From the NCBI GenBank assembly GCA_905479835.1, contig CAJQNZ010000024.1:1-43359 (forward strand): a stretch of DNA of 43,359 bases, read 5' to 3'. How positions within the stretch are numbered: position 1 is the first letter of the stretch; each line of letters starts with the position of its first letter. A model generated the notes under the pieces. That model searched no databases. It had not been told where the DNA came from and worked only from the letters and a program-made list of their open reading frames with translations. The translations under genes were made by a program, and so were the position numbers. Positions 1 to 43,359 of the stretch are shown here, piece after piece. The stretch comes from an uncultured Flavobacteriaceae bacterium. Its GTDB lineage: Bacteria > Bacteroidota > Bacteroidia > Flavobacteriales > Flavobacteriaceae.

Positions 1-552
1 TAATGCAGGATCTTTTGGAGCGTTAGCCCAAATAAGATATTCACCTCCTATTTCCATTAATTTATTTTTCCAAAGTGAAGAATTAGTGGTTAAAATATTC
101 GAATGACTGTTTTCCATGACTAGCCATGATTCTTCTGTTAACTCTTCAGATAATTGATTTTCACTCCATCCGGAATATCCTAGAAAAAAACGAATATCTT
201 TAGACGTGATTATTTTGTTAATTAATAAATTAGTAACACTTTTAAAGTCACCTCCCCAATAAATTCCTTTTGCAATTTCAATACTTTCTGGAATAAGTTC
301 TGGAATTTTATGGATAAAATATAAATTGTCTTGTGAAACAGGACCTCCATTATAAACTGTAAAATTACAATCTATTTCTGGTACAAGATCACTTACAATA
401 TAGTCCATAGGTTTATTCATTATAAATCCTATACTACCTGATTCATTATTGTGTTCAGTTAATAAAACAACAGATCTATTGAAAGAACTATCGTTTAATA
501 TTGATGGTTCTGCAATAAGTAGTTTTCCTTTAGAAGGTTTTAAATCTATCAT
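1..552 (-). CDS. algH: YqgE/AlgH family protein (DUF179), 3' end cut by window
   Basis: The reverse strand is open from an ATG at 552 to the window edge, 184 codons with no stop, so the gene is cut near its C-terminus (family members are about 185-190 aa). The protein starts MIDLKPSKGKLLIAEP and carries the family landmarks: a conserved 'F-RSVVLLTEH' strand near the start, 'GFIMNKP', 'YNGGPV', 'IYWGGDF' and 'FLGYSGW', in that order. There is no signal peptide, so it is cytosolic. The family is widespread and structurally known, but its biochemical role is unclear; AlgH was named as an alginate regulator in Pseudomonas. It lies on the same strand as the HU gene and is separated from it by a strong terminator. 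Confidence 0.88.
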   Translation of the reverse strand, partial: MIDLKPSKGKLLIAEPSILNDSSFNRSVVLLTEHNNESGSIGFIMNKPMDYIVSDLVPEIDCNFTVYNGGPVSQDNLYFIHKIPELIPESIEIAKGIYWGGDFKSVTNLLINKIITSKDIRFFLGYSGWSENQLSEELTEESWLVMENSHSNILTTNSSLWKNKLMEIGGEYLIWANAPKDPAL

Positions 553-597
553 TATAATAACTTTACTTTATAAATGTAAAAAAAAAAAACAATAAAA

Positions 598-627
598 AAA
601 ACTCTCTTACTTATATAAGAGAGTTTT
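598..627 (-). terminator. Rho-independent terminator of the HU gene
   Basis: There is a perfect 12-bp inverted repeat (598-609 and 616-627) with a 6-nt loop. The plus strand just left of it is A-rich (580-600), which gives a long U tract on the minus-strand transcript. It sits 25 bases after the HU stop and separates HU from algH. Confidence 0.85.
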
Positions 628-651
628 AATAAAATAATAAAATTGATTTTA

Positions 652-924
652 TTAGTTTACTGAATTACTAAATCCAGCTCCTGCTTTAAATTTTACTACA
701 TTTTTAGCTTTGATTTGGATTGCAGCTCCAGTTTGAGGATTTCTTCCTGTTCTTGCAGCTCTATTTGAAATAGACCATGTTCCCCATCCTACTAGTGATA
801 CTTTTCCTCCTTTTTTAAGAGTACTAGTCACATTTGCTGTTAAAGAATCTAAAGCTGACTTTGCAGCTGCTTTTGTAATTCCTGCATCTGATGCCATAGC
901 ATCAACTAAATCTGATTTGTTCAT
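652..924 (-). CDS. hup: HU family DNA-binding protein
   Basis: The 90-aa basic protein starts MNKSDLVDAMA, the canonical HU N-terminus. It has the helix-turn-helix core (AGITKAAAKSALD), the beta-saddle 'VSLVGWGTWS' and the DNA-clasping arm with 'RAARTGRNPQTG', including the Asn-Pro that intercalates in HU/IHF proteins. HU is an abundant nucleoid protein that bends DNA as a dimer. The gene is monocistronic: it has its own promoter about 50 bases upstream and a strong terminator directly downstream. The C-terminus is slightly extended past the arm (AGAGFSNSVN). HU is far more likely than IHF because the sequence lacks the IHF subunit features. Confidence 0.95.
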   Translation of the reverse strand: MNKSDLVDAMASDAGITKAAAKSALDSLTANVTSTLKKGGKVSLVGWGTWSISNRAARTGRNPQTGAAIQIKAKNVVKFKAGAGFSNSVN

Positions 925-976
925 AATTTTTAATTTAATTTAATGGTTAAAATTTATTTGCTTTTACTTAGCCTAA

Positions 977-1006
977 CAAATATAGCAGGAATAAGGGCTC
1001 ATGCAA
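977..1006 (-). promoter_or_regulatory. Bacteroidota-type promoter of the HU gene
   Basis: On the minus strand TATATTTG (984-977) matches the -7 consensus TAnnTTTG. A TTG (1006-1004) lies 19 bases upstream, the spacing expected of the -33 element. The predicted leader to the HU ATG is about 50 bases. Confidence 0.6.
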
Positions 1007-1030
1007 CTTTTAAGGCAATAAATTACTAGA

Positions 1031-1093
1031 TTTGTTGATAAATGTAGGTAGATTGTTAATAACCATAGTTATTTTATGGTGTAAATCAACAAA
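1031..1093. repeat. Nested inverted repeats between the HU promoter and fmt
   Basis: TTTGTTGAT (1031-1039) pairs perfectly with ATCAACAAA (1085-1093). Inside lies a second perfect pair, AATAAC/GTTATT (1058-1063, 1068-1073), and a competing one, ACCATA/TATGGT (1062-1067, 1075-1080). The element follows the fmt stop on the minus strand and precedes the HU promoter. It could be an imperfect terminator or an RNA 3'-end structure; no U tract is present. Confidence 0.35.
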
Positions 1094-1112
1094 CCTATAT
1101 AGAATAAGGGAT

Positions 1113-2060
1113 TCAGAGCATTTTTGAATTTGTATGAAAAATATACCCATTTAGTAAACTTTTCGAATCCATTTTTTTCTTTCCAGCAAGTTTTATACTA
1201 TCTATAATAAGGTAGCCATCTTTCGTTGCTACTTTCAATATTTTTTTATTGGAAACAATAATTCCTGAGCTCAATTCATGTTTAGAATATTCCTTTCTTA
1301 CATCATATAACTTTATATTGATTTCTTCATCTTGATTATGCAACGTAGTCCATGCTGCAGGATATGGATTTAATCCTCTTATTTTATTATAGATTGTATT
1401 GAGATCATCTGACCAATCTATTTGACATGTTTCAGTATGAATTTTAGGAGCTGATTTTTCTTCTTTTGATGGTTGTTTATAGGTAATTACTTTTTTAGTA
1501 GCAATCAAATGAACTGTTTTATTGACTAATTCTGAACCGATACGCATAAGTCTATCATGTAATTCACCCAATGTTTCATCAGATCTTATTTCAGTTTCTG
1601 ATTGTAAAATAATTTCTCCTGTATCAATTTTTTCATCAATAAAGAATGTAGTAACTCCAGTTTTAGTTTCACCATTCATAATTGCCCAATTTATAGGTGC
1701 TGCTCCTCTGTATTCAGGAAGTAAAGATGCGTGAAGATTAAAAGTTCCATACTCAGGCATTTCCCATACAACTTTCGGTAACATTCTGAATGCAACTATA
1801 ACTTGAAGATTTGCTTTTAATTCAATCAACTCTTCAAGAAAAACTTCGTTTTTTAAATTGGTAGGTTGTAGAACAGGCAAATTATTTTCTAAAGCAAATT
1901 TTTTCACTGCAGATTGATTCATTTTTCGTCCACGACCAGAAGGCTTGTCTGGAGCGGTAATTACTCCTACAACGTTTAATTTTTCTTCTATGAGTCCTTT
2001 TAAGATTGCAACTGCAAATTCTGGAGTTCCCATAAATACAACACGTAATTCCCTATCCAA
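1113..2060 (-). CDS. fmt: Methionyl-tRNA formyltransferase
   Basis: The 315-aa length is usual for the family. The enzyme formylates initiator Met-tRNA using 10-formyl-tetrahydrofolate. The N-terminus 'VVFMGTPEFAV' and the loop 'PDKPSGRGRK' are typical. The catalytic formyltransferase core is present as 'FNLHASLLPEYRGAAPI' (Asn-His pair) with the downstream Asp in 'FIDEKIDTGEI'. The C-terminal tRNA-binding domain contains 'IRGLNPYPAAWT'. The start overlaps the recQ stop by 8 nt, which implies translational coupling in the ATPase-recQ-fmt operon. The peptide deformylase that removes the formyl group later is not in the window. Confidence 0.97.
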   Translation of the reverse strand: MDRELRVVFMGTPEFAVAILKGLIEEKLNVVGVITAPDKPSGRGRKMNQSAVKKFALENNLPVLQPTNLKNEVFLEELIELKANLQVIVAFRMLPKVVWEMPEYGTFNLHASLLPEYRGAAPINWAIMNGETKTGVTTFFIDEKIDTGEIILQSETEIRSDETLGELHDRLMRIGSELVNKTVHLIATKKVITYKQPSKEEKSAPKIHTETCQIDWSDDLNTIYNKIRGLNPYPAAWTTLHNQDEEINIKLYDVRKEYSKHELSSGIIVSNKKILKVATKDGYLIIDSIKLAGKKKMDSKSLLNGYIFHTNSKML

Positions 2061-3957
2061 TTTTATTGATTTTATATTTATTATGCGAAGTTACGGTTAA
2101 AATATTTTTTTCTAAAAGTAATTGTAAATTAAATAGAACTTTATCTTTTGGTTGGTTAAAATGGCTAATAATTTCTTTAGAAGATAATGAATTACTAGTA
2201 TGAAGTAGATTAACAATTTGCTCTGAAAAGTCTACGGTTCGGTCTTCTTTATTTTTATTAGAAACACACACATCACATATTCTACAATTACTCGTTTCTG
2301 ATTCATTAAAATAGGAGAGAAGCTGCCTACTTCTACATATGGTATCATCTTCTATAAATTGAATCAGTTGATTCATCTTATCAATTTTTAATTCATTTCT
2401 CTTTATTATATTTCTTGAAACATGATTTATAGTACTATTGTCTTCTCTTGGAACCAGGAAATTTATTTGTGTAGTATTATTGGAATTATGATATGAAACC
2501 AATTCATGAGAATGAAATTGTCGCAATGATTCCTTAACCTCTTTTAAAGAAACTTTCAATTGAGTAGAAATATAATTTTCATTAATTGTTTTAAACGCGT
2601 CAAAAATACCACCATATGTCCTTAATAATAATGTTATCAAATCCTTTTTTGAAGGATTTTTATCCATGTAATCAAAGATTTCCTTATTGGAAACAATAAA
2701 TTTTAATATTGATTTCCGGCTGAAATTTTCATTTAATGAAATGATATTCTCTCTATCCAATACTTTTATAGCATTGTATGTTTTTACAATTGGAATTTTA
2801 TAGTGATTACAAAATTCGGTCATATTGAAATTATAATTTTTGTCTAATAGTTCTCCATATGAAATCTGATAATAGTGATTCATATGAATATAAACTTTTT
2901 TTACAAATTCAATTTCAGGTACTGTTTTTTTAGTAAGAACTTGAGTATCATAAACATCAGCTTTGTTTTTAAGAACTACCGAAAAGGCTTTTTTTCCATC
3001 TCTTCCTGCACGTCCCGCTTCTTGCATATAATTCTCTATTGAAAGTGGAATATTAACATGAATAACAACCCTTACATTCGGTTTATCAATTCCCATTCCA
3101 AAAGCATTGGTAGCAACAATAATTGTTTTTTCGTCATTAAGCCATTCGTTATAAGATTTTAATTTATCATTATAATTCATTCCTCCATGAAAGAATGAAG
3201 ATTGGTAGTTTAATGAATTGAGTTGATTTGACAACTCAACGGTCTGTCTCCTAGAATTAGTATAGATAATTTTAGAACCTTTAACTTTATTTAGGATTTG
3301 TTTTATTTTGTAAAATTTATCTTCAACTTCAAAAATTTGATACGCAAGATTTGCCCTAAAAAATGATTTTTTAACAATGATAGGGTTATCTAGTTGTAGA
3401 TTTATACTAATATCTTCGACAACTTTTTCTGTTGCTGATGCTGTAAGTGCAATTATTGGAACTTTAGGATGAATTGTTCTAAGTATACTTATATTTAAAT
3501 ACGAAGGACGAAAATCGTGTCCCCATTCAGAAATACAGTGTGCTTCATCAATAGCAATAAGTTGAACATTGAGTTGTTTTATTTTCTCTTGTATAAATTC
3601 AGACTGAATTTTTTCTGGAGAAATATATAAAAATTTATAATTCCCAAATTGTAAATTATCAAAAGCATTTATAATCTCATTTTCTGATAATTGAGATGTC
3701 AATGCGATTGCTTTAATGTTTCTCTTTTTAAGATTTTGGACTTGGTCATTCATCAATGAAATAAGAGGAGAAATCACAATGCATACTCCTTTATTGAGTA
3801 GGGCAGGAACTTGAAAACATATTGATTTTCCACCACTTGTAGGTAACAATGCGATTGTATCCTTTCCGTTTAAGACATGGTTTATAATTTTTTCTTGGGG
3901 ATCAATGAAACTAGAGAACCCCCAATATTTTTCAAGTATGGATGTTGGAGTATTCAT
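2053..3957 (-). CDS. recQ: ATP-dependent DNA helicase RecQ
   Basis: This is a 634-aa superfamily 2 3'-5' helicase. Walker A is TSGGKS (about residues 40-45), motif II is DEAH (137-140), motif III is 'ALTASAT', and motif VI is 'QEAGRAGRDG'. After the two RecA-like domains comes the RecQ zinc-binding region, with a cysteine in 'CRSRQLL' and the cluster 'CRICDVC' near residues 540-564. The C-terminal part is a winged-helix-like region, and there is no obvious HRDC domain, so this is the shorter form common in Flavobacteriia. It lies 4 bases downstream of the P-loop ATPase gene and overlaps fmt by 8 nt. Confidence 0.95.
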   Translation of the reverse strand: MNTPTSILEKYWGFSSFIDPQEKIINHVLNGKDTIALLPTSGGKSICFQVPALLNKGVCIVISPLISLMNDQVQNLKKRNIKAIALTSQLSENEIINAFDNLQFGNYKFLYISPEKIQSEFIQEKIKQLNVQLIAIDEAHCISEWGHDFRPSYLNISILRTIHPKVPIIALTASATEKVVEDISINLQLDNPIIVKKSFFRANLAYQIFEVEDKFYKIKQILNKVKGSKIIYTNSRRQTVELSNQLNSLNYQSSFFHGGMNYNDKLKSYNEWLNDEKTIIVATNAFGMGIDKPNVRVVIHVNIPLSIENYMQEAGRAGRDGKKAFSVVLKNKADVYDTQVLTKKTVPEIEFVKKVYIHMNHYYQISYGELLDKNYNFNMTEFCNHYKIPIVKTYNAIKVLDRENIISLNENFSRKSILKFIVSNKEIFDYMDKNPSKKDLITLLLRTYGGIFDAFKTINENYISTQLKVSLKEVKESLRQFHSHELVSYHNSNNTTQINFLVPREDNSTINHVSRNIIKRNELKIDKMNQLIQFIEDDTICRSRQLLSYFNESETSNCRICDVCVSNKNKEDRTVDFSEQIVNLLHTSNSLSSKEIISHFNQPKDKVLFNLQLLLEKNILTVTSHNKYKINKIG

Positions 3958-3961
3958 ATAT

Positions 3962-4513
3962 TTATAGAGACTCTATAATATAGTCCGTACGTTCTTCAAT
4001 AGTACCGAAAGGAACTTCCATGATTTCATAACCTAAAAATTCATATATTTTTTTCAATGCATAATGAATTTCTACAGCCTCTTCATAACTTTCAAACCTC
4101 TCATTATCAGAAATATAAATATTTTTCCATGGTGGAAGTATAAAAATTTTGGAATACTTATTTCTCTCACAAGCATCGATAAAATACTGGTCATAAGGTT
4201 GCTTAAAATAATCCATATAACCAAGAACATCAGCAATACCTCTGTCAAAAAAAACCATTTTATTTTCTAGAGTATTTGAATCTTTATATTGTTGAATTCT
4301 ACCATTTAAAAGTTTTAAATTAAAACTAAGGGAATCATTTACTTTTGCAATAGGATTAGTAGATAAATCTTGAAGACTTCCATCATTTTTAGCCTCTAAT
4401 GTTAATTCACGAATCACTTCATGGAAACAAAAATAATTTCGTTTATTTAACTCTTTTATTATCGATGTCTTTCCAGTTCCTGGACCTCCTGTAATGACTA
4501 TTTTTTTTTGCAT
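3962..4513 (-). CDS. P-loop ATPase, AAA_28 / NadR-like family
   Basis: The protein is 183 aa with no signal peptide. Walker A is GGPGTGKT at residues 9-16, followed by a lid-type kinase architecture. 'MVFFDRGIADVLGYM' is the Asp-Arg-Gly motif shared with the NadR kinase domain and with the AAA_28 family. The expected product is a small NTP-binding enzyme, possibly a nucleoside or metabolite kinase; the substrate cannot be read from sequence. It is the first gene of the operon with recQ (4-nt gap) and fmt. A TAnnTTTG motif lies only 4 bases before the ATG. Confidence 0.8.
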   Translation of the reverse strand: MQKKIVITGGPGTGKTSIIKELNKRNYFCFHEVIRELTLEAKNDGSLQDLSTNPIAKVNDSLSFNLKLLNGRIQQYKDSNTLENKMVFFDRGIADVLGYMDYFKQPYDQYFIDACERNKYSKIFILPPWKNIYISDNERFESYEEAVEIHYALKKIYEFLGYEIMEVPFGTIEERTDYIIESL

Positions 4514-4517
4514 AATA

Positions 4518-4525
4518 CAAAAATA
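4518..4525 (-). promoter_or_regulatory. TAnnTTTG motif abutting the P-loop ATPase start
   Basis: The minus strand reads TATTTTTG at 4525-4518, with 4 bases to the ATG at 4513. If used, transcription would begin at or very near the start codon (leaderless). No TTG is seen at the -33 position. Confidence 0.3.
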
Positions 4526-4553
4526 AGCTATTGAAAATTGTTTTTATATTTTA

Positions 4554-4585
4554 TTGATAATTTACCGATTATAAATGTAATTTTG
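4554..4585 (+). promoter_or_regulatory. Promoter of the DUF493 gene
   Basis: TAATTTTG (4578-4585) matches TAnnTTTG. A TTG (4554-4556) lies 21 bases upstream. The leader to the ATG at 4635 is about 49 bases. Confidence 0.5.
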
Positions 4586-4634
4586 TAATTGATTAATAGT
4601 AATATAGTTATTGTATTTCTATAATATAAAAAGC

Positions 4635-4916
4635 ATGAGTGATAAAAAAGATTTTTATATAAAGTTGAAACTTCGACTTGATGAAACTACAACTTTTCCT
4701 TCTAAATATTTATATAAATTTATTATTCCAGCAGATGAATTGAAAGTTAAAGAGATAGAATCTATTTTCAATTATGGTGGTGCTGTAATAGATACAAGAT
4801 CTTCTAAAACTGGTAAATATACTAGTGTTTCAGTGTTAATTGAAATGGAAAGTTCTGATGAAATTATTTCTAAATATAAATTGGCAGAAAAAATTGAGGG
4901 TATCATTTCTTTATAA
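4635..4916 (+). CDS. DUF493 (YbeD-like) family protein
   Basis: I chose the ATG at 4635 (MSDKKDFYIKLKLRL) rather than an in-frame ATG 24 nt upstream, because the family starts near here and the extra residues are not conserved-looking. The 93-aa cytosolic protein has the YbeD-type ACT-like alternation of beta strands and helices: 'YLYKFIIPAD', 'VIDTRSSKTGKYTSVSV' and a terminal helix. 'SKTGKYTSVSV' is the clearest family landmark. The biochemical role is unknown; YbeD sits beside lipoate genes in Enterobacteria, but that context is absent here. It is divergent from the ATPase-recQ-fmt operon. Confidence 0.82.
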   Translation: MSDKKDFYIKLKLRLDETTTFPSKYLYKFIIPADELKVKEIESIFNYGGAVIDTRSSKTGKYTSVSVLIEMESSDEIISKYKLAEKIEGIISL

Positions 4917-4999
4917 TTTATTTAACAGATTTACTTATAAATAAAAGATAAATTGCGTTTTTTAAATTCTTGACCTTTTTTATAACCAAATAAATAGTA

Positions 5000-6874
5000 A
5001 TGACCTTTAAAAATAGTTTCTTTTTCCTTTTTGTTATTTTATCTATTCATTTCTATGGACAAGAAAAAGATCAAGTTCTTTTTACAATAGAAGATGATTC
5101 ATTTTATGTTTCTGAATTTTTAAACGTTTACAATAAGAATATTGAAATTGTAAAAGATGAAAACCAAAAAGATATTAATAATTATTTGAATTTATTTATC
5201 AATTATAAGTTAAAAATTAAACAAGCTTATGAATTGAAATTGGATACTATAGAAACCTATCAAGCCGAATTAAAAACGTATCGAAAACAATTAATTGAAC
5301 CTTATTTAAGGGATGATTCTATTCTTGAAAATCTAGTTAAAGAAACGTATAAAAGAAGTCTTACAGAAATTAATGCAAGCCATATACTTGTTAATGTAAA
5401 TGATAAATCTTCACCTTCTGATACTTTAAAAGCATACAATAAGATTACTGAAGCAAGAAATAAAATAGTAAATGGAGGTGACTTTAAAGAAACTGCAAAT
5501 GCATATTCTGATGATCCATCTGTAAAGAAAAATGATGGTAATTTAGGATATTTTTCTGCTTTTGATATGGTATACCCTTTTGAAAGTGCGGCTTACAATA
5601 CATCAGTAAATCAAATTTCACAACCTTTCCGAACAAGATTTGGGTATCATATTGTCATGATAAATGACATTCGAAAATCTTTGGGAGAGATTGAAGCTTC
5701 TCACATTATGATTAAGGGTGATTCAATAGAGTCTGTTGAGAAAATTAATTCGATTTATAAAAAACTGAATGATGGTGAAGATTTTTATTTTCTTGCTAAA
5801 AATGTTTCTGAAGATCCGTATTCTGCAAAACAAAAAGGCTCATTAGGAAGATTTGGAACTGGAAAAATGGTAAAAGAATTCGAAGATGTAGCATTTTCAT
5901 TAAAAGAAATTGGAGACTATTCCAAACCTTTTAAATCAAACTTTGGTTGGCATATAATACGATTAGATAATAAGTTTCCAATTGAGAGTTATGACATTGT
6001 AAAAGAAAACCTTACAGCCAAAGTAAGAAGAGGTGATAGATCAAATTTTATAAATAATTCAATCGTACATAAATTGAAACAACAATATGTGATTACGATT
6101 GATCAAACCCTTTTAGAGAAATTAACTCTAAATGTTAATTCTATCGATAAAGAATCTTCCAATGCGTTGTTGACAGTCCAAGGTAAAGAAACAACTGTAA
6201 AAGAATTTGCTCAGTTTTTAAATAATAGAGAATTTACTAAAAAAATATTTGAATCATATAAAGAGAAAATAATATTGGATTATTACAAAACCAATATAGA
6301 TCAAGAAAATAAAGAATTTGCATCTTTATACAAGGAATATAAAGATGGATTGTTGTTATTTGAATTAATGCAAAAACGTATTTGGGAGAAATCAAAAGAT
6401 ACAATTGCACTTGAAAAGTTTTATAATACTACTAAAGTAAATTATAGGTCACAAGACAGTATTAAAGGTACTCTTGTAATTAGTTCTGATAAAAAAACGG
6501 CCAATCTTGTTAAAAAAAAATTTAAAAAGAAAACATCTCTAAAGGATATCACATCCTATATTAATACTATTAAAAAATCAAACGTGATACTTAAAACAGG
6601 AGTGTTTGAAATAAATAATGAATTACTTCCTTTAAAATATAAGTTAGCAAAAGGAATTTCAGATGTATATGAAGAAAATGGAAAATTTATATTTGTCAAT
6701 ACTAATGAAATAGTACTATCTAGCCAACAAGAATTAAATAGAATTAAAGGAAAAGTGATCAGTGATTACCAAGACTATCTGGAGATTGAATGGATTAAAG
6801 ATTTGAAGAAAACGTATGCTGTAAATATTAATGATTCGATTCTAAAATCTTTAATTAATAAACATAGTAAGTAG
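5000..6874 (+). CDS. Periplasmic peptidylprolyl isomerase with two parvulin domains (SurA-like)
   Basis: The 624-aa protein has an N-terminal signal peptide (FFFLFVILSIHFYG, then Q). A SurA-like helical N-terminal segment follows, then two parvulin domains at about residues 122-225 and 230-332. Each contains the signature 'ASHI', a 'DGNLGYF' or 'KGSLGRF' turn, and 'FGYHIV' or 'FGWHII'. The remaining 290 residues form a charged, helix-rich region without a recognised domain. Such proteins chaperone outer-membrane proteins in the periplasm. It is the first of three chaperone-like genes packed with no spacing. The length is much greater than E. coli SurA (about 430 aa) because of the C-terminal extension. 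Confidence 0.88.
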   Translation: MTFKNSFFFLFVILSIHFYGQEKDQVLFTIEDDSFYVSEFLNVYNKNIEIVKDENQKDINNYLNLFINYKLKIKQAYELKLDTIETYQAELKTYRKQLIEPYLRDDSILENLVKETYKRSLTEINASHILVNVNDKSSPSDTLKAYNKITEARNKIVNGGDFKETANAYSDDPSVKKNDGNLGYFSAFDMVYPFESAAYNTSVNQISQPFRTRFGYHIVMINDIRKSLGEIEASHIMIKGDSIESVEKINSIYKKLNDGEDFYFLAKNVSEDPYSAKQKGSLGRFGTGKMVKEFEDVAFSLKEIGDYSKPFKSNFGWHIIRLDNKFPIESYDIVKENLTAKVRRGDRSNFINNSIVHKLKQQYVITIDQTLLEKLTLNVNSIDKESSNALLTVQGKETTVKEFAQFLNNREFTKKIFESYKEKIILDYYKTNIDQENKEFASLYKEYKDGLLLFELMQKRIWEKSKDTIALEKFYNTTKVNYRSQDSIKGTLVISSDKKTANLVKKKFKKKTSLKDITSYINTIKKSNVILKTGVFEINNELLPLKYKLAKGISDVYEENGKFIFVNTNEIVLSSQQELNRIKGKVISDYQDYLEIEWIKDLKKTYAVNINDSILKSLINKHSK

Positions 6875-7738
6875 ATGAAAAAAATAATTTACATACTTAT
6901 ATTTCTATTAACAGTCTCATGTGAGTATTTACCTACATTTAAAGAAGAGTTGACCGAAGATAAGCCTCTTGCTAGAGTTCATAACAAGTTTTTATTTGAA
7001 AAAGATATTAAAGATCTTTTTAAATCAGAGATATCCGAACAAGATAGTATCACAATTATTAAAAATTATATAGATTCTTGGGCAAAGCAGCAATTGTTAT
7101 TAAACCAAGCTGAGATTAACTTACAGAGTGAGTCACTAGAATTTGAAAAACTTGTAAAAGATTATAGATCTACATTGTATATTAATGCATATAAGCAAGC
7201 ACTTGTTTCCAATAAACTAGATACAATAGTTACAGATTCACAAGTAAAACAATATTACCTATCCAATCATGATAATTTCAAACTCAATGAAGAACTTGTA
7301 CAGTTAAAATATATTCATTTTAACAAAGATAGAAGTGATGAGAAGAAGTTAATAAAATTGTTTAAATCAAATAAAACAGAGGATAAAGAAGAACTTGAAT
7401 CCATGAAACTTGAGTTTAAATCTCATAATTTTAATGACACTATATGGGTAAAGTATAATGAGATTTTAAATAAGATAGAGGTTTTAAAAAACATGCCCAA
7501 AAAGGATATTTTAAAAAAATCTAATTTTATCCAAAAAGAAGACTCTTTAGGATTATATTTGATAACTGTAAAAGATGTTTTATTAAGGAATGATACTGCA
7601 CCAATAAGTTATATTTCTCCAACGATAGAACAGATTATCTTACAGAAAAGAAAACTAGAATTAATAAGAAAAATTGAAGTAGATTTAATAAATGATGCGA
7701 TTAAAAATGAAAATTTTGAAAAATATAAAAATGATTAA
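6875..7738 (+). CDS. SurA-like lipoprotein lacking a recognisable PPIase domain
   Basis: The ATG follows the stop of the preceding gene directly, so translation is likely coupled. The 287-aa protein has a lipoprotein signal (LTVSC, Cys 16). Its N-terminal part resembles the SurA helical domain: 'ARVHNKFLFEKDI' parallels the usual 'A-VN---I---DI' start, then a helix pair 'SWAKQQLLLNQAE'. The region where a parvulin domain should lie is degenerate: no 'SHI', no 'G-LG-F' and no 'GYHI'. I infer a non-catalytic chaperone partner of its two neighbours. It overlaps the next gene by 8 nt. Confidence 0.7.
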   Translation: MKKIIYILIFLLTVSCEYLPTFKEELTEDKPLARVHNKFLFEKDIKDLFKSEISEQDSITIIKNYIDSWAKQQLLLNQAEINLQSESLEFEKLVKDYRSTLYINAYKQALVSNKLDTIVTDSQVKQYYLSNHDNFKLNEELVQLKYIHFNKDRSDEKKLIKLFKSNKTEDKEELESMKLEFKSHNFNDTIWVKYNEILNKIEVLKNMPKKDILKKSNFIQKEDSLGLYLITVKDVLLRNDTAPISYISPTIEQIILQKRKLELIRKIEVDLINDAIKNENFEKYKND

Positions 7739-9089
7739 AAAACTAGCATTAATAGTAATATATGTTACGGGAATTAATGGGTTTTCTCAAGAGAGAGTTA
7801 AGATAGATGGAGTAGCTGTTGTAGTCGGTAAAAATATTGTCCTTGATTCTGATATTGAAAAATTCAAACTAGAAGTTGAACAACGAAGTGAAGGAAAAAT
7901 TCAGATATCTGACTGTGAGATGCTTGAAGAAATTATGATTCAAAAGTTATTATCGCATCATGCTGTAATTGATAGTATAGTTGTCTCAGAATCAGAAATT
8001 AAAGAACAAGTTGATCGTGTATTAGGATCTTTTACCCAACAGCTTGGAAGTATGGAGAAAGTTATTGAATTGTATGGATTCAATGATGAAGACGATCTTC
8101 GAAAAGAACTTTCTACTGTTCAAAAAGATCAAATGCTTATTCAAAGAGAAAGATCAAGTATTGTTGAAAATATTGAAGTAACACCAGATGAAGTACGTAC
8201 TTACTTTAATAATTTAAAAGATGAAGGTAATTTGCCAGAATTAGGTGCTGAAATTGAATTATCACAGATTGTTATTTATGCCGAACCAACTGAAGAAGAG
8301 AATAAAAGAATCATCGATAAACTGACTAAAATAAAAGAAGATGTAGAAGCAGGATCTAGCATGCAGATGAAAGCACTTTTAAATTCAGATGACCCTTCAG
8401 TATCAGGAACAGGTCAGGGATCAGGGGGATTTTACACAATTACACGTGAAACAGGATTTGTAAAAGAGTTTAAAGAAGTTGCATTCAGTACTGATGAAGG
8501 AGAAGTATCTGAACCTTTTAAAACTCAATTTGGCTATCATATCATCCAAGTAGAAAAAATAAAAGGACAACAAATCGATATTCGTCATATATTGATTCAA
8601 CCAGAAATAGATGAAAATAAATTACTAGAGGCAAAAAACACACTTGAAAAAGTGAAGAAAGATATTGCAGACGGTACAATTTCATTTATAGATGCAGTAA
8701 AAGAATATTCTCAGGAGGATGCTACTAAAAATAATAAAGGTGTTATTGTAAATCCTGCTACTGGAGATTCACATTTTGAATTGACTCGAATGGATCCTAC
8801 CTTATATAGTCGTGTTTCAAGTTTAAAAGCAGGAGAATTGACCGATCCATTTTATGATGAGACAAGAGAAGGTGAAAAAATGTTTAAAATTCTACTTTTA
8901 AAGTCCAAAGCAGAAGCACACACTGCAGATTATGAAGATGATTATGTGAAGATACAGCAATTATCAAAACAAAAAAAGCAAGAAGAAACAATAGATAAAT
9001 GGGCAAGTGATAAAATTTCGGATACCTATATAAAAATAAATGAGTCACATAAAAACTGTGATTTTAATAAAAATTGGAGTAAAAAATAA
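7731..9089 (+). CDS. surA: SurA-like periplasmic peptidylprolyl isomerase
   Basis: The start is the ATG at 7731 (MIKKLALIVIYVTGINGFSQ), which opens a clean signal peptide; in-frame ATGs further upstream add only lysine-rich residues coded inside the preceding gene. The mature protein begins 'KIDGVAVVVGKNIVLDSDI', the classical SurA N-terminal strand. A helical chaperone region follows, then two parvulin domains. The first has 'ELSQIVIYAE' and 'FGYHIIQVE' and looks intact; the second starts 'DIRHILIQPE' and is more divergent. At 452 aa it is close to the usual SurA length, making it the best SurA orthologue of the three. It overlaps the previous stop by 8 nt and is followed 2 nt later by moxR. 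Confidence 0.9.
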   Translation: MIKKLALIVIYVTGINGFSQERVKIDGVAVVVGKNIVLDSDIEKFKLEVEQRSEGKIQISDCEMLEEIMIQKLLSHHAVIDSIVVSESEIKEQVDRVLGSFTQQLGSMEKVIELYGFNDEDDLRKELSTVQKDQMLIQRERSSIVENIEVTPDEVRTYFNNLKDEGNLPELGAEIELSQIVIYAEPTEEENKRIIDKLTKIKEDVEAGSSMQMKALLNSDDPSVSGTGQGSGGFYTITRETGFVKEFKEVAFSTDEGEVSEPFKTQFGYHIIQVEKIKGQQIDIRHILIQPEIDENKLLEAKNTLEKVKKDIADGTISFIDAVKEYSQEDATKNNKGVIVNPATGDSHFELTRMDPTLYSRVSSLKAGELTDPFYDETREGEKMFKILLLKSKAEAHTADYEDDYVKIQQLSKQKKQEETIDKWASDKISDTYIKINESHKNCDFNKNWSKK

Positions 9090-9091
9090 TT

Positions 9092-10045
9092 ATGTCAGAC
9101 GTTACAGCAATAAATGAGTTAGGTGAAAAGTTTAAGCAATTAAAATCAGAAATTTCGAAGGTGATAATCGGTCAAGATCAGGCCGTAGATCATGTTCTAT
9201 TTTCTATATTTTCAGGAGGACATTCGTTGTTAATAGGTGTTCCTGGACTTGCAAAAACTTTACTTGTTAATACAATTTCTCAAGTAATAGGACTTGACTT
9301 TAAAAGGATTCAGTTTACTCCAGATTTGATGCCTTCAGATATTTTGGGAAGTGAAATTTTGGATGAAAATAGAACCTTTAAGTTTATCAAAGGACCTATT
9401 TTTTCTAATATTATCCTCGCTGATGAAATCAATAGAACACCTCCCAAAACTCAAGCAGCACTTCTAGAATCAATGCAAGAACGAACAGTAACTGTTGCTG
9501 GTGTCCATCATAAATTGTCATTACCATTTTTCGTTCTCGCAACTCAGAATCCAATAGAACAGGAAGGAACCTATCCATTGCCAGAAGCGCAGTTGGATCG
9601 ATTTATTTTTTCAATTAATCTTGATTATCCTACTTTTCAAGAAGAAGTTGAAGTTGTGAAAAGTACAACCTCAGATACTAAAGTAGAACTGAACTCTTTA
9701 TTGAGCGCTTCAGAAATTATTGAATATCAAAAATTAATAAGACGTATTCCAGTTGCAGATAATGTTATTGAATATGCTGTAAAATTAGTTTCAAAAACCC
9801 GACCAAATACTTCCATGGCTTCTGAAAATGTTAATAATTACATAAGTTGGGGAGCCGGACCAAGAGCTTCACAAAATCTTATTTTAGGAGCAAAAGTGAA
9901 TGCAGCAATTCATGGAAAGTACTCTCCAGATATTGAAGATGTAAAAGCAGTTGCATTCCCTATATTACGCCATAGAATAGTGAAGAATTATAAAGCAGAA
10001 GCTGAAGGTATATCAGAAGAAAAAATTATTGAAAGTTTATTGTAG
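9092..10045 (+). CDS. moxR: MoxR family AAA+ ATPase
   Basis: The 317-aa cytosolic protein has Walker A GVPGLAKT (residues 49-56), Walker B 'ILADEIN' (about 108-114), the sensor-1 'ATQNPIEQEGTYPLPEAQLDRF' region and a C-terminal lid domain. MoxR ATPases act as chaperones for metal-cofactor or membrane complexes, usually beside DUF58 and von Willebrand A genes. Neither partner is here. Instead the gene is 2 nt downstream of the SurA-like triad, so it probably shares their transcript. Its last 9 nt overlap the end of the convergent rsmD gene. Confidence 0.93.
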   Translation: MSDVTAINELGEKFKQLKSEISKVIIGQDQAVDHVLFSIFSGGHSLLIGVPGLAKTLLVNTISQVIGLDFKRIQFTPDLMPSDILGSEILDENRTFKFIKGPIFSNIILADEINRTPPKTQAALLESMQERTVTVAGVHHKLSLPFFVLATQNPIEQEGTYPLPEAQLDRFIFSINLDYPTFQEEVEVVKSTTSDTKVELNSLLSASEIIEYQKLIRRIPVADNVIEYAVKLVSKTRPNTSMASENVNNYISWGAGPRASQNLILGAKVNAAIHGKYSPDIEDVKAVAFPILRHRIVKNYKAEAEGISEEKIIESLL

Positions 10046-10585
10046 ACTCTCTTTTTCAAAGAAACTAAACATATTTCCTCCATATTTTTTAGAATAAGTA
10101 AAGTACTTATTATCAGATAAATCAGTATGTTTTGAATGTTCTATGACCAAAACACCTTCTGAATTCAAGAGATCGTTTTTATAAACCAATGCTACAATGT
10201 TTTCAAATTTTTCTTTTTCAAAATCATAAGGAGGATCTGCAAAAATGATATCGCTTTTTAAATGTGTTTTTTCTAAAAATTTATAGACATCACTTTTGTA
10301 AACATCAATATCCATTTCAAGACTCTTTGCAGTTGTAGAAATAAATTTAACACATCCGTAGTGACCGTCAATTGCAGTAATAGTAGTACATCCTCTTGAT
10401 GCAAATTCATAACTGATATTTCCAGTCCCTGAAAACAAATCAAGGAAAGAAACTTGGTCAAAATAATAACTATTATTTAAGATATTAAACAAAGCCTCTT
10501 TTGCCATATCAGTTGTAGGTCGGACAGGTAAACTTTTAGGAGCTGATAGTCGTTTACTTTTATGTATTCCTGAAATAATTCTCAT
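10037..10585 (-). CDS. rsmD: 16S rRNA (guanine(966)-N2)-methyltransferase RsmD
   Basis: The start is the ATG at 10585, whose A is the last base of the TGA stop of the upstream gene (TGATG), rather than a TTG one codon earlier. The 182-aa protein starts MRIISG, as in the family. The SAM-binding motif I is 'FLDLFSGTGNISYEFASRG', and the catalytic motif IV is 'DIIFADPPYDF' (D-P-P-Y, the amino-methyltransferase signature). The leader 'RPTTDMAKEALFNIL' is diagnostic of RsmD. It modifies G966 of 16S rRNA in the assembling 30S subunit. The gene pairs with DUF3822 upstream, a common arrangement in Flavobacteriia, and overlaps moxR tail-to-tail. Confidence 0.95.
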   Translation of the reverse strand: MRIISGIHKSKRLSAPKSLPVRPTTDMAKEALFNILNNSYYFDQVSFLDLFSGTGNISYEFASRGCTTITAIDGHYGCVKFISTTAKSLEMDIDVYKSDVYKFLEKTHLKSDIIFADPPYDFEKEKFENIVALVYKNDLLNSEGVLVIEHSKHTDLSDNKYFTYSKKYGGNMFSFFEKESLQ

Positions 10586-11388
10586 CAAGGTTGGTTAAGA
10601 AGTACAAAGTTTGAATGATCAGAAACTCCAAACTTTTCTTTTATTGAATAAGAAGGTTCGTAAAAAGTAATATTTCTGATGTATTTATAAACAATTGAAT
10701 ACAATTCTGATTCTTTTTCAATATCTCCCATAAAAGTAAGTAGAAACTCTTCTGGATTTAAATGTAATTGCTCTGCTGTAAAAAGGATATAATAAATAAA
10801 ATCTTCTTTAGTACTAAAATTAAAAGAATTATAAAACTCTAATTTTTTTCGCTTAAGCACTATAATCTGAAATGAATTATTTTCAACATGAACGATATAA
10901 TGTATGCTATCAGAATTTGTATATTTTTTTAAAAGATTTTCAACCAATATTGTTGAAGAGTGCTTATAATCAAAACTACCATACTGATCAAACAAAAAAT
11001 TATTTAAGTGAATAGAAGGTATATATACATTGACCATTTCAGTATTCTCTATGACATCATAAGCAATATAATCGTTTTCCAAAACTTTTACATTGTAGTT
11101 TAAATAGGCAGACAATTTTTTTTCATTAAAAAAAGGCTTCGGAACGAAAGTGGATAGATTACTACTATGTATAACATTTATAGATTTATATACACTTGAA
11201 AGGACTGGATTGGACACAAATAAAGCCTTTATAGAATCTATTTGATCTTGTGGAGTTGTATTTTTAGAATATACTAAATTTTGTATAAGTACAATCTCTT
11301 CTATGTTTTTATCAAAAACACAAAAAGAAAATCCATCCGACCGAAGTAGGATGGATATTTTTTTATTTTCTAAACTTAAATTTTCTAT
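10585..11388 (-). CDS. DUF3822 family protein with a non-canonical start
   Basis: The first usual start codon is a GTG at 11217 (210 aa), but the frame stays open upstream to the TAA of the preceding gene at 11394-11392. The extra codons encode a credible DUF3822 N-terminus: 'ISILLRSDGFSFCVFD' resembles the conserved opening strand-turn-strand of the family. No ATG, GTG or TTG occurs in that stretch, so I place the start at the ATA at 11388 (two codons after the stop), giving about 267 aa, near the family's usual length. The body has 'HSSNLSTFVP', 'YGSFDYKHSSTIL' and 'FIYYILFTAEQLHLNPEEF'. It looks like an actin-like or ribonuclease-H-like fold, but the function is unknown. It is translationally coupled to rsmD (TGATG). 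Confidence 0.75.
   Translation of the reverse strand: MENLSLENKKISILLRSDGFSFCVFDKNIEEIVLIQNLVYSKNTTPQDQIDSIKALFVSNPVLSSVYKSINVIHSSNLSTFVPKPFFNEKKLSAYLNYNVKVLENDYIAYDVIENTEMVNVYIPSIHLNNFLFDQYGSFDYKHSSTILVENLLKKYTNSDSIHYIVHVENNSFQIIVLKRKKLEFYNSFNFSTKEDFIYYILFTAEQLHLNPEEFLLTFMGDIEKESELYSIVYKYIRNITFYEPSYSIKEKFGVSDHSNFVLLNQP
11331..11356. repeat. Hairpin inside the DUF3822 5' coding region
   Basis: ATCCATCC (11331-11338) and GGATGGAT (11349-11356) form a perfect 8-bp stem with a 10-nt loop, flanked by T-rich sequence on both strands. It resembles a bidirectional terminator but lies inside what reads as the conserved DUF3822 N-terminal coding sequence. It could act as an attenuator between the upstream membrane-protein gene and DUF3822-rsmD. 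Confidence 0.5.
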
Positions 11389-11391
11389 GAC

Positions 11392-12132
11392 TTATTTCTT
11401 AATTAAAGCCTGAATATCGGCTTGATCATAATCTGTAGGCCAGTTTCCACTTTCCGTTACTTCATCAAGCGAACCTACTTTTAAAACACTTCCTTTAACT
11501 TGGTCATTGGCAAATGCTTCTAGTTCTTGTTTTATTAATCCTGCATCCATTCCTGCAAGAACAATTTTTTTATCAACTTTTACTTCATATACTGGAGCCA
11601 TGTAGCCATTTGTTTTTGCAATTTCTCCAATTTTCATTGTGAAATCTGTTTCAGTTCCAGGCACTTTCATCATGGTTTTATAGTCTTTCCCTACAAACGA
11701 TGCTCTTACATCAGTATAACCTGTAGTATCAACTACCCTAAATTCTTTTTGAACCGTTAATCCACCACCAACTCTTACAGTTCTTGTTTCATTTCTTGCT
11801 TCAGTAACTGCAAACTTGGCTGTGTCAATGAATTTTACAAGATCTCCACCATTTGGAGCATATTTTCCAGTAACTCTTTTATGAGCAGATTGAGCATCAC
11901 GAATCATTTTTAAATTATCAATAACTTTACCAAAACGTTTTGTCTTTTCTTGATTAAACTTAATAGGAGTCATAACTCCTTGATAAGAAAGATATGCCAA
12001 CCAAGCAGCAATTACTAATAGTGCTAATGAGATTAATGGTTGAACTTTCTTCGGTACAAATTTTAAAATTGCTTTAGCAATAAAATAACAAGCTACAATT
12101 CCTAATAAAAAGACTAAGATGATGTATAACAT
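11392..12132 (-). CDS. Conserved inner-membrane protein with pilin-like helix
   Basis: I do not recognise a named family. The 246-aa protein has two N-terminal transmembrane helices (about residues 2-22 and 33-50), which would leave a soluble domain of about 190 aa. After the membrane part, 'MIRDAQSAHKRVTGKYAPNGGDLVKFI' resembles the N-terminal helix and loop of type II pseudopilins (A-Q---H------GKYA----L), though no prepilin peptidase site is present. The rest is beta-rich ('VRVGGGLTVQKEFRVVD'). The gene has its own upstream motif and lies in the same frame as, and directly before, DUF3822. Confidence 0.72.
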   Translation of the reverse strand: MLYIILVFLLGIVACYFIAKAILKFVPKKVQPLISLALLVIAAWLAYLSYQGVMTPIKFNQEKTKRFGKVIDNLKMIRDAQSAHKRVTGKYAPNGGDLVKFIDTAKFAVTEARNETRTVRVGGGLTVQKEFRVVDTTGYTDVRASFVGKDYKTMMKVPGTETDFTMKIGEIAKTNGYMAPVYEVKVDKKIVLAGMDAGLIKQELEAFANDQVKGSVLKVGSLDEVTESGNWPTDYDQADIQALIKK

Positions 12133-12161
12133 TTGGAAATAATTTTTTAGATTGATTTACG

Positions 12162-12180
12162 CAAATCTACAATTTTTTTT
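12162..12180 (-). promoter_or_regulatory. A-tract plus TAGATTTG promoter of the inner-membrane protein gene
   Basis: The minus strand carries an A8 tract followed by TTGTAGATTTGC. TAGATTTG (12169-12162) matches TAnnTTTG, with about 29 bases to the ATG. The same 20-base string occurs at 15841-15860 before another gene. No -33 TTG is present. Confidence 0.45.
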
Positions 12181-12214
12181 CATTGTTAAAAATTTTTAGA
12201 CATAAATCAATTTG

Positions 12215-12222
12215 TATCTTTG
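12215..12222 (+). promoter_or_regulatory. TAnnTTTG motif upstream of the RecD-like helicase gene
   Basis: TATCTTTG at 12215-12222 fits the Bacteroidota -7 consensus and is 17 bases before the ATG at 12240. The expected -33 position is T-rich but has no TTG. Confidence 0.35.
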
Positions 12223-12239
12223 AAATTTAAATCGCATTA

Positions 12240-13667
12240 ATGACAAAAACAGCTTCTGAATTTTACAATCAACTGATTGAATCATTCCCTTTTACACCAA
12301 CTGATATTCAAGATTTACTGTTGTTACAATTAGCTGAATTTATTTTTGATAAGAATACCAAAGGATTATTCTTGCTTAAAGGGTATGCGGGAACAGGAAA
12401 AACAACAACAATAAGTACTGTAGTTAAGAATTTATGGAAAACTGGAAAAAAATCTGTAATGCTAGCGCCAACTGGAAGAGCAGCAAAGGTGATTTCCAAT
12501 TATGCTGGAAGACAAGCATTTACAATCCATAAAAAAATATACCAACCTAGAAAAGCAAAAAACGGAGGGGTAAATTTTGTTTTACAGACCAATAAACATA
12601 CTCATACATTTTTTATCATAGATGAGGCTTCTATGATTTCAGATGCAACTCATAATTCCAAATTGTTTGAAAACGGTTCTTTGCTTGATGATTTAGTTTC
12701 TTATGTATATTCTGGCTTGGGATGTAAATTAATATTGATAGGAGATACTGCACAATTACCACCCGTAAAAATGGATTTAAGTCCAGCATTGGATAAAAAT
12801 AATCTTTCCTTAAATTATATGAAGGAGGTCCATGAAATTGAATTAAGTGAAGTAATGCGTCAACATACAGATTCAGGAATTCTTGTAAATGCAACACAGT
12901 TAAGGTATAAGGTATCTGGATACGGGGATTATAATTTTAAATTTCAACTCGATTTCCCTGACATCACTCGATTGATTGATGGATATGATATTCAAGATGC
13001 AATAACTGTTGCATATGATAATGATGGAGTAGAAGACACAGCATTTATTGTCCGTTCCAATAAAAGAGCCAATCAATACAATCAGCAGATACGAAGTAAA
13101 ATAAGAGGTCAAGAAAATGAAATTTCGACTGGTGATTATGTAATGGTAGTAAAAAATAATTATTTCTGGCTTGATGATTCATCTGATGCTGGTTTTATTG
13201 CTAATGGTGATATCTGTGAAATCTTAGAAATAAGAAGTATTAAAGAATTATATGGTTTTCGGTTTGCAGAAGTGAAAGTGAGAATGATTGACTATAAAGG
13301 TCAGCGCCCTTTTGATACGGTTCTATTATTGGACACATTAAGTTCAGAATCACCATCGCTTTCTTATGAAGAATCCAATAGATTGTACCAAGAAGTTGCT
13401 AAAGACTTTGAAAGCGAAAAATCTAAGTATAAAAAATTATTGTCTATTAAAAAGAATAAATATTTTAATGCTTTACAAGTCAAGTTTTCATACGCTATGA
13501 CCTGTCATAAGTCTCAAGGAGGACAATGGAAAACAGTTTTTATAGAACAACCTTACCTACCACAAGGACCTAATAAAGAATATTTAAGATGGTTATATAC
13601 TGCAGTCACCAGAGCACAAGAAAAATTATATTTGATAGGTTTTAAAGGTGATTTTTTTGATGAATAA
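12240..13667 (+). CDS. RecD/Pif1-like superfamily 1 DNA helicase
   Basis: The 475-aa protein has Walker A in 'GYAGTGKTT' (residues 48-56), Walker B 'FFIIDEASM', motif III 'LILIGDTAQLPPV', motif V in 'YAMTCHKSQGGQWKTVF' and motif VI 'LYTAVTRAQEKLYLIG'. The C-terminal part is a UvrD_C_2 domain. This is the single-polypeptide, RecBC-independent RecD-like form, probably a 5'-3' helicase. It has no long N-terminal helix-hairpin-helix region as in RecD2 of Deinococcus, so it is closer to the short AAA_30/UvrD_C_2 proteins common in Bacteroidota. The start is supported by an upstream -7-like motif. Confidence 0.9.
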   Translation: MTKTASEFYNQLIESFPFTPTDIQDLLLLQLAEFIFDKNTKGLFLLKGYAGTGKTTTISTVVKNLWKTGKKSVMLAPTGRAAKVISNYAGRQAFTIHKKIYQPRKAKNGGVNFVLQTNKHTHTFFIIDEASMISDATHNSKLFENGSLLDDLVSYVYSGLGCKLILIGDTAQLPPVKMDLSPALDKNNLSLNYMKEVHEIELSEVMRQHTDSGILVNATQLRYKVSGYGDYNFKFQLDFPDITRLIDGYDIQDAITVAYDNDGVEDTAFIVRSNKRANQYNQQIRSKIRGQENEISTGDYVMVVKNNYFWLDDSSDAGFIANGDICEILEIRSIKELYGFRFAEVKVRMIDYKGQRPFDTVLLLDTLSSESPSLSYEESNRLYQEVAKDFESEKSKYKKLLSIKKNKYFNALQVKFSYAMTCHKSQGGQWKTVFIEQPYLPQGPNKEYLRWLYTAVTRAQEKLYLIGFKGDFFDE

Positions 13668-13777
13668 CACATTATATATAATTTAAAACACTCTTATTTT
13701 TTGTAAATAATTAAGAATTTAATAGTTTACAGTATGGCTATTAAAACCTATTTTCGCATTCAGAATTAAATCCCATT

Positions 13778-15835
13778 ATGAAACCTACTATACTACCACC
13801 AAAAGTTACTAAAAAGCCAAAAGAGTTAATGAAACATGGCGATGTAAGAATTGATAATTACTATTGGTTAAATGATAAAGAAAACCCTGAGGTACTAGAT
13901 TATTTAAATGCTGAAAATGATTTTTTTGATAAAATGACTTCCCATACCAAAAACATGCAGAAGGATTTATTTGAAGAAATGAAAAGCAGAATTAAAGAAG
14001 ATGATGAATCAGTGCCCTATTTAAAGAAAGGATATTATTATATAACACGTTATGAAAAAGGCAATCAATATCCTATTTATAGCCGTAAAAAAGAGACATT
14101 AAAAGCACAAGAAGAAATCCTTTTCAATGTCAACAAAATGGCTGAAGGTTTTTCATATTATAATTTAAAAGGATTATCAGTAAGCCCAAATAATAAATTG
14201 GTTGTTTATGGAATAGATACTGTCAGTAGAAGACAATATACGCTTCAATTTAAAAACTTGGAAACAGGTGAAGTGTATTCTGATAAAATTGAAAACACGA
14301 CAGGTTCTGCTATATGGTCAAGTGATAACAAAACAGTTTTTTATACTAAACAGCATTCAGATACATTGAGAAGTGAGAAAATTTATAGACATGAATTAGG
14401 AACGGATACTTCAAAAGATGTAGAAGTATATTATGAATCAGATGATACTTTTGGAACATTTGTATATAAAACTAAATCTGAAAAGTACATTGTAATAGGA
14501 TCATTTAGTACTGTTTCAACCGAATACCAAATTTTGGAAACTGATAATCCAACAGGAAAATTCAGAGTATTTCAGCCAAGAGAAAGAGATTTAGAATACA
14601 GTATTGCTCATTATAATGGTGATTTTTTTATTTTGACCAATAAAGATAAAGCCACTAATTTTAAATTAATGAAAACATCAGAAGATGCAACATTGAAAGA
14701 GAATTGGGACGAAATAATTCCTCATAGAGAAGATGTTTTACTAGAAGATATTTCTATTTTTAAAAGACATTTAGTTCTTGAGGAAAGATCAAATGGATTG
14801 AATAAAATACGTATTATTAATTGGGCAACAAAGGAAGATTATTATTTGCCTTTTGAAGAAGAAACGTATTCAGCAGGTGTTTTTTTCAATCCAGAATTTG
14901 ATACAGATACAATTCGATATGCCTATAATTCAATGACAACTCCTAGTTCGGTGATTGATTTCAATATGAATGATAGATCCAAAGAAATTAAAAAAGAACA
15001 AGAAGTTCTAGGAGGAAAATTTAAGAAAAAGAACTATAAAAGTGAGAGAATATGGGTTATTGCAAGAGATGGAGAAAAGATTCCAGTTTCTATAGTTCAT
15101 AGAAGAGATACAGAGTTAAACGAAAATACACCATTACTTTTATATGCTTATGGATCTTATGGACATACTATAGATGCTAGTTTTAGTACGACAAGATTAA
15201 GTCTACTAGATAGAGGATTTGTATTTGCCATTGCGCATGTAAGAGGAAGTGAATATTTAGGTAGAAAATGGTATGAAGACGGAAAATTATTAAAGAAGAT
15301 GAATACCTTTAATGATTTTATTGATTGTTCACAATTTTTAATTAATAATAAGTATACCTCATCAGATCATTTATATGGAATGGGAGGTTCTGCTGGAGGT
15401 TTATTGATGGGAGTGATTGTAAATGAAATGCCTGAATTGTATAATGGAATTATTGCAGCAGTTCCATTTGTAGATGTGATTACGACAATGCTTGATGATA
15501 CAATTCCACTTACCACAGGAGAATATGATGAATGGGGAAACCCTAATGAAGAAAAATATTATAATTATATAAAATCATATTCACCTTACGAAAATGTTAA
15601 AAACATAAAACTACCTAAATTGATGATTACTACAGGTCTACATGATTCTCAAGTCCAGTATTATGAACCAGCTAAATGGGTTGCAAAACTGCGTGAACAG
15701 TCTGCAAATACTAATTTAATATTATTTCATATAGATATGAGTACAGGACACGGAGGAGCCTCAGGAAGATTTGATAGTCTGAAAGAAGTGGCTCGAGAGT
15801 ATTCTTTTTTACTTGATTTGGAAGGAAAAATATAA
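13778..15835 (+). CDS. ptrB: S9A family peptidase, oligopeptidase B
   Basis: The 685-aa length is usual for the family. The N-terminus 'DVRIDNYYWL-DKENPEVLDYL' is typical of oligopeptidase B, followed by a seven-bladed beta-propeller (about residues 70-400) and an alpha/beta-hydrolase domain. The catalytic Ser is in GGSAGG (about residue 537), Asp in 'GLHDSQV' (about 623) and His in 'STGHGGASG' (about 658). The family cleaves peptides after Arg/Lys. There is no signal peptide, so it is probably cytosolic, in contrast to exported S9 prolyl oligopeptidases of Bacteroidota. It stands alone, with 110 bases of upstream sequence without a strong promoter match. Confidence 0.93.
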   Translation: MKPTILPPKVTKKPKELMKHGDVRIDNYYWLNDKENPEVLDYLNAENDFFDKMTSHTKNMQKDLFEEMKSRIKEDDESVPYLKKGYYYITRYEKGNQYPIYSRKKETLKAQEEILFNVNKMAEGFSYYNLKGLSVSPNNKLVVYGIDTVSRRQYTLQFKNLETGEVYSDKIENTTGSAIWSSDNKTVFYTKQHSDTLRSEKIYRHELGTDTSKDVEVYYESDDTFGTFVYKTKSEKYIVIGSFSTVSTEYQILETDNPTGKFRVFQPRERDLEYSIAHYNGDFFILTNKDKATNFKLMKTSEDATLKENWDEIIPHREDVLLEDISIFKRHLVLEERSNGLNKIRIINWATKEDYYLPFEEETYSAGVFFNPEFDTDTIRYAYNSMTTPSSVIDFNMNDRSKEIKKEQEVLGGKFKKKNYKSERIWVIARDGEKIPVSIVHRRDTELNENTPLLLYAYGSYGHTIDASFSTTRLSLLDRGFVFAIAHVRGSEYLGRKWYEDGKLLKKMNTFNDFIDCSQFLINNKYTSSDHLYGMGGSAGGLLMGVIVNEMPELYNGIIAAVPFVDVITTMLDDTIPLTTGEYDEWGNPNEEKYYNYIKSYSPYENVKNIKLPKLMITTGLHDSQVQYYEPAKWVAKLREQSANTNLILFHIDMSTGHGGASGRFDSLKEVAREYSFLLDLEGKI

Positions 15836-15840
15836 ATTAA

Positions 15841-15859
15841 AAAAAAAATTGTAGATTTG
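15841..15859 (+). promoter_or_regulatory. A-tract plus TAGATTTG promoter of the CBS-like gene
   Basis: There is an A8 tract, then TTG and TAGATTTG (15852-15859), which fits TAnnTTTG. It lies 24 bases before the ATG at 15884. It is identical over 20 bases to the element at 12162-12180 on the other strand. Confidence 0.45.
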
Positions 15860-15883
15860 CACGTTGTAATTGATAATTTATTC

Positions 15884-16921
15884 ATGAAACGAAATTTAAG
15901 TATACATCATAATATACTAGGATTAATTGGTGAAACTCCAATGATAAAATTAAATAAAATCACGCAAGATTTAGAAGGTGATTTTCTAGTAAAATTCGAA
16001 GGACATAATCCTGGGCATTCGACCAAAGATCGCATAGCACTATACATTATCGACCAAGCAGAGAAAAAAGGACTTTTAAAACCTGGAGATACGATTATTG
16101 AGACTACATCTGGTAATACAGGATTTAGCCTTGCAATGGTAAGTATTACGAAAGGTTATAAATGTATTTTGGCAGTAAGTTCAAAGTCATCGACCGATAA
16201 GATAGATATGTTGAAAGCTATGGGAGCCAAAGTTTATGTATGTCCTGCACATGTAAGTGCAGATGATCCAAGATCCTATTATCAAGTAGCGAAAAGGTTA
16301 CATTCAGAAACTGCGAACTCTATATATATCAACCAATATTTTAATCAATTAAATATGGATGCACATTATGCATCTACGGGTCCTGAAATATGGAAGCAGA
16401 CACAAGGTGAGATTACACATTTAATTGCAGCTAGTGGTACAGGAGGTACTATTTCTGGAACTGCAAGATATTTAAAAGAGCAAAATCCAAATATTAAAAT
16501 TCTAGGAGTTGATGCTTTTGGATCAATTTTAAAGAAGTTTCATGAAACAGGAGAGTTTGACGGAAATGAGATTTATCCTTATCGAATTGAAGGTTTAGGA
16601 AAAAATTTAATTCCTACTGCAACGGACTTTGATGTTATTGATAAGTTCGAGAAAGTATCAGATGAAGAAAGTGCACATACAGCTAGAGAAATTGCTTTAA
16701 CAGAGGGAATTTTTGCTGGTTATACTAGTGGTGCTGTAATGCAAGCTTTAAAACAATATGCTGCTAAGGGAGAATTTGATAAGAATAGTAAGGTTGTCAT
16801 CATATTCCCTGACCATGGTTCTCGATATATGAGTAAAGTTTACAGTGATGACTGGATGAGAGAACAAGGTTTTTTTGACAGTCAAAAACAAGAAAATGCT
16901 ACAATAGAATTTATTAAATAG
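15884..16921 (+). CDS. PLP-dependent cystathionine-beta-synthase/cysteine-synthase-like enzyme (candidate cysteate synthase)
   Basis: The start is the ATG at 15884; a TTG 27 nt earlier overlaps the promoter motif. The 345-aa protein is a fold-type II PLP enzyme. The PLP lysine is K48 in 'NPGHSTKDR', the phosphate-binding loop is 'GTGGT', and the cofactor-contact motif is 'TSGNTG'. There is no CBS regulatory domain. The lysine motif differs from the usual NPGGSVKDR (G to H, V to T), which may reflect another substrate. The next gene is an alpha-oxoamine synthase of the type that makes capnine from cysteate, so I infer that this enzyme may add sulfite to an activated serine to give cysteate. 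Plain cystathionine or cysteine synthesis is the alternative. Confidence 0.82.
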
Positions 16922-16942
16922 TTTTATTAATCATATAATTAT

Positions 16943-16972
16943 AAAAAGAGTGTCGGATTCGACACTCTTTTT
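16943..16972 (+). terminator. Rho-independent terminator after the CBS-like gene
   Basis: There is a perfect 13-bp stem (16943-16955 with 16960-16972) and a 4-nt loop. The stem starts in an A run and ends in a U run, so it could work in both directions. It separates the CBS-like gene from the oxoamine synthase gene, so the pair is not a simple operon. Confidence 0.87.
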
Positions 16973-16987
16973 ATTTGACTAATTGCC

Positions 16988-17005
16988 AAAAAAACAGTTA
17001 ATTTG
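16988..17005 (+). promoter_or_regulatory. Possible promoter of the alpha-oxoamine synthase gene
   Basis: An A7 tract (16988-16994) precedes TTAATTTG (16998-17005) and a C, resembling the A-tract/TAGATTTGC elements at 12162 and 15841 but with one mismatch to TAnnTTTG. It is 53 bases before the ATG at 17059 and follows the terminator directly. Confidence 0.28.
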
Positions 17006-17058
17006 CAATCGTGTAAATTCACTGAAATGATTATTATTACACTTATCAATATTTAAGA

Positions 17059-18303
17059 ATGAGAGATTTATTTGAAAGAATAGTAGAGGATAAAGGTCCT
17101 CTTGGTAAATGGGCAAAACAAGCAGAAGGGTATTTCGTTTTTCCAAAACTAGAAGGTCCAATATCTAATAGAATGACTTTTAATGGTAAAAAAGTAATAA
17201 CCTGGAGTATAAATGATTACTTAGGTCTTGCCAATCATCCAGAAGTTCTAAAAGTAGATGGAGAGTCTGCTGCAGCATATGGAATGGCATATCCTATGGG
17301 AGCAAGAATGATGTCTGGCCATACAGAATTTCATGAGCAACTAGAAAATGAATGTGCTGAATTTGTAGATAAAGAAGCTGCATATTTAGTTAATTTTGGT
17401 TACCAAGGAATGGTTTCAGCAATTGATGCATTGGTTACTAAAAACGATGTTATCGTATATGATATGGACACACATGCATGTATTATTGATGGTGTTCGCT
17501 TGCACGCAGGAAAGAGGTTTGTATATAAACACAATGACATCGAGAGTTTTGAAAAAAACTTAAAAAGAGCTACTAAAATGGCGGAAGCCAATAATGGTGG
17601 TATCCTAGTGATTTCAGAAGGTGTGTTTGGAATGCGAGGTGAACAAGGTAGATTGAGTGAAATTGTAGCTTTAAAAGAAAAATATAATTTTCGTTTACTA
17701 GTTGATGATGCTCATGGATTTGGAACCCTTGGAAAAGAAGGTAGAGGAACTGGATTTGAACAGGGAGTTCAAGATGAAATAGATGTATATTTTGCAACTT
17801 TTGCAAAATCTATGGCTGGAATTGGAGCATTTTTTGCAGGAAATAAAGATGTAATTCAATACTTACAATATAATATGCGTTCACAAATGTTTGCTAAATC
17901 TTTGCCAATGCCAATGGTGAAAGGAGCCTTAAAGCGTTTGGATATGTTACGTACAATGCCAGAATTGAAAGAAAAATTATGGACAATCACCAATGCGTTG
18001 CAGAACGGATTAAAAGATGCAGGTTTCGATACTGGAACTACGCAGACATGTATTACTCCGGTATTTTTAAAAGGTGAAGTACCAGAAGCAATGGCTTTAG
18101 TACATGATTTAAGAGAAAACCACGGTGTATTTTGTTCTATTGTGGTATACCCAGTTATCCCTAAAGGGTTAATGATTTTAAGGCTTATACCAACTGCTTC
18201 TCATACATTAGAAGATGTAAACGAAACGATAGAAGCATTTTCTTCAATAAGAAGTAAATTAGAAAAAGGTATTTATAAAAGAATAGGAGCAACAATGATT
18301 TAA
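17059..18303 (+). CDS. Alpha-oxoamine synthase; probable cysteate/serine acyltransferase (sulfonolipid or sphingolipid entry enzyme)
   Basis: The 414-aa protein is a fold-type I PLP enzyme of the serine palmitoyltransferase / KBL / BioF family. 'WSINDYLGLANHPEV' is the N-terminal landmark; the cofactor residues are in 'LLVDDAHGFGTLG', and the Schiff-base lysine is K250 in 'TFAKSMAG'. The family joins an acyl thioester to an amino acid with loss of CO2. In Flavobacterium johnsoniae a member (Fjoh_2419) is the cysteate fatty-acyl transferase needed for capnine and efficient gliding. The neighbouring cysteine-synthase-like gene makes cysteate the most likely substrate here, but serine cannot be excluded from sequence. 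It is bounded by terminators on both sides, so it is probably monocistronic. Confidence 0.88.
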   Translation: MRDLFERIVEDKGPLGKWAKQAEGYFVFPKLEGPISNRMTFNGKKVITWSINDYLGLANHPEVLKVDGESAAAYGMAYPMGARMMSGHTEFHEQLENECAEFVDKEAAYLVNFGYQGMVSAIDALVTKNDVIVYDMDTHACIIDGVRLHAGKRFVYKHNDIESFEKNLKRATKMAEANNGGILVISEGVFGMRGEQGRLSEIVALKEKYNFRLLVDDAHGFGTLGKEGRGTGFEQGVQDEIDVYFATFAKSMAGIGAFFAGNKDVIQYLQYNMRSQMFAKSLPMPMVKGALKRLDMLRTMPELKEKLWTITNALQNGLKDAGFDTGTTQTCITPVFLKGEVPEAMALVHDLRENHGVFCSIVVYPVIPKGLMILRLIPTASHTLEDVNETIEAFSSIRSKLEKGIYKRIGATMI

Positions 18304-18314
18304 TTTTTCATTTT

Positions 18315-18356
18315 GCATAAAAAAAACCTCTGATATTTCAGAGGTTTTTTTTATGC
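18315..18356 (+). terminator. Rho-independent terminator after the oxoamine synthase gene
   Basis: There is a perfect 19-bp stem (18315-18333 with 18338-18356), a 4-nt loop, and an A8/T8 block inside the arms. It is the longest perfect hairpin of the window and lies 11 bases after the stop. Confidence 0.9.
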
Positions 18357-18397
18357 ATTCTATTTATTAGATTAGTAGATAATAACAATTCAATTCT

Positions 18398-18405
18398 TAT
18401 ATTTG
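18398..18405 (+). promoter_or_regulatory. TAnnTTTG motif abutting the first ppk2 start
   Basis: TATATTTG lies 4 bases before the ATG at 18410, the same spacing as the element before the P-loop ATPase gene at 4513. It would predict a leaderless mRNA. No -33 TTG is evident. Confidence 0.35.
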
Positions 18406-18409
18406 TTTT

Positions 18410-19285
18410 ATGTCAGATAAAAGTGTCAATAAAAATATAGTTAAACTTACAAGTATTGACTTTCAGAGTGTAAACTCGACTCAAGAATTAATGTCAGTTA
18501 TTGAAGAAAAAAAAATTCCTTTTGACAAGGTATTAAAGAGACTTAACTATGAAAAAGAGTTAAAATTACTTCAGATAGAGCTAGTGAAACTTCAACAATG
18601 GGTTTTTAAAAATAAAAAACGTGTAATTGTTATTTTTGAAGGACGAGATGCTGCTGGAAAAGGAGGGAATATAAGACGTTTTTCGGAACATTTAAACCCT
18701 CGATCCATGCGAACTGTTGCTTTAACGAAGCCTACTGAAATTCAATCAGGACAATGGTATTTTAGAAGATATATAAAAAAATTACCAAATCCTGGAGAAA
18801 TAGTTTTTTTTGATCGAAGTTGGTATAATCGTGCGGTTGTCGAACCTGTAATGGGATTCTGTAATGATAAGCAATATGAAAAATTTATGGTACAAGTTCC
18901 AGAGTTTGAACACATGCTTTATGAAGACGATATCACAATTATTAAATTTTGGTTTTCAATTTCAAAAGAAGTACAAGAAAAACGTTTTAATGCACGTATC
19001 GCCAATCCATTAAAAAGGTGGAAATTCAGTCCAGTTGATAAAAAAGGACAAGAATTATGGGATAAATACACTACTTATAAAGAACAAATGTTTGCAAAAA
19101 CCCATACAGCATATAGCCCTTGGATATTAGTCAAAGCAAATGATAAAAAAACATCTCGTTTAGAAAGTATGCGATATGTACTTTCACAATTTAAGTATGA
19201 TGGTAAAGATGAAGCAATGACTACATTGCATCCAGACCCTAATATTGTGACACGCTACTTTCGTTCAAATAAACAAATAGACTAA
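18410..19285 (+). CDS. ppk2: Polyphosphate kinase 2 family protein (first of tandem pair)
   Basis: The 291-aa single-domain PPK2 moves phosphate between polyphosphate and nucleotides. Walker A is 'FEGRDAAGKGGNIRR'; the lid/Walker B region has 'VFFDRSWYNRAVVEPVMGFC', the PPK2 signature. The conserved 'QWYFRRYI-KLP-PGEI' lies between them. There is no signal peptide. An N-terminal extension of about 60 residues precedes the core. The single-domain size fits class I or III PPK2; nucleotide preference (ADP, GDP, AMP) cannot be read here. A second copy follows after 3 bases. Confidence 0.93.
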   Translation: MSDKSVNKNIVKLTSIDFQSVNSTQELMSVIEEKKIPFDKVLKRLNYEKELKLLQIELVKLQQWVFKNKKRVIVIFEGRDAAGKGGNIRRFSEHLNPRSMRTVALTKPTEIQSGQWYFRRYIKKLPNPGEIVFFDRSWYNRAVVEPVMGFCNDKQYEKFMVQVPEFEHMLYEDDITIIKFWFSISKEVQEKRFNARIANPLKRWKFSPVDKKGQELWDKYTTYKEQMFAKTHTAYSPWILVKANDKKTSRLESMRYVLSQFKYDGKDEAMTTLHPDPNIVTRYFRSNKQID

Positions 19286-19288
19286 TAG

Positions 19289-20077
19289 ATGGAGAGAATA
19301 AAATTTACACAAAATATTGTTGAAAAATTAAATTCTACTAAAGGTTTAATTGCATTGTTTTCTAATGAACCTCTAAACTATGCTAAAACTTTGCGATTTC
19401 TTGACTATGAAAGAAAGTTACGAAAATTGCAAATTGAAATGGTCAAATTGCAAACTTGGGCAATTCTGAATAATGAACGTATTATTATCATCTTTGAAGG
19501 TAGAGATGCAGCAGGAAAAGGTGGAGCAATAAGAAGGTTGACAGAGCGAATAAATTCTCGTAATTATTCAATTGTAGCCCTACCTAAACCTACTAAAGAA
19601 GAGCATTCACAATGGTACTTTCAGAGATATGTTTCTAAATTTCCGAAAGCAGGGGAAATTGTTTTTTTCGATAGAAGTTGGTATAATAGAGCAGTTGTAG
19701 AACCAGTTAATGGTTTCTGTACACAACAAGAGCATGAAATATTCATGAATCAAGTGAGTGGGTTCGAAAAAATGATTACAGAATCAGGTACACGAATCGT
19801 GAAAATATACATGTCAATTTCCAAAAGAGAACAGGCAAAACGATTTGAAGAAATTAAATCCGATCCTTTAAAACAATGGAAAATGAGTTCTGTCGATAAG
19901 AAAGCGCAGGAGTTATGGAATAGTTATACTTTCTATAAAAATAAAATGTTTTCTAAGACGAAAGAGAATGGAATACCTTTTAAAATTATCAGAGCCAATC
20001 GTAAGACTGAAGCAAGAATTGCTGTAATTCAGCATGTTTTAAAATCCATTCCTTACGATAAGAATATTGAAATTTAA
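19289..20077 (+). CDS. ppk2: Polyphosphate kinase 2 family protein (second of tandem pair)
   Basis: This 262-aa paralogue of the preceding gene starts 3 nt after its stop. It keeps Walker A 'FEGRDAAGKGGAIRR', the motif 'QWYFQRYVSKFPKAGEI' and 'VFFDRSWYNRAVVEPVNGFC'. The C-terminal region is shorter and diverged ('GIPFKIIRANRKTEARIAVIQHVL'). Both copies keep all the catalytic landmarks I can see, so neither looks like a pseudogene. Divergence outside the motifs suggests an old duplication with different nucleotide preference or opposite direction of flux. The gene ends 7 bases from the convergent ArsC-like gene, with no terminator between. Confidence 0.92.
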   Translation: MERIKFTQNIVEKLNSTKGLIALFSNEPLNYAKTLRFLDYERKLRKLQIEMVKLQTWAILNNERIIIIFEGRDAAGKGGAIRRLTERINSRNYSIVALPKPTKEEHSQWYFQRYVSKFPKAGEIVFFDRSWYNRAVVEPVNGFCTQQEHEIFMNQVSGFEKMITESGTRIVKIYMSISKREQAKRFEEIKSDPLKQWKMSSVDKKAQELWNSYTFYKNKMFSKTKENGIPFKIIRANRKTEARIAVIQHVLKSIPYDKNIEI

Positions 20078-20084
20078 ACAATTA

Positions 20085-20711
20085 TTATTTCTGAACTTGC
20101 TGAAATAGATAATTCATTTCTGCTGCAATTTGACGATTTGTATCTAGATATTTTTCACTCATTAATTCAGTATTGTCTGAAGATTTCGGGTCAACATATG
20201 GTACGTGAAATCTTTGAAGGGCTTCAGGAATGAATGGACAATTCTCATCTGCAGAAGAGCAAGTTGTAATTGCAATAAAATGCGTTTTATTTATTTTATG
20301 ATTGTATAATTTTGAAAAACCTACAATTGGTTTTTTTACACCTTTATATGAGATGCCATATACTGGATTTTCATGGGAAAACTCCTGCAAAGTAAAGTCA
20401 AAACCTACATATTGAAGTGTTTGAACTGTGTTTTTATGAAATGCAGTTACTTCGGTTCCTCCAGAACAACTTCTTATCTTTTTTAATTTGTAATAAGATA
20501 TTGCATAATGCGCCCATACTTGTGCAAGTTGACTTCTTCTGGAGTTATGAGTACATATAAAATTGAGTCTGACTTTATGAGACTCCTTTCTTTCACTTTT
20601 TATAAATTGAGCAATAGAATCCAAGAGTATTTTTCTATCATCTATAATTTTAAATTCTTTTATAGATTCCTTAAAGAATTTTTTCGTTTTAATTGTAGAA
20701 GTTACTTTCAT
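20085..20711 (-). CDS. ArsC-type (thioredoxin-coupled) arsenate reductase-like / low-molecular-weight phosphatase family protein
   Basis: I chose the ATG at 20711; a TTG 18 nt upstream overlaps the promoter-like motif. The 208-aa protein has the P-loop CTHNSRR (Cys53, C-x5-R) and the pair Cys151/Cys158 in 'TTCSSADENCP'. This is the three-cysteine arrangement and 7-residue spacing of pI258-type ArsC (Cys10/82/89). About 45 extra residues precede the usual start, and no arsR, acr3 or arsB gene is in the window. It could be a protein tyrosine phosphatase instead, but the cysteine pair favours a redox reductase. Confidence 0.85.
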   Translation of the reverse strand: MKVTSTIKTKKFFKESIKEFKIIDDRKILLDSIAQFIKSERKESHKVRLNFICTHNSRRSQLAQVWAHYAISYYKLKKIRSCSGGTEVTAFHKNTVQTLQYVGFDFTLQEFSHENPVYGISYKGVKKPIVGFSKLYNHKINKTHFIAITTCSSADENCPFIPEALQRFHVPYVDPKSSDNTELMSEKYLDTNRQIAAEMNYLFQQVQK

Positions 20712-20726
20712 CCTAGTATTTTTGTG

Positions 20727-20734
20727 CAAAAATA
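20727..20734 (-). promoter_or_regulatory. TAnnTTTG motif upstream of the ArsC-like gene
   Basis: TATTTTTG on the minus strand, 15 bases before the ATG at 20711. No -33 TTG at the expected distance. Confidence 0.3.
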
Positions 20735-20789
20735 TACTTTTATATCAAAAACAGATATTAAGATAAAATTAATTTATAGTTAATAAAAC

Positions 20790-21332
20790 ATGAAACTTAA
20801 AAAAGGTGATAAAGTTGCAGTAATGGATGATGTACTAAAAGGGACTATTACTTTAATTGAGGATGAAACAATTTCTATTGAGACTACTGATGGTTTTATA
20901 ATGAAATATTCTGAAAATGAATTGGTAAAAATCGGAGTTGAACAGTCAGAAATTGCAAAGTCAATAATGATTGATATGAGTTATTCATATAAAGAGGATC
21001 ATAAGAAACAAGATAACAAAATAAAAATTAAAAATAAGAATGACAGAATCCCGCCAATGGAAGTAGATCTGCATATTGATAAATTGACTAATGCATCAAA
21101 AAGAATGGACAATTACGATATGCTTACGCTGCAATTAGATACTGCTAAATACAAATTGGAGTTTGCTATAAGGAATAGAATTCCTAGAATTATATTCATT
21201 CATGGAGTTGGAGAAGGAGTATTGAAAGAAGAATTAAAATACCTATTTAAAAATTTTAATGTCAATACTCAAGAAGCCTCTTATCAAAAATACGGATTAG
21301 GTGCAACCGAAGTTTATATAAATCAAAATTAA
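20790..21332 (+). CDS. Smr domain protein with N-terminal KOW-like barrel
   Basis: The 180-aa cytosolic protein has an N-terminal small barrel ('KKGDKVAVMDDVLKGTI', residues 1-50), then a charged linker rich in Lys, then a C-terminal Smr domain. The Smr domain starts 'MEVDLHIDKL' and includes the conserved 'IIFIHGVGEGVLKEELKYLF' (H-G-V-G-x-G). Smr domains, first seen at the C-terminus of MutS2, are nucleases or nicking enzymes on DNA or RNA. In Bacteroidota such stand-alone proteins are common. The target is unknown. It ends 9 bases from the convergent lipoprotein gene. Confidence 0.85.
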   Translation: MKLKKGDKVAVMDDVLKGTITLIEDETISIETTDGFIMKYSENELVKIGVEQSEIAKSIMIDMSYSYKEDHKKQDNKIKIKNKNDRIPPMEVDLHIDKLTNASKRMDNYDMLTLQLDTAKYKLEFAIRNRIPRIIFIHGVGEGVLKEELKYLFKNFNVNTQEASYQKYGLGATEVYINQN

Positions 21333-21341
21333 TTATAAAAA

Positions 21342-21848
21342 TTACAGGTAAGTAATAAAATCACCAAACAATTCTTCAACATAAACTAAGGTATTATTAC
21401 CATTTTCTAAAGTTAGATTTTGAAAACTAATCGTATGCTTGTACCCTATAACTGTATTGGTATCGTCAACTTCCTCATTAGTTTCAATAGAAATAACATT
21501 GGAATCACCAACAACTCCAGTCCAATTTGACAATACTGAAGGTTCTAATGGAGGAATATCTTCACAGAAATAACTTTCTGAAACAGTATTGTTAAAAGTT
21601 CTATAAACTACATTGGAAGAACTTATGGGAGTAGTTATCATTGTTGTTGAAACTTCATTTTTAATCTGTGAGGTAGTCAATATGATAATTAATGCCTCAG
21701 AATCACTTAATTTAAAAAGAGTGTATGAATTATCTTTTAAAGAGCAGTTCGATACAGTTTCATCAAACTCGAATGCTGGAATATCAAAATCACCATCATC
21801 ACAAGAAAATAATAATATACAAACTATAAGTGAAATAATTTTTTTCAT
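21342..21848 (-). CDS. Hypothetical SPII lipoprotein
   Basis: I do not recognise a family. The 168-aa protein has a clear lipoprotein signal (IVCILLFSC) and an acidic run right after the cysteine (DDGDFD), of the kind that directs lipoproteins to the cell surface in Flavobacteriia. The mature part is beta-rich with two further cysteines ('VSNCSL', 'SYFCED') that may form a disulfide. It is divergently transcribed from the cysteine desulfurase gene across an 84-base gap. Confidence 0.75.
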   Translation of the reverse strand: MKKIISLIVCILLFSCDDGDFDIPAFEFDETVSNCSLKDNSYTLFKLSDSEALIIILTTSQIKNEVSTTMITTPISSSNVVYRTFNNTVSESYFCEDIPPLEPSVLSNWTGVVGDSNVISIETNEEVDDTNTVIGYKHTISFQNLTLENGNNTLVYVEELFGDFITYL

Positions 21849-21852
21849 TTAA

Positions 21853-21886
21853 TTGATAATTTACTCAGACAAAAGTAATAGTTTTG
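21853..21886 (+). promoter_or_regulatory. Promoter of the cysteine desulfurase gene
   Basis: TAGTTTTG (21879-21886) matches TAnnTTTG; a TTG (21853-21855) lies 23 bases upstream. The leader is about 46 bases. Confidence 0.42.
21870..21877 (-). promoter_or_regulatory. TAnnTTTG motif of the lipoprotein gene
   Basis: TACTTTTG on the minus strand ends 21 bases before the ATG at 21848. It sits one base from the opposite-strand -7 motif of the desulfurase gene, so the two promoters may exclude each other. Confidence 0.35.
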
Positions 21887-21932
21887 TTGTTATTAACGTA
21901 AATACAAGTAATTAATTTTATGAATTTTCGAT

Positions 21933-23090
21933 ATGAATAGAATATATCTTGATAATGCAGCCACAACTCAATTAGACAAGCGAGTTATTGAAGTCATTAC
22001 CGATTCTATGGCATCGATTTATGGAAATCCTTCATCTATGCATCAATTTGGAAGATCTGCTAAATCTAAAATCGAAAGAGCAAGAAAAAATATCGCAAAA
22101 TTTTTTAATGCAAAAGCAAGTGAAATTGTATTTACAGCAGGAGGAAGTGAAGCAGATAATATGATTATTCATAATGCTGTATCAAATCTTGGCGTTAAAC
22201 GAATTATTAGTTCAAAAATTGAACATCATGCAGTTTTGCATACTTTAGAAGCTGTATCAAAAAAATTTCCAATTGAAGTCTTATATGTAAATCTATTAGA
22301 AAATGGATCTGTCGATTTAAAACATTTAGAAGCAATATTGACTTCTAGTGATAAAAAAACGTTGGTAAGTTTAATGTATGTTAACAATGAAATAGGAAAT
22401 GTACTTGATGTAAGTAAAGTAGGTTCTTTATGTGAGCAAAATAATGCTTATTTTCATTCAGATTCCGTTCAAGCCCTTGGTCATTATAACGTTGACTTAA
22501 CAGAATTGAATATAGATTTCGCAGTAGCAAGTGCCCATAAATTTCATGGACCAAAAGGGGTAGGCTTTGCATATTTTAAAAAGGGATATGGAATAGAACC
22601 AATGCTTACTGGAGGCTCACAAGAAAGAGGAGCAAGAGCTGGAACCGAAAATGTTCATGGTATTCTTGGAATGGAAAAAGCGCTAGAACTTGTATATGAA
22701 TCAATTGATGAGGATATCAAGTTTATAGAAGATTTAAAATACTATTTTAAGAAACAACTTGAAACTCATATTCCTGGAGTTTTATTCAATGGAAATTCTG
22801 ATGATTCAAAAAATAACGCCTATTGCTTATTAAATGTGCGTTTTCCTGGGAATAACACGATGTTACTTTTCACACTAGATATAAAAGGAATTGCTGCTTC
22901 AGGAGGTAGTGCTTGTCAAAGCGGAAGTAATAAAGGGTCTCATGTTTTGAATGCTATTCTATCAGAAGAAGAGGCTAATAAGACTTCAATCCGTTTTTCT
23001 TTTTGTAAACATAATACTAGGGAAGAATTAGATGCCGTTGTAAATGTTTTGAAGGAAGCATTGATTCTTAAAAAGGTTACAGCAGTTTAA
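21933..23090 (+). CDS. Cysteine desulfurase (IscS/NifS family)
   Basis: The 385-aa PLP enzyme releases sulfur from cysteine for Fe-S clusters or tRNA thiolation. Seen: N-terminal 'YLDNAATTQLD', the 'FTAGGSEADN' loop, cofactor lysine K203 in 'ASAHKFHGPKG', 'GGSQERGARAGTENV', and the sulfur-carrying Cys328 in 'GGSACQSGS'. These fit group I (IscS/NifS) rather than SufS. The neighbours are not isc or suf genes, so the target pathway is open. The last 4 bases overlap the end of the convergent LuxR-type gene. Confidence 0.94.
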   Translation: MNRIYLDNAATTQLDKRVIEVITDSMASIYGNPSSMHQFGRSAKSKIERARKNIAKFFNAKASEIVFTAGGSEADNMIIHNAVSNLGVKRIISSKIEHHAVLHTLEAVSKKFPIEVLYVNLLENGSVDLKHLEAILTSSDKKTLVSLMYVNNEIGNVLDVSKVGSLCEQNNAYFHSDSVQALGHYNVDLTELNIDFAVASAHKFHGPKGVGFAYFKKGYGIEPMLTGGSQERGARAGTENVHGILGMEKALELVYESIDEDIKFIEDLKYYFKKQLETHIPGVLFNGNSDDSKNNAYCLLNVRFPGNNTMLLFTLDIKGIAASGGSACQSGSNKGSHVLNAILSEEEANKTSIRFSFCKHNTREELDAVVNVLKEALILKKVTAV

Positions 23091-24139
23091 AAATAATCAT
23101 TTATTTCCTTTCGAGAAGATATTGATAATTTACTATAAATATTATTGATATGAGTTTTTACAGTGCTCAAGCTGATAAATAATACATCTGCAATTTCTTT
23201 ATTTGGTAATTTTTGATTCATTAGTTCAAATACTTTTTGCTCTTGTGGAGATAGCACTTCTTTATAATTGAGGTTGTGTTTTTTTAGACTCCTTTTCTTG
23301 TAAAAAACATAGTTAATCAATATTGAAATAAGTAGTAATATAGTTAATGTCAAAATGATAATTTTACTGCTATCTTCTTCTTTGAGTAATGGATATTGAT
23401 CCTTGATAAGGTCATTTTTATATTGTGAAGTATAGGAAGAATTAGCGTAATTTTTTTCTAGTTTTTTCAGTAGATTATCATAGTATTCAGATTTTTTTAA
23501 ATCTTCAAGATACAATTCTCTTGAGAATGATTTTTGATCTGAATATAAGCTATACGTGTATAACTCAGCCAACGGTTCATCAAGTGATGATCCATATTCT
23601 TGTATTTTTTTAAAATAATTGAAATAAATAAGTTTACGTTGGGCATCACTTTTAGAATCTTGAAGGTTTCCTAATAAGTTCTCACGAATTGAATCAATTT
23701 TATAAAGAGCAACATTTTGTTTTCTAGAATATTCAAGATCACAGAACATTTGAGAAAAACTATTGAGTGGAAAATGAATTTCATCCGTATTATTGGCAAT
23801 AAAAATAATGTAACTACTATCTTCACAATCATTAAGTAAGTGATTTGAATCAGTAATATTACTATTACACTTATCAATATAAATTTTATACAATCTATTT
23901 TCTTTTGGTAGAAAATCTCCATTAAATTGAAATCTTCCAGAAGCATCAATTTCAGCCTCCAGAATGATGTTTTCAGTAATAAAAACAGAACTTTTTTTAT
24001 AGTCATCTATCATTTTAAGGTATGCTTTCGCATCTATAAAATTATCGGTTACTTCTCCAGTAAATTTAAATTGAGCAAGAGAATTAAGACCAAAAAGAAA
24101 ATAGAATATAATAATAAATTTACTAATGATTTTACGCAT
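23087..24139 (-). CDS. Membrane-anchored LuxR-type transcriptional regulator
   Basis: The 350-aa protein has a signal peptide (IIIFYFLFGLNSLAQ), a periplasmic region (about 24-255), one transmembrane helix (about 258-280, 'IIILTLTILLLISILINYVFY') and a cytosolic LuxR-type helix-turn-helix (about 297-350, 'LSPQEQKVFELMNQKLPNKEIADVLFISLSTVKTHINNIYSKL'). The periplasmic part starts like a carboxypeptidase-regulatory-type or DUF4369 beta domain ('GEVTDNFIDAKAYL', 'GRFQFNGDF') and continues as helices. There is no kinase or receiver domain, so it looks like a one-component regulator that senses outside and binds DNA inside. Its target genes are unknown. Confidence 0.82.
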   Translation of the reverse strand: MRKIISKFIIIFYFLFGLNSLAQFKFTGEVTDNFIDAKAYLKMIDDYKKSSVFITENIILEAEIDASGRFQFNGDFLPKENRLYKIYIDKCNSNITDSNHLLNDCEDSSYIIFIANNTDEIHFPLNSFSQMFCDLEYSRKQNVALYKIDSIRENLLGNLQDSKSDAQRKLIYFNYFKKIQEYGSSLDEPLAELYTYSLYSDQKSFSRELYLEDLKKSEYYDNLLKKLEKNYANSSYTSQYKNDLIKDQYPLLKEEDSSKIIILTLTILLLISILINYVFYKKRSLKKHNLNYKEVLSPQEQKVFELMNQKLPNKEIADVLFISLSTVKTHINNIYSKLSISSRKEINDYF

Positions 24140-24196
24140 TTAATATTTTTCTAAACAAATATAGTATTAAATTTTTAAGGCTAAAATTGTATAACT

Positions 24197-24236
24197 AAAA
24201 CTTAAAAAACCCTCAAATGAGAGTTTTCTAAGTTTT
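24197..24236 (-). terminator. Terminator after the DUF1573 gene
   Basis: The arms 24197-24214 and 24219-24236 pair over 18 bp with two mismatches around an AAAT loop. It lies 13 bases past the DUF1573 stop on the minus strand and separates it from the LuxR-type gene. The outer A/T ends make it look bidirectional. Confidence 0.75.
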
Positions 24237-24248
24237 TTTTATTTGAAT

Positions 24249-24650
24249 TTAATTGGATTGTGAATCAGATTTCAAAACATTCCCTTTAATTCTAATCCTT
24301 TTAACAGTTTCACTAGCGTCAGAAATTATAGTTAACGTTTTAGAAAATCCACCCAATCTTGAAGTTGCATATTTCACTTCAATTTCTCCTATTTCTCCAG
24401 GCATAATTGGTTTGGTTGGTTTACTTGGAATCGTACATCCACAACTAGTTTTTACTTCTGTAATAGTGATAGGAGCATTACCAATATTTTTAAATACAAA
24501 TGACCTATTGCCATCAGAATTTTGCTCAATTGTACCATAATCGATAATTTCAGATTTAAATTCGAATTCTCCAACTTCTGTTAACACATTACTTGGTGTA
24601 AAAATAATTGTGTTCAAAAACATGGCTGCAATAATAAATAATGATTTCAT
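24249..24650 (-). CDS. DUF1573 domain protein, secreted
   Basis: The start is the ATG at 24650 (MKSLFIIAAMFLNTIIF), which begins the signal peptide directly; an in-frame start 42 nt upstream would place charged residues first. The 133-aa protein is a single DUF1573 Ig-like domain: 'IDYGTIEQNSDGNRSFVFKNIGNAPITI', then the family's 'SCGCTIPSKPTKPIMPGE' with its Cys-Gly-Cys, then 'GGFSKTLTIISDA'. It should be periplasmic or outer-membrane associated. The function of the family is not established; it belongs to the ASH/PapD-like immunoglobulin class. It is monocistronic, with a terminator just downstream. Confidence 0.88.
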   Translation of the reverse strand: MKSLFIIAAMFLNTIIFTPSNVLTEVGEFEFKSEIIDYGTIEQNSDGNRSFVFKNIGNAPITITEVKTSCGCTIPSKPTKPIMPGEIGEIEVKYATSRLGGFSKTLTIISDASETVKRIRIKGNVLKSDSQSN

Positions 24651-24954
24651 AATATATATTTTAAGATTAATAGAATGCAAATATCTTGGCAAAAATTAGT
24701 TTTTAAAGAGATATTAGGTGGAAAATGGTGCTAGTCCTAGTATGAAAATATATTATAATAAAATATAACACTAGTTATCCTATGAATTGATCTATGTAAT
24801 TGAATTTAAAAAGTATTGAAATAATATTTTGAAGTGATATAACTTGAGAGATAATAGATCTTTCTTTAATGTTAAATTGTACCATTACTTATTTATTTTT
24901 AATGCAATGAATAACTATACAATATCCTATTTAAGTATTACATAATAGTTTTTT
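24651..24954. other. Divergent intergenic region between DUF1573 and the PUL regulator
   Basis: There are 304 bases of very AT-rich sequence with no credible ORF or RNA gene. It must hold the promoters of the DUF1573 gene (minus) and the PUL regulator gene (plus). I see no exact TAnnTTTG with a spaced TTG; GATATTTGC on the minus strand near 24677-24685 is a near match for DUF1573. Two CTAGT-containing segments (about 24730-24735 and 24770-24775) flank an A/T-rich stretch and could be a weak palindromic operator. Confidence 0.5.
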
Positions 24955-27792
24955 GTGTATATTAGTAAAATAATTAACACACCTTCAGATTTGAATCTTC
25001 TTAAAACAACTTCCATACTTTTTTTATTCTTTCAAGTATTTTTTATACGTGCTCAAGAATTGCCACCAATAAATGTTTTTTCGCCAAAAGAATACGGAGC
25101 AGAAAATCAGAATTGGTCAATTTCTCAATCCATAGATAATTATATATATGTAGCTAATAATAAAGGCTTGTTGGAGTATAATGGTGCTGAATGGCGACTA
25201 TATTCAACGCCCAACGAAACAATAATGCGATCGGTTACTGTAATTGATGATAAGATATTTACAGGGTTTTATATGGATTTTGGGTATTGGATTAAAGATG
25301 AAAAAGGCACTTTACAATACAATTCAATTGCAATTAAAAATAATATTCCATTACTAGAAGACGAGCAATTTTGGAACATAATTGAATCGGATGGTTGGGT
25401 TTTATTCCAATCTCTTAATAGAATTTATCTATACAACTTAAAAGATAACACATACAAGATAATAGAATCAAATGCCCAAATAACCAAAATTATTAAAGTT
25501 AATAATACTATTTATTTTCAAAAATTTAAAAAAGGAATTTACACAATAGAAAATGGAGTTGCCAAATTAATATCTGAATCAGAAGAATTAATTAATAGTA
25601 AATTGGTCAATGTTTATATTAAAGATAATAAAACACTTTTTTTAACTCAACATAATGGATTTTATTTTATTGATGATAAAGGAGTAGAAAAGTGGAATAT
25701 TTCAGCGGATAACATAATATCAATTAATACTATATATAGTTCTATTCAATTGAAAAATGGAGATTTTGTAATTGGAACTATTTCTGATGGAGTAATATAT
25801 CTTACTAATGATGGCATTATAGATTATCAAATAAATCAGGAAAATGGATTGAGTAATAATGCCGTTTTGTCAATTTTTGAAGATGCTCATAACACTATTT
25901 GGCTTGGTTTGGATAATGGAATAAATTCAATAGACGCTACATCTTCATTTAGAATATTTAATGATAAAAACGGACTTTTGGGAACTACATATTGTTCCGC
26001 GATAAAAGACGGTAATTTATATTTAGGAACAAATCATGGAGTTTTCTATAAAAGATTAAATAGTAATGAAGATTTTAAGTTTATAGAAAATACCGAAGGA
26101 CAAGTATGGTCTTTAGTTGAAATTGATGAGCAATTATTATGTGGTCACGATAGAGGTACTTTTATTATTGATAAAAACAAGGCCATAAAACAGATAGATA
26201 TTCAAGGAACATGGGATATAAAAAAAATCAATGAAGAATTTTATATTCAAGGGAATTATGACGGATTGTATATTATTAGAAAGACCGGTAAAAAATTGCA
26301 ATTAAAAAATAAGTTGAATGGATTTGATAATTCGAGTAAACATTTTGAATTTTTTGGGAGTAATAAAATATTTGTAAATCATGAGTATAAAGGTATTTTT
26401 AAAATATTTCTGAGTAATCAATATGATAGTATCTTAAAAGTAGAAAATGTTTCTTCAATTGAAAAAGGAATATATTCTTCATTGATAAAATATAATGATC
26501 AATTATTATATTCTAATAAAAATGGAATTTATTCATATGACTCAGTTTCTGAAGAATTTATAAAGGATTCAATTTATAGTCAATTTTTTTATCAGGAAAA
26601 ATATGCATCTGGAAAATTAATTTTTGATAGAGAAGGAAACAAACTTTGGGGTTTTTCAAATAAAAACATAAGTTACCTAGAACCAGGAAAATTAAGTAAC
26701 ACACCTATCCTCACTAAAATTCCAATTTTGGAAAAATATAGAAATACTATTTCTGGGTATGAAAACATTAAATTCATAGGAAACAATAAATATTTATTTG
26801 GTACTGCAAATGGATACATTACGATTGATTTAAATGCAGAAAAGATAAAAGATGATTTTGATTTAAATATTAGTTCAATTAAGGTTAATGTCCTTAATGG
26901 TGAGCAATTTACAGTGAATTTAAATGAAGATAGAGATTTTAAAACCAATGAAAATAATTTTGAATTCAACTTCAATATACCTTACCATCAATACTTTACT
27001 GAGCCTTACTTTAAACATAAGTTATCTGGACATAAAAATAATTGGAGTGATTGGACATCCGAAAGTAAAGTGACTTTTAAGAATTTACCTTATGGAGAAT
27101 ATACTTTTAATGTAAAAGTTAAAATTGGTGAGAACGTACATAAGGAAACAACTACATATAATTTCTCTATACGCAAACCTTGGTATTTAACTACTCTAAT
27201 GAAAATATTTTATTTACTAGTTATAATCTTATTTTCATTATTTATGCATGCTTTGTCAAGAAGACATTATAAAAAAGAGCAAAAAAGAGTCCTTGAGAAA
27301 AAACAACGAGAATTTGAGTTAAAATCATTGGAGAATGAAAAAGAATTAATGCTATTAAAAAATGAGAAGTTGAGTTTAGTAGTTGAAAACAAAAATAGAG
27401 AGCTTGCGACAGCAACTATGACTGCTATTAAGAAGAATGAATTTTTAGGAAACATAAAAAAGGAATTGCAAGGGTCAAATGAAAAAGATATTAAAAGAGT
27501 TGTAAAAATTATTGATAAAGATCTTAATAACACAGATGATTGGAAATTATTTAAGGAGGCATTCAATAATGCAGATAAAGATTTTATAAAAAAAATTAAA
27601 TTAAATCATCCAGAACTCACTCCAAACGACTTAAGATTATGTGCATATTTAAGGTTGAATTTATCGTCTAAAGAAATTGCACCTTTACTTAATATTTCTT
27701 CTAGAAGTGTAGAAGTAAAAAGATATAGATTGCGAAAAAAAATGAATTTATCACATGATAAAAACTTAACAAACTATATCTTAGAAATTTAA
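24955..27792 (+). CDS. Membrane-spanning beta-propeller sensor with Y_Y_Y and cytosolic HTH (PUL regulator)
   Basis: The start is a GTG (24955); a TTG 13 codons later would give a tighter signal peptide. The 945-aa protein has a signal peptide (ILFLFFQVFFIRAQ), periplasmic beta-propeller repeats with two-component-regulator character (about 30-660, for example 'DAHNTIWLGLDNGINSID'), a Y_Y_Y domain (about 684-735), a transmembrane helix (about 743-766), a coiled coil (about 770-830), and a C-terminal LuxR-like HTH ('LTPNDLRLCAYLRLNLSSKEIAPLLNISSRSVEVKRYRLRKKMNL'). The periplasmic half matches hybrid two-component systems, but the histidine kinase and receiver are missing, so signal passes straight to DNA. 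It precedes the glucan locus and probably controls it by sensing oligosaccharides. Confidence 0.88.
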   Translation: MYISKIINTPSDLNLLKTTSILFLFFQVFFIRAQELPPINVFSPKEYGAENQNWSISQSIDNYIYVANNKGLLEYNGAEWRLYSTPNETIMRSVTVIDDKIFTGFYMDFGYWIKDEKGTLQYNSIAIKNNIPLLEDEQFWNIIESDGWVLFQSLNRIYLYNLKDNTYKIIESNAQITKIIKVNNTIYFQKFKKGIYTIENGVAKLISESEELINSKLVNVYIKDNKTLFLTQHNGFYFIDDKGVEKWNISADNIISINTIYSSIQLKNGDFVIGTISDGVIYLTNDGIIDYQINQENGLSNNAVLSIFEDAHNTIWLGLDNGINSIDATSSFRIFNDKNGLLGTTYCSAIKDGNLYLGTNHGVFYKRLNSNEDFKFIENTEGQVWSLVEIDEQLLCGHDRGTFIIDKNKAIKQIDIQGTWDIKKINEEFYIQGNYDGLYIIRKTGKKLQLKNKLNGFDNSSKHFEFFGSNKIFVNHEYKGIFKIFLSNQYDSILKVENVSSIEKGIYSSLIKYNDQLLYSNKNGIYSYDSVSEEFIKDSIYSQFFYQEKYASGKLIFDREGNKLWGFSNKNISYLEPGKLSNTPILTKIPILEKYRNTISGYENIKFIGNNKYLFGTANGYITIDLNAEKIKDDFDLNISSIKVNVLNGEQFTVNLNEDRDFKTNENNFEFNFNIPYHQYFTEPYFKHKLSGHKNNWSDWTSESKVTFKNLPYGEYTFNVKVKIGENVHKETTTYNFSIRKPWYLTTLMKIFYLLVIILFSLFMHALSRRHYKKEQKRVLEKKQREFELKSLENEKELMLLKNEKLSLVVENKNRELATATMTAIKKNEFLGNIKKELQGSNEKDIKRVVKIIDKDLNNTDDWKLFKEAFNNADKDFIKKIKLNHPELTPNDLRLCAYLRLNLSSKEIAPLLNISSRSVEVKRYRLRKKMNLSHDKNLTNYILEI

Positions 27793-28072
27793 AAGCAATA
27801 CAATTTTTATATTATATACAACATTACCCCTACATCATGGTTTTTCACTTACAAGAGTGAATAAATATTTCACAAAAAAAACATAACTATTATTGAGGGT
27901 TTCTGTTTTAATGTAATTTATATAACTGTGTATGTTTTTTGTTGAGGTATTTTATTGTTATAATAATAAAACTTAACATTAATTTTACTTTTCTACTTGA
28001 CTTATTACATTAAATAATTATGGATAGTTTGTTAAATATTATTAATCTACAAAATTTAAATAAAATAATATT
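27793..28072 (+). promoter_or_regulatory. Upstream region of the glucan-utilisation genes
   Basis: There are 280 non-coding bases before the barrel-fused glycosidase. A weak hairpin TTCACT/AGTGAA (27844-27849, 27856-27861) may end the regulator transcript. Closer to the gene, a TTG (27997-27999) is followed 25 bases on by TAGTTTG (28025-28031), one base short of TAnnTTTG. This is the most likely place for the operator of the adjacent regulator, but no clear repeat motif stands out. Confidence 0.4.
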
Positions 28073-31000
28073 ATGAGAAATTTTTTAAAGTTACTTTTTA
28101 TCTTACTCATTACATCAACTTCATTTGCTCAAGCGAATAAAGTTTCTGTAGTAAATAATAATGATGGATTCAAGTTAGTTGTGAATGGGGAGGATTTTAT
28201 GATTAATGGTATTAACTGGGATTATGTGCCTATAGGCTACAATGTCTTAGATGCTAAATTTTGGGAAAAACCAGATAACATTATAAAGGCTGGTTTAGAT
28301 GAAGAAATGCCTTTATGGCAAAACATGGGTGTTAACGCTATTAGAACATATATAGGGATGCCACCTAAATGGGTTAAATATGTTTATGAAAATTTCGGTA
28401 TTTATACAATGATAAATCATCAATTTGGTGCTTATGGTTTAACCTTAGATGGTGTTTGGAACCCAAAAACTAAATATGCTGATCCAAGAGTTAGAAAACA
28501 TCTTATTGAAGAAACAGTAAAAATGGCCGAAATGTATAAAAATACACCAGGACTTTTATTGTTCATGTTAGGGAATGAAAACAACTACCATTTAACTTGG
28601 GAAGGTGCTGAAACTGATGAAGGAATTGTTATTAATGATAAAGATGAAGCAACTAGAACTGAAGCAAGAGCAATGTATAAGTTATTCAATGATGCTGCCT
28701 TAGCTATGAAAAAAGTTAATCAAAATAATCCAATAGGTATTTGTAACGGTGATTTATTATACTTAGACATTGTTGCTGAAGAATGTAATGATATTGATAT
28801 TTATGGTACTAATATGTATCGAGGTGTTTCTTTCTATGATGCTTTTGATAGGGTAAGTGAAGAATTTAATAAACCTATTTTATTTACTGAATTTGGTTCT
28901 GATGCTTACAATGCAAGAGATAATAAAGAAGATCAATTAATGCAAGCATATTATATGCTTAATAACTGGAACGAAATATATGCTAATGCGTATGGGCTTG
29001 GAAAGGCCGAAAACTCTATTGGAGGTTTCACATTTCAATCTAGCGATGGTTGGTTTAAAGCTGGTTTTGATGAAAGAAAAAACGCTGACCTCCATGATAC
29101 TGAAGCATCTTGGCCAAGTAATGGTTATACTAGAGATCAAGCTAAAAAAGATGATAAAAACATGAATGAAGAGTGGTTTGGAATTGCTGCTAAGGGGCCT
29201 ACAGACCTCAGAGGATTATATTCATTATATCCAAGAGCATCTTATTACGCACTTAAAGAAGCACATAGTTTCAATCCGTTCAAAAGTAATGCTACTGAAT
29301 TCAAAAATCATTTTGATAATATTAACTTAATGGATGCTGTTCTTAGAGCAAGAGGTGATAAAGCAGCTTTGAAAACAGAAGAAGGTGGTAAAATTAAACT
29401 GACTAATATGAGGGCTGAATTTACCACATTTAATACAGGTGGAAATTTAATAACTACTCCAGAAACCTCAGATCCAAATAATCAAGTATACCCAAATCAA
29501 CTAGGCTTTGATCATATGCAATCCTATTTTATAGGAGTAGAAGGTAACCCAGCACCAGGAATGCGTGCTGAAGTTAACTTTAACATATTAGGTAATGTTG
29601 CAGAAAACCCTATTGATGAAATTTTTTATGAAAATAGAGGGAGGCGTTTTGATGTAAATACTGATGATGGAAATGTAATTATTGCGGATCCAAATAGAGT
29701 TCAAGTTTACAATGCAGAGTTTGAATGGAATGCAAAAGATTTTGATTTAAGAGGTTTTTTTAGAACTGGACATTATCATTGGGGATATGAAGGTGATTTA
29801 TTTGGTTTATATCCTGAGGCAAATTATGGCCCTAATTTAGATATTTATGGAGGTGAAATTTCAGGTATTGAAATAGATGGTAAAGGTGGCTTAAAAGGTC
29901 TAAAAGCCGCTTTTGGACCTCAATTATGGTGGGGAGCAAATCCAACTGCATTACTTAAATATAGAAAAAAAATTGCTCAATGGGATGTGACAGGTGTTTA
30001 TCATAGAGATTTTCAAACAGAAATTGATTTTGATGAATCCGGACGACGTATATTAGATGCTAATCAAGTAACTAGTGGTGTGATTCCAGGATGGCCAACA
30101 GAAAGAGCTTCACTTGCGATAGAAAGAGAATTTGGAAAATTTGAATTGTCTTTAGGTGGTATTTGGGGAGGTAGTCCTTTGAATGGAATATCCTATCAAG
30201 ATGTTACTGGTACTTCAGGTAATTATGTAGTATTTGAAGATAAAATTAATAGTGATGATAACTGGGGAGCAAAAGGAAAAATCACATATGAAGGAGGTAA
30301 ATTTAATTGGTATGCACAAGGAGCAGTTATGGGCTTAGTTGCCAATGGTGGTGCAGATCAAATCCAGACATTTACAGGTTGGAAATTAAAAGATACTGGA
30401 AGTGGAAATCAGTCTAATTTTCTAACCGGTTTTACGTATAATATTGGAGACTTTCAAATTGCACCAAATTTTTTATGGCAAAAACCTTTAGTTGCAGCAA
30501 TGCCTAATGATCTTGCAAATAATATATTGCCAACACCAGGAAGATTAAGAAATGTGATTGATGATCCGTTTGCTGTAAGAAGTAATAGAGAAACAACAGC
30601 TGGAGAAATTTTATTAACTTTTGACCCAACTCCCGGAACATGGTATTATGAATGGGATAATGATAGACAAGAAGATGCAAAGTTTGCATTTAATCTTGGA
30701 TTTGTATACCGTCACCATCCAGTTGCTCAAGATGCAGCAATAGGGTTTTTAGCAAATCGACAGTTTTTTGGTTTTCCTAATGCAGCACCTGCACAAGATT
30801 TATGGGAAGTAAATTCAAGGATCGTTTCAAAAAGTTCTTCTGGACTTGGTGTAATATCAAATCTTTATTTCGGAAATGCTCAAGCAAATGGAGATAGCCC
30901 TAGAACTATTGAGCGTTTTGGAGGAGATATAAGGTTAATTCATAAGAAATTTAAACTTGTGCATTCTTTTAAAGTAAATGATTGGGGGCCTTTCGATTAT

Positions 31001-31267
31001 CATAGAGATTTTAACTTAACATATCCTGTTCAATTGATGTTGGATTTATCAACATCTCTTGGTAAACAAGATTGGTTTATTTTACCAAGTACTAAAATAG
31101 GTATACGTGGAACTTGGCGATCAATGGATCAATATTCACCACGTTATAGCCCAAATGCAGTTCAGCCTAATACATTTCCACCTATTCCTACTATAAGTCC
31201 TGTAGGATTCGGAGATGGAAATGAGTGGGAAATAAGAACATATGTACACATTAATATTGGAAAATAA
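28073..31267 (+). CDS. Clan GH-A glycosidase fused to a putative outer-membrane beta-barrel
   Basis: The 1064-aa protein has a signal peptide (LLFILLITSTSFAQ). Residues 25-410 are a TIM-barrel glycosidase related to the GH2/GH5 catalytic domain: 'FMINGINWDYVP', 'MGVNAIRTYIGMP', the acid/base candidate E169 in 'LGNEN' and the nucleophile candidate E273 in 'LFTEFGSD'. From about residue 446 to the end the sequence is a long series of alternating amphipathic beta strands with aromatic girdles and Gly/Asp-rich turns ('YEGGKFNWYAQGAVMGLV', 'FQIAPNFLWQKP', 'FKLVHSFKVNDWGPF'), ending in a strand at the last residue, as expected of an outer-membrane barrel. No SusC-like plug or TonB box is present. 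It heads the PUL, 12 bases before the next gene. The exact GH family is not certain. Confidence 0.72.
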   Translation: MRNFLKLLFILLITSTSFAQANKVSVVNNNDGFKLVVNGEDFMINGINWDYVPIGYNVLDAKFWEKPDNIIKAGLDEEMPLWQNMGVNAIRTYIGMPPKWVKYVYENFGIYTMINHQFGAYGLTLDGVWNPKTKYADPRVRKHLIEETVKMAEMYKNTPGLLLFMLGNENNYHLTWEGAETDEGIVINDKDEATRTEARAMYKLFNDAALAMKKVNQNNPIGICNGDLLYLDIVAEECNDIDIYGTNMYRGVSFYDAFDRVSEEFNKPILFTEFGSDAYNARDNKEDQLMQAYYMLNNWNEIYANAYGLGKAENSIGGFTFQSSDGWFKAGFDERKNADLHDTEASWPSNGYTRDQAKKDDKNMNEEWFGIAAKGPTDLRGLYSLYPRASYYALKEAHSFNPFKSNATEFKNHFDNINLMDAVLRARGDKAALKTEEGGKIKLTNMRAEFTTFNTGGNLITTPETSDPNNQVYPNQLGFDHMQSYFIGVEGNPAPGMRAEVNFNILGNVAENPIDEIFYENRGRRFDVNTDDGNVIIADPNRVQVYNAEFEWNAKDFDLRGFFRTGHYHWGYEGDLFGLYPEANYGPNLDIYGGEISGIEIDGKGGLKGLKAAFGPQLWWGANPTALLKYRKKIAQWDVTGVYHRDFQTEIDFDESGRRILDANQVTSGVIPGWPTERASLAIEREFGKFELSLGGIWGGSPLNGISYQDVTGTSGNYVVFEDKINSDDNWGAKGKITYEGGKFNWYAQGAVMGLVANGGADQIQTFTGWKLKDTGSGNQSNFLTGFTYNIGDFQIAPNFLWQKPLVAAMPNDLANNILPTPGRLRNVIDDPFAVRSNRETTAGEILLTFDPTPGTWYYEWDNDRQEDAKFAFNLGFVYRHHPVAQDAAIGFLANRQFFGFPNAAPAQDLWEVNSRIVSKSSSGLGVISNLYFGNAQANGDSPRTIERFGGDIRLIHKKFKLVHSFKVNDWGPFDYHRDFNLTYPVQLMLDLSTSLGKQDWFILPSTKIGIRGTWRSMDQYSPRYSPNAVQPNTFPPIPTISPVGFGDGNEWEIRTYVHINIGK

Positions 31268-31279
31268 AAAATATAAAAA

Positions 31280-32692
31280 ATGAAATACAAAAAATTTATT
31301 TACCTAAAAACAGCACTTTTTATAGCACTTATAACTATAAATACTAGTTGTGAAAGAGACTTATCTGAAGACGCTGTGTTTGCAACGAATTCTAATACAG
31401 GAGAGATTTTTACTGATTCACCTATTGGTTTAGGAACTGACTTTTATTTTCCTTTTTTAGGCTCTAAACTTACTGCTTGGACAGTAGATGATAATGAAGG
31501 ATATGAAAGTCAATCTTCGATGCGTTTTGACGTCCCAAATGCAAACGATCCAGAAGGTAATTATGCAGGTGCAATATTCAGAGTAGATGGAAATGGTCGT
31601 GATTTAACTGGTTATGATGCATTGACTTTTTGGGCTAAAGCTTCACAAGGTGTTGTTATTGGTGAAATTGGTTTTGGTCAAGATTTTTTCGACAATAAAT
31701 ATCAAGCAAATGTTGCAAATGTTAGTTTTAGTACAAATTGGGTTAAATATATTATCCCAATTCCTGACCCTTCAAAACTTATCGATGAAAGAGGATTGTT
31801 TTGGTATTCAGCCGGAACTCAAAATACTGGAGGATTAGGATATGTTTTTTGGATTGACGATTTAAAATTTGAAAAGTTAGGAACACTTGGGAGCCCAAGA
31901 CCTTCTGTATTCAATGGAGAAGAAAGTAGTTATCAAACATTTATTGGTACTGATGGTATTTTAGACTCTTCTTCTACTGTTACTTTTAATTTAGTTAACG
32001 GATTAAATCAAACTGTGATTGCTGCTCCTAGTTATTTTAATTGGATGTCATCAGAAACTAGTTCAGTATATATAGATGAGACAGGGTTTTACAACGCAAT
32101 TGCTACTGGAGAGGCTGTAATAACAGCAACTTTAGCAGGTGTTGAAGCTCAAGGATCCCTTACAACAACAGTTTTAGGTGAATTTGATTTTGCTCCATAT
32201 CCAACACAAGATGCAGGTAATGTAATATCTATTTTTTCTGATGCTTACTCAAATGTACCTGTAGACTTTTATAATGGTTATTGGGAGCCTTTCCAAACAA
32301 CTTTATCAGCAGATTTTGCTATAAATGGTGATAATATTTTAAACTATACTAATTTTAATTTTGTTGGAAATCAATTTGCAAACCCAACAATTGACGCTTC
32401 CGATATGTCTTATTTACATGTTGATATGTTTATACCAGAGTTTCCATCATTTTTTGATTTTTTAATTACGGTTGTAGATTTTGGAGCAGATGGAGTTGAT
32501 GGAGGAGGAGATGATACTAGGCAACAAATGTTTGTAACTGCCTCTGATGTTGAAGCAGGAGTCTGGAATTCATTTGAATTACCTTTAACTTTAACAAACA
32601 GAAGTAATATTGGTCTTATTATTTATGAAAACATCAATTTTGCGACATTAAGAAATTTTTATTTAGATAATATATATTTCTACAAAGAATAA
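31280..32692 (+). CDS. Surface glycan-binding lipoprotein candidate
   Basis: No exact family is recognised. The 470-aa protein has an SPII signal (FIALITINTSC) followed by acidic residues (ERDLSED). Residues about 45-195 look like a jelly-roll carbohydrate-binding module ('AGAIFRVDGNGRDLTGYDALTFWAKA', ending 'FWIDDLKFEKLG'). A bacterial Ig-like (BIG_2-type) segment follows (about 200-295, ending 'GEAVITATLAGVEAQGSLTTTV'). A second jelly-roll-like domain (about 300-470) ends 'FYLDNIYFYKE'. No catalytic signature is visible. In place and architecture it resembles the surface glycan-binding proteins of Bacteroidota PULs. Confidence 0.7.
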   Translation: MKYKKFIYLKTALFIALITINTSCERDLSEDAVFATNSNTGEIFTDSPIGLGTDFYFPFLGSKLTAWTVDDNEGYESQSSMRFDVPNANDPEGNYAGAIFRVDGNGRDLTGYDALTFWAKASQGVVIGEIGFGQDFFDNKYQANVANVSFSTNWVKYIIPIPDPSKLIDERGLFWYSAGTQNTGGLGYVFWIDDLKFEKLGTLGSPRPSVFNGEESSYQTFIGTDGILDSSSTVTFNLVNGLNQTVIAAPSYFNWMSSETSSVYIDETGFYNAIATGEAVITATLAGVEAQGSLTTTVLGEFDFAPYPTQDAGNVISIFSDAYSNVPVDFYNGYWEPFQTTLSADFAINGDNILNYTNFNFVGNQFANPTIDASDMSYLHVDMFIPEFPSFFDFLITVVDFGADGVDGGGDDTRQQMFVTASDVEAGVWNSFELPLTLTNRSNIGLIIYENINFATLRNFYLDNIYFYKE

Positions 32693-32725
32693 GGTGGACT
32701 ATAAAAAAATACAAAAAATTAAAAG

Positions 32726-33571
32726 ATGAACAAAAAAATAAACTATAAAACAATAAGAAGTACTTTTCTATATATGTCTTTTATATTGGTAGTAACTTTA
32801 ACAATTTCTAGTTGTGCTACAGATGATAATCAGACTGTTACTGAATTTACTGAATTGGTATGGCAAGATGAATTTGATATTCAAGGGGCTCCAAATCCTG
32901 ATAATTGGGGTTATAATATAGGTACAGGAGAAAATGGTTGGGGTAACAGCGAATTACAGTATTATACAGATCGTTCCGAAAATGTTGTAATACAAAACGG
33001 TATTTTAATAATATCTGCTATAAAAGAAGACTATAATGGCTCATCTTACACATCTGCTAGACTTTTAACTAAAGATAAACTTGAACAAAAATATGGTCGT
33101 TTTGAAGCTCGTATGAGATTGCCAAGTGGAAAAGGTATATGGCCTGCTTTCTGGATGTTAGGAGCCAATATTGACCAAGTTGGTTGGCCAAATTGTGGAG
33201 AGATTGATATAATGGAGAATGCTGGATCAGAACCGACTAAAGTAAGTGGCGCTGTTCATGGACCAGGTTATTCAGGAGGGGCAGCAATTTTTAAAAAATA
33301 TGATTTGCAAAATGATCGTTTTGATAGTGGATTTCACATTTTTGGGATTGAATGGGGTCCTGAATACATAAACTATTATGTAGATGATGTATTGTATAAT
33401 CAAATAACTCCAGCAGATGTAACTGGAGAATGGGTCTTTGATAACGGTCCGTTCTATATTATAATGAATCTAGCAGTTGGAGGTGTTTTTGATGGTTCAC
33501 CAAATGAGGATACAGTTTTTCCACAAACATTGCTTGTGGATTATGTAAGAGTATATAAAAACAATAATTAA
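32726..33571 (+). CDS. GH16 family endo-beta-1,3-glucanase (laminarinase) lipoprotein
   Basis: The 281-aa enzyme has a lipoprotein signal ending 'LTISSC', followed by ATDDN, an acidic patch suggesting surface exposure. A single GH16 domain follows: 'LVWQDEFD', 'YGRFEARMRLPSGKGIWPAFWMLG', and the active site E159-I-D-I-M-E164 (nucleophile and acid/base). The extra Met between D and E is the laminarinase-type beta-bulge, distinct from kappa-carrageenan or lichenase types. It ends 'VDYVRVYKN', typical of the fold. Predicted action is internal cleavage of beta-1,3-glucan at the cell surface. Neighbouring GH17, GH30 and GH149-like genes support laminarin as the substrate. Confidence 0.93.
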   Translation: MNKKINYKTIRSTFLYMSFILVVTLTISSCATDDNQTVTEFTELVWQDEFDIQGAPNPDNWGYNIGTGENGWGNSELQYYTDRSENVVIQNGILIISAIKEDYNGSSYTSARLLTKDKLEQKYGRFEARMRLPSGKGIWPAFWMLGANIDQVGWPNCGEIDIMENAGSEPTKVSGAVHGPGYSGGAAIFKKYDLQNDRFDSGFHIFGIEWGPEYINYYVDDVLYNQITPADVTGEWVFDNGPFYIIMNLAVGGVFDGSPNEDTVFPQTLLVDYVRVYKNNN

Positions 33572-33586
33572 TTTAAAAATAGAAAA

Positions 33587-36445
33587 ATGAAACAGTTAAT
33601 TAAAAATGTAAAGCAAGTTTTAATGCTGCTTATGGTTATATCAATTATAGGATGTGACGATGATCAAATTACTTTACCAGAAATAGTTGCAGAGTATACT
33701 TATACTATTGCAACTGATAACTCAGGTATTGTTACATTCATAAATACATCTGAAAATGCTACAAGTTATGAATGGGATTTTGGTGATGGAATTTCTTCTG
33801 ATTTAAATAATCCAATTCATCAATTTACTCAAAGTGGTGAATATACAGTTGTAATTACTGCAATAAATATTGCAGGAGCAACAACTACTTTTGAAAGTAT
33901 CATAACAATCATTATTTTAGATCCAGCTTCATTGCCATTAAATTTTGATGATGATAATGTTAAATATGATGATGTTAATGTTTTCGGAGGAGTATCTTTT
34001 ACAGTGGTAGAAAATCCAGATGTATCAGGATCAAATAACACTGCTTCTGGTGTTGGTTCTATTACCAATATAGGTGGTCAATATGAAGGTTTCTCTTTTG
34101 AATTAGGAGAAATTATAGATCTAACAACTGATCAATCTATAATTTTTGATTTTTGGTCAGATGTACCTGTAGATGTCTTAGTTAAACTAGAAAATCCAGA
34201 TGGTTCTTTTACTGAAACAATAGCATCTCATGGTGGAAATGGATGGGAAGAACTTATATTCACATTTAATTCATCAGCTACTTATTCAATATTAACAATT
34301 TTTGTTGATGGACCAGGAACGACCGCTGGTACTTTTTATATTGATAACATAAATCAATCTGTAACAGTTGATTTAACGCTACCTATCATAACTTTGATAG
34401 GAGATGCAACAATAAATCTTGCCTTAGGAGATACGTATACTGAACAAGGAGCAACAGCTACTGATGATTTGGATGGTGACATTTCAGGTAGCATAGTTAT
34501 TGCTGGTGATACAGTTGATACAGTTGCAGAAGGAACTTTTATAATAACTTATAATGTTACTGATTCAGGTGGCAATGCAGCAATAGAAGTAACAAGAACA
34601 GTAAATGTTACTATTACAGATATTACTGCTCCAACAATTACTTTAACTGGAGATGCAACAATTAACCTTATAATAGGTGATACATATACAGAACAAGGAG
34701 CAACAGCTTCAGATAATATAGATGGAGATATTTCTTCTGATATCGTTATTGCAGGAGCAACTGTTGATACAAATACAGCAGGAACCTATATTATTACTTA
34801 CAATGTGACTGATGCAGCGGGTAATGCGGCAACAGAAGTTACAAGAACAATTATTGTTGCAGCAGCTCCTGCTGCTTTTGATGACGGTTTATTAACAAAT
34901 GGAGATTTTGAAAACGGAGCAGAAGCTTGGACTGGAAATGCAACTAATGTTTTGACTGAAGGAGGAAACTCTTATAACTTTGCAGATGTTGCAGTAGCGG
35001 GAAATCCTTGGGAAGCAAATTTAAGTCAAGTAGTTGAAATAATTCAAGGTAAGAATTATAAATTGACTTTCGATGCATCTTCTAATGGATCACGTACAAT
35101 GCTTGCGGGAATTGGACTGAATCAAGATCCTTGGACCAATGTTGTTGAAACAGTTAATTTAACGACAACAACTCAAACTTTTACTTATAATTTTTCATCA
35201 GCAGATTTTGGTGGTGTAAATAGCCGTGTTTTATTTGATTTAGGAGCAGATTCAGGGGTTGTAGTAATAGATAATGTTTCTTTATTCTGTTTAGACTGTG
35301 GAACAGGTGGGGGTACAGGTGGAGGAACTGGTACTGGTGCTGAAGGTGATTTAACTGCCAATGGAGGTTTTGAAACAGGGGATGTTTCTGATTGGACATT
35401 ATTCGTAGATAATCCTGGTGCTACTTTTACTGCTACTGACTCAGCTGCAGCATGTGGAACTTTCTCTGGAAATCTAATGTCTGATTTCGCTTCAGGAACT
35501 GGAGGAGCAGTTGATGCTGTTGTAAAACAAGCTAATATTGGTATTGGAACAATAACACCTAACACTCAAGTGACTATTTCATTTGATATTCGTGGTTCTG
35601 TTACAGATGGAGGCGTGTTTTTTGCAGAATTCTTTTCTGAATTAAGTGGAGGAGGAACATCTAAAGCCGAAATTTTGAGTGGAGGACCACTTTCTTTAAC
35701 CGATAACTGGACACATTATAGCTTCACAACTACTACAGGTTCAGATGTAAGTGGTGGAATAACTTTACAAATGAAAACTTCATGTGGTCCAGTTGCTGGA
35801 TGTGTAGTTGATGCATTTTTCGACAATGTATTTGTTGGTATAGGTGCTACAGGAGGTATTAATGGAACTATAGATTGTACAACTACTGGTGGAGGAACTG
35901 GTGGCGGAACTGGAGGAACTGGAGGAACTGGAACTGGTGATGAAATGGGTGTAAATGGTGATTTTGAAACAGGAGATGTTTCTGATTGGACAACATTTGT
36001 TGATGCAGTAGGAGCTTCTTTTACAGCTAGTAGTACAAACCCAAGTTCTGGTTCTTTTTCTGGTAATTTAGTTGCTGATTTTGCTTCAGGAACTGGAGGT
36101 GCAGTTGATGCTGTAGTTAAACAAGCCAATCTAGGTGCTGGAGGTACAGCGCTTGCAAATACTGAATATGTTATTGCTTTCGATTTACGTGGTTCTGCTT
36201 CAGATGGAGGTGTATTCTTTGTAGAATTTTTCTCTGAGTTATCTGGTGGAGGTACTTCAAAGGCTGAAATTATAACAGGAGGACCACATCCATTAACAGA
36301 TAATTGGACTTCCTATAGTTATACAGTAACTACCGGTCCTGATGTAAGCGGCGGAATTACACTTCAATTAAAATCATCTTGTGGCCCAGTTGCTGGATGT
36401 TTGGTTGATGTGTTTTTTGATAATGTTTCTATAAAACTTAAATAA
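33587..36445 (+). CDS. Large multi-domain carbohydrate-binding lipoprotein (PKD, Ig-like, CBMs)
   Basis: The 952-aa protein has an SPII signal (VISIIGC) followed by DDDQ, a strong surface-export pattern. Domain order: PKD (about 38-108, 'SYEWDFGDGISS'), a jelly-roll segment (115-262), two DUF5011-type Ig-like repeats (263-345 and 346-425, each with 'DTYTEQGATA-D--DGDIS'), a CBM4/9-like module (435-570), and two near-identical CBM modules (about 588-770 and 788-952) joined by Gly/Thr linkers. No catalytic residues are recognised, so it probably binds and holds glucan at the surface. It starts 15 bases after the GH16 stop and is followed by a long hairpin. Confidence 0.83.
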   Translation: MKQLIKNVKQVLMLLMVISIIGCDDDQITLPEIVAEYTYTIATDNSGIVTFINTSENATSYEWDFGDGISSDLNNPIHQFTQSGEYTVVITAINIAGATTTFESIITIIILDPASLPLNFDDDNVKYDDVNVFGGVSFTVVENPDVSGSNNTASGVGSITNIGGQYEGFSFELGEIIDLTTDQSIIFDFWSDVPVDVLVKLENPDGSFTETIASHGGNGWEELIFTFNSSATYSILTIFVDGPGTTAGTFYIDNINQSVTVDLTLPIITLIGDATINLALGDTYTEQGATATDDLDGDISGSIVIAGDTVDTVAEGTFIITYNVTDSGGNAAIEVTRTVNVTITDITAPTITLTGDATINLIIGDTYTEQGATASDNIDGDISSDIVIAGATVDTNTAGTYIITYNVTDAAGNAATEVTRTIIVAAAPAAFDDGLLTNGDFENGAEAWTGNATNVLTEGGNSYNFADVAVAGNPWEANLSQVVEIIQGKNYKLTFDASSNGSRTMLAGIGLNQDPWTNVVETVNLTTTTQTFTYNFSSADFGGVNSRVLFDLGADSGVVVIDNVSLFCLDCGTGGGTGGGTGTGAEGDLTANGGFETGDVSDWTLFVDNPGATFTATDSAAACGTFSGNLMSDFASGTGGAVDAVVKQANIGIGTITPNTQVTISFDIRGSVTDGGVFFAEFFSELSGGGTSKAEILSGGPLSLTDNWTHYSFTTTTGSDVSGGITLQMKTSCGPVAGCVVDAFFDNVFVGIGATGGINGTIDCTTTGGGTGGGTGGTGGTGTGDEMGVNGDFETGDVSDWTTFVDAVGASFTASSTNPSSGSFSGNLVADFASGTGGAVDAVVKQANLGAGGTALANTEYVIAFDLRGSASDGGVFFVEFFSELSGGGTSKAEIITGGPHPLTDNWTSYSYTVTTGPDVSGGITLQLKSSCGPVAGCLVDVFFDNVSIKLK
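34375..34860 (+). repeat. Tandem DUF5011/Ig-like repeat units
   Basis: Two consecutive units (starting near 34375 and 34627) encode the same pattern 'P-ITL-GDATINL--GDTYTEQGATA', about 84 aa each. They show clear DNA-level similarity and are likely to act as a stalk. Confidence 0.75.
35350..36440 (+). repeat. Duplicated carbohydrate-binding module
   Basis: Units at about 35350-35860 and 35950-36440 encode the same domain, for example 'GFETGDVSDWT' and 'DFETGDVSDWT', and 'FFSELSGGGTSKAEI' in both. Between and before them are Gly/Thr-rich linkers (about 35300-35345 and 35885-35940) of short GGNACN repeats. High DNA similarity suggests a recent duplication. Confidence 0.85.
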
Positions 36446-36477
36446 TATATCAAACTATTTTATAAACAATAATTTAA

Positions 36478-36516
36478 AAATTTAGTACGGTCTTAACTCA
36501 AGACCGTACTAAATTT
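36478..36516 (+). terminator. Long perfect hairpin between the CBM and phosphorylase genes
   Basis: There is a 17-bp perfect stem (36478-36494 with 36500-36516) around a 5-nt loop. The U run after it is short (ATTTATTA is all that can be seen), so it could end most transcription or act as an RNA-processing and stability element. It splits the PUL into a surface-protein half and a periplasm/cytosol half. Confidence 0.6.
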
Positions 36517-36608
36517 ATTAAAATGAAATATTACTTAAGGCTCAAACAATTATAACTAACCTAATATAGATCTCTTTTAAAATAGTTAAGAGATAACGAA
36601 ACATAAAT

Positions 36609-39600
36609 ATGAGTAAAAATCCCATATATTTAGGAAGCAACATAGCTTCATTTGAAGAGAATGAGATCAAAGGAGAATTAATATCTTTTGAAAACGAAAT
36701 CTATTATAAAATATCAAATTTCGATCAAATGAGACCCTTTTTTATAAGTCTCATTAGTAATTCCAATCACTGGATGTTTATCTCAAGTAACGGTGGTTTA
36801 TCTGCAGGTAGAAAAAATGCTGAAAACTCGTTATTTCCTTATTATACTGATGATAAAATAACTGAATCTGCTGATATAACTGGAAGTAAAACAATCCTTC
36901 AAGTTCATAAAGATGATAAAATTTTCTTATGGGAACCTTTTTCTGATAAATATCAAGGTGTTTATTCAATAAAAAGAAATATTTATAAAAATAGGTATGG
37001 AAATAAACTAGTTTTTGAAGAAATCAATGAAGATCTAGGAATCACTTATAAATACCATTGGAATTCAAGTAACCAATTTGGATTTGTAAAAAAATCAGAA
37101 TTGATTAATAACAATAATTCTAATATTTCTGTAACTGTTTTAGATGGTTTACAGAATATTCTTCCTTATGGTGTAGGAGAAGATCTTCAAAAAGCTTCTA
37201 GTAATTTAGTAGATGCATACAAGAAAAGCGAATTAGAACAAGATACAGGATTAGGAATATTTGCCTTAAGTGCTATAATTGTTGATAAGGCGGAACCTAG
37301 TGAAGCACTAAAATCTAATATTGTATGGTCATTGGGAATTGAGAATCCTACCTACTTAATTTCTTCACTACAACTTAATAATTTTAGAAAAGGGAAAGAA
37401 ATTCATCAAGAAATCGATATTAAAGCAGAAAAAGGAGCCTATTTTGTTTCTGCAGATCTTCACTTAAAAACTCAAGAAACTAAGAGTTGGATGTTGATCG
37501 CAAATGTCAATCAAGATATGAATGACATTATCAATATTTCAGAAAAAATAAAAAATGAAACTTCTTTAGACCTTATTGTTCAGGAAGATATTGAAGCAGG
37601 TACAAAACATTTATTAGAACTAGCAGGAGCGTCAGATGCAATGCAATTAAGTACTAATAGACTGCGTAACACAAGACATTTTGCTAATACTCTTTTCAAT
37701 ATTATGAGAGGTGGAATTTTTGATGATAATTATAACATTGAAAAAGATGACTTTACTAAATATATTGCAAACGCAAACAAAAAAGTATTTAAGAAAAAAG
37801 GAGCCATATTAGCAAAACTACCAGCAGTTTTTAATTTAAAAGTAATTAAAGAAATTGCCGAAAAAGATGATGATAAAAATTTCAAGCGACTATGCTTTGA
37901 ATATTTACCATTAAAATTCAGTAGAAGACATGGAGATCCAAGTAGACCTTGGAATAAATTTTCTATAAATACGCGTAGTGAAGTTGACGACTCTAAAATT
38001 CTTGATTATGAAGGAAATTGGAGAGATATATTCCAAAATTGGGAAGCATTGGCTCATTCATATCCCGAGTTTATTGAAGGTATGATCCATAAGTTTTTGA
38101 ATGCCTCAACTTTCGATGGATACAATCCATATAGAGTAACTAAAGGTGGTTTTGACTGGGAAACTGTAGAAGAAGACAATCCATGGTCATACATTGGATA
38201 TTGGGGAGATCATCAAATTATTTACTTACTTAAATTCTTAGAATTTATAGAAGATCATTATCCTAACAAATTAGCGAGTTATTTTAATAAAGATATTTTT
38301 GTTTATGCGAATGTACCATACAAGATTAAAAGTTATGAAGATATTCTTGTAAATCCAAAAGACACTATTGAGTTTGATGTAGAATTGGACGAAAGAATAC
38401 GTCAAAAAAGAACTGAACTAGGAGTTGACGGAGCATTATTAAGAGATGAGAATTACTTTATTCATAAAGTGAATTTGGTTGAAAAGTTATTAGCAACTGT
38501 TCTTGCAAAAATTTCAAACTTTATTCCAGAAGCAGGAATTTGGTTGAATACCCAAAGACCTGAATGGAATGATGCAAATAATGCATTGGTAGGTAATGGA
38601 GTCTCAATGGTTACTTTATATTACTTAAGACGTTTTTTAAATTTCTTTGAAGATATTGTAATAAAAATGCCTGAAGATGATCGTTCAATATCTGTAGAAT
38701 TAGCGAACTTTTTTAATGAAGTATTAGCAACTTTTAATTCTAACAAACATATTCTTGACGGTAAAGTTTCAGATAAAGATAGAAAAACTGTTGTTGATGG
38801 TTTAGGAAAAGCAGGAAGTAAGTATCGAAATTATATTTATGAAAATGGATTTACAAGCGATAAAGGTGTTATAACGAAGAATGATTTATTAGAATTTTTT
38901 GAAGTTTCTAAAGCGTATTTAGAACATACAATTAATGCAAATAAACGAGAAGATAATTTATTTCATTCTTACAATTTAATGACAGTTGAGAGCGATTCTG
39001 AAATTTCTATTTCATATTTGCCTGAAATGCTGGAAGGTCAAGTAGCAGTTTTAAGTTCTGGTTATATTTCTGGTGAATCATCATTGGAATTATTAGACGC
39101 ACTAAGAAGTAGTTCGCTTTTCAGACCAGATCAATACAGTTATATTTTATATCCAAATAAAGAATTAGCTCGATTTATAGATAAAAACAACATACCATCC
39201 GAGGCTATAGATAAATCTAAATTATTACAGCAACTTTTAAAAGAAGGAAACAATCAAATTATCCAAAAAGATACTTTAGGAAACTATCATTTTAATGGAA
39301 ATTTTAACAATGCTGCAAGTTTAAAAGAAGCATTGTCAATTTTGCCAAAAGAAAAATATGAGTCTCTTGTTAAAAACGATAAACCCTTATTACTAGAAGT
39401 ATTTGAAGAAATGTTTGATCATAAATCATTTACTGGTCGTTCAGGAACATTCTTTGGCTATGAAGGTTTAGGTTCAATCTACTGGCACATGGTTTCAAAA
39501 CTTTTATTAAGCGTACAAGAAACGTGTCTTCTTGCGATTGCTAATAATGAAAGTGAAGTTGTTATCGGAAAATTGTTAGATCATTATTATGAAATAAATG

Positions 39601-40070
39601 AAGGGATAGGAGTACATAAATCACCTGAATTGTATGGAGCTTTCCCAACAGACCCTTATTCTCATACACCTGCAGGAAAAGGTGCTCAGCAACCAGGAAT
39701 GACAGGGCAAGTAAAAGAAGATATTTTAAGTAGGTTTGGAGAATTAGGTGTTTTTGTGAAAAATGGGTTACTTCAATTCAATCCTAGATTATTAAGAGGA
39801 CAAGAATTTATAAAAACTACAAGAACATTTACATATACTGCCTTGAGCAAAGAAGTAAAAGCAATTGAATTGGAAAAAGAATCGATGTGCTTTACTTATT
39901 GTCAGATCCCTGTTATATATAATCTTTCTGATCATAATGGAGTAAAAGTCATTATGATTGATGGAAATATCAATGAGTTTGAAAATTTAAACCTTGATCA
40001 AGAAACAAGTAAAAAGGTATTTGAAAGAACAGGAGAAATTGATCAAATTATAGTTTCATTAAAAAAATAA
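36609..40070 (+). CDS. GH149-like beta-1,3-glucan phosphorylase
   Basis: The 1153-aa protein has no signal peptide, so it is cytosolic. It has an N-terminal beta-sandwich (about 1-320), then an alpha/alpha-barrel-type region with 'DYEGNWRDIFQNWEAL', 'DGYNPYRVTKGGFDWE', 'IGYWGDHQIIYLLKF' and a C-terminal 'FGYEGLGSIYWHM' and 'HTPAGKGAQQPGMTGQVKEDIL'. The size, order and PUL context match GH149, the family of beta-1,3-glucan phosphorylases; Asp534 in 'GYWGDHQ' is a candidate general acid by analogy with GH94-like enzymes. The reaction would be beta-1,3-oligoglucan plus phosphate giving glucose-1-phosphate. GH161 or another GH94-like family is the main alternative. The promoter must lie in the 163 bases upstream, after the hairpin. 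Confidence 0.72.
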   Translation: MSKNPIYLGSNIASFEENEIKGELISFENEIYYKISNFDQMRPFFISLISNSNHWMFISSNGGLSAGRKNAENSLFPYYTDDKITESADITGSKTILQVHKDDKIFLWEPFSDKYQGVYSIKRNIYKNRYGNKLVFEEINEDLGITYKYHWNSSNQFGFVKKSELINNNNSNISVTVLDGLQNILPYGVGEDLQKASSNLVDAYKKSELEQDTGLGIFALSAIIVDKAEPSEALKSNIVWSLGIENPTYLISSLQLNNFRKGKEIHQEIDIKAEKGAYFVSADLHLKTQETKSWMLIANVNQDMNDIINISEKIKNETSLDLIVQEDIEAGTKHLLELAGASDAMQLSTNRLRNTRHFANTLFNIMRGGIFDDNYNIEKDDFTKYIANANKKVFKKKGAILAKLPAVFNLKVIKEIAEKDDDKNFKRLCFEYLPLKFSRRHGDPSRPWNKFSINTRSEVDDSKILDYEGNWRDIFQNWEALAHSYPEFIEGMIHKFLNASTFDGYNPYRVTKGGFDWETVEEDNPWSYIGYWGDHQIIYLLKFLEFIEDHYPNKLASYFNKDIFVYANVPYKIKSYEDILVNPKDTIEFDVELDERIRQKRTELGVDGALLRDENYFIHKVNLVEKLLATVLAKISNFIPEAGIWLNTQRPEWNDANNALVGNGVSMVTLYYLRRFLNFFEDIVIKMPEDDRSISVELANFFNEVLATFNSNKHILDGKVSDKDRKTVVDGLGKAGSKYRNYIYENGFTSDKGVITKNDLLEFFEVSKAYLEHTINANKREDNLFHSYNLMTVESDSEISISYLPEMLEGQVAVLSSGYISGESSLELLDALRSSSLFRPDQYSYILYPNKELARFIDKNNIPSEAIDKSKLLQQLLKEGNNQIIQKDTLGNYHFNGNFNNAASLKEALSILPKEKYESLVKNDKPLLLEVFEEMFDHKSFTGRSGTFFGYEGLGSIYWHMVSKLLLSVQETCLLAIANNESEVVIGKLLDHYYEINEGIGVHKSPELYGAFPTDPYSHTPAGKGAQQPGMTGQVKEDILSRFGELGVFVKNGLLQFNPRLLRGQEFIKTTRTFTYTALSKEVKAIELEKESMCFTYCQIPVIYNLSDHNGVKVIMIDGNINEFENLNLDQETSKKVFERTGEIDQIIVSLKK

Positions 40071-40078
40071 GTTTTGGC

Positions 40079-41350
40079 ATGATAAAATATTTGAAAATAA
40101 TTGGTTGCTTTTTATCAGTACTACTTGTATTTTCATGTAAAAATACTGCTAAAATAGAAAGCCAAAAAAGTGTGGAAAAAGAAGTAGGTTTAAGCGCAAA
40201 GGAAATTTTGGGTAATCCAAAATATTTAGCAATGTCTTATGGAGGATATAGAGATAAAGATCACAATATAGAACCTACTTTGGCCGAACTCAAGGAGGAT
40301 ATGAAACTTCTAGCAGCAATGGGAGTAAAAATCATTAGAACTTATAAAGTTCATAAGCCACAAGCAGAAAATGTATTAAAGGCAATCACTGAACTGAAAA
40401 AAGAAGATCCTGATTTTGAAATGTATGTGATGCTAGGAGCATGGATAGACTGTAAAAACGCATTTACTGATAAGCCAAGATTGCATAATGTTGAAAGTGA
40501 GGCCAACATCCCACAGATGGAAAAAGCAATTTCTTTAGCCAATCAGTATCCAGATATCGTAAAGATAATAGCTGTAGGAAACGAGGCCATGGTTAAATGG
40601 GCTGAATCTTATTATGTAGAACCTTGGATAATTTTAAAATGGGTAAACCATCTACAAAACTTAAAAAAAGAAGGAAAACTTTCTAAAGATTTATGGATAA
40701 CAAGTTCCGATAACTTTGCTTCTTGGGGAGGTGGAGGTCCTGAGTACCATATAGAAGATTTAAATCAATTGATTCTTGCAGTAGATTTTATTTCTATGCA
40801 TACTTATCCTATGCATGATACTCATTATCAGCCAGAATTTTGGAAAAAACCTTTTGCTAATAAAGAGTTAACTGATTTGGAGAAAATCGAAGAATCTATG
40901 TTAAGATCAAAAAAATATGCTCAAATGCAGTTCTCAAATGTTAAGAAATATATGAAGAGCCTTGGAGTAGATAAACCTATTCATATTGGTGAAACCGGTT
41001 GGGCAAGTTTTTCTTCAGGATTTTATGGTTCTGACGGATCTAAAGCATGCGATGAGTATAAAGAAGCTCTTTATTATAAGCATATGCGTGATTGGACAAA
41101 TAAAGAAGGGATGTCTTGTTTTTATTTCGAAGGGTTTGATGAACCATGGAAAGGTGGTGAAAATGATGGTAATTCTGAAAAACATTTTGGATTATTTACA
41201 GTAGATGGAAAAGCAAAATATGCTCTTTGGGATGAAGTTGATCAAGGAATTTTTAAAGGATTAACCAGAAATGGAAATCCTATTACAAAAACCTATAATG
41301 GTGATATGGAAGCATTGATGAAAGATGTTGAAGTTCCTTCAACAAATTAG
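40079..41350 (+). CDS. GH17 family beta-1,3-glucanase lipoprotein
   Basis: The 423-aa protein begins 8 bases after the phosphorylase stop. The lipoprotein signal ends 'LLVFSC'; the residues after it (KNTAKIES) are not acidic, so a periplasmic-facing anchor is likely. The GH17 TIM barrel is marked by the acid/base E169 in 'AVGNEAM' and the nucleophile E305 in 'HIGETGW', the classical GH17 pair, plus 'GVKIIRTY' at strand 2 and 'DFISMHTYP'. It should cleave beta-1,3-glucan oligosaccharides. Bacterial GH17 enzymes can act as exo- or endo-glucanases; the mode cannot be told here. Confidence 0.92.
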   Translation: MIKYLKIIGCFLSVLLVFSCKNTAKIESQKSVEKEVGLSAKEILGNPKYLAMSYGGYRDKDHNIEPTLAELKEDMKLLAAMGVKIIRTYKVHKPQAENVLKAITELKKEDPDFEMYVMLGAWIDCKNAFTDKPRLHNVESEANIPQMEKAISLANQYPDIVKIIAVGNEAMVKWAESYYVEPWIILKWVNHLQNLKKEGKLSKDLWITSSDNFASWGGGGPEYHIEDLNQLILAVDFISMHTYPMHDTHYQPEFWKKPFANKELTDLEKIEESMLRSKKYAQMQFSNVKKYMKSLGVDKPIHIGETGWASFSSGFYGSDGSKACDEYKEALYYKHMRDWTNKEGMSCFYFEGFDEPWKGGENDGNSEKHFGLFTVDGKAKYALWDEVDQGIFKGLTRNGNPITKTYNGDMEALMKDVEVPSTN

Positions 41351-41374
41351 GAAAAACCAACCAAATAAAAGTAA

Positions 41375-42862
41375 ATGAAAATATTCAAATATATTTTACC
41401 TGTTTTTTTAGTTTTTATGATAATGAGTTGTACTAAAAATCAAGACCAATTAAATGTTGAAGTTTATGAAACATCAGCCAGTGGAAACCAACTTACGAGA
41501 ATTACTGAATTTCCTTCTGAAAAAAAAACAGTTACTATAAAGTTACTTCCTGATGAAAAATTTCAAACGATTACAGGTTTTGGAGGATCATTTACAGAAT
41601 CATCAGCATCACTATTAAATAGATTGAGCAAAGAAAAACGAGATAAAATAATTGAAGCATATTTTGGTGAAAGCGGTGCAAAATATTCTTTGACGAGAAC
41701 ACACATGAACTCTTGTGACTTTTCTTTAAGTCAATACTCTTATTCACCAGTTGTAAATGACATGGAATTAAAGCATTTTTCTATTGATGAAGATAGAGAT
41801 GATATTATTCCTATGATTAAAGATGCAATGGCTGTTTCTAAAGACGGTTTCAAAATTCTCTCTTCACCATGGACAGCAGTTCCTTGGATGAAAGATAACA
41901 ATAAATGGGTAGGCGGAAAATTGCTACCAAAATATTATGATACATGGGCGTTGTTTTTCTCAAAATATGCTACTGCATATAAAAATGAAGGAATAGATAT
42001 TTGGGGTTTTACCGTTGAAAATGAGCCATTAGGAAACGGAAATAATTGGGAAAGCATGCATTATACTCCAGATGAAATGACCAATTTTGTTCAACATCAT
42101 TTAGGGCCAAAATTAGAATTAGATGGACATGATGTAAAGATTTTGGGTTATGATCAGAATAGAGAGCATTTACCAGAATGGATAGATTCACAGTATAAAA
42201 ATGAGGAAGCATCAAGATATTTTGACGGTACAGCAGTTCATTGGTATGCAAGTACCTATGATTATTTTCCAGAAGAATTGCAATATGCTCATAATAAAGC
42301 ACCAGATAAATATTTAATTCAATCAGAGGCTTGCGTTGATTCAGAGATACCGAAATGGAAAGATGATGCTTGGTATTGGAAAAAAGAAGCCACAGATTGG
42401 GGTTGGGATTGGGCACCAGAAAAAGACAAGAAATTTCATCCGAAGTATGCACCAGTAAATCGTTACGCAAGGGATATTATAGGATGTATGAACAATTGGG
42501 TTGATGGATGGATAGATTGGAATATGGTCTTGGATACTCAGGGAGGGCCAAACTGGTTTAAAAACTGGTGCGTAGCACCTGTAATCGTTGATCCAGAAAA
42601 AGACGAGGTATATTTCACACCTATTTATTATACATTATCTCATTTTAGTAGATTTATTAGACCAGAAGCACTAGTTATAGGTATAGAAAATTCAGATAAA
42701 GATTTAATGGTTACTGCTGCTGAAAACCTTGATGGATCTATTGTAGTTGTTTTATTTAATGAAGGTAAAGAAGAAAAAAATATAAATATAGAATTAAGCG
42801 GAAAATCTATTGATATTAAAATAAGCGGACAAGCAATACAGACTATTGTTATTTCTAACTAA
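41375..42862 (+). CDS. GH30 family beta-glucosidase / beta-1,6-glucanase lipoprotein
   Basis: The 495-aa protein has a lipoprotein signal ending 'FMIMSC', then TKNQD, not an acidic export tag. The GH30 TIM barrel with its side beta domain shows 'GFGGSFTESSA' at the start, the acid/base E217 in 'TVENEP' and the nucleophile E318 in 'LIQSEA'. The C-terminal beta strands 'AENLDGSIVVVLFNE' are typical. In laminarin PULs, GH30 enzymes cut the beta-1,6 branches; the subfamily (GH30_1 or GH30_3) cannot be fixed from reading alone. Its stop codon lies inside a CTAA repeat tract. Confidence 0.93.
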   Translation: MKIFKYILPVFLVFMIMSCTKNQDQLNVEVYETSASGNQLTRITEFPSEKKTVTIKLLPDEKFQTITGFGGSFTESSASLLNRLSKEKRDKIIEAYFGESGAKYSLTRTHMNSCDFSLSQYSYSPVVNDMELKHFSIDEDRDDIIPMIKDAMAVSKDGFKILSSPWTAVPWMKDNNKWVGGKLLPKYYDTWALFFSKYATAYKNEGIDIWGFTVENEPLGNGNNWESMHYTPDEMTNFVQHHLGPKLELDGHDVKILGYDQNREHLPEWIDSQYKNEEASRYFDGTAVHWYASTYDYFPEELQYAHNKAPDKYLIQSEACVDSEIPKWKDDAWYWKKEATDWGWDWAPEKDKKFHPKYAPVNRYARDIIGCMNNWVDGWIDWNMVLDTQGGPNWFKNWCVAPVIVDPEKDEVYFTPIYYTLSHFSRFIRPEALVIGIENSDKDLMVTAAENLDGSIVVVLFNEGKEEKNINIELSGKSIDIKISGQAIQTIVISN

Positions 42863-42882
42863 CTAACTAACTAACTAACTAA
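42855..42882 (+). repeat. Tetranucleotide tract (CTAA)7
   Basis: Seven perfect copies of CTAA begin in the last codons of the GH30 gene and run into the gap before the MFS gene. The GH30 stop TAA (42860-42862) is in the second copy, and the tract carries stops in several registers. Copy-number change would alter only the spacing to the next gene, 12 bases further on. Confidence 0.95.
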
Positions 42883-42894
42883 AATCATATACAT

Positions 42895-43359
42895 ATGGGA
42901 AATATTAAAACCGAAAGTAAAGCAAAAGTTCCTATGGGTCAGAAAATTGCTTTTGGATTAGGTATGCTAGCCAACCAAATGTTTCCTGCAGCCTTAGGAA
43001 TTTTTATGGTTGTATTGATACAAGATTTAGGCTTTCCTACTTGGATGTGGGGAATTTTATTTTTCCTTCCTAGAGTATTTGATTCAATTACTGACCCTGT
43101 AATGGGATTTATTTCCGATAACACAAGATCAATTTGGGGTAGGCGTAGGCATTATGTGTTTTTAGGGGCTATTATTATGGGAGTTGCTTTTTCACTCATG
43201 TGGCAACTATATAAAATAGATGGTGTAAGTTATAATTTTACTTATTTTTTAATATGGTCATTGGTTTTTTATTTAGGTCTTACTATTTTTTCAGTTCCTT
43301 ATGTAGCAATGGGTTATGAAATGAGTGATGATTTTCATGAGCGTACCAATATTATGGCA
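42895..43359 (+). CDS. GPH-type MFS sugar transporter, 3' part outside window
   Basis: An ATG at 42895 opens a frame of 155 codons that continues past the window edge. The protein starts MGNIKTESKAKVPMGQKIAFG and then shows membrane helices (for example 'ALGIFMVVLIQDLGF', 'HYVFLGAIIMGVAFSLMW', 'FLIWSLVFYLGLTIFSVPYVAMGYEM'). The loop 'DPVMGFISDNTRSIWGRRRHY' is the glycoside-pentoside-hexuronide cation symporter signature between helices 2 and 3. It should import mono- or oligosaccharides across the inner membrane. Following GH17 and GH30 and near a cytosolic phosphorylase, it is the likely importer of laminari-oligosaccharides. Confidence 0.9.
   Translation, partial: MGNIKTESKAKVPMGQKIAFGLGMLANQMFPAALGIFMVVLIQDLGFPTWMWGILFFLPRVFDSITDPVMGFISDNTRSIWGRRRHYVFLGAIIMGVAFSLMWQLYKIDGVSYNFTYFLIWSLVFYLGLTIFSVPYVAMGYEMSDDFHERTNIMA

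Follow-up and report, generated by a model that had tools for sequence, protein, structure and literature searches.

We analysed a 43,359-nucleotide stretch of DNA (the window) from an uncultured Flavobacteriaceae bacterium (contig CAJQNZ010000024.1) and identified on its forward strand an operon of the widespread laminarin type, in which GH16, GH17, GH30 and GH149 enzymes are encoded together. At its upstream end lies a probable operon regulator (24955..27792) with Reg_prop, Y_Y_Y and LuxR-type HTH domains by Pfam, a homologue of which is found upstream in 50 of 80 loci (the best 80 of 429 relatives). The next gene (28073..31267) has an ATG start and encodes a 1064-aa fusion of a glycosidase to a predicted outer-membrane (OM) beta-barrel. 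Adjacent to it is the gene for the constant barrel companion, a lipoprotein read from weak Pfam matches as a Big_2-like domain flanked by two CBM-like ones (31280..32692). This is followed by a GH16 lipoprotein (32726..33571; PF00722, lipobox by sequence reading) that is probably a beta-1,3-glucanase, and by a probable glycan-binding lipoprotein with PKD, Ig-like and CBM_4_9 domains (33587..36445; Pfam and N-terminus). A GH149 beta-1,3-glucan phosphorylase in which no signal peptide was seen (36609..40070; NF058639, 1809.7 bits against a cut-off of 1150), a GH17 lipoprotein (40079..41350; PF00332 and N-terminus), a GH30 lipoprotein (41375..42862; PF02055 and N-terminus) and the start of an MFS sugar transporter (42895..43359; PF13347, E 1.1e-27) complete the cluster up to the contig end. 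No terminator was found by a promoter and terminator scan of 27700-31700, and promoter-like sites in this interval numbered 11, against 21.1 in shuffles.

The enzyme-barrel fusion and its hydrolase domain

A preliminary description of this DNA had proposed that a single protein joins a retaining TIM-barrel hydrolase to about 620 residues of amphipathic beta strands, as a combined hydrolase and pore. The open reading frame occupies exactly 28073-31267, and Pfam, AlphaFold2 and Foldseek place a clan GH-A hydrolase and a predicted OM barrel within it. Its N-terminus, MRNFLKLLFILLITSTSFAQ, resembles by sequence reading a signal for signal peptidase I without a lipobox (residues 1-20; 28073..28132, upstream of the hydrolase domain start at 28136), and a helical linker, modelled by AlphaFold2 at low confidence, joins the two halves (residues 401-440; 29273..29392). 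Each of the 80 loci retained (the best 80 of 429 relatives) has this architecture, and the fusion is therefore not due to chance. It is found across the phylum Bacteroidota within the laminarin operon, together with the lipoprotein, GH16, GH149, GH17, GH30 and MFS genes. The supposition that no family with this design had been described held up, since our literature search for a glycosidase/OM-barrel fusion family turned up none.

Residues 22-400 (28136..29272) form a TIM-barrel glycosidase domain of clan GH-A, related by profile and fold to GH158 and GH2, with a PF02836 (GH2 TIM barrel) match at E 1.1e-5 (25.2 bits against the Pfam cut-off of 21). The closest solved structures in fold and profile comparison are GH158 endo-laminarinases and GH2 enzymes; with the full-length model the best Foldseek match is likewise GH158, and the 50 matches listed comprise four OM barrels, the rest being hydrolases. 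The predicted acid/base E169 (28577..28579) lies in the motif GNEN, aligned with GNE of BuGH158, and the predicted nucleophile E273 (28889..28891) in TEFG, aligned with TEFG/TEWG of GH158. Both glutamates, as well as the Asn that precedes the acid/base in clan GH-A (N168), are among eight GH-A active-site residues that are invariant across all 114 distinct relatives, a set of frames longer than 850 aa that contain NE at any position together with at least one of three barrel motifs. These came from 123 loci read, the other nine being duplicates or loci with no frame passing the filter. E169 and E273, which had been taken to be in place, are also invariant in a 60-row alignment. Judged by sequence, the active site is intact, and beta-1,3-glucan would be its expected substrate.

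The C-terminal half as a predicted outer-membrane barrel

The C-terminal half (residues 441-1064; 29393..31264) is predicted to form a beta-barrel in the OM, with about 24 strands and no TonB plug. AlphaFold2 modelled these roughly 620 residues as a long antiparallel strand meander up to the C-terminus, and OM barrels (TonB-dependent transporters (TBDTs), ushers, LptD, porins) made up all 50 Foldseek matches listed for the C-terminal model. Barrel closure and strand number are unproven because the models, built from 60 close homologues, are moderately confident (pLDDT 72; pTM 0.50 and 0.69) and align with known barrels at low TM-scores only (0.18-0.33 when scaled to query length, up to 0.42 when scaled to the target); a closed barrel is nevertheless what we would expect. 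Hydrophobicity alternates along the strands more than in shuffles (z 4.1); the corresponding z is 3.3 in a SusC-like control, 2.6 in a CBM-sandwich lipoprotein and -0.1 in GH16. When strand faces were assigned as outward or inward by hydrophobicity, conservation was 0.85 on the less hydrophobic faces and 0.75 on the hydrophobic ones, with non-strand residues in between at 0.82. The strand meander, alternation and Foldseek matches thus agree with the amphipathic strands noted before. As an observation on the other side, the soluble CBM-sandwich control does not fall far below the barrel in alternation.

Alternatively, this half could be a soluble beta-rich domain, such as an array of CBM, Ig or beta-helix units. 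The alternation in the CBM-sandwich control and the modest model scores would fit such a domain, but soluble proteins account for 0 of the 50 Foldseek matches listed, no CBM or Ig family was matched in Pfam, and the sequence has almost no Cys (absent in 58 of 60 rows), 13% aromatics and a regular parity of loops and turns. We regard a soluble domain as very improbable, and a CBM or Ig fold in particular was ruled out by Pfam, by PDB profiles and by the Foldseek matches listed. Neither such a fold nor a known secreted glycosidase without a barrel, both named earlier as grounds for abandoning the idea, was found when looked for. Searches at E <= 10 returned nothing for the C-terminal part, neither from Pfam nor, by sequence profile, from the PDB. 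A TonB-dependent transporter was ruled out, as no plug or TBDT Pfam family was matched (E <= 1 for the whole protein, E <= 10 for residues 431-1064), and so was a type IX secretion domain, since the protein ends in an amphipathic strand and has no such Pfam or NCBIfam match at E <= 1.

Among 395 genomes, the barrel profile (E <= 0.001) found no barrel standing alone without the enzyme; the short matches were either fragments (G272, a second contig of G241, and G157, which contains stops) or linker matches to enzymes that lack the barrel (G341, G405). A single-sequence search gave one further weak match (G326, 41% over 58 residues of a 747-aa frame, E 8.7e-4). The hydrolase and barrel halves recombine, and the fusion in the window is a mosaic with its breakpoint in the linker, an analysis in which the group for the AU test was named after identities had been seen. 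Free recombination of this kind argues against a finely fitted joint between enzyme and pore.

The barrel has 12 connections on one side, with a mean of 24.7 residues, and 11 on the other, with a mean of 5.4, where the strand count and loop parity were assigned manually and two small hairpins (526-537, 707-724) were treated as parts of loops. Exceptions to the parity are two 7-residue connections on the long side and ones of 20 and 12 residues on the short side. With long loops on one side and short turns on the other, both barrel ends would be periplasmic, and so would the hydrolase, provided that it does not pass through the pore; on these models the enzyme probably faces the periplasm. Four barrel loops are conserved at 88-98%. 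The long side includes a near-invariant aromatic loop (residues 566-594; 29768..29854; conservation 0.95) and a conserved loop at residues 753-779 (30329..30409; 0.88), and further near-invariant loops are QLWWGAN (residues 617-623; 29921..29941; 0.98) and the long loop NDWGPFDYHRDFNLTYP (residues 969-985; 30977..31027; 0.96). On the side of the short turns, which would be periplasmic, a loop of 20 residues is also conserved (residues 851-870; 30623..30682; 0.88) and is a possible docking site of the hydrolase. The filter behind the 114 frames selects for barrel motifs (one of the three had to be present), which slightly biases this analysis towards finding them conserved; W619-N623 and N969-P973 are invariant as well in alignment A1, which was built without that filter. 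A1 and A2 hold 60 of 81 sequences (the window and 59 of the 80 loci), and A3 holds 30.

Known autotransporters have a 12-stranded C-terminal barrel and a passenger on the cell surface. The fusion has the same order of N-terminal enzyme, linker modelled as helices at low confidence, and C-terminal barrel, so that the barrel might be an anchor or export device only, which carries no sugar and threads or tethers the hydrolase to the surface as an endo-glucanase. Versions of the enzyme without the barrel would suit this role, and some of them look like lipoproteins (below). However, the models and loop analysis give about 24 strands by count, against 12 in known autotransporters; a pure anchor would not need such conserved faces and four conserved loops; and the neighbouring lipoprotein is missing wherever the barrel is missing, which is not expected of a pure anchor. 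We consider this role rather unlikely.

The companion lipoprotein, SusC/SusD and a candidate uptake route

The preliminary description had overlooked the companion lipoprotein, the barrel-less natural variants and the membership in a widespread laminarin-type operon. The CBM-like lipoprotein gene adjoins the fusion at every one of the 80 loci (the best 80 of 429 relatives) and in 14 of 14 genomes that have the barrel, which were picked from 33 with long frames because they have few contigs; a full-length homologue is present in 0 of 9 barrel-less genomes. The pairing holds over about five switches, and supported branches of the tree force at least four of them. The family shows weak CBM_11/CBM30 and Big_2 matches (the copy in the window Big_2 only, E 0.067), and no SusD family of Pfam was matched among 13 members. 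These form alignment A4, drawn from 24 lipoproteins (the window and 23 others) after removal of two with a stop, four longer than 520 aa and five for brevity; three rows come from genomes among the 14 tested (G150, G224, G149). The enzyme without barrel occurs in 9 of 395 sampled genomes, and four of the nine (L175, L177, L179, L182) have lipoprotein-like N-termini by sequence reading. A SusC-like reading frame is absent at 7 of the 9 barrel-less loci, some of which lie on short contigs (L176 8.2 kb, L180 3.1 kb, L183 11 kb); hence the enzyme apparently functions in the barrel's absence.

In agreement with the earlier view that this polysaccharide utilisation locus (PUL) lacks a SusC/SusD pair, we found no SusC-like reading frame in the window and no TIGR04056 match on its contig, and the window thus does not hold a canonical PUL. 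When up to 30 candidates per genome were scored against TIGR04056 (E <= 1e-60), no SusC lay within 24.8 kb of the operon in 12 of the 14 genomes, the nearest being on another contig in some; in the other two of the 14, one lay within 5 kb. A same-strand upstream SusC-like gene was found in 26 of 80 loci (the best 80 of 429 relatives) by a scan of up to about 8 kb per side, in which 8 of 52 SusC-free loci have less than 6 kb upstream. The barrel therefore does not simply replace SusC, and an outright SusC/SusD replacement was not upheld, given these 26 loci and the barrel-less loci without SusC.

The retained SusC-like genes would also suit a barrel that is a glucan-binding or assembly partner in a larger OM complex, with the hydrolase periplasmic and membrane-held and with transport by a SusCD pair encoded elsewhere. 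The genome of the window has one SusC above the cut-off, on contig C33 beside a SusD-like_2 gene, and each of the 14 genomes has at least two matches somewhere. Set against this are the 12 genomes without a SusC near the operon and the fact that two of the 14, G228 and G064, have only two matches each (E <= 1e-60). Such a partner role appears quite unlikely to us.

The uptake reading can be put as follows. The fusion would be an OM uptake component carrying its own glucanase, and the CBM-like lipoprotein would partner the barrel in the place that SusD takes beside SusC. Laminarin would be cut by GH16, presumably at the cell surface, and the fragments captured by the lipoprotein, likewise at the surface, and by the aromatic long loops. 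They would then cross the barrel, if it conducts, and meet the GH-A domain, which may hang on the periplasmic side and cut the arriving beta-1,3-glucan; GH17 and GH30, the MFS carrier and the cytosolic GH149 would complete the pathway. By this analogy to SusCD, with which it shares no sequence relationship, the barrel and lipoprotein have about an even chance of forming a glucan uptake unit with its own hydrolase, and the proposal of a combined hydrolase and pore is partly supported. A point against uptake is that a modelled 24-stranded barrel without a plug would need a gate. More tentatively, a large plug-less barrel with a CBM-type lipoprotein could be a further kind of OM glycan importer that does without SusC/SusD and perhaps without TonB. 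The attached hydrolase might close the periplasmic end of the pore as its gate or plug, in which case passage and cleavage would be one step.

SusC/SusD pairs are the usual basis for explaining and predicting laminarin uptake in Bacteroidota. In many genomes the laminarin-type operon mostly has no nearby SusC, and holds instead the enzyme-barrel fusion with a dedicated lipoprotein. The retention of this design with a particular sugar-binding partner suggests an unrecognised route of laminarin uptake in Bacteroidota. If the barrel conducts, a class of uptake systems escapes PUL prediction by SusC/SusD, and a single protein links hydrolysis to passage across the membrane. The uptake idea can be tested directly with the help of the natural variants that lack the barrel. 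Laminarin is described as a major marine pool of fixed carbon (PMC11345257, PMC13188888; papers cited by PMC number were available in part).

Comparison with known systems

The best fold and profile match of the hydrolase is GH158 (BuGH158, PDB 6pal; GH158(Pro), 9oro/9p26), with which it shares the catalytic Glu pair in equivalent motifs. Sequence similarity is weak and covers part of the domain only (PDB profile E 1.7e-4 and 2.1e-4, about 80-130 residues). BuGH158 belongs to a beta-1,3-glucan PUL context and has a C-terminal Ig-like domain packed on its TIM barrel (PMC7157763). The models of the fusion have no such domain, and instead a linker of about 40 residues leads into the strand meander, so that the barrel stands where BuGH158 has its Ig-like domain. 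With the TIM domain of GH2 beta-glucuronidases and galactosidases the fusion shares PF02836 above the cut-off, but the profile match is partial, and PF02836 was the sole GH2 domain found by Pfam at E <= 1. Further GH2 domains precede the TIM barrel in GH2 enzymes, whereas here it begins at about residue 22. For Muricauda, one gene from this type of cluster has been named GH2 (PMC13188888) and is probably the fusion gene; in the available parts of the literature the gene is apparently labelled GH2 or GH0, with no mention of a barrel found.

As in SusC/SusD systems, a glycan operon here encodes a predicted OM barrel and, beside it, a lipoprotein. Unlike those systems, the fusion is without a plug or TBDT Pfam match and has a hydrolase at the plug's place, and the lipoprotein matches CBM and Big_2 families, not SusD. 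According to a report on Cytophaga hutchinsonii (PMC12016534), the atypical PUL chu_1276-1280 is SusD-less and encodes CHU_1276, an OM protein predicted to form a TBDT-like barrel, CHU_1279, an SGBP-B-like protein with two CBMs that is required for growth on cellulose, and an endoglucanase. By description, the laminarin operon shares with it a SusD-less cluster with a predicted OM barrel, a two-CBM protein and an endoglucanase; the substrate there is cellulose rather than laminarin, and the available text describes no fusion. Homology of the fusion barrel to CHU_1276 or CHU_1277 is a lead only. Finally, a GH17-MFS fusion described in laminarin PULs of marine Flavobacteriia (PMC6246565) joins a hydrolase to a sugar transporter. 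Both it and the fusion in the window combine a hydrolase with a transport-type part, the former with an MFS carrier and an enzyme of another family.

A hydrolase joined to a predicted outer-membrane barrel

The ATG-initiated open reading frame at 28073-31267 on the forward strand encodes a fusion protein of 1064 residues, the N-terminus of which reads as a plain SPI-type signal peptide. Residues ~22-400 form a TIM-barrel hydrolase, for which a Pfam search returned PF02836 (E 1.1e-5). When the full fusion model was compared with the PDB by fold, GH158 endo-laminarinases (9p26, 9oro and 6pal) ranked top and GH2 enzymes next; a profile search against the PDB also placed GH158 first, with modest E-values of 1.7e-4 and 2.1e-4, and a GH2 beta-galactosidase after it. 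The GNE (acid/base) and TEFG (nucleophile) motifs align with their counterparts in GH158, whose catalytic pair is given as E137/E220 in an excerpt of PMC7157763. Since the motifs are GH158-like and eight residues (R91, N115, N168, E169, N247, Y249, E273 and W327) are invariant in 114/114 distinct full-length relatives, the hydrolase half is, as judged from its sequence, a clan GH-A enzyme with a predicted intact active site; no numbered family can be assigned from these matches.

At E <= 10, residues 431-1064 matched no Pfam family and residues 396-1064 matched no PDB sequence by profile. From 60 sequences, AlphaFold2 gave pLDDT 72.1 and pTM 0.50 for the whole fusion, and pLDDT 71.8 and pTM 0.69 for residues 396-1064. 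A Foldseek search with the latter model returned 828 matches at E <= 10 and 258 at E <= 0.001, and all 50 of the 50 matches listed were outer-membrane barrels (TonB-dependent transporters, ushers, LptD and porins). Together with PF02836, these matches bear out, at the level of prediction, the preliminary description of a hydrolase and an outer-membrane barrel in one protein. The model supports such a barrel as a fold class and not its exact shape, because the TM-scores, at 0.18-0.33 by query and no more than 0.42 by target, are low. Family-averaged hydrophobicity in the barrel half alternates more strongly than in shuffles, with a z of 4.1; the corresponding values were 3.3 in a SusC-like barrel, 2.6 in the CBM-sandwich lipoprotein, -0.1 in GH16 and -1.9 in the hydrolase domain. 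Conservation was 0.85 on the less hydrophobic strand face vs 0.75 on the hydrophobic one, and 58/60 alignment rows lacked cysteine.

By our own count the modelled barrel half has 24 strands, joined by 12 connections on one side (mean 24.7 residues) and 11 on the opposite side (mean 5.4). Outer-membrane barrels usually carry long loops outside. With the long loops taken as outside, both barrel ends would be periplasmic, and the hydrolase would share that side if it does not pass through the pore; a periplasmic site for it is more probable than one on the surface. Four aromatic-rich loops of the long side (566-594, 617-623, 753-779 and 969-985) are 88-98% conserved, and a 20-residue loop of the short side (851-870) is 88% conserved. 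Elsewhere in the window (5000-9089), two PPIC-type peptidyl-prolyl isomerases flank a third gene; SurA-type chaperones of the PPIC class assist outer-membrane barrel folding.

Distribution and mosaic origin

A scan of genomes turned up 429 stretches that encode relatives; the best 80 all aligned almost end to end, with identities of 66-73%. Among 395 sampled genomes from the window's phylum, 35 matched the barrel part in a single-sequence search and 37 in a profile search. Open frames of 1028-1084 aa were present in 33 genomes, the window's own included. The architecture is more general than the preliminary description could know. The remaining barrel matches were fragments, barrel-less enzymes and one weak match, and no free-standing barrel was seen among the barrel matches in the 395 genomes. 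This weak match, at G326:C64:516-701 (41% over 58 residues, E 8.7e-4), lies within a 747-aa frame that could be a distant free-standing barrel. Twelve of the 40 genomes nearest the window (own included) were matched, seven by the fusion (own included) and five by short TIM-barrel proteins. Three short TIM-barrel proteins of 339-348 aa (L088, L089 and L090), with 25-27% identity to the hydrolase domain, have Pfam GH2_C matches, other GH2 domains being absent, and possibly represent another unclassified GH-A group.

The hydrolase of the window's fusion shares 78-87% identity with seven loci (L001, L002, L004, L005, L009, L010 and L069), whereas its barrel shares only 67-72% with them; against L007, the hydrolase is 64% and the barrel 80% identical. 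The window and the seven loci group in the hydrolase tree (SH-aLRT 100), and the barrel data reject this group (p-AU 0.001). A recombination break falls at residues ~410-440, the domain junction. The window's fusion is a recombinant mosaic that combines the hydrolase type found in Polaribacter and its kin with another type of barrel. Because the break lies at the junction, the two halves are exchangeable, which argues for a flexible joint and against a finely fitted one.

Fused and free enzymes and the lipoprotein partner

A hydrolase-only profile (E <= 1e-8) matched 47 of the 395 genomes: 33 with fusions, one with a broken copy (G272), four with distant proteins and nine barrel-less genomes, in which the close hydrolase is a stand-alone protein, 438-480 aa long (one copy, of 364 aa, is cut by its contig). 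One free enzyme covered the whole 384-position hydrolase profile, with 54% identity. GH149, GH17 or GH30 occurs at eight of the nine barrel-less loci, the ninth contig being 3.1 kb long, and a SusC-like gene and SusD adjoin the free enzyme in two of the nine (G142 and G341).

The hydrolase tree requires five switches between fused and free states, at least four of them forced by well-supported branches, and both states occur within each of three genera (g90, g105 and g120). The family of the lipoprotein encoded directly downstream of the fusion gene (31280-32692, forward strand) adjoins the fusion at full length in 14/14 barrel genomes and was found at full length in 0/9 barrel-less genomes, two of which carry its C-terminal domain alone, within other proteins. 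The plain Fisher value for this co-occurrence, 1.2e-6, ignores kinship, and the separate switches are a better argument for pairing. Since the contrast holds over separate switches, barrel and lipoprotein are present or absent together, as a physical pair would be. At L183 (G157:C314), a barrel remnant with stop codons (~3461-3620) lies behind a free hydrolase gene, so the barrel was probably lost there, and recently; the full-length lipoprotein was not found in that genome.

Operon, SusC/SusD and known systems

The window's genes run in the order regulator, fusion, lipoprotein, GH16, PKD/CBM lipoprotein, GH149, GH17, GH30 and an MFS sugar transporter, of which only the start (42895-43359) precedes the end of the contig. 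Successive gaps among the first eight genes measure 280, 12, 33, 15, 163, 8 and 24 bases. Fusion of GH17 to an MFS transporter is known from Formosa. Homologues occur in 80 loci as follows: lipoprotein 80, GH16 78, GH149 64, PKD 54, regulator 50, GH17 30 and GH30 15, many flanks stopping short of the later genes. The operon substrate is very probably a laminarin-type glucan, because its GH149 is, by family match, a named beta-1,3-glucan phosphorylase.

No SusC/SusD pair was found within the window, in agreement with the preliminary description. In the window's genome (81.8% complete), PF07980 SusD was not found, and the sole SusC above the family cut-off lies on a different contig (L123, C33, 2629-7220), followed by a SusD-like_2 gene; two ORFs after this pair (7243-9520) matched no enzyme family. 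Across the 80 loci, a SusC-like gene lies upstream on the same strand in 26 and on the other strand in two, and is absent from the flanking DNA in 52, eight of which have flanks of <6 kb upstream. In a further 14 fusion genomes picked for few contigs (SusC threshold E <= 1e-60), SusC lies within 5 kb of the fusion in two (G263 and G141), and only at least 24.8 kb off or on other contigs in 12. Stretches of 20 kb from six of these 12 (L156-L161) hold an operon of fusion, lipoprotein, GH16 and GH149, joined by GH17 and GH30 in those that extend to these genes, and no SusC-like ORF. The usual absence of a nearby SusC and the constancy of the lipoprotein partner strengthen the earlier suggestion that the barrel would conduct glucan.

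Searches of open-licence literature on fusions, barrels, laminarin, GH149, GH158, GH0 and SusC-less uptake yielded no description of a hydrolase-barrel fusion. In Muricauda laminarin clusters, GH16 and GH149 have upstream of them a GH2 beta-glycosidase (PMC13188888, in part), and laminarin PULs are given elsewhere as GH149-GH0-GH16_3, the GH0 gene of one MAG being among its 10% most highly expressed (PMC10108472, in part); from their position, this GH2 and GH0 would both correspond to the fusion gene. In gene content, the window's operon is similar to the laminarin PUL of variant B, which an excerpt of PMC6298971 relates to a laminarin-inducible Polaribacter PUL. Among the excerpts, the nearest published idea comes from Cytophaga hutchinsonii, whose atypical PUL combines a TBDT-like barrel with an SGBP-B-like protein and has no SusD (PMC12016534).
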